A stretch of DNA of 64,000 bases. It comes from Marchantia polymorpha subsp. ruderalis. Lineage: Eukaryota > Streptophyta > Marchantiopsida > Marchantiales > Marchantiaceae. Positions 1 through 64,000 of the stretch are shown piece by piece. Position 1 is the first letter of the stretch; every line of letters begins with the position of its first letter. The stretch covers positions 16,562,001 through 16,626,000 of the forward strand of contig AP031358.1 in assembly GCA_037833965.1 (NCBI GenBank). Reading direction: 5' to 3'. The notes below the pieces were generated by a model. The model made no database searches, was not told the origin of the DNA, and was given only the letters and a program-made list of their open reading frames with translations. Made by a program: the position numbers and the translations under genes.

Positions 1-1967
1 CGGTCTGCCTACTTCCTTCCTATCGTGCAGTTTCGCAGGGTTGTGACGGGAATATGGAATTCTAGAACTCTCGGAAGGTATGTTGAGAACAGTATTAATA
101 CACATAAGTTTTCTCTCCTCTGTCCTCTGCGAGCCAAGTTGGTAATCTAATCAAGTAATGAAACACGACAATCATTTGAATACGAAGGAAAGCATCCAGG
201 CTCTGTAAGTCTGACCTATCAATTTGTTTCTGGGTTTACGATTTCCAACATTGTCCCGCGACGAGAGAAAAGGCCATAATTTTGACCCTACGGAACTGTG
301 TGTGGACTGGAAGCATGCTCACTGTTCTAGTGGTAGTGAATGAACAGGGCGAAATGACTCATGGAAAAAATGTGATGGAAAGACAGAACACCCACTGCAC
401 ACATGTTAAAAGAATTGTGTAGTTATGGGAGGAGAAATGTGTTTATGTGTAAAGAGTAGGGCGTGTGGAAAACCAAGAACTCTTCAACCTACAACCAAAG
501 ACAATATGCGATTTTTACTGACACTCAAGGAGATTGAAGAATTCTTCTAGAGCCTGACGTGCACTTGTGTGTTGATCTGATGTGCTTGTCCTAAAATGGA
601 AGAAGCATAGATTCCAATGACTCGGAATCACATAAAACAGAAGCCCTATACGCAATCATGTGTGCATCAATGGAGACCGGTCCACAGCTGGGGCTCCAAT
701 TATGCGTCATGGTTTCTCTTGGCAGTGTTTATCCATCCTGGCAGCCATCGTGCATCCTTAAAGTGTCCATTGGAGCCTCTGTTCTGTCGGGTGCTTATAA
801 CACCGGCAGAGCCGTTATGTACCAGCTGAGCGACAGATGGACTTGGACTCTGAATACATTCGGGCTCATCGGAGGTATTTAACCATCTTCATCACTCCTC
901 TCTCATCCTTCTCACTTTTCATAATCGTATGCATTGGAGTGACAATGCATCGTTAATTGGCACAGTTCCTGTCCTTCATACATTGGTGACAAAAGTTTAT
1001 TTGCACGAAGGATGAAATGACTGAGAGCATACGAGAATCTTATCCTCTAAACGCACCATCCCCTCCCGAGCTCAACCCCATTCACAGCTTGCCAAATTCT
1101 TTGCCCACATTGCATCCCCGCGACAGCTCCAAGAACCACAAATTCCCGCTTACTTCTTAAGGCATAAATCTCCAAACATCGAGCGGTTTAAGATTCACAA
1201 AGAAGAATACAAGACTCCTGTCTTGAATCCTACTATGTGAGTGCAACAATAATTGCAACGGATTTCACTACAATCAGTACTACGGTAACGACTTCGAGGA
1301 AAGACGATGAAATCAATCTGTGGTGTGTTGGATTTTCTTCGAAACAAATCAACATGAGGTGAGGTAGAAGTGATGTCTTTTGAAAATGTGAGACCTGTAT
1401 TTGGATCTGTAACCGGGGCATTCTGAATTTAGAGTGCCCAAGTTTCCTTCATGCAATGTATCATAACGTTGATACATTGCATGGATACAAATACTCGCCT
1501 CCATCCCATCTCTCAAAGAGAAGATTTATCTTGCACTTTCGAGGAGTTTTTCACCAGGATGAGCTTTTGGAGCAGTTCAAAGCATCGATTTAACGATAAT
1601 CAAGAGAATAGGGAGCTCAGATTTCCTGCTTTTGCTTTTGTTTTTTTGAAAAAAAAGTTCACCGAGGACTCTTGGGTTGATGTTTTCACTTATTTGTTTT
1701 ATTTTCCCTAACTTCAACTAACATGATTTTTGATTTGGATATACAAAATTTATTTTTGATGACTACGAGGAATATCATTTTAGACTTTTAGGAGTACAGA
1801 TATCTAATGTGCCTGATGTTAGAGAACTAATTGAATATAGAAAAGACGAGTTCAAAAATACGAGAAAAATAAATATAGAAATTAGAAATATAAACAAAGC
1901 CAAATGATTTGTTTCCCTAGGACTAGAATAGAAATTGATAAGAGATCACGTAGAGAGCTGAAAGCTG
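1..1967. other. Unassigned flank, no recognisable gene
   Basis: I see only short open frames (under 90 codons) with no recognisable domain. Base composition is moderate to AT-rich, and the stretch becomes clearly AT-rich after about 1700. It may contain the promoter and leader of the ORF starting at 1968, but I found no convincing TATA element or other site. Confidence 0.4.
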
Positions 1968-2603
1968 ATGGAATTTGAGCATGCAGGAACGTACACGGTG
2001 GGAGCTTTAGTGCTGCGCTGCACGGCCATAGCGTCGGTGGTTCTGTACCTGGAAGTGAACGTGCGCAAGATCAACTACGACAAGGCCATCGCCGTCTACT
2101 TCTGCCTGGGAGTGGCTCCCATCTCGCTGCTGAACGGCGTGCTGGCGCTGAGCAAACGCGACAGATTCTGGAGCGCGGGCGGCCAATTGCACGCGTGGGT
2201 GGCGGCCTACATCGGCTTCACTCTCGGGCCTCTGTACCCCGTCGTCGAAGGCTTCGCCAGAGACCGCAAGTCCAATGGCCCCTCGTTCCTACTGCATCGT
2301 CTGCCCGTGACCTTGTTCATGAACTTCCTGCTCGATGTTTCCACCCTCGGTGCCATCACCGCCATGAAGTGGAACGCCTGCAATTTCCGACAGAGCTCGG
2401 CGTTCTCGGATCACCCTGATCAGCTGTCTTGGGCCATACAGCCCGCTCTGAGTTCCACTTTTACTTGTTCATCCTTTCTGGGCTACACCTTCTTTGGCGC
2501 AGGGTTGAGTGTAATCTCGTCCTGCGTATTCCTCGCACTTTTGGCTACCTCGTCCTATGCTTCCTCTGTGTGGGATTCGCCTTCTCATACTTCAGATAGA
2601 TGA
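1968..2603 (+). CDS. Hypothetical multi-pass membrane protein (211 aa)
   Basis: This is an intact 211-codon frame that is distinctly more GC-rich than its AT-rich surroundings, which favours real coding. The chosen ATG is the first Met after an in-frame TGA three codons upstream. I see hydrophobic segments at about residues 8-29, 39-61, 74-93, 108-132 and 172-194, so four or five membrane spans, joined by short loops rich in Lys, Arg and Asp (for example around residues 31-39, 62-69 and 97-103). A Cys-containing loop (residues 138-168) precedes the last span. There is no clear signal peptide separate from the first span. The arrangement is reminiscent of small tetraspan families such as MARVEL or CASP-like proteins, but I see no motif that proves membership and assign no function. 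Further exons are possible, because the tail after the last span (SVWDSPSHTSDR) looks like read-through of a splice site. Confidence 0.5.
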   Translation: MEFEHAGTYTVGALVLRCTAIASVVLYLEVNVRKINYDKAIAVYFCLGVAPISLLNGVLALSKRDRFWSAGGQLHAWVAAYIGFTLGPLYPVVEGFARDRKSNGPSFLLHRLPVTLFMNFLLDVSTLGAITAMKWNACNFRQSSAFSDHPDQLSWAIQPALSSTFTCSSFLGYTFFGAGLSVISSCVFLALLATSSYASSVWDSPSHTSDR

Positions 2604-2606
2604 CAT

Positions 2607-4700
2607 AGACTGGCAGACGTGCCGATCACTTTTGTCGCATATTTCTACGTACATTTCTTCACGTAGAAATCTGACCCAAGTTGGGCTCTGAATAACCGAG
2701 CAGAGCACCACAATCTTGGTCCATGGAACTGCAAGTAGTATCCATGATATCGATACCATTTAATTTGAGCCAGTTGAGGACCTTTGGGACAGTTCTCCTC
2801 GACGCCGACTCTGGGATTCTTCGTGCAGAAGATCTGTGACTGATGGTGGAAGTTGAACTTCGTGAGACTGTTTCACGACGAATTTCATCCCTCTCCCAGA
2901 AGGTGGGGTGGGCCGGGAGTGATGAGAAGCAAACATTTGGATGACTTTTCAGACATCCTCGAACCGATTAAGAAGCACGCTCCTGCAGCAATCAGAGTCT
3001 GCATGGCAGATATTAATCGATATTTAGTCATTGAATTATTTTCTCAAGCGCATACCCGAAGATCTAAGTCGACTCTCCTTCCTTCTGCTTGAGATAGAGG
3101 GCCGGGACTACGACGGCGCAATCGGAAGCTTGGAGTTCTCCGAACCTGAGACTATATATTTCTGAAAGGAGCAAGGCTTTTGACATAGGAGCCTGAGCGA
3201 CAGAGTGAGTAAGCAATCTCCTTCGATCTGCAATTTAAACTAAATTGCAATGCCGACCAAATGTGTCGGTTATCAAGACTGGCGATATAGAAAAATCGTT
3301 TTTTCTGAAGAAGGTAATTTTCAACTTACAGTTTACTCTTCATTTTTTGTAATTTTATGACATCCATCTTATTATATGGATAGAATTAACTCGTGGAAGC
3401 TTTAACAAAAAGACCTTGACCACGAGGACAACAACATCATGAGCCGTTAAAGAATCAAACTTTTATATAGCCATGTCAGGAGTACAAGATGAGGAGTTCG
3501 TCATGATACTGGTTGCCACAAAGACAGATCAACGTACATATCACAAGGTCTTCTCAGAAGGCATCGATCCACTAAGGTGGATCTACACTCCTGACCATCC
3601 TGTCCCAATCTGGATGATGTCAATATTCCGATCTCCACAGCAACGAGACATCGATCTGGTTCAACACTGAATCCTCGGAGTTCTTTCGTCCCTTATCCGG
3701 TAAGAGCATGCTCTACGACTGTCTCTCTAATGCGGAGGCGAGTAGATTGAGGATTACAAGCCCATAGAAAGCCAAACATGCATTTCTATGTGTTCTTCGA
3801 TGTATCTTCAAAAACAATCTGTCCTGTATATTTGCGTTTTCTTAACATGGAGGATATGACCCATCCATGCGGTCCTGACGTCAATTCAGGCATCTTCTTC
3901 TGCCGCTTAACTCTGACAAACTCCGAGCACGCTTAACTTCTTGAAACACAATGGTACAAGCAGGAGCTTGAACGGTTGGACAGCCAGAAATTCTTCAGTC
4001 ACTGGGCAGGATCGAAAAATTGGCGAAGAAAGTAAGTGGAGTGGAATGCAATGATGCTGGTCCAGAATCAAATTTCCACAACAGGAAACCTCGAGATGGG
4101 AATATTATTGGATATTGAACCATGTGAAGAAGAACCAGTTTGATATACACTGTACCTGACTTCAAATCATCAGTTTTATCCAACCTAATTTGCAAACCTC
4201 GTCAATTGCGATCCGACTCCACTTAAAAAATAGATGGCTACTAAGGACATGCGTGGATTGTAATTTATCATAGCGGAAAAAAATACATTACTTTCGATTC
4301 AAACATACCAGGCATATCAATTCCCTCCCTAGAGCTAATGTGATGGAGACTACCGACATTGTTAGCTTGATGTCAAGGGATTAGTGTTCTGTACTGCTTT
4401 CAAGTCCTCCATTGATATAGGCTTTATATTATCATGAGATCAGGCAAAAAAAGTAGCCTCTAATTACTCTTCCGAATCCAAGACTCTTGAAAATATGCAA
4501 GGATCCAGGAGTTTGGGCTGAATCCGTGCGCCAAGACCGTGTACTCGCAAATTACAAATAAAAAGTGACATGCCGAGCAAGTTTTACTTGTGTACCATGA
4601 TGTAAAACAATAAGGAAACATATGGTGATAACAAAACAATGCATCACATATATTCCTCCCCTAGATACCACCAAGTAATGAATATTGCATGCAAAGTCCA
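2607..4700. other. Intergenic, possible gene remnants
   Basis: Two short plus-strand frames (2853-3092 and 3473-3670) look mildly protein-like, but neither matches a family I recognise and neither has convincing splice context. They could be exons of a lineage-specific gene, decayed gene fragments or chance. Nothing else stands out. Confidence 0.3.
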
Positions 4701-6200
4701 TGATATAGCAGAGGTGAGAAACAACTACCTTAGTCTCCTCAACCCTTGGAACAAATTACTCACTCCAAGCCTTGTGTGTAAGTAATAATGCCAACTTTCG
4801 GTATTTAATAAGTGAATGATCAAAATATAACCTAGATATGAATTGGCATTTATATTGACTTTTTTTTTCAAATAAGATACATGTCCAATAACACAAGCAC
4901 TAGAGTTCAGATAGGGCCAGAGAACTGTAGTCACTCACTTCAAGTTTCTTGTCAATCTTGTCGATAAAAAGCAAAATGGTTTTTTACTAATCAATATCTC
5001 CAACTTGTTGGATATAACACTGGAACCAATCCAAATATTATTCCTCTTATGAATTTGTAAGTTTAACAATGTCACAAACTTGAATTTAATCTCAATGTAA
5101 CAAATCATCAACATAAAATCAAACATTGTGATGACTTTCTCTTGAAATCAATAGATATCACTCATTTCTTTGCATGTTCAGCTCAAAAGAAACATCTTCA
5201 TGTAAAAACACAATAAGAAACATAGGTTATGTCTTGTGCTACTTTCACGATATGCTTCATTATTTTGTACAGAAGTTCATTTTATATATATAGAAAATCT
5301 TATCTTCATCTCAGCTTAAAATATAATGAAAATGTTGGATAATATTACTTCCAAGGTGAAATCCAACAACATGATAAATCATCAATTTTTGATGTGATGA
5401 TCAAACTCTTTTAAAAGTGCTAATATTTTTTGATTTGATACCTCATAAAGTGATACTCCATAAAATTTTGCAAAAGTTTAAAGGGCTATGGATTCGGATT
5501 CCAAGGATACTACTTACGGTCAGGTCATATTGCAGACTACTGCTCATACTAGCTCGTTTTTTATTTTCTAAATTTGTAATTACAGATATATTACATCAAA
5601 GATTATATTGATAACTATAGAGAAAAATCATCTTCAACTTAAAAAAAAAAATTACTACTAAAGTGATCAAAGACTTCATAAGACTTTGACACATAATCAA
5701 TTCATATCATGACATCATGATACAATTTTCATCACCTTAGAAAGTTTTTATACTAATTATGATAATACAAAATTCTAAAAAAAAATATTCAAATAATGAA
5801 AATTTCACATTTTTTACTAACGCACAAATTCAAATTAATCATAAAATATTTTAAACTTCAAACTTAAACAATGAATAAAAAGTAAGATGCATGAAAATGA
5901 TTCAACACAAAGACAAAACATAAGAAGCATAACTGTAAGTTAGAATCACAAGATTTCACAAAAAGGTATGTGATTCGCCTTTGGTTACATCATAGGAACT
6001 AGAGAGTTTTAGTGTCAAAAACTTTGAAATTATGTATGGGAATGCAAGCTAGGTCTGGCCACCCTTAGTAGTTGGAATTGATACCTAAAGCATGTTACTT
6101 GAAAACGCAGTTGATAGCTGACAATTGAAAAAATTAACTCCAACAATATTCCCTCAACTCATGTTGATTAAACAATAGCTATCACAATTAGAATTGAGAA
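4701..6200. other. AT-rich intergenic DNA
   Basis: This is strongly AT-rich sequence with many homopolymer A/T runs and stop codons in all frames. There is no recognisable coding or RNA gene. It lies immediately downstream (in the element's own orientation) of the LTR remnant at about 6225-6430. Confidence 0.5.
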
Positions 6201-6224
6201 TCAGTAAATAGTAAAGCGCAGAGA

Positions 6225-6430
6225 TGAATGACAAAGATGTAACGTGGTGAATCACGTTACATCTTCGTAGCCTTCTAAGGTTCACCACAGAAGGCTACGT
6301 CCACGGTTGAGAAAGTTCACACTTGTGAGAATGTACTAAAAATCTTCTAGTAATACACACATCCTGGGGCTAAATACCCCAGTATGCACGATACTCCTTG
6401 CTATTTTTAGCTATGAATTAAGGTTACTTC
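6225..6430 (-). repeat. LTR remnant of Ty1/copia element (minus orientation)
   Basis: Read on the minus strand, this segment shares a series of blocks with the plus-strand LTR-like repeats near 34.0 and 40.15 kb: 'agctaaaaat', then 'aaggagtat', 'tatttagc(c/t)cca' and 'gtgtgtat', followed by a 'ggtgaac' block. It sits just beyond the RNase H end of the decayed copia element, where a 3' LTR is expected. It also carries two adjacent perfect hairpins (listed separately). Confidence 0.6.
6234..6299. repeat. Two adjacent perfect hairpins inside the LTR remnant
   Basis: The first hairpin has 13-bp perfect arms (6234-6246 and 6253-6265) around a 6-base loop. The second has 11-bp perfect arms (6266-6276 and 6289-6299) around a 12-base loop. 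The two stem-loops abut with no gap. Perfect arms in an otherwise decayed element are unusual. Confidence 0.8.
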
Positions 6431-6746
6431 ATAACAATATTTTTTTCAACAATTGACTCCATAACCTTTATATATATTTTTTTGAAAATGATATAAGTAA
6501 ATATAGAACTAAGTCGTAGACAAAACATGATAAAGTATAAATATGCAAAGATAATTATAATTGTTTGGTGAACTCTACTTGTGATGACCTTGCAAAACAT
6601 CTATAATAGCACAATCCTAAAACTTTTAAATAAAATCATTTTGATCAACGCATAAGCTGGATTTAAATTATTTTCAATCTTGATTAGCTCAATACTTTCT
6701 TCAAACACTGCATGTCTGATTATATAATATTTCATCTTGATGTGTT

Positions 6747-6932
6747 TCACTCTGCTATCACTTGATTTGCAATAAGATGTATGTCATTTGGGCTATCATA
6801 GTGAAGATTTACAACCTTTTGTTTCAATACCATCTCAGTGATGAACCTATTCAGGCAAATAGTTCTCTTTGTTGCTTTTGCTGCCGCTATATACTTAATT
6901 TTTGTTTTAAACTTAGCTATGCATATTTGCAA
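6747..6932 (-). pseudogene. Copia RNase H relic
   Basis: A 61-codon surviving frame contains YIAAAKATK, then VVNLHYDSPNDIHLIANQ. This matches the end of copia RNase H (family pattern EYIAxxEAxKEAxWL...CDSQSAIxLAKN). It is followed in another frame by SKHIKMKYYII, matching the 'TKHIDVRYHFIR' block. It is the best-preserved piece of the element. Confidence 0.8.
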
Positions 6933-7089
6933 GGTAGACGTTAAACTAATGCATCAATCATTCAGTGTCAAAACACATCCCGTTGTAGATAATGTTTTGT
7001 CCATAGTCATCATCAACGTAGTCCAACAAAGATTTGGCATTGTTTAATACATCATCAAATAATAAATCATAATTCTTAGTATTCTTCAT

Positions 7090-7530
7090 GTATCTAAAAA
7101 TTTATTTCATTGCTTTTCAATGCAAACCTTTAGATTTAACATGTACTTGTTCATTTTGTTCATAGCCAGAGTGATATATAGGATTTTGATGACAATGATA
7201 TTTTGTTAGACATTGAATTGCAAAAGGTTGAAGTGTGCTGCCATAAAAATCTATATTGTTTTAAAAACGGTTATGTTAAATTTATCAAATACACGTTGAA
7301 CACACTTGCATTGATTCAATCATAGTTTTTTTTCTTCAAATTTTTCCAAAAATTCATATTTAATTTACTCTTTGATTCAATTAAATTTTTCATCTCATAT
7401 AAAAACTTCAACTGATTTTTTCTTTTGTCCACGTTGGATTAATTCTTTGCCAAGATCAAAATGTCATTCACGTAACATATTTGAATAATAAAATTAAAGA
7501 TTTTATTATTCATCTTTTTCATGTAAACAC
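7090..7530 (-). pseudogene. Copia reverse transcriptase relic
   Basis: On the minus strand, about 7530-7440 reads VYMKKMNNKIFNF, then ICYVNDILILAKN, which corresponds to the RT active-site block (family consensus LLLYVDDMLIA). The second catalytic Asp position is Asn here (YVND). Downstream at about 7340-7250, QCKCVQRVFDKFNI and then AAHFNLLQFNV match the segment after the RT core. Frameshifts and stops separate the blocks. Confidence 0.75.
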
Positions 7531-8361
7531 AAATATTATACAAGTTCCATGAAAATCCTTGTGCTTTGACAAATACATCAAATTGCATATTTCATTATGT
7601 ATGAGCTTGCATATATAATGATTTCATATGACAAATTGAGTACTCTACAAAACAACTTCTCTTGACCTTTCTTCTAAAAGTGAACTGATTGTTTCATGGT
7701 AATTATTTTTTCTATTGATGCATAGATTAATGTTATAACTAAATCTATTTGATCCATATTGAGATTAAATGTAACAGCAAGTGCACATACTAAACAAATT
7801 ATAGTATATTTTGCTATAAGTGAAAATACTTTGACATACTCCACATTTTTCTCTTGTGTAAAATATCTTCTCATCAACCTTGTTTTGAAGATTATTTTTT
7901 TGTTAGCACATGGATTGTACTTCAACTTTTACACCTCTTGCAATAAATCAAAGTTTGATTCATTGGAAGTTTCATTAGCTCTTAGGTTTTGTTATCCAGT
8001 GTAACTCACACTCTATAGCAACATTTCACTCAAGCTTATTAATAAAATCTTGAATTATTCAATAAGTAAAAGTTTATACTTCTTTCAAAATTAAGACCAT
8101 GTCATCATCATAGGTATTATCAATATTGCTATACTTAAGATTGAATAAATCAATCCATAATCCATATCTTACAATAGTAATACTAATCTGATTTGATTGT
8201 TTCTAATAAATAATTTTGATTGATCACTATAATTTGGTGCAAATATTTTAGTTTCACCAACAATGATCTCCTTTTCCAATTCATACTCTTCAAGAATTTG
8301 CTTTATATTTATCAAAGCTTATACTTGTATCATATCACCAATCACATAATGATCAATCTCC

Positions 8362-8870
8362 CTACCGTGAGTGGAGATTCTTCCTTGTTGATAATTGGAG
8401 CCTGAAAATTGGAATTTTTTTTAATAATATGGATTCATTGAAAAAAACATCTCTAATGACAATAATTCTACAAACTACTAGATCCCGTAGATGATAGCTC
8501 TTCATATCACTAGCACATTCAAAAAAACAACATTTTTTGAATGTATGATTCAACTTGGTACTAATCATCTTAAGCGGTACAATAAAAAAATCTCAAACAA
8601 ATATAATCAATTATCAGTTTGTGCTTTAATTCAAATGGTGTCAAGAAATTGATTGCACTCGAAGAAAAAAGTTGAATCAAATACACCATGATATTGACAG
8701 CTTTAGCTCTATTTCATGTGGAAAATCAAATAAGTTCAACATACTACAGAACTTCTCCAAGATTGTTCAAATGATACTCTTAGAAACAACATTATGTTGC
8801 AGAGTATAAATCAAAGTTTAATGACGAGTTATTTGCTCTTGTTTGCAGTTTTTTCAAAACTACTCAAAAG
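8362..8870 (-). pseudogene. Copia integrase relic
   Basis: With in-frame stops ignored, the minus strand at about 8650-8850 reads like the copia integrase stretch that follows the catalytic Asp region: QHNVVSKSII, then EKFCSMLNL and FPHEI, matching the family pattern PQQNGVxERxNRT...ARxMLxxxxxPxxFW. Further down, the frame at 8568-8362 contains KKCCFFECASDMKSYHLRD followed by RDVFFNES, which matches the family's 'KCIFLGY...KGYRLWDP...RDVVFDE' segment. Several stops and frameshifts are present. Confidence 0.75.
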
Positions 8871-9802
8871 TATATTTTAGGACATTATACGTACGTAAAT
8901 CTTTCACTTTGTGTCCAGTCTAGTCACGCATTGTCTCAAATCTAGTCCACAAACCTCAAATATTTTTCATACATGATACATAGTAAAATTTTCTAAGGGA
9001 AGAGACTTTTGGGAAAAAATTTCACATAAATCTTGAATAATCATCAAAAACTTGAGATTGAGACTCTTAAAAAAATCTCCACACATCACTATATACATAT
9101 TCAAATAATCTTTTGGAGTCATCATAGTCAAATCATTGATGAATTCCAACATCAGAAATTTGACTATGATGTTATACATAACACAATTTTCATAGAACTC
9201 CAAGTCAACTTTAGCTATGTAAGAATGCTATTGCCTAAAAGTAATAGACATAACACATGATACTCACTCATGTGTTATAACCTAAAATGATATATATGAG
9301 ACATTTCAATTCAAGTTTGAGTAAAATTGAATTCTCAACTAATAGTTTACTTCTCTAGCATATATAAATTATTGTGCTTATAACCTTTAAACATAATCTT
9401 ATCATATATTTTCACCTCAAGCAATTCTTATTTCACTGATCTCATATTGGATTAATCTCACTTGAATCAATCTACGTTTGATTTTATTAACATTCAAATG
9501 TTTGATTTCGGTTAATATTTGAATATTTACATATCCAATATATTTAATCCTAACAACTTGATAATTTTGCATAAAATATGAACTGTTTGATATTGAGAAA
9601 GTATAAAAAGAATTCTCTAATGTGATAGATGTCATAAAAATAAGCACTATATATGAAATACATACATCACTAATATTTTTGATGAATTGCATTTGACATA
9701 CTTTTGGCATCATAATCTAACACCTAGCAAGTCATAACTGTCAATGTCAAATTCTTGAGCCACATAGATCAACAAAGGAACAACACTTTTAGACTTCATA
9801 CG

Positions 9803-9850
9803 ACATTTATTCTTGATGTGGCCACTCTTGTGACATTTCAAACCCACAAA
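9803..9850 (-). pseudogene. Gag zinc-knuckle relic
   Basis: The minus-strand translation reads KCHKSGHIKNKC, the last three ligands of a CCHC knuckle (C-x4-H-x4-C with the typical GHIKNKC core). The expected first Cys, three residues before the first retained Cys, is Gly (ggt instead of tgt). This anchors the gag end of the element and shows it is inactivated. Confidence 0.7.
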
Positions 9851-12542
9851 CGTCTTCTATCTAGGAATTTAACCATAGATTTGATGTCATCCTTGGATTC
9901 AAAATGCTTGCTATCTTTATCATTTTGTGAATACTTTCAATATCAAATCACATTCATTGTTGTATTGGAAGAAGAAGATGAAGTAATTAACAACATCATT
10001 TTTTATTGTAAATTAAGAATTCCCAAAGCATTTACAACTTCATTGTAAGTGATTGTTTGTCTATTATAATAAAACAAGACAAGTAACAATGACTAATATG
10101 AGCTAGTAAATGAATTCAATGGAAATAGAGGTGTTATCATGAGTATACTCTTCATCAATATAATGAGAATCAATGACAAAATCATCACATGTATCAATAT
10201 GATATTGAATTTTCGTGTCTTATACTTTCATTTTGAAGCTCATCAACTTCATGAAGTCATACAACATGTTTATCAATTCTTTGGAACAATATCTGTGCTA
10301 AAAATACTTTGAAAGTATATTATATTTGTTAAATTCATCCACTTGTTTGAAAATTAAAGTTTATGAATTGTGTTGCGAGTTAAATTTATTTCTTGCAACA
10401 TAATATTTTATATAAAATATCATATGAATATGACTATATGAATAAAATACAATTATGATTTTAAAATTTTATGTCTTTAATGTTACTTATTTTTATGTCA
10501 TTAAACTTTAAAATTGACTGCAGAAGTAAAGTTAATAATATGTAAATTTGATATAATGATCATGATTCATTTTAAAATCTAAAATTCAAAATATAATTAT
10601 TTAAAAATCTTCATATGTATTTCATTTTTCATCATTCACATTCAAAAATCTTGATTTATTATTTAAGTAAAATTTTTTAATGTTTTTTTAAAATGAATAA
10701 ATAAATAAATATATACCTAAATAATTGTAAGGGTATTTGATCATTTTTAATTGTAAGATTTATATTTAATTACAAAAAATAATATATAAAAAATAATTAT
10801 AAATTTATAAACATGATTTAAATTATCAATTAAGAAACTTAGAAGAAAAAAATTGATATATTGACATGAATAATGTAATATGTACAAATCAATGGATTTT
10901 TCCAATAAACACTATTATATATATAAACTTTTGGCGATATTTTTAAATTTTATTTATTTATTTTTTAATGTGTCTGATAAGATGCTTGAAATCCGAAATC
11001 TTGAAATATTTATTTTTTTATCTTTAAGTTCAATAATGATCAAAATATTTTTTTATTTCCATTCTTAGTTTTTTATTTTTTAAATTGTCTATTAAACTAA
11101 ACTTTAGATTATAATGCGATACGTTGGTGTTAAATCATATCTACATAATTCTTGTAATATTCTTCATAATTTTAGCTATATTCTGTTTTAAACACATTTG
11201 ATTGAAAGTTAAATATCATTATTATATAAATAGTATGCATTGAAAATGTTGTTTACTTAAATTTCTGCATTTTTCAACTGGATAAGCGCAGATTGATACT
11301 TTTCCAATCACCACGTCAAATTTTCCTGACATTGTCTTTGAAATAAGATTTTTATTTTTTTTTGGCAAAAACTTGCTCATTTAAAATTATATAAGCTTAA
11401 GGAAGAAAAAATTTAATTATAATATAGATCAATAAGCTTTGAAATTTATTAATACAAGAGTTGATATGCCAATAAATCAGAAGTAGATTTTTGTAATGTG
11501 ATTTTATGTGTGTATACATACGACTACTGCTAATTTTCAAGTAGTTATTTTGAAAATCTATGTAAATAATATGTTTCGTATGAAAAAAATCAATATGTTT
11601 TTTTATATATGCAAGAGTCAATCAAACTTTGAAATCAAGATGAATTATTGGAATAAATGTAAGAGATTAGTGTGATTGAGTCAAGGAAATAATTGATCAA
11701 AGGAATTTTATTTAAAGATTTGTTTAATGTCATATTATCATAAACTTAATATGCTATTGATGCAAATGAGAGGATAAAGATGTAGTCACTTCTCTTTGAC
11801 AAGATACTGTATAAATTCATATGTATTATTCTGTGCATTACATATGTTATTGCTTGGATGAAGATGTTGAATAAGTACATGTCAGTTTCAGTAAATGTAC
11901 ATTCAAAATCCACTTCCCATCTTTTAATGCTCATCACTTTAAATTTTCAAATCTTATCGATAAATAGAACATAGTAAATTATCCAAATATATTTGAATAT
12001 TTTACAAAATCTATATAGAACTGTTAAATCATATAACATAAATGCTCAAAAATCAAATAAACTTTCTTGACCTGTATAAATAATTTATTAATGAAACTAT
12101 TACAGAAGATTGATTACTTAAATTAAGTAAAAACTAAATCTCATATACTAAAAATTGAAAAGTTTTTTCGCCGGAGAAATATTTTTTCCTTATTATTTCA
12201 AAAAGTGCATTGATTTTAAAGCTCAAAAAATCTGTCTGTATTATGATATTAATTATTTTTTTTAAAATCAAATTAAGATATATATGAATAATAATAAAAT
12301 TAACGCTGATATTTTCTGTTAACATTCGAAAGAAAATTATTAAATATTCAAATTTACCCAATTTTTTGGAAAATGAAGGGTTATAAAGTAACATTTTTAT
12401 CAGATGTTCTTGAAATCAAATTGTTAAAACAAAAAGAATTATGTGAAAAATTGAAAATTTTTAGGTTTATGTATGTGATTCTATGAATATTCATATATTA
12501 AATATAGAATTTATTAACAAGATTATTATCTTATTTTCTTAT

Positions 12543-12576
12543 AATTTTGGATAAATTTTCCAATTTATCCAAAATT
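12543..12576. repeat. Perfect 15-bp inverted repeat
   Basis: The arms at 12543-12557 and 12562-12576 are exact reverse complements (aattttggataaatt) separated by four bases (ttcc). Such a stem is longer than expected by chance at one site, although the AT-rich background makes palindromes more likely. Confidence 0.85.
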
Positions 12577-13166
12577 CTGTTCTTATCTGAATAGTTCAAA
12601 AATCAACGTTATGTGAAATCTCATGTAAATTTTCTTTAAGTTTTTCTCGTTTTTTGGATATAAGCAATGATTTTCGAAAATTCTTTTATTGAAATCATGT
12701 TTAATATGAAGTCATCTTGGGGATAAGTTGAAAGATTATTTTGAAATTCTTTGCGCGAAATTGTGTTTAATGTATATTCTATGTGATTAATAAAATTTAT
12801 AATTTATTTGTGCTTGTGAATGGAGAAAAAAATTAATAATGATGGATTTCTTCTTAACCCAACTATTTATTGAATGTGAGGCTGAAAACAGAATGAGTGA
12901 CTATAAATGAGGTAACGGGTAGCTCAAGTTTTCTGTTATATACACAAGAATTTATTTAGAATGTACAGTATAACAGAATATTCAATCTAGACTTCGAGAA
13001 TTTCTGGATGATGTGTAAATTAATACTTGTATTATATTACACATGTCTCACGTACATCAAAATCACTAACAAAAAATTTCGCACAATTTGTGCAGATTTA
13101 GCATCTTCTTATACATGTGAAGATGGTGTCAGAGATATATTAAATAACAGTATTAAATGTGTAATA

Positions 13167-13197
13167 CCACGACTTATGATGATATGATAAGTCGTGG
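13167..13197. repeat. Perfect 11-bp inverted repeat
   Basis: The arms ccacgacttat (13167-13177) and ataagtcgtgg (13187-13197) pair perfectly around a 9-base spacer. It lies close to the transition from AT-rich DNA to the GC-richer psbY upstream region, so it may mark the edge of a small mobile element or simply be a chance stem-loop. Confidence 0.7.
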
Positions 13198-14034
13198 AAT
13201 TCTGATGGAAAATGAACACCTCAGATAGTTTCGTAAAAAGCAATCGGCGGTCTTCAGATTCAATAACAGATGATCCACATTAAGAAAACGATTGGGATCA
13301 TTGATGCGTAAATATACCTGTATCTTTATCTTTTATATGATGTACACAAAGCAAAACAAGTAAAATCGGAAAAAATAATAATTCTACTTTGAGACGAGAT
13401 GGAAAGAGATGAGACGCCCCGTCGGTTCTCATTGGCATTACCTAATTTCTAAAATCTGATAATACGATTGGTTTTGACATCATGCTCCACGTCATTCACT
13501 CATATTACTTAAATAAAAATATAAGAATAATAAAAAAAGGCCAAGTAGATGGGAAAAAGATGGGAAGAGCCGATCGAAGCTCACAAGGATGAAGCCGGAT
13601 ACTGTACTGAGCGGGACACTTGGATCACAAGAGTGCGAGATGGGAAAAATAACAAAAAATGGCATCCAAGAATGCAAACGGAACCGAAGGAGAAAATAAA
13701 TTTAGAACTCTCCGGGCAAACACGAAATTGAGCTCAAGAAGGGAGAAGAAGAAAAAGAAGCATGTCCAGAAATAAAACACGAGAAGGCAAAGGAAAGGAA
13801 AGGATCCGGTCGGAGCGAGCGGGCCCACGCCAGCTCGAGAGAAGAAGACAAGACGGCGTCGATCTTGTGGCTAAAGCATGGGCCCCAAGCCCCAAGCCGC
13901 AGCCCATCAGCAGCTCGTGAATGGTGGACTGGATGTCTTCCTGGCCTGCCCTGTGGCCTCCTTCTCGTCTGTGGCCCAAATCCTCCACCGCGGCAGGCAA
14001 CTCAAGCCCAGTCAGCCCAAGCCGACGAGACGTT

Positions 14035-14084
14035 GGAAGGAAAGGAAAGGAAAGGAAAGGAAAGGAAAGGAAAGGAAAGGAAAG
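14035..14084 (+). repeat. (GGAAA)n microsatellite
   Basis: About ten tandem copies of a pentanucleotide upstream of psbY. It is likely polymorphic in length. Confidence 0.95.
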
Positions 14085-14349
14085 CAAGGTCAAGGAACGA
14101 GGGGGCGACGGATGGAGTGGAGGGGAGGGAGGGGGAGCCCAATTGCTGTTAGCGGCAGGCGGAGAGCTGGGAGCGTTGAGGGATGAAGATATGTTGGGTT
14201 GTGCCGGGGGGGCCGGGCGTCGGGAGCTTTTGGTTCAAGGGCTGTCATTGGGCCGAGGGCGGCGCCTTATCCGCCCCCTCATCTCGCGAGCTTTTTTCTG
14301 AGGTGGGCTCACGGTCTCGCGGTCTCCCCTCGCCCTGCTGCCCGACCTT

Positions 14350-14352
<3 letters not shown>

Positions 14353-14380
<28 letters not shown>
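14353..14380 (+). repeat. Poly-C tract (28 C)
   Basis: An uninterrupted run of 28 cytosines in the psbY upstream region. The length is prone to sequencing or assembly error. Confidence 0.9.
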
Positions 14381-14596
14381 GCTCGCCCGCTGGCTCGCTC
14401 GCTCGCAAGCCCCAGTTCTTTCGTCCGAGCCCAAAGGGGTCCGTTCGGTCGATCTGCTCGCGAGTGAGTTGACACTGCGGCACACACTGCACAAACGGAC
14501 TCTCGTTCCCCCCGCCCCGCCCCGCCCGCCTGCCTCGACGAAGCCTGAGCTCGCTCGCTCACAGGAAGGAAGCTCTTTCTCGCCGGATCTCAGCAG

Positions 14597-15782
14597 GTAG
14601 GCCTCGCTCGCTCGCTCGCTCGCTCCCTTCCGCCATGCCCAGAGAACGGGCAGCCTTTGTACATTTGCATTTGCCTTTGCCAAGCTCTGCTGCACTTTCT
14701 GGACTGTGGAATCGTGGCTTGCAGATGGCTGATGTGCACGCTTTCTCAGAAAATTCCCTTCGAGAGAGAGACGCCAGTTCTCGTGCTGCTTGTGTATGCG
14801 TGTGTTGGTAGATTCGTGTTTATAGCAGGGGGTAGGTTTGATGGCAATGCATTGGGCAATTGGGCTAGTTGAGTGGCGGAATTGCGGGTGGTCAGGATGG
14901 ATGTTGTGTTTGGGCTGGTTGGCGAGTCTCCTGTTTCTTCTGCTGCCTCCTGTGGAAGATTAAGCCAGGCGTCTGTATGCCTGGTCTAAATATGTCTGGC
15001 CTGTTTAATTATGAAACATTTGCACTGTGGAGAGCTTTCAAGAGATTATTCCCTCCCTCTCTTTCCTGCTTGGCAAGAAGGAATTCTCGCATCATGTAAT
15101 GCCGTCAGTCTAGTCACTGCTTCCGCCTCAAAACTCGTCCACATGTCTTGTTTACAAGCTCCGAGATGCTTGTCTGAAGAGAGAAAGAGAGAGACCCCTG
15201 TCGGAATGTGGTGTAAGTAGCCACCATTGAGAGAAGAGAGCTATCAGCCATCACTCTGTCACATTCCTGCCTGTGGTGCTTCAAATCGTCAGTTGCATCC
15301 TCAAGGCATTTAGTAAGTGCATCGGAAGGAGTGGAAGGTCCCAATTTTCGAACGAGGAATCTCTCCAACGAAGTCTCCTCCCGAAGTTGGTGAATAGCAC
15401 CATAAACGAAATCCAAGCTATTGTGAGCTGGATCTGTCCAAGAATTCCTGTACAAGCGTCTCCAAGACCGAAATTTGGCCATCCATCACTTCCCTTCTCA
15501 CAGACCGACCCAATCGGAGCTTTCTCCAAATGGAGTAAAATCATGAGCTTTACCATCATGTTGCCATTGGCATAGGCAGCCTCTTTGAGCGCAGAGCTCA
15601 GAGCCATTCGAGGCCGAGGCAATCGGAGATAGATGTCAGATGAGGGGTTTTTTCTTCACATTTTGCAGTGGATGCGTAGAAATGATCTTGAGTGAGCCGT
15701 GGACGTAGTATGCATGCATGAGGTTGGAAAATCGTCAGTGGGGAGCTGATGAGTCAGTCGTTCTCTGCTCTCTCTGACGCAG
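14597..15782 (+). other. Probable 5' UTR intron of psbY
   Basis: A donor (CAG|GTAGGC at 14597) and an acceptor (TCTCTGACGCAG| ending at 15782, 33 bases before the ATG) frame a 1.19-kb segment. Its composition is less CT-repetitive than the leader. A leader intron is an inference from the sites only. Two overlapping minus-strand frames of 113 and 122 codons inside it have no recognisable domain. Confidence 0.4.
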
Positions 15783-15815
15783 GACTCGAAGGGCAGCTGC
15801 TGGAAATCACGAGAA

Positions 15816-16847
15816 ATGGCCATGGCGACAGCACTGGCTGGAAGCAGTCTCAGTGTTGCTGCAACTCTGCAGAAGAACAGCGGTGCTCTGGGTCAGGGAG
15901 TGCAGCGTCTGCGCGTGAGCAGCACCCCAACCAAGGCCTCATGGAAGAAGCTCCAGATGCCCGCCGTCTCAGCCATCAAGTCCGAGACGAGCCTCTCGAC
16001 TGAGGACTTGTCGCTGGGAGCAAGCGCCCTGGCGGGAGCACTCTTCGCCGCCATGGCCTCATCCGACTCTGCCATGGCCGCCCAGCAGATCGCCTCCCTG
16101 GCCGCCGAGGACAACAGAGGCGTCGCCCTCCTGATCCCCTTGGTCCCAGCCATCGGTTGGGTGCTGTACAACATCCTGCAGCCAGGACTGAACCAGATCA
16201 ACAAGATGAGGGGAGTGAAGGGATTGGTCGCTGGGCTGGGCCTGGGAGCTCTGGGATCAGTCGCATTCTCGTCAGAAGCCGAAGCCGCCGTGCAGGAAAT
16301 CGGCCAGATTGCAGACAATGACAGCAGAGGAATCCTGCTGCTCGGAGTGCTCATCCCGGCAGTCGGATGGGTTCTGTTCAACATCCTGCAACCCGCTCTG
16401 AACCAGATCAACAAGATGAGATCCACCAAGGGAGTGATCGGCGCAGTCGGGCTCGGAGGACTCGCGTCCGCCCTCTACACTCCCCACGCCGATGCTGCAC
16501 AGGAGCTGGCCACCATCGCCGACAACGACAGCAGAGGAATTCTGCTGCTGGGAGTCATCGTCCCTGCAGTTGGATGGGTGCTGTTCAACATCCTGCAACC
16601 TGCTCTGAACCAGCTCAACAAGATGAGATCCACCAAGGGCTTGGTGGGCACCGTGGGAATCGGCGCCGCCGCTGCCTCCCTGCTCTCTGCCCAGGACGCT
16701 GATGCTGCGCAGGAATTCGGCCAGTTGGCCGCTGACAACAGGCCCGTGATCCTGCTGGTTGTGCTCGTGCCCGCCATCGGCTGGGTGCTGTACAACATCT
16801 TGCGCCCTGCTCTGAACCAGGTCGACAAGATGAGGAACAAGAAGTGA
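15816..16847 (+). CDS. psbY: Photosystem II PsbY polyprotein precursor, four PsbY units
   Basis: PsbY is a small single-span subunit at the edge of photosystem II in the thylakoid membrane. Plants make it as a nuclear-encoded precursor that is cut into separate peptides. The intact 343-codon frame starts with a chloroplast transit-like region (residues 1 to about 60, rich in Ser, Ala, Thr and Lys). Four PsbY units follow at about residues 89-132, 158-202, 228-271 and 298-343. Each has an acidic N-terminus (A-x-[ED]DNRG or ADNDSRG), one hydrophobic span containing PA[IV]GW, and the tail NIL[QR]PxLNQ[ILV][ND]KMR. Each unit is preceded by a second hydrophobic stretch ending in an Ala-x-Ala-type site (SAMA, EAEA, HADA, DADA), as expected for thylakoid processing. 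The period is about 70 residues. The angiosperm precursors I know carry two units; four is the oddity here. There is no intron in the coding region. Confidence 0.93.
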   Translation: MAMATALAGSSLSVAATLQKNSGALGQGVQRLRVSSTPTKASWKKLQMPAVSAIKSETSLSTEDLSLGASALAGALFAAMASSDSAMAAQQIASLAAEDNRGVALLIPLVPAIGWVLYNILQPGLNQINKMRGVKGLVAGLGLGALGSVAFSSEAEAAVQEIGQIADNDSRGILLLGVLIPAVGWVLFNILQPALNQINKMRSTKGVIGAVGLGGLASALYTPHADAAQELATIADNDSRGILLLGVIVPAVGWVLFNILQPALNQLNKMRSTKGLVGTVGIGAAAASLLSAQDADAAQEFGQLAADNRPVILLVVLVPAIGWVLYNILRPALNQVDKMRNKK

Positions 16848-18854
16848 GAGCATCCTCAAGTCTCTTTTGTCCCAAGGAAGGTGTAACTAATTATCTGTGA
16901 ATAGAAGTTGGTATTTCGGATCTCCACAGCCTGGACGGTATGTCAATCACCATGAATTTTGCTATGAAACGAGGGAAAAGGGTTCTGTTCAAATTAGTCG
17001 AAGTTTCCACGAGTGGGGATGTCTTGTTTGTCGATGTCGAGTTGGTAGTCGGGACCCGCCAGACTTTACAATAAATCATCGAGTCATGACGAGGAGCACA
17101 AGTCTATCTAGCTGATCATTGGCACAGGACTGGCGGCGCTTTGTTCTGTGCACTCACTCCGTCAATTTTTATTCCCCCAAACATTCTTATTCGTAAGAGC
17201 TCTCGAATTGGTGACCTGAGGCACTTGTCTTGTAATTGTGTGTACCATGTGTTTTCCACATTCTGGCATTTTAAGAAAGGACCTTTGCCAAGCAGCATCA
17301 GCATCAGCATCCTTTTGGTATGCCAACTCTATATCCCACGCAAGACCCCAGCGACCTGGATCATACCCGAATACCTGGTTTTCAACATCTTGATGTGTTG
17401 TCGGATACTTACCGCATCTGGAGGGGTCTCACGACTGCTCACTTCAATTTCGTCAGATGCCTTAATCTAGGTGTGTACACCAGTAGGATGGGAAATGGCC
17501 GGAAGCAGCAGGTCTGTTTGAATGGGTATGAAATCGAAGGGGAACTTTCTGTCATAGGCAATCACCGATCTGCCACATGCCGATCAGGCTGTTGCACGCG
17601 GAAGATGAGATTCGAATGCCATACGTCTGAAGATGACCCCTGTAAAAGAACTGATTGGCCGGCAATCAACTATTTCACTTTCTACGTCCAGTAACAGCTG
17701 GCAAGTTGCAGATTACCTTCCTCTCCTGTGCTTTGCAAAGAACTCAGTGATTGAAGCATATCAGATTGATTTCCTCGTGACCGCTGATGACAATCATCTC
17801 CGATGGACATGAGCCCAACAGTGCCAGTTCACTTCTTCTCCACACATTAACCGTGTTTCTCATGTGAGCAACGTCGCTTCGGAGACACGATGAACGGTAA
17901 CGGAGATGATGGCAATCGTACTGCCATCCTTCACCAGATTGTCCTGAATACGAAGATGAATATTTGTGCTGTGCGTTCGTTCTGCGCGAAAACTGCAACT
18001 GGATCCTGGATTTGAAAATACTCACGAGGTAAAACTTATAAACTTGAAATGACGATTATTAGAACACAAATCAGTAAATATTTTTCATTGGAACCATCAC
18101 TTTACATGCATAGTGCACAGTAACATCAATTGGGATAGAGGGGAAGTATTGATTATTTCTGCGGTTTTCATTTCCTCTCCTATGGCTACAAGAACCTCAC
18201 ACTTCGGACGTGCAATCCCGGTTACGTACAACTTCGGTCTATCTCGATTGAAGCATTGGTTCTTGAAGTCTCCGTCCTTGTATACAGCGAGGTAGGACAA
18301 CTCGCACGTAATTATACCTCGCATTGGATGCCCTCAAATTATGATGGGCAAGAAAAAATAGAAAAAACCAGAACAATCGTCTCTGAAGCTATTCGAAGGA
18401 AAACGGTACCTGGGGTAATTCCACATGTTCCACTCGTCCAAAGAAAATCATAATAAAAGTACTCGATCCATGGAGACTCAAGACGGTCATGGTCAACAAC
18501 CAGGTCTCCAGTTGCAAGTTGGCAGCCCGTCTGACACTGTATGAAGGGATTTGCGTTTTATGTTCCGTAAAAGCCAAAGATTGAATGCAATTTCTGCGTC
18601 GTAAGAATCAAACTGTGGAGAGCACAAACTGGTAGGGCCATGTAACAGGACTTTACTCAGAGGTTTCCATTGACTGAGCAGTGGCACTTTTACAGTGAAG
18701 TAGCTCTCATAGCACGAGATCATATTTCTCTGGCAATTCTTGGACAGATGCCATCATCAAATCTGTACAGTGATGAATTATTGAGTCTGTTCACACAAAA
18801 AGTATCAATAAAAGAATTATCTCACATGCTGGAACTTAATCTGCCAGTGCCGAT
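16848..18854. other. psbY 3' region and intergenic DNA
   Basis: The first few hundred bases presumably hold the psbY 3' UTR; an AATAAA occurs near 17070. The remainder lies between the convergent psbY (+) and guanosine deaminase (-) genes, so it includes both 3' UTRs. The short frames here show no recognisable domain. Confidence 0.5.
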
Positions 18855-24265
<5,411 letters not shown>

Positions 24266-24303
24266 CGTCAAGGTCTGAGAGTCTGTAATCGCGGGATAAG
24301 ACC

Positions 24304-24305
<2 letters not shown>

Positions 24306-24382
<77 letters not shown>
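24306..24382. repeat. (GA)n/(CT)n microsatellite, 77 bp
   Basis: About 38 uninterrupted dinucleotide units lie 40 bases upstream of the guanosine deaminase start codon. On the coding strand the tract reads CT, so it would lie in the 5' leader or core promoter. CT-rich leaders also occur at the NLP and psbY loci in this window. Confidence 0.95.
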
Positions 24383-24386
<4 letters not shown>

Positions 24387-27300
24387 CCACGGTACCTCAA
24401 ATTCTAAGGGCAACTGCTAGAGTTGACTCACGAGAAACGACCGAATTTCGCCCAAGAACAAAGTGTATCCACCATTGGTGCACAACTGCAGACTCCACAC
24501 ACCAACAACCAACCGGTTCACAATGACCTCACATCTACTACTACGACGAAACACATGCGCGGCCTATGGAACGAACCGAGCCAAATGGTGCGTGTTTAGA
24601 GTTGTGATCAAGTGTTGATCGCTCGGCCAAGCTGCCTAACATGCCAATGGCAATGACAGAAATGGACAAGCAGCGCTTTGGACGGAGGTGGGTATTTTCC
24701 GCACATGTCAGGTATTTCAGGTTTTTGATATTGATGTCAGACCTTAGAGCCATCCACCACCCTCATCGACCATGGCCATGACACGACAAACGTCGGTGGG
24801 GGCCCTGAGGTTGAGGCCAACGTAGACGTCAGTCAAGCCACCCAGAGCTCTTCCATGGATGCCCAAAAGTAAACAGCCCGCTCATCCCGACCCTCCAGAC
24901 AAAGGGTAAAAAAGTCTTTAAAAATGGGCGCACAGCGACCGACGTACGTACGAAGCGAGAGAGCGCGATGTGCAGTATATCATCACGAGGACAATGTGCG
25001 ACGAGACAAGACCAGCTTTGCGTTCGCCAGGCTCCTCCTCCTCCTCTTCTCTCTCTCGCTTGCTTTCTGCTCGTCCTTCCAGCCCTGAATATCTGCCTTA
25101 TTAAACTTCGCGCAGTGGGGCTCCCTTCCCCATGACTGACGTCCACTTCCGCGTTTTCCTCCACCTCCCTCTGCCATATGGGACTCCTTGCGTACGAAAT
25201 TCGAACACCCGTGCAGATTCCAAGATGCCCCAAAACTCTCCTGCCGCGACAAATTCACGAATTCATTGATTCACACTTCTCCTTGCTTAAATTCCCACAG
25301 AACCCTTGCAGTTTCAAGAATGCAAGAAACAGCGAGCACATTTTAATTCGATCCTTTCCCACCTCTACGTCCATAGGAAAAGATACGGTTTCGTGAGACT
25401 TCGTAGAAGAGGTGAATTGGTTGTATGTTTATTCCTCACAACTAGAAACAAGACCGGAGTAGGTTTGGGGCGGCGATGATTTGATTTGCTCCGCATGGCT
25501 TTGCACCTTCATCACATTATCTTCGTCACCGAGAGATTTTGTTGGATGCTATGGAGCACGAGTTCACGGCGGAAGGTGCGAGGGACTTCAGGGGGAGCCT
25601 AATTCGGTGGATTTAAGAAAAAACTATAATTGTTTCTTATTGAACATGACGAGACGAAAAGAAGGACGTCGGGAAAGGTTGTGAAATTGCGCGTATGGAA
25701 GACATGGATCGACTCAAATCTGGGGGATGCTGAGATGGTAAGTGCCCAATGTTTCCTTGCGGGACCTTTCATTTCTACGTCTTTGTTGTGCACACGCGAA
25801 GTTGCTTCTTTATTTTGCCTCCTCTCCCCGAGACCGTCAGATTTGGACCTCCACATTCACAAATTCCGCTCACTTCGATGATTGAACTTTGCATCTGGAA
25901 CTCATTGGGTCGACATCTGGATTGACCCTTTTCTTCTACAATTGTCACATCTTATATGTAGGCCTCCGTAAATGTGTCTAGAATGAATCAAGAGAGACTC
26001 CTGCCGAAGAATGTATTCACGGAGACCACGATCTACATATTAATTGTTATTTCTTTGTAGCCGGGTCAAAATCATGGGAATCTGTTCGAATTCATTCGCA
26101 CAGATTCCTGTAATGTTGCCTTGGCTATTTAGGTTTTCGAACCAATAAGCTTGCTCAATGCATTATCTTCAACAATTGCTGCATGACAATTACGATTTGT
26201 TTACTTATCGTAGATATAATGAAGCAATAACACATCGGGACTCTCCATTTCATTTGTTTTTTATTTCACATTGAATCCAAATCTTGAAACTTTTGGATTC
26301 TACATACATGAAATGCCTAAGAAGTGCATTCTTTCAAGCTTACACTTAGAAATCTCATTGCAAAACTTTGTCCAATAATGACTCAAGTTCAAGTTCTATG
26401 ATTATGATTACATGAGTTTATGTGAAATTCAGCTTCCGATATGGTTTCACCATCAATCATCGCCTTCATCATTTACGCAAGTCTCAATCGATTCTCACGT
26501 AGCTTCATCTTTCCACTCGAAGCAATGGGACACTATAACGCAGTGGAGGAAATATACCGTCGAACAAGTTACCTCTTCGATCGAGCTTCAGTCGTGGAAC
26601 TTAGCTTCTAAGCAACTCCACCCCAGAGTCAAAGTAATCGGAGACGGCGACGGCGATGGAGCCCATGACGAAAAGCGCAGAGGGAAACCGTTAATGAGGG
26701 CAAAGAAAGCCACGGAGCTGTGGCGAACCAATGGGTGCGCTGCGCATCAGAAGTCGGATTGTTCTCCGAATTTGGCGACTGCCATGAGCCCGAGGATTGA
26801 CTCGGAGGAGCTCGGAGGGCGTGGCGAGCGGCCTTTGGCTGCCTCGCACGGCCCTTCGTCCAAGCAACGAGGTTGCAATTCTAGCTGCTCCATTCTTATC
26901 ACGACTGTAGGGACGATGCTTCGAGCGTGACGCTTGCCGGGCTAGGCCGTGACGTCGGTGCGGGGCTCGGGAGCGACTTGCATGGAGGGCGGTGGTGGTG
27001 GTGGTGGTGGAGAGTTTGGCGATGTTCTGCTCCTCGGACGATATCTGCTTTTCCTCGTTCATGGATGCTCTGTCTGCTGAGATGCCTTCCTCGGGTACGG
27101 CCTGCTCGCCCTCTCGAGCATGTGGCCTTCGGACGATGTCCCGACGTTGTCAGCATCACGTTGCCTCGTAATCTCCCGTACCTAGACACCTGACGCCCAT
27201 CGGTTCTCGACAAACGCCCGTGCTCTCGACTAGCCGTAATCATCAACTTGTGCCTCGAGCATCGAGAGGACTGTCTCCGCTCCGTGGCGTCGTCGGATCC

Positions 27301-28121
27301 GGAATCTGTGGGGCTCGACTGTCGGTAGTTGACGATCGACTCTTGAAGCAAGGAATCGATGAATCATCACGCAGTCATCGTCAGCAGTCCTCTTGAGTAC
27401 AGATTTTGTCTTCTACTTTGGTACGGCCTGGTACTTTCTCAATCTGCAGCCGTATTCAGTGTGCACTGTGCAGTGTACAATAATCTGACTTAGTCTCAAA
27501 TCAGTGGAAGAGATTAATTTCGTGTTGAGGTCGTGCGACTTCCGACCCTGAACCGAACGAAACTATGGCGGGTGGGAATTGGACTTCCTTGGACTTCCTT
27601 GTCTTTCTAATGGATCTGGTGTGTTTCTTCTGGGAAGAGCTGTCGAGACGTGCACATCTCCTCGAAGACCATGCATAACATCACCGACCTCTATTGCTCG
27701 AATTCAATCACGCGTTCATTGTGCGGTACGGTGCCTTCCAGACTGTGATTCCAGTCGTCGGATTCTGAGACCAGATGGTGGGCCGACGTATGTTGAGAGA
27801 CGTGCTGTATAATTACTGACAAAGGTGAGACGAAATCCAGTACATGTACTTGGTGGGCAGACATTTAAAAGAGTTCAGGAGTTGTTGGACACGTAGGTGG
27901 TGTAATCTGACGTGCCACGTCAATTGCTTGGCAAAAGGCCAGGAGCAGTCAAGCAGATGAACTTTACAACGTTGTAAGATGAGAAACGTAGTGTAGAGTT
28001 TGGTAGAGTGATCATTTGCTGAAGTCACTATATGCATATGCTTCGATCTGTTGACGACCAGACAACCCAGAAGCATCTCCTCGAACTTTGAGCTGCAAGA
28101 GATTCCGCATCGGACTTAGTG
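24383..28121. other. Intergenic: guanosine deaminase upstream region and GT14 3' flank
   Basis: This contains the promoter side of the guanosine deaminase gene (to roughly 25.2 kb) and the 3' flank of the glycosyltransferase. A GC-rich patch at 26.6-27.4 kb carries overlapping frames on both strands (172 codons at 26412-26930 plus; 150 codons at 26899-27351 minus, with a six-His run from a CCA/TGG repeat). None shows a recognisable domain. A lineage-specific gene here is possible but unproven. Confidence 0.4.
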
Positions 28122-31100
28122 TCAATGGTTAGTTCGGGTGACACTAGGGAAGATCTCTTCCAAGGCTTCGAGAGCTTCCGGCTTGAACTTTCTCGCAAAG
28201 AGATAGCAAGGATGCTGGCTTCCACTCCACATGCATGGTTCACTCTCTACTCTGGCCTGCAAGATAGCACGATATAAAAGAATCAGGCCTGCTTGCATTG
28301 AGGCAATGGTTTGAGAATCAAGGGGTAGAGCAAATTGCGCACCATGATATCCAACTCTCGCTAAATAAGAAACCGAAAAACATAATTCAGGACTCCAGAT
28401 TTACTAATAAATCCATAAGAAGTATCTTCTCTTACTGGTTCTTCACTTGTCTTGTGGGTGATTGTATCAATAACCTGGCAGCATCAGCAGAAAACCCTCG
28501 GTCAGTTCCTCTGGTTGCAATTCTTGATATTTCCCAATCATATTCCAGGACGTGCAATCAACTCTTGACTTGGAATGACATATGTCAAGATGCAGACTAC
28601 CGTGGAATTAATATCATGGAAGAGAATGGTAAAACAGAGCAACAGTGAAGAACAAGACACTACAGAACTTCACAGGTTTGCTAGCAAAGGTGAAGAAGGC
28701 CTACTTGCATCTCCATGAAGCCGTAAGGTGTCACGTCATCCTTCCCGAAAGACCGAGGATGCCAGTTTCCCTCTGACCAGTCTGCGTATGTCAAGGACCT
28801 GTTGGCTGTGCCTGTTGGGTCAATTATCTGAAAGAAAGAAACATTATCAGAACTCTTCTTGTAGCGCTAATACGAGAAAAAGAGCGATCCTTAAATCACT
28901 GATAGAGGCAGAATACACCTAAATAGTTGTAAACTGGGACCGAAGACATCCAAGTGACGTTGTCTTAAACAGAAACAAGATCGAAAATTAATTGCTTTGC
29001 TTGAGCTTACATGCAACAGGGTGGGAATGTAGTGCTCATCCGCTACGCAGTTGAAATTCTCTTGGTCAACCCCTGGCCCTGGCTGTAAATTGAAAGATGG
29101 AGCGGTTACTCGGTGTACAGTATAGAAGAATCTACTCTTTGACCTTCTGAATACATGAAAAATGAACGAGGTAATACATAGACATTCTTACTTCAGTGCT
29201 AAAACAACAGAGGTTCGATTAAGTAAAATGTATTACTTTGCAGAAGGTTTTGAACTTGTTGTAGTACACGTGATCCAACACAATGATTATCGCGTGTTTC
29301 CTATGCACAGCAATCCACTGTAGCACCAACGTCAGAAAAAGATTTAGATACTCAAGGATGAAGAATACATTACCTAGCAAAACTCACTTCGTTTTGAGGA
29401 GCTATAAATTTGCTAATAAGCGAGAACTACACTCAAATTCCTTGAGCCATATGAGCTTTCGAAGAGGCCTCTTACCTGTGCCCCTTTCCGCCATTCTTCT
29501 GGTCTAATTTCTGGTCGCATGTGGTCCAAATAACGACCTCTTCCATGTGGGCCAGGATCATCAAAGCTGAATGGAATTCAAGCATACATGTCAACGAAGA
29601 CACAGAATGTAGCGAAATACGTCTTCAATTTACCAACGCAAAATATTTTCTTGGCACGATCATGGAGAATCAGCCATGTCCAACATATTTACTCAATAAT
29701 AATAATACCTCTGCTAAAAAAAAAATGGCTTGCTGACGTACGAAGACGTACCTATCTACAAAGCTTGTTTCGGCATTCACCAAGTAGCTGTAGACGTATT
29801 CGAAGTCAAAAAGCGGTATGCACCTTCACCAAGGACCAATTTTGAGAAATGTGAGCAGCATTCATTGCTAACAATGGACAAAGACTTGATTTACATATAC
29901 CCAAAAGATAGACGCCCGAGTTGCACGAATTCCCATCACATACAAGAAAAAGGTGTTGTGGTTTCCTCCAAGGACATGGCTACCCGTTATCCCGTCAAGA
30001 TTTTCCGATCGACACATTATTGTTGATGCAGGACGACGGAGTTTACAATATATATATGTCATGGCAGAACTTAACGAGAAACTTTTGAAACTTAGTCTAG
30101 GAACATTCAGAAACTTGCTCCTTATTGTGAAGACGAGTTCGGAAGAAAATTTCAAAGGCAGACAACTGTAGGCCCGTTTACTAAAGTCCACATGACTCCC
30201 TCGTCATCACAGCATGCAACACATGTAGATGCACGTTTCATGCAAAGGATGCAACTCCATCTATTGCAGTGGGAGTTAAAAAATTAGGGTAGGAGGTTAC
30301 GATTCTGAGAGAAGAGCGAAAAACATATTGGCGGGATCCAGAAGCGCATTCGCCAACAACCGCCGCTCCGCGTCAACCATCTCAATCCTTCCCCAGAAAA
30401 CCTGATTTTATGATTCACTTTCATACCATGAGAAGCAATCCTCGACGTGATAGTCACTCTCATGTCGGGGATTCGAGTCTGAAATAGTGCTTGTTTGCTA
30501 TAAACAGTAGTACAGTAGAAGTTAAGAAGCACACCTTCTTGCTAGGGATCTCCTTCCCAACAAAATATGGGCTCTTCCATTCAAAGTTGCTGCTCTCTGA
30601 GGCGTGGACGTAAACAGTGAAGTATCCTTCATGACCCTGTGCGTTCAGAACAGACAAGATGAAAACTTTGAATGCCCTTCAGAGAAATAAAGCTTGCATG
30701 TACAAGTTTAACTTGAGATGTTTCGCCAGCTCTACACACAGATAGAGTAAAGTTGCAAAGTTTAGAACTTGGTCCTGAGAAGAAAATCAAGCTGTCAATG
30801 AGAATTGCGACAAGCGTAATCCTCACACCTTGAAAAATTCATGCCAGATTGACTCGAAGGGCAAGTTTCCAGGGGTCATGAACATGAAGGCAATTTTAGA
30901 GAAAGGCGGACGTCCATGTGAATGTCGTGCGAGCACATCTCTGGCAACAGCGTGAGCGGCAACTTCCGCATCAGTGTAGGTTCTTTGCACGATAGCAGGA
31001 GGAGGGTTTGCCGGACCTTGCCTTTCACAAAGTTCAGAGCCGAAAAACTCGCAAGGATGGAGGTACAGGAAGTAGGCCACCACGGTAAAAATACTGCCGA

Positions 31101-31239
31101 TACTAAGAAGCATGCCTAGACAAAATCTGTGCCTTCCTGATTCAAAAAGAGAACTGTTTGCCCTATTCCCCATTTTGATCACTCCAGTCACTGGATCCTT
31201 GGTACTGTCAACTCGCGACTGCAAATTCGTGTCATCCAC
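28122..31239 (-). CDS. GT14-family (core-2/I-branching-like, DUF266) glycosyltransferase, nine exons
   Basis: This is a predicted Golgi type II membrane glycosyltransferase of plant CAZy family GT14; its substrate is unknown. Coding exons (minus) are 31239-30829, 30636-30535, 30401-30301, 29823-29752, 29566-29476, 29317-29237, 29082-29011, 28827-28705 and 28256-28122. All junctions are GT-AG and in phase, giving 395 residues. There is a cytosolic tail, one membrane anchor (residues about 40-60) and a short stem. The catalytic region begins at KIAFMFMTPGNLPFE (about 115-129). Family landmarks follow in order: GHEGYFTVYVHAS, VFWGRIEMVDAERRLLANAL, ALLSESCIPL with FEYVYSYL, FDDPGPHGRGRYLDHM, EEWRKGAQW, CVADEHYIPTLLH, YADWSEGNWHP, and the C-terminal PCYLFARKF. 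An in-frame TAG lies two codons before the chosen ATG. That TAG is also a possible splice acceptor, so an upstream exon is not excluded. The second-last junction (28705/28256) is the least certain. Confidence 0.9.
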
Positions 31240-33300
31240 TAGAAATAGTGAAAATTACCTACCAGCTGCACCCAAACAGTTCATCAAACGAAAACTTCAT
31301 TTTGCATTCGCTGTTGAAATTCCAGAGCCAATTGGACGGCACAGTGTGGAACATGTCTAAAAGCACCACATGTCCACTTGTGACAAAAACTCATGATCAG
31401 AAGAAAAAACTCAACTTCGGCAATTTTCTGGCCAGTATTCTGAAGGTTCTCACTCCGGCCATATCAAGCTAAAATCGAAGATTGCATTAAAATTTCTCAT
31501 TAATCGGGTGACTGTCGCCACAGCGGTCACAAGGTGCAATGAACGCTTTGAAACCACCAGCACGCAAATGTCCACGAAAGCCTCGAAACGCTACATGCGT
31601 TGAGCTAATTCGGGGCCAAGCAACCTCTCATGTATCCTTCCTCCGGTACCTTACCTACTTATTCTCCAGGAAAAAGTTCCACGTGCGAAATCAGTCTGGA
31701 GTACTCTGGCACTGTCGCCTTGCCCGCGCAATCGATTGGGTTCGAATGGTTAAGACCGCAGTGTCGTACTATCCGATTTCAGAAATTACCCATCAAGCTC
31801 CTGGCGCAGCATTTCAATGACAGAATCGTTATCAAACCACCGCAGCTTACAACCCATCTCCTGCTTTAACCATAGCCAGCTCCGATCATGACGCGTTTCG
31901 CCTTCGTCATTCAGACTTCTCTACGAAGAACACTTGACGAGGGTCATCCCCGTGTCCCGCTTCCTGGTAAACATTCCTTCTTCGAGAACTTGCAGGCAAC
32001 TTCTTCGACCTCTGAAACCCTCACGTGAATCATCGAACATTAATCAGAGATGCGTCCGCCGCTGAAATCATAAAATGCTCGTAGTTCCTGGAAGACCAAG
32101 CTGTCACGTATTCAAATTGTGAGGGGCGAGCTGCGGGCAGATGAGCCAATTTCCACCTGCCAAAATACTCGAATGGTTGCTTCGAAAAACTCGAGAACGA
32201 TCCGCCATTTTTTGGAGTGCGTTCAACGTAGTCATGCTATTCCAAAGATCCTAGATTCCACTTGGCTAACCTGCCAGCCGTGCTCTACCGACACTACTCC
32301 AGTCAATGTCAATGTACGAGGAAAGTCGTCCTCTCGGGTCTTGCTGACATCCCACTTCCAGCAAGCTCCGCAATTATTGCATGCTGAAAACCTCGCGCAG
32401 AGTTTTTCCACGCCTACCGACGTGATTTCATGACTCCACTCGCGACTGTCAATTTCCGAACCTAATAATCTCTCCGTGTACAGTCATCTCGCTCCTTAAA
32501 CCCATCATCGCGCGACTCGTGCTCCCGAAGCGCCTCCAGGCTACAGAGTATTCTCTGAAACGATTTGTCGTTCTCTGGCCAATTTCGTTTTCTCCCAGAA
32601 ATGCCTCTGATGTTAGGTGATGGTCGAAGTTTGACCCCAGAGCTAGACGAATCAGAGTCGCTGTTGTGCAGATATAGGTGGAAACTTTCATGCTTCAAGA
32701 TTGACTACTTTGGGATGCTGACCGAAATCGGAATCAGAACAAAGGAATTGAAATGATGTGATTTTGGATCCGAGAACCAAATTAGTTCTGCCAGCCAATG
32801 TTGTACCCTCCATATTCTCAGAAAGCCTCTCATATTCTCCGACACGAAAGAGAGCACGTGACTTTCCCCTACAAAATGAGAAATTAAGCGACGCGCGAGA
32901 TTTTCCCTCTATAGAGCATAAATAATGGTAATAATAAACCGGGCGGGAAACATGGGGCTGGGTCACAATAGCGTCAGTATAGCATTGATACTTCATTCGA
33001 GTATTTTTCTTGCAGTGAGATTATTTTGACGGTGTGACACTACGACGCCGGGGGGGAAACAATTCGCCCTTATCCCAGACTGCAAAAAATAATTAATCTG
33101 GAGGGCTTTGTCAGTACCCCATGCTGACTATTGTAGATATTAAAAATATAATCGACCAACAACCTTGTTCTCCCTGTCTAAGTAAGTATAGCAGAATCCC
33201 GGTCATGTGTTATTATCCCTCTTAACAGCTGTTAACAGTTAATCACCGCGTGACATGTGCCCTCGGCACATGTAATGATAATGCTATAAGAAATCATGAT
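31240..33300. other. Upstream region of the GT14 gene, no other gene seen
   Basis: This is moderate-GC DNA upstream of the glycosyltransferase. Several 80-105-codon frames exist on both strands, but none has a recognisable domain. At about 33226-33295 two small palindromes (around ttaacagctgttaa and acatgtgc...gcacatgt) lie just before the switch to AT-rich repeat DNA. Confidence 0.4.
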
Positions 33301-33983
33301 TCATCTACATAAATAAAATAATTATATCAGATGTTTTTGAATTTAAAAAGTAGAAAATTTTTAAATTTTCTAGAGTCACTAAAGTCAAAATTTTTATAAT
33401 ATAATCTTAATAAATATATATATAAATGATTATCTAATTTTTTATTAGATAATTAAACACACAATAAAAAAAAATCTAAAATTCAAATCTAGGATTATTC
33501 CAATATCTAATCTTCAAAATTATACAGTTAATTTTCGAAAATCAATATAAATTAGCATAGATTTGATATATGAATCTCATCAACAAAAAGTCAATAATTT
33601 TAATTCAAATTCAAATTCTCCAAAATTGTAAGAAATTATAAAAAATAAATTATAAGAAATGAAATCAATTCAAATTAATTGAAAATTTTGTGTAAAAATT
33701 AATAATTTAACAGACTTCTTAAATTTAAAAATTAAACCAAAAAATTAAGAAGTATTTGAAATTAGGAGCAGAAAATTGAAATTCAAATAAGAATTAAATA
33801 AAATTATATATTCACAAAAATATCATAGAACAAATTTATACAATCAAATTGAAAAAAAAATGATAAGTTAAACATTGAATTTAAGTAAAATATAAGACTT
33901 AATAAAAAATAGATTATAAAATAAAAAACATAAATTTAAATATAACGAACTAAAATAATTTCAAAATCATTAGTAATAAACAT

Positions 33984-34225
33984 TTATTGAGATTAACTAT
34001 GATTAAGGAGAAAACTCAAGTCCTAGCTAAAAATAACTAGGAGTATTGCCGGTATTAGAATATTTAACTCCACGGTTTGTGTATGATACAAGACACTCAA
34101 TTGATTGTCACACATGACTTTTTATCGTGTACAAAGTTTTGTGGTGAATCACGTTACATTAATATCTCGACTTCTCGTGTTTATTGTCACTTGAGGTCTT
34201 CGGTTAAATGCTAATAAATTGATAA
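33984..34225 (+). repeat. LTR-like repeat, copy A
   Basis: It shares ordered blocks with copy B near 40.15 kb: ctagctaaaaataactagg, then gt(a/g)ttgc, a 'tattta(a/g)ctcca(c/g)ggtttg' block, 'gtgtatgaNacaagacA', 'gtca(c/t)(a/g)catgactttt', and a tail ending 'ttaaatgctNataa'. The same family occurs in the opposite orientation at 6225-6430. Confidence 0.65.
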
Positions 34226-36510
34226 GCGTTTGGTTGGAAATTATAATGAGTGACAATTTTGAGATTTGACAAGTTTGTGATGTTCTTATAATGATTTTGA
34301 GTTTTGATCGTTTTTCATGATTGATGATTGTGGATGATTTGTGACAAATGTTTTTCTTTTGACAATTTACTATTTTGTATATGTTTTTTTTTTTTTTTTT
34401 ACTTCTATGTCGAGATGAACACGTGAAGTTGATTTGAAAAAAATTCTCAAGTAAATTTTTAAGTTGAAGTGAGAGAAAACTTTCAACCAGAATAATTTGG
34501 CAGTCAATTTCGGCTCAACAAGGAGTTTCAGACTTATAAATTTGTATTTCTATGAAGTGTTCGAGGTTAAAAAAACCAAGAGTGAGTGAAGAAGCAAGAG
34601 TAGTAGTGTGAGATCAAGAGTTGTTCTTACTCGTTTGCTAATCTTGACGAATAAGAGTTACTCTATTCATGTCAGCAACAGAATCCTACAATGAATACAC
34701 ATACGCATGGATGCTCAATATCCTCCTATATCCATGGCACAATTGGTGGATACGAGACATGTGTGGGTAATGGAAAGATATGAAAGATTCGGTCTTTAAA
34801 ACAACTGAACATTCGGATTGTCTCACGCTAACAGCCAATCATCACATTGTGCTCATTAGTTATTACTTGTCATAAACTTGCCAAAAAGTCTAATTCATAC
34901 ATTGAATAACTAATATTTTTGTAAAAACATGCTTTAAGCATAACCAAATGAATGTTACTTGTAGATCGAAGTGGAGTAAAGTAGAATATTGTGGTCTACA
35001 AAAATCTTTCCAGCATATTCAATCCAATCCTTGGATTTTTAACCTCATAACGTGCAAAAAAACTTGTTGTCTTGAAGGTATATCAAAACTCGTCGATCAT
35101 GATCATTATCTTGAAATTTATCAAAATTAAGTCGATGCATTTCATTTCGCATAAGCAACCGACACCAATTATTTCTTGCTTTACTAAGATCTTAGACATC
35201 GGAGTTTATGAACTCAATATGTTTTAACTTGTACATATCCAAATCCAAGATTTAAAGAAGAAGAAGCTTACATATCAAAGACTATAATGTTTTGCAATGA
35301 TTTACTCTCAAAACTTCAAAGAGCAGAGTCAGTGCAAAGTTAAAGTATCCATATGACCTGCTTTTTGTCGACACTACATACGATTTGGATGCGACTTGAA
35401 CTTACATTCAAAATTCATACTCCATAAATCTTGTTGTTTATGGAGTTTACAATATCTCTTAAATAGCTTTATTTTGGTGATGGACTGATCGATAGGTAAT
35501 TAATATAGACAAAGTGCCATGGGTGAATAATGGGTATGAACAAGATGTCATGGATGGGTAATGGTTGGGTACAGTTGAGTTGCGCGCAGTTGTGGGTGAG
35601 GTATGTGTATTGTTATCAAGCACAATGCAAGACTATAGTATACTAGTTCATGCATTTGTCTAGAAGTCCAAAACAATTGGGAGCCAAACGAATGTCGTGA
35701 TCGCAATTTTTGCTTTTGCGAACGAGTTTTTTAAAATACGCTTCCGCCTCTTCTCAAAAAATTTTGAATAAGGAAATTACCTACTCAATTTGTTAACCGA
35801 AATATTTTTTTCATGCATTGTATTTCAAACAATTCAAATTTGTCCAGTTCGATGCTTCTTATTTCCGAAGAAACCTGAAGCCAACGCTATTTACGTGGAA
35901 TTGCGCATCTTTGAACAAGTAGGTCGCACACAAAACTCACTCCCAACTTTAATCAGGATTTCCTTTCTGGACAAAGCAAAGAAATTTGCACCTGCGGCAA
36001 ATCTGAATTCCATGCATCGATCTCGAAAAGATGAATCTCGATGCAGATATGTGCCGCTTTCGATATATTTTGTTTGCATATTTTTTTGTTAAAAATATTA
36101 TTTTCAAAAAAATATTTTATATATAAATTTTCTGTCGTATGAATCTTTACTTGAATATATGCAAATTGTGTATTGTTGGAAAGCTCTCGGCGCAACTAAT
36201 GCTTCTAAATATCTTTGGAGAGCTAACATATGACAAAGAAGTAAAAAATCATTGCAAAAACTACAATGATTTTTTGTTTTCATGTGTGTCTATGATGCCA
36301 AAGTGTTCCCAAGCTTTGGAATCTAGCACCTTGTAAGATTCTTGTCAATATGGATGTTTCTTTCAAAACTTTAGAATTTTCAAACTCTCCTTGTAACAAA
36401 TGAAGATTTTCATTCACGTATATAATTGTGGTGGAGTTTGATCATTATATGATTAATGATCAAGAGTAAACAACGGTATCGGTGGAGTTAATAATCACAC
36501 AATTGAACTA
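34226..36510. other. Interior of the copia-derived element, no legible coding
   Basis: AT-rich sequence between LTR-like copy A and the copia C-terminal relic. I could not read gag, integrase or RT motifs here. A poly-T run of 18 lies at about 34383-34400. A 100-codon frame at 35790-36092 is not recognisable. Confidence 0.5.
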
Positions 36511-36524
36511 ATCAAGGTTGACGA

Positions 36525-39500
36525 TAATTCAATGTAGCTGATACGTTTACCAAAGTTATTCCTTTGGAGATTTTCAAACAACATTATACTATTATGCAAG
36601 TTATGTATTGGAAGTATAAGTAAAGTTTGCTAGCATAGTTTCTTCAGATATATTTTTATATAACTACTTTATCCTATGATGACTACTGTTTAGTTCTAGT
36701 TAGCTTTTGAGTAAAAAGTATTCTTGTATTAGCTTTACTTTTGGATTTTCTCGCATAATAATTATATATGATACAAGGTTTATGTTCTAAGGTCAAAGTT
36801 CCTCCTGTGGGTACCTGGAATAAGCCAAAGACTAAGGTATAAGGAAGCTTCTGCGCTGAAATATTCATTTAAGATCAAGTTCAACTTGAAATTCTTGTTC
36901 GAAAAGAAAAGAAAGAGTTGGAATGATTTTGTTTATACAAAGAAGCTTGTGCGCTGAAATAGTCAACTTAGATGAGGTATAACTCAATCTAACTGATGCG
37001 TTGACCAAAGTTATTACTTTCAAAAACTTCAACCGACATTATACTATTATGCAAGTTATGTATCGGAAATATAAGTAGAGTTTGCTAGCATATTTTCTTC
37101 AGATATATCTTTATATAACTACTTTATCTTATGATGACTATTGCTTAGTTCTAGTGAACTCTTGTGTAAAAATTATTCCTGTATTAGCTTTACTTTTGGA
37201 TTTTCTCGCATGGTAATTATATATGTTACGAGGTTTATGTTCTAAGGTCAAAGTTACTCCTGTGGGTACATGGAATAAACCAAAGACTAAGGTATAAGGA
37301 AGCTTCTACGCTGAAATATTCATCTGAGATCAATGTCAACTTGAAATTCTTGCTAAAAAAAAAAAGTTAGAATGATTTTGTTTGTACAAAGAAGCTTGTG
37401 CGCTAAAATAGTCATCTAAGATGATAGATAACTCAATCTAACTAATGCGTTGACCAAAGTTATTACTTTCGAAAGTTTCAAGCGACATTATACTATTATG
37501 CAAGTTATGTATCGGAAGTATAAGTAGAGTTTGGTAGCATATTTTCTTCAGATATATCTTTATATAACTACTTTATCTTATGATGATTACTGCTTAGTTC
37601 TAGTTAACTCTTGTGTAAAAAGTATTCTTGTATTAGTTTTACTTTTGGATTTTCTCGCATGGTAATTATATATGTTACGAGGTTTATGTTCTAAGGTCAA
37701 GGTTCCTTCTGTGGGTACCTGGAATAAACCAAAGACTAAGGTATAAGGAAGCTTCTGCGCTGAAATATTCATCTGAGATCAAGGTCAACTTGAAATTCTT
37801 GTTCAAAAAGAAAAGAAAAAGTTAGAATGATTTTGTTTCTACAAAGAAGCTTGTGCGCTAAAATAGTCACCTAAGATGATGGATAACTCAATCTAACTGA
37901 TGCGTTGACCAAAGTTATTACTTTCGAAAGTTTCAAGCGACATTAGACTATTATGCAAGTTATGTATCGGAAGTATAAGTAAAGTTTGCTAGCATTGTAT
38001 CTTCAGATATATCTTTATATAACTATTTTATCTTATGATGACTATTGCTTAGTTCTAGTGAACTCTTGTGTAAAAAGTATTCTTGTATTAGCTTTAATTC
38101 TGGATTTTTTCGTAGGATAATTTTGTTACGAGATTTATGTTCTAAGGTCAAAGTTCCTTCTGTGGGTACCTGGAATAAGCCAAAGACTAAGGTATAAGGA
38201 AGCTTCTGCGCTGAAATATTCATCTGAGATCAAGGTCAACTTGAAAATTTTGTTCGAAAATAAAAGAAAGAGTTGGAATAATTTTGTTTGTACAAAGAAG
38301 CTTGTGCGCTAAAATAGTCAACTGAGATGAGGTATAACTCAATCTAACTGATGCGTTGACCAAAGTTATTACTTTCAAAAGTTTCAAGCGACATTATACT
38401 ATTATGCAAGTTATGTATCGGAAATATAAGTAGAGTTTGGTAGCATAGTTTGTTCAAACATATCTTTATATAACTACTTTATCTTATGATGACTATTGCT
38501 TAGTTCCTAGTGAACTCTTGTGTAAAAAGTATTCTTATATTAGCTTTACTTCTGGATTTTCTCGCATGATAATTATTTATGTTACGAGGTTTATGTTCTA
38601 AGGTCAAAGTTGCTTTTGTGGGTACCTAGAATAAACCAAAGACTAAGGTATAAGGAAGCTTCTGCGCTGAAATATTCATCTGAGATCAAGTTCAACTTGA
38701 AATTCTTGCTCGAAAATAAAAGAAAGAGTTGGAATGATTTTGTTTGTACAAAGAAGCTTGTGCGCTAAAATAGTCATCTTAGTTGAGGTATAACTCAATC
38801 TAACTGATGCGTTGACCAAAGTTATTACTTTCAAAAGTTTCAACCGACATTATACTATTATGCAAGTTATGTATCGGAAATATAAGTAGAGTTTGCTAGC
38901 ATAGTTTTTTAAGATATGCTTTATATAACTTCTTTATCTTATGATGACTATTGCTTAGTTCCTAGTGAACTCTTGTGTAAAAAGTATTCTTATATTAGCT
39001 TTACTTCTGGATTTTCTCGCATGATAATTATTTATGTTACGAGGTTTATGTTCTAAGGTCAAAGTTGCTTTTGTGGGTACCTATAATAAACCAAAGACTA
39101 AGGTATAAGGAAGCTTCTGCGCTGAAACATTCAGCTGAGATGAAGGTCAACTTGAAATTCTTGTTCGAAAAGAAAAGAAAGAGTTGGAATGATTTTGTTT
39201 GTACAAAGAAGCTTGTGAGCTAAAATAGTCAACTGAGATGAGGTATAACTCAATCTAACTGATGCGTTTACCAAAGTTATTACTTTCGAAAGTTTCAAGC
39301 GACATTAGACTATTATGCAAGTTATGTATTTGAAGTATAAGTAAAGTTTGCTAGCATTGTATTTTCAGATATATCTTTATATAACTACTTTATCTTATGA
39401 TGACTATTGCTTAGTTCTAGTTAACTCTTGTGTAAAAAGGATTTTTGTATTAGCTTTACTTTTGGATTTTCTCGCATGGTAATTATATATGTTATGAGGT

Positions 39501-40120
39501 TTATGTTTTAAGGTCAAAGTTCCTCCTGTGGATCCCTGAAATAAGCCAAAGACTAAGGTATAAAGAAGCTTCTGCGCTGAAATATTCATCTGAGATCAAG
39601 GTCAACTTGAGATTCTTGTTCCAAAGAAAAGAAAGAGTTGGAATGATTTTGTTTGTACAAAGAAGCTTGTGCGTTGAAATAGTCAACTGAGATGAAGGAT
39701 AACTCAATCTAGCTAATGCATTGACCAAAATTATTGATTTCAAAAGTTTCAAGCAACATTATACTATCATGCAAGTTATGTATCGGAAGTATAAATAGAG
39801 TTTGCTATCATAGTATATTCAGATATATCTTTATATAACTATTTTATTTTATGATGACTATTGTTTAGTTCTAGTTAACTCTTGTGTAAAAAGGATTCTT
39901 GTATTAGGTTTATTTATTGATTTTCTCATAGAGTAATTATATATGTTACGAGGTTTATGTTCCCTTCATGCTAGCAGTTCTTTATGTTATTACTCTGTCA
40001 TGTTATGACTATGGCTTAGTTCTAATTGACTATCGTGCAAAGAGGGATCTTGTGTTAGGTTTTTGTCTAAAAGTTCCCGCCGAGTAATATAAAATGTTAC
40101 CGAGCATATTGTTTTCTTAA
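36525..40120 (+). repeat. Tandem array, about 8 units of about 453 bp, copia-derived
   Basis: The marker aaggaagcttctgcgctgaa, or a one- or two-base variant of it, recurs at 36841, 37296, 37745, 38196, 38652, 39107 and 39562. The spacings are 455, 449, 451, 456, 455 and 455. Each unit also contains a block whose plus-strand translation resembles DALTKVITF, the end of a copia polyprotein. The first unit runs directly out of the copia C-terminal segment. The last partial unit (from about 39965) runs into the LTR-like copy at 40150. The recurring 61-codon minus-strand frame inside the units is a consequence of repetition and is not annotated as a gene. Confidence 0.93.
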
Positions 40121-40149
40121 CATTTGTTAAGAAGTAAGATCCTTGAGGT

Positions 40150-40380
40150 CACCTTTGGTTAAGGAATAACATTAAATTCTAGCTAAAAATAACTAGGGGT
40201 GTTGCAAGTACTAAAGTATTTAGCTCCAGGGTTTGTGTATGACACAAGACATTCAGAAGACTGTCATGCATGACTTTTTTTTGTAGATGTAGTCCTTGGT
40301 GGTGAACAAAGTTATATTGGAGTCTTGACTCATTGTGTTTACTTTCATTTGATATTTTTAATTAAATGCTCATAATATTG
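40150..40380 (+). repeat. LTR-like repeat, copy B
   Basis: The direct-repeat partner of the copy at 33984-34225, with many substitutions and small indels. The divergence implies that the insertion is old if these are the two LTRs of one element. Confidence 0.65.
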
Positions 40381-40689
40381 GATTCAAAAAAAATTATTTA
40401 AATTTAAAATATTGTTGAATTTTTTGAAATGCAAAACTAAATGTCAAATATAACCCAAATTTTTTGATCAAAATGAGTAAATAAAGTCAAAAATTTTGAA
40501 TAACATCAAAAATAGTATGAATGAAATTAAATCAACTCAAATGATAAATTAAAATTTTAGAAAAAAACTCAAAATAAAATCAGATTTTAAAATTTTAAAA
40601 TAAAAAAAATCTACAAAAAATTAATATAAAATGAAATTAATATCATCAAAATGAAATCAAAAAATAAAAAATTCTTGAAATAATATAAT

Positions 40690-40915
40690 GTTGAGGTTTA
40701 TTCTTGTTAAACACTAACCTCGGATTTGAGCTATAAATAGCTAGTATGGTCGCTTAGAGTGGGGTTTAATATCATGGCTTCTGCTCCGTACCTAGAGTCT
40801 TTTGTGACAATACCTTGAATAAAGCATCATGTGTTCTTGGTAGGTGTAGTACTACTCTTGAGAATGAACCACACTATTTTATGTCTCGTGTTGGATGTTT
40901 GATTGACTGTTTTGT
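40690..40915 (+). repeat. LTR-like repeat, diverged copy C
   Basis: A third, more diverged plus-strand copy: gctataaatagctag, then 'ggt(c)gc', 'gtacctagagt' and 'gtgacaata' blocks in the same order as in copies A and B. It may be a solo LTR of a related element. Confidence 0.4.
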
Positions 40916-43900
40916 CATTATATTTCTCAAGTTTTAACTTTCACATATAATAATATAAAAATTTAAAATTAGTTTCTATTATATAATCAAATTTTATTTT
41001 GTTTCGTTAACCTAATTTTTTAAAAAAAATTACTTGTAATTATCATATTTTGACACATTAAGATATAAATTTAGATTGAAAAATATTAATATATTAAAAA
41101 AAGTTCAATCTAATGAAAATCAAAATAGATTAAAATGAATTTAATTTTCAATTTTTATCCATTACGTAAATTTTTTATTTTAAAATAAATTATATATAAA
41201 ATATTATAAATATAATATGTGATAAAAATTCTAATGTATTTTTAATTAATTAATATTTTAAAATAATTTGATAATTTAAATTATACCATCATTTTGATTT
41301 TTCATTATTTTTATTTTCACTTAAAAGAATTTTTTTTCTATTTTTACATGTCAAAATAAATTTTTATTTTCATCTTTACTTTAATTTTGTGAAGTTGATT
41401 CAAAATCTTTTTTTATTTATGTTATGTATATGATATTAAGTAAAAACTGTTGAACTATGATAATAATGTAGTTCATGTTCACATATCGTGATGTCATGTC
41501 ATTGTTCACGTTCTGATATTTAATTTAATCTATCCAAAAACAAACCAAGACTCAAAAAGTTTATGTAAAAATATTATATCATTGCATATGAAGCTCTACT
41601 TCTAAAATCAAATCTCATTCGTGCAAAAGAGAGAATGCAAATTGTAAACTAGATTGATAAGTTTGACTTTCAGAAAGATTAAATTACTTGATAATTATGT
41701 AATCTTAGTCAAATTGAAAAAATACTTCTTGACTAAATCAATTTTCAATTGAACATCAAAGTTTCAAAAACTCCAAGTATAATTCATGTGTGAATCTGAT
41801 CATAGCTAAACAAATAATACTACTTTTCACATTGATCATAACATACTTTTCAAATTTGCAAACAATGTTGTTGAACATCATAAGTTGTGATTGTGCAATG
41901 CATGTTTTGTATGAGCTGGATAGTGAGAAAAAACTGGATATGATATTTGTTGTAACGAATGTTCAATATCCAAAAATTTATTTCTCAAGGACGTTCATGT
42001 GAGATACAATTATCATTTGCTGATGAATTATGAAAAATGAGCAAGAATCAAAGTTTTTTTCTTTGCTTTTTTTGCAAATAAAATCAATAATTCGTTTCAT
42101 ATTGATTTTTTTGCAAGAATTTATTGAATCTTTTAATAATTATAATCTTTTAATAATTTTCTTGTATATTTATTTAATGAAGAATTATTTTTTGATACAA
42201 AGACTATCACTTTGCGACAACAAGCATTATAAACTCTTTGGATTTTTTTTATGCAAAAGATTTTGCCTAAATGAATGATGCAGATCTTAATGCTTTCAAA
42301 ATTCTGAATTGTTTTTTTATTATGTTATGAGGTACATTATTGTGTTGCCACATAATCTGTAGAGAAAAATGATGACACTCATCATCATCTTATGATGTTT
42401 TGAACAAAAATTGTAACTCATTTCAAAGATGATCAAAGTTTAATAACCAAAAAAATGTTCAACTATGACAAAATTTATATAAGCTTTTAGATTTTAAGTT
42501 TATAATAAGACTTCAATGGATTGACCTTATATCATATAAAAAATGATGTAAAATACAGTACCGGAGAAAAATTGCAGAATATATTTTAAGGTTAAAACCT
42601 TTACGTAAACGTGTCCGGGCCTCCAACTTAAGCTAGTTGCACTGCATCGCATGCCTTGAGCAATGAAATTTGAGACCTTCCCTCCGCGATATGTGATACT
42701 GCAATGTCTCGAGAAACTTAAACCCATACACGAAAGCAGGAAAACAAAACAGAACAACATACAATAACTTTGAGAATTGCTGATACATGTTGTCTTTGAA
42801 TAAACCCAAAGACTGCAGCAAAATACATTATAAACTATTCCGCAGTTGATGACACAAGTATCCATCTAGCAACCCACATGCCAGAGGAGTAACCCAACTG
42901 TCTGACGTGGACACTATCATTTTCTATCCATGTATCTTTCAACATGTATCCTTGGAAAGAAACCTTGATATTCATCAGAGTCAGTTGGTGGAGAGGATTG
43001 ATTTGGGGGATGACAGGGTTTATCATAGCACATGGAATGTATCTGAAGTACAAGGTTGTTGACAAATCTAATTGTAACTTCATCATTTGATTTCCATTGT
43101 CTTCATCAAAGTAAGCCTCTTCACAGATCGGACTGTAGGGACACCAATCCGAGTGCAAGTGAATCTTACAATTATGTTCTCAGCAAGATGGATTCCAGTG
43201 ACCCGAGATGATACTTTTGGTGCGAGAGCCTTTTTTGGCTTGTAAGGGCCCTTCGGGCCTCTCCCGTTGGTCTCGGGGAAAGCCCGGAAATCGTAAATTT
43301 CCGGAACGTCCGCCCTTTTCTGACAGTGCCCCGACCTGTCGGACAGTCGCACGCCCTCCGGCCCTTTTTTTTGAGTTTGGTTTCCGGCGGATTGTCCATT
43401 TCAGTAGATTTTAGATCTACGTCATACTTAGGATTATTACTGGATTATCTCGTGGAAACTTGGGATCTCCTCACGGCGTAGACGATTAGATGTGGCTTCG
43501 CCTTTGGAGCAGTTGTGTTCATGTTAAGAATCAGCAACACTGACTAACTGGGAAGATCAATTCTAATAAGAAAAAGTATGGAGCTTATTTTGAGAGACCT
43601 TCTTCGTTGAGGACGATGGCATGACATGCGTATGGTGTCTCAAGTAGCAGCACAGAAGTGGCATGTGAAGGTGTGCTGAATCTGATGTTTGTAGTTTATG
43701 AAAGATCCAGGGAACAAACGTCTGCTTGATCATATGATGCCCATTTGGGAGGCTTTACACCAGGAGAAACAAGAACCCTGAAGAATGATTACACATAAAA
43801 TAAGCTTGTGGTGATGAGTTGTAAAGGTCTAATCTAAAACTTCACATGAACTCTTGGATTTGGAAGGATTGATTCATTGACATTTTTAATTGAGAGATTT

Positions 43901-45261
43901 TTCTTGGAGTGACTTACCAAATTATATTTCTTTTGCAATCTATAGTTCAAGAGATTGCAAAATATGGGAAAGAAATTGACAGCTAAAAACATTTAGAAGA
44001 ATGACAAATAAGATTTTAAACAATGCTAAACATAAGAATGACTAGATAAATTTAATATGTAAGAATTTTCACTTAAAAAAATAAATCTTCAAATCCAAAT
44101 TTTTTCTTGTTGATTCTTTAATGAGATTTTCTTAAAAAAATTTAACAAAATTACAATGTTTTTAAAAAAGTTCCAGTAAAAAACTAAGACAACTATATTC
44201 CAACTATATTTCCACACACTTTGCAGTTGGAAAAATTTTTACAACCGTGCTAGAAGGCAACAAAACTGCAAGTGTCATCTTTCATAATTCTAATAAATAT
44301 CAAAAAATCAATAATAATTACATGTGAAATGTACTTCCTCACAACGCATAGCAAACATCATGTTTTAGTCAATATGGACATCGTTGTAACAATTTTATTT
44401 TTGTTTGATGTATACAAACTCATTACTTTCTGCAAATATTAGAGATTTCATGGTTTGATCCGAATTGTGGTCTTATTTATTAATGTACTGAATTATTACA
44501 CCAGATTGCTAAATTTGTTTAGTAAATTACTTGATAAAAACACAAGACATATATTTCAAATCTAGCATTTATGATGGCAACTTCTCAACTATTACGCGAC
44601 TCATGATTTGGAGCTTTTATATATATATATATATATGAATCAAAGTAAGTTTGTGATAAAAGTTTCATAGAGATGATATCCAAGCTGATACGCTTCTACT
44701 TTCATTATAATTGATCATTTCTTTTAATTGATCTCAGGTTAATGAGTTTAAATATAAAAAAAATTATACGTAGATAGATTAATTATAAGGCTAATCAGTT
44801 GAAACAACAAACTAAAATGTAATTGACTAAGTGTGTCAGGAAATTGGGTATGTTAACCATACCATGTACTATCCTAACAAAAAACAAGTGATATAAAGTT
44901 ATGTGAAACTTGTTCAATCTAAAACAATAATTATTCAAGCTTCATTAACGAAGATGTGGATTATTAAATTAGATCATAGACATTCATTGAGTTAAATTTT
45001 GTTGGGTGAAAATTAGTAGAAATTAAATATATGCTCCAACCATAATCCATAAACTTTCATCCTAGTCCATGTAGTTAGTTCCCTTTAATACAAAATATGT
45101 AGAGCTCCACCAAAATGAATATAGTGGATTCTAAAACTATAGCTCGATAACAGTAGATTATAGAATTTAGAGTTTATAATACGAGAGAGATTTAATTAAA
45201 GTTAACAACATTCAACTGTATTTATGTATGTAAATCGAATTAGTTTTTGTAACTTGTTCTT
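40916..45261. other. AT-rich DNA with a small GC-rich island
   Basis: Mostly very AT-rich DNA with no recognisable gene. The exception is about 42640-43420, where base composition rises and overlapping minus-strand frames occur (43158-42835, 107 codons; 43352-43083, 89 codons). They look mildly protein-like but match no family I know, and they run in different frames, so they could be a decayed gene or exons of an unknown one. Confidence 0.4.
43205..43400. other. GC-rich island inside AT-rich DNA
   Basis: A sharply bounded stretch of about 195 bases between T-runs (gccttttttggc at 43228 and ccctttttttttgag at about 43362). It contains several short palindromes such as agggcccttcgggcct and ggaaatcgtaaatttcc. 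Its composition contrasts strongly with the surrounding 12 kb. It may be a short non-autonomous element or a foreign or organellar insert; I cannot identify it. Confidence 0.5.
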
Positions 45262-45313
45262 CAGAAAACATTCATAGTTGGAACTAATTAGTTCCAACGT
45301 TTAATGTTTTCTG
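45262..45313. repeat. Nested inverted repeat, 52 bp
   Basis: A perfect 20-bp palindrome (ttggaactaattagttccaa, 45278-45297) sits inside an outer pair of 11-bp perfect arms (cagaaaacatt at 45262-45272 and aatgttttctg at 45303-45313). The whole could fold into one nearly continuous stem. It lies at the boundary where AT-rich repeat DNA gives way to the GC-richer ACLB region. Confidence 0.85.
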
Positions 45314-46434
45314 GCCTCTACTTCCTTTGGTGCTGGAAAAGGTTGGCGAATGTTTACGTAACAATATGATTTCAAAACACGTGGAACTTTATCTGGACAG
45401 CAGAATGAGAAAACCTTACGACATGTAAGTCACTTCTGTTGAAGCATGAAAACTTGAGTTACATTTTGCTCCAATTCGTTGTCTCCCGCCTCCAGCCAAC
45501 CACACAAGCCAGACATCGATGAGGAAGAGCGGAGCTCCAAAGGAGACAAACTCTGCATTATACATGTTGCCTGACAATTTCCACAACAACTAAGGTTGTA
45601 CCCATTTAGTTCAAGCATTGATAGGGGTACATTGAAACTTGGTCTGTTGCATAACTAGGCGGTGAACTTAATCGACGATTGTAATGTCCGACTCGCGCAT
45701 TCAGGAGATGGGTACGCCCTTAGGCCGCAGATGAAGAGAAAGTGCTGGAGGGATCAGAGGGATTCAAAGTCATCCAGTCCGTAGAAACATGCGAGCAAGA
45801 TGAATTCCAGTGCATAATGTCTGGACGCTCAATTTTTCCTCGTCTCAGGGGGATCGATGGCAACAAAACATTGCACGTGAAGGAAACCGTGCGTGCTCAT
45901 GTGCTCATGTGACCCAAGGGGAGTCAAGCCGAATCAGGCGAAAGAAGTGTGTATTCTTGGTATGCACGCACTTGCGACAACTTCACAGAGCGACATCGTA
46001 TACAGATCAAAATTTATGAACGTTCGCGAAAGAATCTCGGGGACCTCTTCTTGCCTGCCTGCCTGCTATGCCTGTTATGTCCTGCTATCCTAGGCAAGAA
46101 GCAAAAAAATGTACACGCCGAAGAACACGACTAATCGGATTCGTCGACGTTGGACTCGATTCGACTGCGCGATTCGACATAAGAGCAGGCCTCGAGGCGC
46201 AGGTGCGGTGTCTCTGCTCGGGCATACGACCCGTCGAGAGATATCGTAGCGAGAGAGTTCGTCGAATGAGAACGATCGATTATGTTGCGGAATGGCAGGA
46301 ATGGAACGAACAGCGCCAGCATTCATTCACGTGCTCGAGGCCGCGAGAACGGGGCGGAGGAGGAGGAGGAGAGCACCACCGCCACCACCCAGGGAGGAAA
46401 TCTTCGTCGTCGTCGTCGTCGTCGTCGGCGAAGA
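45314..46434. other. ACLB 3' flank
   Basis: The 3' UTR and downstream flank of the ATP-citrate lyase gene. A GTC trinucleotide run at about 46404-46427 lies a few bases past the stop codon and produces misleading Ser/Asp-rich frames. No other gene is seen. Confidence 0.5.
46404..46427. repeat. GTC/GAC trinucleotide microsatellite
   Basis: About eight tandem trinucleotide units, placed a few bases after the ACLB stop codon, so likely in its 3' UTR. Confidence 0.85.
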
Positions 46435-48264
46435 TCAGACCTTGGTGTACAGGACGTCCTCCCACGGGTGTCGGTAGAGAGGCTGCTTGAGGCGCTTCTG
46501 GTCGAAGGTGTGCCCGATGAGGCCGATGCTGCGGGCCAAGACGAAGAGACCGTTGAGGTAGCCGATGTCGACGATCTCGTCGATCTCGTGCGCCTGGAAC
46601 ATGGCGCAGCTGGCCAGCAGGTCCAGGAACAGCGCGCCGATGCACCCGTCCACGTTGAGAACCAGGTTGGCAGCCTTGCTCAGAGTGTAGTCCTCGACCG
46701 CGACTGCGTAGTCCAGGTAGCGGACCTGGGGGAAGTGGGCGCGCGCGTACTGCTGTAAGAGGAGCACGCGGCGGTCGCGGTTGTCGCGGCTCTTGATCCG
46801 GTGGCCGATGCCCGGCACACGCAGGCCCTTCTTCTTCATGCTCTCGACGAACAGGTGCGGGCTCAGGTTCGCGTCGCGCGCCGCCTTGAAGCAGCGCGCC
46901 GCGTCGTCCACCGCGCCGCCGAAGCGCGGCCCGACGGTGAGCAGGCCCGACGTCAGGCACGACACCAGGTCCTTGCCCGCGCGCGCCGCGACGATGGTGT
47001 TGTGCGCCCCCGACACGCACGGGCCGTGGTCCGCGCACAGCATGACGCACATCTCGATGAACTTGGTACAGTAGGCCGGAAGGCTGCGCTTCCACCACAG
47101 CAGCGCCAGCACGTCTCCGACTCCGTAGTCGCGCTCGAACAGCGTTGTCATGTTCACGCCGGCGTACGTCGGCTCCTCGCCCCGATCGTCGCAGATCGTC
47201 GAGACGACGTGCGTCGGGGCGCGCACTTTGCCGCTCCTGATGGCGCTGCTCAGCGTCTCGGGCACGACGGGCGGGGTCACGTCGCGCGCGGGCGCGATGA
47301 TCTCCTCGGCCACCAGTCGCTCGAAGACCTGCTTGATCGCGAGCTCCAATCCCTCGAAGGACGTGGGCACCACTGCGCCGGCCAGCTGCAGGGCTCGATT
47401 TTTGGCCTGCGCGGATTCCTCGTCGCCGCTGCTCTTGGCTCCGGCGTGCCCGAATTGCACCTCGGATTTGAACAGCTTGGCGCAGGTTCCTGTCACCCAG
47501 GCCACCACGGGCTTCTGGACTCGGCCCTGCTGCAGAGCTTCGACGAGCGAGTACTCGTCCCGCCCGCCCAGCTCGCCGAGCACGACGATCATCTTGATCT
47601 GAGGGATGTTGCTGAAGCGCAGGACATGGTCCGAGAGCGTCGAGCCGGGGAACGCATCGCCGCCGATGGCAATGCCTTCGTACAGTCCGTCGGTGACTCG
47701 TGCTAGCACATTGTACAGCTCGTTCGACATGCCCCCGGATTTGGACACGAAGCCTACGGATCCTGGTCGGTAGAGTTTGCAGGCCAGAATGTTGTCCAGG
47801 GTTCCGCCGGTGTCTCCAATTTTGAATGCTCCCGCCTGCACGCCTCCCACGGTGGCAGGCCCGATCACAACCTTGTTGTGCGTCTGCGCATACGCGATGA
47901 GTTTCTTCGTGTCTCGTTCGGGAACTCCTTCGGCGATGATGGCCACCACTTGTATCGTGGGCTGCTGCAGAGCTTCCATGGACGAGGCGAACGCACTGCG
48001 GAACGAGGCGAAGTTGACGAAGACGTCGGCCGTCGCGTGAGCTTGGCATGCCCCTGCAATGGTGCCATGAATAGGGATCGCAATCTCCTCCTGGCCGAAG
48101 AAAAGCTTGTGAAATCCCTCTGATCCGGGCTGAATCACACCTGCGACCGACGGCTTCTCTCTGCCGCAGAGAAAATCGAAGTCCAGCATCCGCTGCACAG
48201 GACTCGGCTTGTAATTGTAAAACAGGGCCTGAGTCGAGCGAGAGAATATTTGGCCCGTGGCCAT
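46435..48264 (-). CDS. ACLB: ATP-citrate lyase subunit B, intron-free coding region
   Basis: Together with subunit A, this makes the plant cytosolic ATP-citrate lyase, which splits citrate with ATP and CoA into acetyl-CoA and oxaloacetate. The intact 609-codon frame matches the length of plant ACLB proteins (about 608). The N-terminal half is the succinyl-CoA-ligase-like, CoA-binding part (residues about 1-340). The phospho-acceptor His273 lies in QFGHAGA, and SKSGGMSNEL is at 174-183. The C-terminal part is the citrate-synthase-like domain (about 355-609) with ADHGP (411-415), SGAHNT (418-423) and GIGHR (485-489). The start MATGQIFSRSTQALFYNYKP is typical of the family. The coding region is very GC-rich and has no intron. 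An acceptor-like CAG just upstream (48290-48288) suggests an intron in the 5' UTR. Nothing appears broken. Confidence 0.96.
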   Translation of the reverse strand: MATGQIFSRSTQALFYNYKPSPVQRMLDFDFLCGREKPSVAGVIQPGSEGFHKLFFGQEEIAIPIHGTIAGACQAHATADVFVNFASFRSAFASSMEALQQPTIQVVAIIAEGVPERDTKKLIAYAQTHNKVVIGPATVGGVQAGAFKIGDTGGTLDNILACKLYRPGSVGFVSKSGGMSNELYNVLARVTDGLYEGIAIGGDAFPGSTLSDHVLRFSNIPQIKMIVVLGELGGRDEYSLVEALQQGRVQKPVVAWVTGTCAKLFKSEVQFGHAGAKSSGDEESAQAKNRALQLAGAVVPTSFEGLELAIKQVFERLVAEEIIAPARDVTPPVVPETLSSAIRSGKVRAPTHVVSTICDDRGEEPTYAGVNMTTLFERDYGVGDVLALLWWKRSLPAYCTKFIEMCVMLCADHGPCVSGAHNTIVAARAGKDLVSCLTSGLLTVGPRFGGAVDDAARCFKAARDANLSPHLFVESMKKKGLRVPGIGHRIKSRDNRDRRVLLLQQYARAHFPQVRYLDYAVAVEDYTLSKAANLVLNVDGCIGALFLDLLASCAMFQAHEIDEIVDIGYLNGLFVLARSIGLIGHTFDQKRLKQPLYRHPWEDVLYTKV

Positions 48265-51200
48265 GATCTCGAATCCCAGAGGCGAACCTGAAGAATGTAT
48301 TGTCGCCCGATGTCAATGTCGCATTCACTTGCTCGCACTCCGTCGACTCAGCCCGAACTGCATTGAAAGCTCTTTGCAATTCCCGGCTATGGTGGGCTCG
48401 ATAGACTCCTCTGCTCGCCCTCTCGAGAGAAGATCTCAAGCTCCACTAAGAGACGCAGGACAGACGGGGCTCCTAGGCTACAGATGGCTGGCCGTCTCAG
48501 TGAGCATTTATGACAGAATTAATTCCGAACCACGACATTTATTCTTGAGAATTTTTTTTTAAGACCCACTAGTACTCCTCATCATGCCAACAATATGAAA
48601 GCCGCAACTCGTGTCCAGTCCAACTTCAGTCCAATTCACCGGAAGACTGCGAGAGTGCCAATGTGCATTCTGCCGCCCGGTTCTCCTCCTCAGCTGCTCT
48701 CGATCGATTGTACGTGCGACGAGTCCATGCCGTCTTCAAAAGTACTGCAAATGTACTCATTCTCGTGCAGCGGAGTCAAAGCACGAGCGGTCACGGGCCA
48801 ACTATGGGCCAAACATGATGCACTCGAGCGGGTACGATGCCTTACAGGAGACACGTCGAGAATCTGGACGTGCGTTTCAAACTCTGAATGAGCCACACAC
48901 ATCACATGAAAACCAGAAGGTCTTGTGATGGAGTACAAAATGCGAGCTCAAAATGGGTCTAGATCACGTGCAAGAATGGACGTGCGTGAGATGATGACTT
49001 CGCCTTCCTATTTGACAGAGAACTCTTCAAAAGAGGGCCGAAGGTTCCCTGATTGATGTTGTCCGTTCGGGCATAAGGAACATCCAGATGCAGATCATCA
49101 CCGAAGAAATTACAGAGCGGGCGGGCCAGATAGAAGATAGATTTCGCCGTACAAAGTTGTATCCGTATACGCCGTATTCACGACTAAATTATGGTGTTTG
49201 TACGTCGCGTAATACCATGGAGAAATCACTCTTCATGCAACTGGAATTCGACTGCACGCAGATTCACAAGCTTCGGTGGAGCCGCGGCTGACGGCTACGA
49301 GCGTGTAGTGGCATTGAACGTCGAGAAATGGTTGCGCCAAGGGTTTCGATTTTACAATAGAGAGTTTAGGGCAGATCTTTCACCAGACTGCACGAGGCAG
49401 TCCTTGCATGTGCGCGCGAGTTTCCTTGAGGTACGTGCAACTCACCTTCTCGATGATTTTCAATCCAGAATTCTAACACATTTTAGACCAAATACGTTTC
49501 GAATTTTTCGTTAGTGAGGAGTGAACACCTCAGTTCTATACACTCGTATAATTTGATGGGTCTTGCAATCGTTTGTGATGTCCATTAGGCCCCTCTCCGT
49601 ATAACAGCTGGGTGAGTGAGTCGTGTATATCTCCGGGTTGTAGACGTGTTAAGTCCAGGAAATGACTTCATCCCCCACTGCGTTCAGATCCGCAAACATG
49701 TTTATGGATTTCTTGGATCTTAATCCCTCATTTAGACTGCACAACACGCATTAAAGTTCCTACATTCACATTAGTTGAAGTACACATTCTTACCCAAGAT
49801 ATGCAAAACGGAAATGAAGCTCACTTATAGGTACCCTGTTTTGCCGGCCTCCTTCACATGAAACACAGATGAGTAGAGATAATTACTTGATGGAACCCTC
49901 GGAGACTCAAAATACCCGATGGGACCCCACTCGAGTGCCATGCAACTCGAAGTAAGCAATTTTCCAGTAAAAATTCTTATAATCTGATAATATTTAGTAT
50001 AGTGTGAAGAGTGTTTGCCACTATCGGGCCAAAATACTCTCCCCCCTGAGAGTAATTTGGCGACTCGTTTGCAGCGTGTCTCAGACGGGGCTTCCAATAA
50101 CTGCATCCCAAAAAATCCCCGAGAACTTCCTATCCAAATTAACCCCCAAATCTTATTGGAACATCGATTACGGTCGCTGCAGGGCGTCGAGGGTCTCCCA
50201 TCGGGTAAAATGAAACTGGGTGGGGACCGTCAAGTTTGTTGAGTTTCCTTGGGGGTCCCATCAACTAATTTCCTGAGATGAGTATCTATGTTACACTTCT
50301 GAAACCTAACCAAGAGGCCCCGAAAATGCTAGAACAAATTGGTCGAGAAGTTGTGAATGAGGTACAAAGGCCAACGGGCATTGTTCAGGAATAGGATTCG
50401 AGATAAAGTCAATTCGGGAATGATTCTGGTCTTTGAATAGATTCGTAGTGATTATCTTGGTACATCAAGTTTTATCTTGAATCTAGAAAAGATTATTACT
50501 TCTATATGTAACTGGAAAGATTAACAATAATTTAACCCGAAGTGTTGTAGGAATACCACCACCGACATTGCACCCCTGGTCTGTTCTATCATGCACGTGT
50601 GTCCGTCATTATATTTGCATGTTTCAATGGAATATATATATATATCCAGAGAGAAGGTTACTTCATCCTCGATTAATTCAGATTCATTGTTGTGCCATCA
50701 TCATTTTTACTATCTACTGTCGTGTGCCCTGAACCTTTTTCACCTGTTTAGAACGTTATCGAGACCTAGACCAAGCGCTAGATGCAATCACTTCTCGGCG
50801 GACAAGGCGGGAACGAATTAGTCGGGATGAAATCGTTCTGGACTTTCAGCACACCGACCTTGAAGAGTGAAATGAATCTCTCGATCTTCTCTTGGTGACA
50901 ACCAGAAACAACCTCAGGGACATCATGCTCAATGCAAGACCGACCCGTTCTTCCTCTCCTACACTGCTCTGAGACAGGCCTCGAGTACCAACCGATGGCG
51001 ACTTTGACTTTCTAGCATCAGATCGTTTAACGAACAAGACGCAAATCAGGAGTAAAAGAATTGCGACATCTGCTATGAATCCATGTGAGACAGCACATCT
51101 TTAGTGATTCAGTAAGTTGCGGTGTTGTTAAACAATTGGGCGGAACTTCGACGACAACAACCGGTGTATAATATATCAAACGTCAAAGGCAAGCCGAATA

Positions 51201-53555
51201 ATAAATGCGCTACGTAGAGCAATAGTCATGCTCTTTGCTCCGCCTCACGTATTAGACCTGATTACATATCTGAGATTTGAATAGAAACCTTAGAAAGACA
51301 AAAGAGTGACTGAGTCACAGGTACAACTTGCAGCTAAGAATCCAGCTCGTGTTGAGCCCATTATATCAACAACCACACAATAAGACACACCATTCACTGT
51401 TGCTTGCTACACATAATAGGTTCATGATGATTCTAGACACAATCACAACAGTCTATGGCAGAGAGTCACAACCAGAGTCAACACAAAGGTTCTAATCTAT
51501 GTAACAAACATGCAAAATTTGAAACTGTGAGAGTGACATCTTTTCTTCGTCCTAGCTTTGTTGAGAATGATTCGACGAATGCAGTAGAAGATAGTTGTTG
51601 TAGTGATTGACCGGAGTAGAAAGAGAACATAAGATCTCCATCCTCAAAATATTAGATGGTATTCGGTAGAGTAGAGAGAATAACTGAGGGAGTTAACCCT
51701 ATTGGAAGTTGATGGATTTTTTTGCTAACAAAAAGTATAAGAATGATTGTGTTTCTCAATAGAAGAGTAATTCTTTTGGCTGAAAGCGTCAGCCAACTTT
51801 TTATGCATTGGACATGAAGAGATGCATTCTCTTGTGTTGGATTGCATCACTCTTAGATATCTACGATAAAGTGTCGTCAAATTTCCCAGTACGGGTTGAT
51901 AGATGTTATCAAGGGAAGCTGGACAAGGTTATTTTGTGAAGGTGTCTGCATGTTTAGATAATGATCATAGACCTTGAGGGCAACTTGAATGCCTCAAGTA
52001 GAGAGAGAATTTTATGGCCCCAAACAAACCTAGCCCAATGTGGTATAAGGTGAGCAAATGTGGTATCGACGTCTGAAGGATTTTGTTGGTTAGTTAAGGT
52101 ATGAAAGGAAGAAGGCTTTTATTGCTGCATCAAGCATATGGAGAAAAAAATTTGTCCTTGTTGATGAGTGACATCAGCACATCATAGGCACACTGACTTT
52201 CTTGGTTTTTATTGATGGACAACTTGCTAAACTTGAAATAAAGCTTACCTGTGTTCTTTTATATTCCCCACAATTGTAGACTGACATTTCGTAGGATGAT
52301 AAAGCTTTACTAAAGTTCCCTTTTTTGGTACCGATAAATTTATCTTTTCTCATGTTGGGCAATGCTTACATGTAGAGCTGAGAAGCATGTGAAGCTGTAT
52401 TCGGCATCTTGTGTGGGTTGGACCATAAGCTTCATCAGTTGGTCATCCACTCGAGTGAGAGCAGAACAAAAAGCACATGATACCCGTGTCCAAAATCACG
52501 TCCTTCCCCATTTCCCCGCTGCTCGAATCTTTTCTCTGGCGTAGAAAGCTCGTCACGTTCGCAATATGCTCTTTTTCTTGAGATGATGTGCAACTGCATC
52601 ATACATTCGATTTTGTCCTTCTCTTTGTCGAATGACACGGTCAAGGCTTTGCTTCTTATTCCAGAAATTTCGATCACAATTGTTTCTATAATTTATAAAA
52701 AATCGATTGAATGGAATACACAAGTCGTAAGTCGATACATCTTTCACACTATATGAGGCGAGTAGAATTCTTTCCTGTGTAAGCATGTAGCTGCATGAGG
52801 TGCGAGAACCTTGACACGTGAAGATTATCCGGTAGGAGCAGTGGAAAAGTACAACAATCAGTTCAGGACCCATGAAACATTTTTCGAGGGCAGCTCTGGG
52901 GGAGCACATTCGTTGACCCTGTGCGTCTCCTTCTCTAGCAACGAGGAGAAAAAGATCTCTCACAAGGTTACAGCCCATCCGCGAAAACTCCATGCTTCGT
53001 TGAGCCTGTGAACCAACGAGTCCGCGTTTGACGAGTGAGCGAAACAAGATGAAGGTACTGGTCTCGGTGGAGTTGACCAGAATCGGGCATCCAGCATCCC
53101 GTACGATAAAAGTTGTGCACAATGAGACCTCATCCGACGCTTTTGGCCAGGCCCGGATAAACCATTCGCTCTGAAAGAAGTGCCCAGATCGAGACAGGAA
53201 TCTGCTGCACCTTCGACTCCGATAAACCGTCACATGACACCATTCTGGGAAAACAGCGGCTTATATCAAAGGGCACCAAGAAAAAACCACAAGTAGTTTG
53301 TGAATCACGCTGTGACAAGACTCGGTACAGAAAATTGATCAGTGTTGACGTTAAAAGTTGCAGGGTATCATTTTATTGCCATGCTAGATTTACAAGAATA
53401 CATCATCGAATAAAAAACAAAAATGGGTTACGGTACAAGATGGGTTACACCTCAAGATGTTGGCTTCTTAAATGGGTTACAACTTGAGTACCCAGGCCGC
53501 GACTCAAAGGAAACAATCTATATTACTGTGGAATAGGAGTCAGTCAGGCACACCA
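48265..53555. other. Long intergenic region between ACLB and the NLP gene
   Basis: Contains the ACLB leader or promoter (48.27 to about 49 kb) and the NLP 3' flank (about 52.5-53.55 kb). The middle has no recognisable gene. A 226-codon minus-strand frame (52553-53233) has no domain that I recognise. An imperfect inverted repeat at 49861-50295 is listed separately. Confidence 0.45.
49861..50295. repeat. Imperfect long inverted repeat
   Basis: The reverse complement of 49861-49945 aligns with 50178-50295. Shared blocks include cccatcgggta, ttgagt(c/t)tcc, 'g(t/tc)ccatcaa(g/c)taatt' and 'atct(g/a)tgtt', with an insertion of roughly 35-40 bases in the right arm. The spacer is about 230 bases. 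This may be a foldback or MITE-like element. Confidence 0.55.
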
Positions 53556-56500
53556 TTATTGCTCACCGGTGCTTCCGCTGCTACTACCACCACCACATTG
53601 CGATGTATTCACTGTCTCGACACGGACCATGAGCTTGATTGCATGGCCTCCAGTTGATCTCATAACTTCGATGCACTCATCCAGATCGGCATCACACACC
53701 AGTAATACCCATTCCTCGTCATCGTCTCGATATTTAAGGTTCAAGCTTTGAACAGGCAGTTTGAGTCGACTAGCAACCTCCTCGCGAAGATCCTGATACG
53801 AGGAGTTCGGCAGAAGCTTGAATCGGGCAGTGTCCGATCCATACGTGGCCTTCACAATGGTGGACGAACTCTCATCGTGCGAATTGGGAGACCTGCGCTG
53901 GGAGCCAACGCCAGACGACGGCGAGCCGCAGTCACTGACGCGAACTGGCGATGAGCTGTAATGCTGCGAAGATCCCTCCACTCCGGACGAGCTCTGATTG
54001 CCACCTTCGGGATCCTCCTCGCCAGGAGATGTGCCACAATATATTTTCAGAGCCCTGTAATCACTCGATAACCCTGCAACTCCTAGCCTACTACAACTCA
54101 AATGCTTTTCCTCGCCATTTACACCCTGCAGAGCTGCCAGCGCAGCCCCGCCGCCATGGACCCGGCTCTCCCCGCCCACAAACGACCCCTTGCCAGGGGC
54201 GGGGTCGGCTTTGGGGCCAGTGCCGAACACGGATCCAGCCCCAGCCCCAGCCCCGGACTGCTCGTTCTGGGCGTTGGGCACTTCGCCCTGGCCACAATTA
54301 TCAACCCTGGCCTCCACCATCTCATCACCCGCAGCATCGGAAGCTTGACAAGCACCAGCATTCCCCACCATATCCACATCTACACCCCTACTACTACCTA
54401 CTGTGTACGAGCTGACGTCGCCGCTCTGTGACGCTTTGCCCCCGCTCGATGCGCCGGGGGACGCCACTTTGCCATGCCAGGACTGCTGCATGCCTTTGCC
54501 CGCCTCGTCGCCCCGGCTCATCTGGCAGTCCACCACCGGAGGCGAGCTGCTCGTCAAATGCTGCTGCTGCTGCTGCTGCTGCTGCTGATCCGAGGATCCT
54601 GCAGCGCTGTGGCCCGCCGCTCCTCCGGGCACAGGCGTGGCCCAGGACACTGTCCAACTGTTCCTTGCGCCGTAGCCATTGTCCTGGCCCAGCTGCACGC
54701 CGCTCACGGCGGCGGCAGCGGCTGCCGCAGCGCTCGCCAGATCTGCGTTGATTCTCAGAGCTCCATCGGCGCCTTGGACCGAATCGATGACCCCTTGCAG
54801 CTTCTTCAGCGACCTGCTCACTTTGTTGATCTTGCGCGACGGCCATCTCGAAATTCCGTGCTGCCGACAGATTCTTTTCAAGGTCGTAGGGCACACTGCA
54901 TCCGCACGAAAAGGTGAGACTCTCGACGCATTCCCCGACGCCGGTGCATGCACGGCTAGCGAAGCGAAGCGATCGAGCAGGCAAGCAAGCAAAACATCTA
55001 GCATCGAGCCGATCGACCGAGCACGCATGCATGCATACAGAGCTTTCGACGAGCAGGAGCAGAAATCGAGACAGCACTCAATTAAAAAACAAACAAAAAA
55101 ACTGGGACTCACCACCGATGCTTTTCGCAGCATCTTTCAAGCTGCCGGCGAAGTACTGCTGGAGCACATTGAGGCCGATGGTTTTCTCGTTGGTGCCGCG
55201 CCTGCGCTCGGGGCGGCGCTTGTGCACGCCGTCCCCAGAGCCGCCAGCCTCGGGCATCTGGTACGGGTGGCCGGCGGAGCGCCAGGCGTGGTGCGCATCC
55301 ATGTCGGAGCGGCCATTGGAGTCGTGCGCGAGCTGCGGCGAGGACGGGTGCATGTGGTGCTGCTGCAGCGAGTCCTCGGACGAGTGCTGGTGGTCGTAGA
55401 GACCCGAGTGCCCTTGCTGGTCCTCGAGATCCTGCGCATGGGGGGACACGTCGGGGGCCTTGGATCCGAAGGCTGCGTTTGCAACATTCAAGGACTTGCC
55501 TTCCAGCGCTTCTACCCTCCCAGAGCCATCCTGCTCTTCATCAAGCTCTTTGCTGGTAACCGTGCGCAAGCTCCTACAGACACGCTGCATGGTGATGGAA
55601 AGCGCATTCAACAGTAGTTGTTGCTCATTACCATCTACACAAGAAGGTGGTAGAAAAAACTCCAGAACGTAATCATCACTACCTGTATGAATGCTGCGTA
55701 ATCGGATAGCCACTGCTGCACTTAAACCAAACATTTTTGCGTAGTGGCCCAGTGGATATTCGATTTTAGGATAGTTACGCACATCACTTTCAAAAACAGG
55801 CTGATTGGATGAAAAAGCCCTCCCAGGCACACCCTGATTCTTTTCTACGACATGCTCTGTGCATGCACGCCGAAAACCCCACATCGAAGAGTCACTCACA
55901 TAGCAAGGTCCGTGTGCGGTGTGTAGCACGACTCGCGGTTTATTGCTGACGGTTCCACTCAATCTTGGGCTCACATTCATGCTCGGGCTCCCGCTACCGA
56001 GTTCCGGCACCGGAGTGGCATCAGTCCAGGATGGGACCCAAGTCTGGGCCAAAGGAAGTTTGTGTGTTTCGCACACCGCTGTCAGGACCTCTAAAATTTC
56101 CGCTAGAGTTCTTTGCCGTTCCTCGGACCGGATCTGTATCGCACAGGCGCAACCACGCAACCAGCTTTAGCAACGAGCAGCATCACTCATTCCATCCTAG
56201 ATCTACTTGCATGCCACACTTCTTTCTACGAATTTCACTCGAATCACACGACTTTTCAATTCACCTCTGTGGGAGGAGATTGGCATCCGCTGGTTGACAA
56301 GCTGACGCCCTGGCCACACACACACGAGCACCCCCGTCAGTCAGTAGGCAGCCATGGGCTCGAGAGCTCGGACACGAGACTTCACGGCAACATGATCGAG
56401 TACAAAGTGCAAAATCAAATCCCAAGCACACGAAAATGTTCGACAGAAGTCCGAAGACAGGAAAGGAAGAATTTTGGACACTCCAGCGCAATCCGAAGAG

Positions 56501-57951
56501 TATCCGAGATTATGACTCACCTTGAGGGCTCGGCAGATGATGTCCAGTTCAGGCCCGTACTGAACTTTCTCTGACTTCATAATCAGCTCGATTACAGCCA
56601 GGCAGATGTTGGAGGTTTCTTCGAACACAGGCACGGCCAGAGTGCCCTTGACATCGCACTGCTCGGCGTAGCTCACGCGCAGGAACTCCTGCGAGGAGTA
56701 GTAGAGGACATTGGGCGTCCACTCGGGCGCGCGCGTGAGGAACACTCGGCCGGGGAGCCCCGGGTACTCGGACGAGCCTTTCTCGGTGGGGAACACGAAG
56801 TTGGCCGACACATTGCGGTAGCAGAAGAGGCGGTTGTCGTTCGCGGCGCAGACGTAGGGCTGGTCGCGCGTGCTCAGGATGAGCTTCTCTCCGTGCGTCG
56901 TGGGCACCCAGATTTGGATTAGAGTGTCGCCCCCGGTCAAATTGGAGATCGATTTCAGCGCCTGCGTCATGCGGTCTTTGAGCGTCTGCGACAAGCCCTT
57001 GTTGGCGTGGCCCTGGCTCACGAATCGTCCGCCTCGGAGCTCCTGCTTGTCGGCAGGGATCAAATCGCGCCCGGAGCCGAGCATTTCCAGCAGCTCGTCT
57101 TGGCGTTCTTCGGCCTTCTCGGCCCCGCCATTGGAGGAGTCGCGATACACGAGGCTGTCGATGTAGCCCCCGAGAGAAGGGCCGCCGCGAGGCCCCAGAG
57201 ATTCGTCCCTGGCGACCTGGCCGGACAAATCCACGTCCGCAGAATGCTTGAGCCCTCGTCCATCGGCGGTGGCGCTGCTGCTGCTGACCCCTGTCGCCTC
57301 CGATGAATTGCCGCTCTGATTCGGGCACCCGGAGCGATCTAACAAGCTGGAGGGCGAAACCGGGAGAAAATCCTGCGAGTAGGCGCCGGGAGAGAAGTCG
57401 TTGGAGATCCAGGCCCCGCTTTTGGAGAAGGCCAAATTCGACACCGACGAGGACGACGAATTGGTCGCATTGGTCGACACGAGGCGCTGCAAATCCTCCC
57501 CGCCTTCGGGAATCCTTGAAATGTTGGACGAATGTCCCGGCAGCGAGTAGCAATCTCCTCCTCTGTAGCCCTGCGGGATCGTCTGGTTGAGTGTGTAGTA
57601 CAGCGACGAAGGGCCCGACACATTCGACGGCGAGCACGTCGTGAATGGATAGTATTCACCAGGCGAGGACGCGTTTATCCAGGGCTCGATATTTTGATCC
57701 ACCAAAGGATCGAGATCCATCAGCTCTGTCAGCAGCGAGTCGTCCATTATGAACTTGGAATCCGTCGGAGACCCTGCCATGGGCGACGTTGACAATTGCC
57801 CTAACCCTAATGCATCCGCAGAGCGCCATCTGTGCAAACATTGCTGAATCCTTTCGTTCGAAATGGGCTCCATCATCGCCTTTTCAGCTACTTTTTTCCT
57901 ACTAATCGACGGGTCGGTTGGCAGAACTGAGTCGCAAAGGACAGGCCACAA
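53556..57951 (-). CDS. NLP: NIN-like protein (NLP) transcription factor, RWP-RK and PB1
   Basis: NLPs are nuclear transcription factors that mediate nitrate-responsive gene expression in plants. Coding exons (minus) are 57951 or 57876 to 56521, then 56133-55113 and 54895-53556. Both introns are GT-AG and in phase. The product is 1238 residues from the Met at 57876 (1263 from 57951). I favour [12 protein letters not shown] at 57876 but cannot settle it. Residue numbers from 57876: an acidic N-terminal motif [11 protein letters not shown], a GAF-like nitrate-response region (about 210-450, with IQIWVP and [13 protein letters not shown]), the conserved [20 protein letters not shown] segment early in exon 2, the RWP-RK domain across the second intron (about 770-830, core [10 protein letters not shown]), a long Ser/Gly/Ala-rich linker with a nine-Gln run, and a C-terminal PB1 domain (about 1135-1217, with [12 protein letters not shown] and the acidic [10 protein letters not shown] motif). 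It is longer than Arabidopsis NLPs because of the linkers. Confidence 0.93.
54561..54587 (-). repeat. CAG repeat encoding nine Gln in NLP
   Basis: Nine tandem CAG codons on the coding strand lie in the linker between the RWP-RK and PB1 domains. Pure codon use (no CAA) suggests length instability. Confidence 0.95.
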
Positions 57952-58820
57952 ATCCTCGGCTCAGCTCGGGGATTGGAGGTGGATGCAGAACAAGATTTCA
58001 CGACCAGGTTCCGCTCCCTCTGCTCAAGCTCAAGCTCAAGCTCAAGCGCGAGCTGAGCTCTGGCTCGAGCTCGCCACGAGGATGTTCAGAGGTGGAGGGG
58101 GGGGGTGCCTTAAGGGCCAAACTCCCGCAACACACACACACACAGAGGCCTACGGTGACAGGTGATCAGCAAAAACAGGATACGTCCGCCGAGGGAACGA
58201 TGAAGGGGCCCGAATTGTGGGTCCGGCGGTAAGCAGGTATCTTGGGTACTTTTATGGTGAAATTGGTGAGGTCTATGTTCGGTTCACATAGCGAATTGTG
58301 CCAAACGGGGATTGGGTCTAGAGACAGGGAGGGGATGGGAACAGATCAGTTCACGTTCCAGGGACTCAAGCTTCAATTCGAGGGCGATGCCTACAAGCAG
58401 TGAGCTGGGGGAGAGTAGGAGAAAGTGAAGATCAAAAGACAGGCAAGAGAAGGAAAGAGTGTGGTGGTATCCAAGGGAGGATAGCAGCTACCATCACCCC
58501 ACACACCCCGGCGACTGCAACAACGCATCATCGCTCCGAGGCCAGAGCAGCTTGTGCACGCCAGATTCAAACGCTCTTGAATCAGGTGGGCTCAGCAGAC
58601 ATATCGGCCTCGAGTTGACCACCCAGGCTCGCCCGACTCCTGCCACCAAATCTAGACCACCAGGATAGCAAGGACAAGGGTAGACCATCACAGACGCGCT
58701 GCTTCTTCTTCCTCCTCGTCTGATCCCCACATCCTCCGGCCCTCTCGCTCGCTCGCTCGCTCGCTCGTCGTTGCCTCCTGTCGACTACTGACAGTAACTA
58801 ACAAAACTCCACACGCCAAG

Positions 58821-58830
<10 letters not shown>

Positions 58831-58874
<44 letters not shown>
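58831..58874. repeat. (CT)22 microsatellite
   Basis: A perfect dinucleotide tract of 44 bases about 0.9 kb upstream of the NLP start. Its neighbours are CTCG tetranucleotide repeats. Confidence 0.95.
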
Positions 58875-58877
<3 letters not shown>

Positions 58878-59499
58878 GATTTCTACAAAACAATCAGCCC
58901 TTCAACCAGCCAACCAACCAACCAACCACACTCTTCTACTACTCACTCTCTTTGTTTCTTTCTTTATTTCTTCGTTCACTCGTCACTTCCATTCCATTCC
59001 TTGCCCGCCTTCCTTCCTTCCTTCCACCTGCCTGGTCCGACGCCCCTCGAGAACGCTTGCTCTGCTCGTCTACTAAAGCGGATCATCATCGACCTCAGAC
59101 CGCTTCGTCTTTCTCTTCTTCTTCTTCGAGTCCGAGGTCAATCTCAATCGTTCATTCCTCCGGGGCCTCGACACAAAGCTAAGCTCCCCCTCCTCGGGCC
59201 TTTTCTTACCACACAGCCTAATCTATGGCAGCTCCTAATTCTCTGTCACTCGCTGTCTCTCCTCATCCTCCTCCTCCTCCTCCTCCACGACGATTTGAGC
59301 CTTCGATAAACGATACCAACGACTTGCACAGGCTGCCGAGACCTACCGGCGACCACTACAACTCCCTGCGCATTCCTGCTCTGCTCTCGGTGGATATCCG
59401 GACGATGACAGTGATGATGATGCTGATGATGGAGTCGAACAGATGAAGATTGGGCACCGTCTCGAAGGAAACGACCCCCGGGTCAACTCTCCCACTCTC

Positions 59500-59517
59500 T
59501 CCCACTACTACTACTAC

Positions 59518-59548
<31 letters not shown>

Positions 59549-59613
59549 AATCTTCTAATCTTCTAATCTTCTTCTCCTCCTCCTCCTCCTCCTGCTGCAG
59601 CTGCTGCTCCTTC
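59500..59613. repeat. Compound ACT/CTT/CTC/CTG microsatellite
   Basis: Consecutive short tracts of ACT, CTT, three 'ttctaatc'-type units, CTC and CTG/CAG units. The degenerating serial composition is typical of slippage-driven growth. Confidence 0.9.
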
Positions 59614-60041
59614 TTCTTCCACAAACACCACCACCAGCCCCACCCGTACCGGAGATCGAACGACGTTCACAGTACAAGGAACACACGGACAAGAGAAGAG
59701 CAATTGCAGCGCGCAGAGCACAAGCCCGTGGGAGCGGTAGAGAGGGGAAGAGCGAGAGAGAGAGAGAGAGAGAGAGAGTCGGGAAATCTCTCAAGGAATG
59801 GAACGATCGTTACGACCCGCAGCACACAAAATGCGAAGCATGGCGACGAACCCGGACTCTCAGAGAGGCCCAGACCAGACCCCACCTCTGACCGACTCCT
59901 CCTCACCCCCCTCCTCGTTCACCGGAATTAATCGCCATTAGTCTTAACTCCGGTCCCCCGGGCTGCCCCCGAAATCTTTCCATCCGCTTCCCGAACGCTC
60001 CTCGCTCAATTCTCGCCGCTGCTCGGCTGTCCCGGGCATCG

Positions 60042-60165
60042 CAGCCCCAGCCCCAGCCCCCCTCCCTCCCCTCCCTCCTGCCAGCCCCCGCGACCTGACC
60101 GAGCGAGCGACCGAGCGTAGCCCCGTCCCAGCCCCAGCCCCAGCCCCAACCCCCCAGCCCCCCAG
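60042..60165. repeat. CCCCAG-rich low-complexity tract
   Basis: Repeated cagccc(c) units with short interruptions. The minus strand is G-rich, with many GGGG runs, so this is a candidate for G-quadruplex folding on that strand. Confidence 0.85.
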
Positions 60166-60320
60166 TCCCCGTCCCCGTTCCCGACCCCGAGCCCGACGGA
60201 CGTCGATTACGTCTTTTACTGCGATCCTTATCCTCTGATCGTCGTCGCTCTCGTTCTTGTACCAGCACCACAGATTCCACGTTCCTGTATGGGAGCCCCC
60301 CCGGGGGGCGAGCGTTCTTG

Positions 60321-63300
60321 TACGAGGCGGTCGCGCGTTCCTTCCATGCAGAACCGCCCGTCCCGAGTCCCCGTTTGTTTAGCGGGACTGTTCTAGTGAA
60401 CTGTCATCGCCATACAGTGACGCTCCTTGAATATGGCTCTTTTGGACGCGCTCACAGCCTCGGGACTGGCGAACTTACCCGGCTAGTAAACATTATTATC
60501 CACGTCTCGCCGCTGGGGGAGAGCCTCTGCTGCTTCTACCGTATTGACTTTCCTCTTTGGGTAAGGTGAAGGATGGCACTCGGGCTTTGATTCCCCTGTT
60601 CGCTCCACTCCAGACGCATTCTTCAGTGTCTCGGGATTCCAGGTAATCATACACGGGAGAGTGAATCATTGACACTAATCCTCACAGGGCTCACAGGCCC
60701 CCTCCTCTAGTTCGATGCAGCAGCAGCAGCGCTTACGAGGAATCAGACGGAAGAATAATCAGAAGGTGGATACCACTCTATACGTCACAGGACCCCGAGA
60801 GAATATCTTGTGTGATTTATCGAGCGGGGCATATATTTACACATATATATGGTATCTCACGTAATGGGGCCTTGGACGTATTCTAGGGTTTGCTTTTCCA
60901 GGTGACACTTCGCAGCGCACGAAATCCACTCGAATTATTTAGTGCCAAAGAACTGTTCCTTGCGGCTGGAGACATTTCCCGGTTTCTACTGCCGAATAGA
61001 CATTTGTTTATGCGCTTATAGTTGTTTATGGATCTGTATATGGAACCGCACCCCTGCACTGTATCTACGAGGAAAGCGAACGCAGGCTACGAACGAAACC
61101 TCATCTTCAATGGCTCTGACATTCTGGGGCAGGGGGCTCATGATGGTATTCACGTGGCGATCGAATATTGGCTCGAAGCTGGAAATCCAAGTGCCACGAA
61201 AAGCAGCGCAGCGTACAAGGCCCATTAAAAAAGTCGTTTTGCCGGATCCAGATTCAGATACAAGGCCCTTCGCCAGTTTTTGCCGAGGCGATGTCTCAAG
61301 GCTTGAGACAAGCTGTGGACCGAGTTTTGGCAGTAGTCACGCCTCCCCTTTCCTGGGCTTTCCAGGGCTGGCGACTCGCTGCCAGAGTCGCAGCCACTTT
61401 GAGCTTTCCCGGCATGTGGATGCACTTTGTTACGTGCAGTTAAATTTCGATCCCCGGCCACGAACGGGGATCTTCCTCATCGACGTCGCTCGTTAATCTT
61501 CACTGTGTCGAGAATTAACGCCGGCATTAAATGACGGTTTTAACCTCCATACGAGCCAAAGAAACAAGCGGCTTCATTACACGTCCTGCCCTTCATTGCT
61601 TGTGATTAGCAAACACGATCCTCCATGCAGACTTCACGAGAAGGATTCTGGGATTTGCTCCCACGTAATTTCCAGATCCTAAACAATGTTTGTTACCGAG
61701 AGCAAGAGAAAGCCCCAGCTCCATGCCGAGCTTTATTCACTCGTCGGTAGATTAAGTTGTGAAGTCAATCGCAGTCACGTGCTCGGGATTCTAAGCAACT
61801 TCTCGCTTCTGGGTAACGCAGATTTGCTCGTCTTGCTCCTCACAGGGATGCATGTGTTTCTCGATTCAGCGCCCCAAGTAATCATAAAATAATGCCTTCC
61901 ATACCGTCTAGGAGTCTGCTCTACATTTCCCGTACTCGAGTTCTTACTCTACTTCCATCTTCGAGGAAGATTAAATTATTCTTCACGTACCATGTGTTGT
62001 ACATCTTGTTTTCTATTATGATGGCACTCATGTCGCTTAAAAAATATGACATCATCATTGTTTACAAATAAGTACTCCTCCGACCAGCACCTCGCAGCCG
62101 TTCTGTTTGGAGCAAGATATGATATGATCGGTAATTGTTTTAGGATTACGATCTCGATTCTTATGGCTCAGGGCATTGCTTGATGTGTGATCTCTAGCAA
62201 TTTCCAATGGAGAGACGTGCTGATCAGCAGCCCCTGTTTGAACTGAGCTCAGGATCTCGGAGACCCGTCTTATCCTTCAAGCTTTGCCTATAAAATTTTG
62301 CATTTTCGCATCTTCAAATGAACCTTTGTTTTTGGTGTCATTCATTATCTTTATCTACCGAGTAAGAGTATCTGAAGGCATATTCCGAGGGGATTGATCT
62401 CTCTTATCATGTTGGTTTTTGCACCCCCCGGATTTTAGGTTCAGAGTACGGAAGTGGACGCTGGGTGGTTTGACTGAGAAGACGTATTTAATAAACGGAG
62501 TTTTGTTGCGTAACAATTATGAACTCTATGCCATCATGAAGTCCACATTCGTAAACACTTGAGGGTCAGTTCTTCTTTCCGGTCATCCAACCAAACGGCC
62601 AATAATCGATCTGCAGTTGAAGCCATACCACTTAACAGGTTGTTGTAAGCTGCTCGATGAAAAAACGTCAATAATATCACTCGAAGTCTCACTCGATCAC
62701 ATCATCCACGAGAGAAGCAGAGAACGATTTAGTTGCGTACGATTTGAGTTGGAGTAGGAGGGAAAATATCCGACTGATGATGGATCAGTGGTCTGGACGA
62801 TAGATGCAAGATCCACATATGGAAGATGTACCCTCAAGATGTCCTCGTAAACCGTTTCATAAGCTTTGGGATATATATATATATATGCTCAAACAGGAGT
62901 CCGGGAAGAGAGGTAGAAGTTTATTTAGAGTCGCATGAAACTTTAAGTGCTCATTTTCACATGCACAATTCATCGAATACGAGACATGCTTCCTTCGCAA
63001 CTGTTTTTCACTAGCTGTAAAAAGTCCTTATCTTTAGTGAAGGCCTTGCATAGTGAATGTGATAAACACATCGACTGGAGGAGGAGAGATGATGTATGGG
63101 ATGGGATTCTCATCACTTTCTTCTTCTTAAACTTAGTCACAGATATGACAATAGCCGACGGGAAGGGAAGTCTGTTTGGAGCAGGTGGCAGTGAGACCTT
63201 CAGGCACGCAGATTCTGGACAGAAGGAAGCGCAGAACAATGGGGGTGCAAGGGTTGTGCAAGAGTATGTCGTCGGCCTTGCTCGCATGCATAACCGAAAA

Positions 63301-64000
63301 CCCATGCAAAGTCATGTTAACTACTCTACTGAAAGCCTGGGAGCAAGCACAGTGCGAATCGATCAGTCAACGAATCGATCGGGGATTTGATTCACGCAGG
63401 TGCCAAATGGTTGGTCGCCCTGCGCGAGAAGCAGCTCGCAACCATGTCTGGGCCATGCGAGCCAATGAGTCTGTGCCCGAGTCGAGTCGAGAGCCACTGG
63501 ACGCACGCAAGGTTCGCAATGAACTGGTTCGCTCGTCTCGCTGCCCTGCCCTGCCCTGCCCTGCCCTGGCCTCATGCAGCACGGTCTGTCGGTCGGAGAG
63601 AGAGAGAGAGAGAGAGGGAGGGATGGATAGACATTCAGATAAACAGACAGATATATTCGGTCGTCCTTCCGTGCTGCTGCGGTCATTCCGTTCTTGTGGC
63701 TGCTGCCCCAGGAGCTGAGGGGGGGAGGAAAAACATCCGCTGTCCAAATCCGAGCGGGATCACGAAACGCACATTCGATGCCGCGCAGAAGGTAACACAA
63801 GGGAGCAAGGGAGCAAGGGAGCAGGCAGGCAGGGGAAGGAAAGTGGGCAGAAGGTGCCGGGGAGGGGCAAACTGTAGGGAGAGGGGAGCTCAGTCACTCA
63901 CTCAATCACTCAAGCCTTCGGAAGCGGATGGAATCATCGCAGGGCCCACCAGGAGCTCGCATGAATGATGAAATTGTGGACAAAAGTGCTCGCACACAAG
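60321..64000. other. No recognisable gene
   Basis: Moderate-GC DNA. The largest frames (184 codons at 60942-61496 plus; 180-193 codons at 63176-63968 plus) have no recognisable domain. The latter run through a CTGCC pentanucleotide repeat (about 63541-63569), a GA run (63596-63617) and a GGGAGCAA repeat (about 63800-63825). The right end resembles the microsatellite-rich leaders of psbY and NLP, so it could be the promoter of a plus-strand gene starting beyond the window. Confidence 0.4.

Follow-up and report, generated by a model that had tools for sequence, protein, structure and literature searches.

The closest described relatives of the gene reported here are the nuclear PsbY polyproteins. 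The flowering-plant precursor (Arabidopsis At1g67740, PMC4823308; PDB chain 8z9d_5) is likewise a nuclear PsbY polyprotein, and a two-unit PsbY product has been described (PMC4823308). PsbY copy numbers have been given as four for Chlorella ohadii, three to five for Micractinium, Volvox, Chlamydomonas, and Scenedesmus, and one or two for higher plants (PMC10416949); the same source also attributes multiple PsbY units to "algae and lower plants," with no species named. A multi-unit PsbY precursor is already a known kind. For bryophytes, we found no description of PsbY unit number in the open-access literature, judged from titles and the openings of abstracts, and the sole mention of "liverwort" in the accessible part of PMC4823308 concerns psbN.

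Two transmembrane spans reportedly drive the insertion of PsbY and take the charged region that separates them across the membrane (PMC8790069), and the protein lies antiparallel to PsbE and PsbF, adjoining cytochrome b559 (PMC10416949). PsbY was not seen in the PSII models that PMC8324835 names for Arabidopsis, spinach, and pea, nor in plant PSII models in PMC7184784, and its binding is therefore less certain in plants than in cyanobacteria and Chlorella. Here, we describe PSBY of the liverwort Marchantia polymorpha, found in a window (the whole stretch of DNA analyzed) of 64 kb, and compare it with these systems.

Gene structure and genomic setting

The PSBY frame begins with the ATG at 15816 and runs for 343 codons without an internal stop to a stop codon ending at 16847 (Table 1). 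The Pfam family PsbY (PF06298; curated cut-off, 24 bits) matched the 343-aa protein with 196.8 bits (E 3.4e-59) in four stretches; the whole protein and each of the four units score above the cut-off, and the seven other Pfam families listed for the protein all fall under their own cut-offs. With four units in one frame, where more than one marks the class, the protein has this feature of the eukaryotic PsbY polyproteins, and the four-unit layout of the precursor is confirmed. The original prediction had placed four complete units in an intron-free frame; the units and the single open frame stand, and "intron-free" applies to the open frame only.

A PF06298 scan of the whole genome (241,466,482 bases in 9 contigs), run without intron handling and scoring best candidates only (here six of six), returned four matches of 57.4–58.5 bits each, all above the cut-off and all within PSBY. 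Among 14 control genomes, matches occurred in four and exceeded the cut-off in one. Neither the family scan nor a protein search found a second PsbY locus in the 241-Mb, 9-contig genome, a result that an intron-split or strongly diverged copy could escape. Within the 64-kb window there was no Rfam match at the gathering score and no tRNA. Simple repeats lie upstream of PSBY, namely 9.6 copies of AAGGA (14037-14084) and 28 consecutive C (14353-14380).

Table 1. Features of the PSBY precursor, in window coordinates
Feature	Positions	Strand	Basis
PSBY precursor CDS, 343 aa + stop	15816..16847	+	open frame, Pfam PsbY
Presumed chloroplast transit peptide region, aa 1-59 (approximate boundary)	15816..15992	+	inferred from 7 K/R, 1 D/E in aa 1-58
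Signal segment 1, aa 60-88 (start set by the analyst), ends AMA	15993..16079	+	hydropathy, A-x-A
Mature PsbY unit 1, aa 89-132	16080..16211	+	family scan, A-x-A, alignment
Linker + signal segment 2, aa 133-157, ends AEA	16212..16286	+	hydropathy, A-x-A
Mature PsbY unit 2, aa 158-202	16287..16421	+	family scan, A-x-A, alignment
Linker + signal segment 3, aa 203-227, ends ADA	16422..16496	+	hydropathy, A-x-A
Mature PsbY unit 3, aa 228-271	16497..16628	+	family scan, A-x-A, alignment
Linker + signal segment 4, aa 272-297, ends ADA	16629..16706	+	hydropathy, A-x-A
Mature PsbY unit 4 with tail NKK after aa 340, aa 298-343	16707..16844	+	family scan, A-x-A, alignment

Anatomy of the precursor

Every one of the four units has the conserved core GWVL[YF]NIL and one hydrophobic helix, as expected of members of the family, and the units are spaced at 210, 207, and 207 bp, all multiples of three. 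An A-x-A motif stands at each of the four junctions (AMA, AEA, ADA, and ADA before aa 89, 158, 228, and 298), which, together with the hydropathy profile, bears out the earlier claim that each unit is preceded by its own hydrophobic stretch and Ala-x-Ala-type site. Eight hydrophobic segments are present in all, the signals being weaker in hydropathy than the mature helices (best 17-mers on the Kyte-Doolittle scale, 1.46–1.77 vs. 2.01–2.46). Net charges of the loops are -2, -4, -3, and -3 on the lumenal side and +3, +3, +3, and, at the C terminus, +4 on the stromal side, with side labels set by the model. By hydropathy and charge, all four units thus carry the marks of a polyprotein member: a hydrophobic segment, an A-x-A site, and a place in the alternation of acidic and basic loops. 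Extending the published two-unit PsbY polyprotein to four hairpins would be expected to give this alternation, which, together with the eight segments, fits what four signal-plus-helix hairpins in a chain require. The N terminus (aa 1-58) is basic and poor in acidic residues. Dual signal peptides for PsbY are reportedly announced in the title of a 1999 paper by Thompson.

Relations among the four units

The alignment of the four units has 45 columns, 22 of them invariant. The closest pair is formed by units 2 and 3, with 31/34 core residues and 37/44 mature residues identical and a core DNA identity of 0.902, compared with 0.725–0.755 in the other five of the six pairs. Units 1 and 4 have 26/34 core and 31/43 mature residues in common, and the outer-inner pairs 23–25/34 core and 27–28 mature residues. 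The description of units 2 and 3 as nearly identical therefore suits the 34-residue core better than it does the mature segment or the signals ahead of them, which agree at 9/25 residues; signals 3 and 4 agree at 13/25. Signal 1 showed no clear relation to signals 2–4 (109, 4, and 56 of 500 shuffles reached the score). In all six core pairs, dN (0.04–0.22) lies below dS (0.33–1.08), which indicates that the protein has been conserved while synonymous sites changed; these values are pairwise on 34 codons, noisy, and give no test for any single unit. Core dS is 0.33 for units 2 and 3 and 0.74–1.08 in the other five pairs.

The unit-by-unit phylogeny that the original prediction had called for (12 rows, 10 of them different; 37 of 39 columns) groups units 2 and 3 with support 88/91 and leaves four of its seven inner branches open; units 1 and 4 take no settled position, and on these 37 columns no Marchantia unit finds a settled match among the flowering-plant units. 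The sequences had also been read as a hint that the inner units were recently copied, a suggestion for which support is weak. Where units 2 and 3 share a core residue, 22 of 29 codons are identical and 7 differ, against 14.5 identical expected under the codon usage of a presumed ATP-citrate lyase subunit B frame (ACLB, described below; P 0.002), a null under which the other five pairs give P 0.15–0.55. Under the gene's own codon usage, mature units 2 and 3 have 24/35 identical codons at common residues against 20.3 expected, a small excess, and the other five pairs have 14/26, 17/26, 17/29, 16/26, and 15/25 against 13.1–16.3. Because the two nulls are unequal in strength, we call units 2 and 3 the closest pair and not a recent copy: the tree, the core codons, and dS speak for closeness, the small excess under own usage and the diverged signals against recency. 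They would best be seen as the youngest or the most homogenized pair.

Comparison with other PsbY precursors

The flowering-plant precursor has two units as opposed to four in Marchantia, and 22–28 of 34 core residues are common to the units of both; that flowering plants have two had been correctly stated (PMC4823308; two stretches in 8z9d_5). The C. ohadii precursor has four PsbY units, as in Marchantia (PMC10416949). A profile built from the four Marchantia units found two stretches in chain 8z9d_5 and four in 9hd7_U, a chain named chloroplast PsbY, with no stated species, that we set beside C. ohadii. Like the Marchantia protein, 9hd7_U holds four units in one chain, whose cores have 14–18 of 34 residues in common with the Marchantia units. 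Within it, the core of unit 1 equals that of unit 3 and the core of unit 2 that of unit 4, and all four form one clade (100/100). The identical pairs and the single clade suggest that PsbY copies may have expanded, or been homogenized, separately in each lineage. At the other extreme, cyanobacteria have one psbY gene (PMC4823308); their single-unit PsbY and that of some algal plastids (ycf32) belong to the same family, with a single helix and weaker matches. The short PsbY chains matched in the PDB (33–41 residues) hold one unit each and, since deposited chains may be mature forms, are no guide to the precursor.

More than two units had been taken as remarkable in itself, a view that the comparison does not support, because green algae reportedly have three to five (PMC10416949). 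What Marchantia PSBY adds is a probable bryophyte point between the algae and the flowering plants, in a reported spread of three to five units in green algae and one or two in higher plants, and its four units fit a view of lineage-wise drift in unit number. Four sequence-distinct peptides from an apparently single-copy gene would also provide a natural way to test whether all units of a PsbY polyprotein are used.

A proposed route from precursor to peptides, and its alternatives

In our preferred reading, PSBY is a nuclear gene of a land plant that encodes a four-unit polyprotein. The precursor would enter the chloroplast and lose its transit peptide, then insert into the thylakoid as four helical hairpins, each made of a signal helix, an acidic lumenal loop with A-x-A, and a PsbY helix, with basic stromal linkers joining the hairpins. 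The thylakoidal processing peptidase would act in all four lumenal loops; further cuts in the three linkers, on the stromal side, would set free as many as four PsbY peptides with lumenal N termini, any of which could occupy the PsbY place beside cytochrome b559 if it accumulates and is used. We consider this explanation very likely. The most economical account of several units per transcript is that they serve dosage or reflect a nearly inconsequential drift in unit number. We think it improbable that the liverwort keeps a larger, older PsbY set from which four distinct peptides all accumulate and are used differently at the cytochrome b559 site, flowering plants having reduced the set to two.

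It is possible, if somewhat doubtful, that accumulation is limited to one or two units, such as the last of the four, the others being degraded after insertion or being passengers; such an outcome would narrow the four-hairpin explanation and would not contradict it. Not every unit need accumulate: PMC4823308 cites barley as lacking PsbY-1 and strong in PsbY-2. The part shown of the 34-residue C. ohadii chain 8bd3_Q1 resembles units 2 and 4 of 9hd7_U, unlike units 1 and 3, in a setting where modelers must choose one sequence. Against this reading stand the PsbY core, retained in all four units as the invariant columns show, and a dN well below dS in six of six pairs. A division into specialized isoforms, with the outer units (1 and 4) and the inner units (2 and 3) used in different conditions or assembly states, strikes us as a poor prospect. 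Core sharing, highest for units 2 and 3 and higher for 1 and 4 than between outer and inner units, would slightly favor specialized outer units, but one transcript would yield all four in equal number, units 1 and 4 are not resolved in the tree, and C. ohadii PSII is described as having a single PsbY in each monomer (PMC10416949). Misassembly can affect tandem arrays, and an assembly artifact or a decayed array might be suspected here; against this, the units differ in DNA, their spacing is not constant, and the frame is open throughout. The core DNA identities in particular make assembly stutter unlikely, and we regard an artifact or decay as barely credible.

Searches of viral and prokaryotic collections

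A viral origin of tandem PsbY, an idea raised in PMC10416949, was considered in a scan of IMG/VR with the PSBY protein, which gave six pattern matches, none of them confirmed by tblastn; a single-protein query of this kind is weak and reaches close relatives only. Scanning GTDB genome contigs with the same protein yielded 53 pattern matches; none was confirmed, and again only close relatives were within reach.

Other features of the window

On the reverse strand, a 624-aa open frame (46435-48309) has CoA-ligase and citrate synthase C-terminal domains, and we take it to be ATP-citrate lyase subunit B. Three further reverse-strand frames (53556-57960) together resemble a NIN-like protein, with GAF_NLP, RWP-RK, and PB1 domains; GAF_NLP scores 231 bits in one frame and 22.9 bits, below its cut-off of 24.1, in another. 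A 213-aa, hydrophobic-looking open frame on the forward strand (1962-2603) has no Pfam match at E 0.001. Stretches of low GC content (0.21–0.36 per 2 kb), at 4001-14000 and 32001-46000, lie next to GC-rich, gene-bearing stretches.
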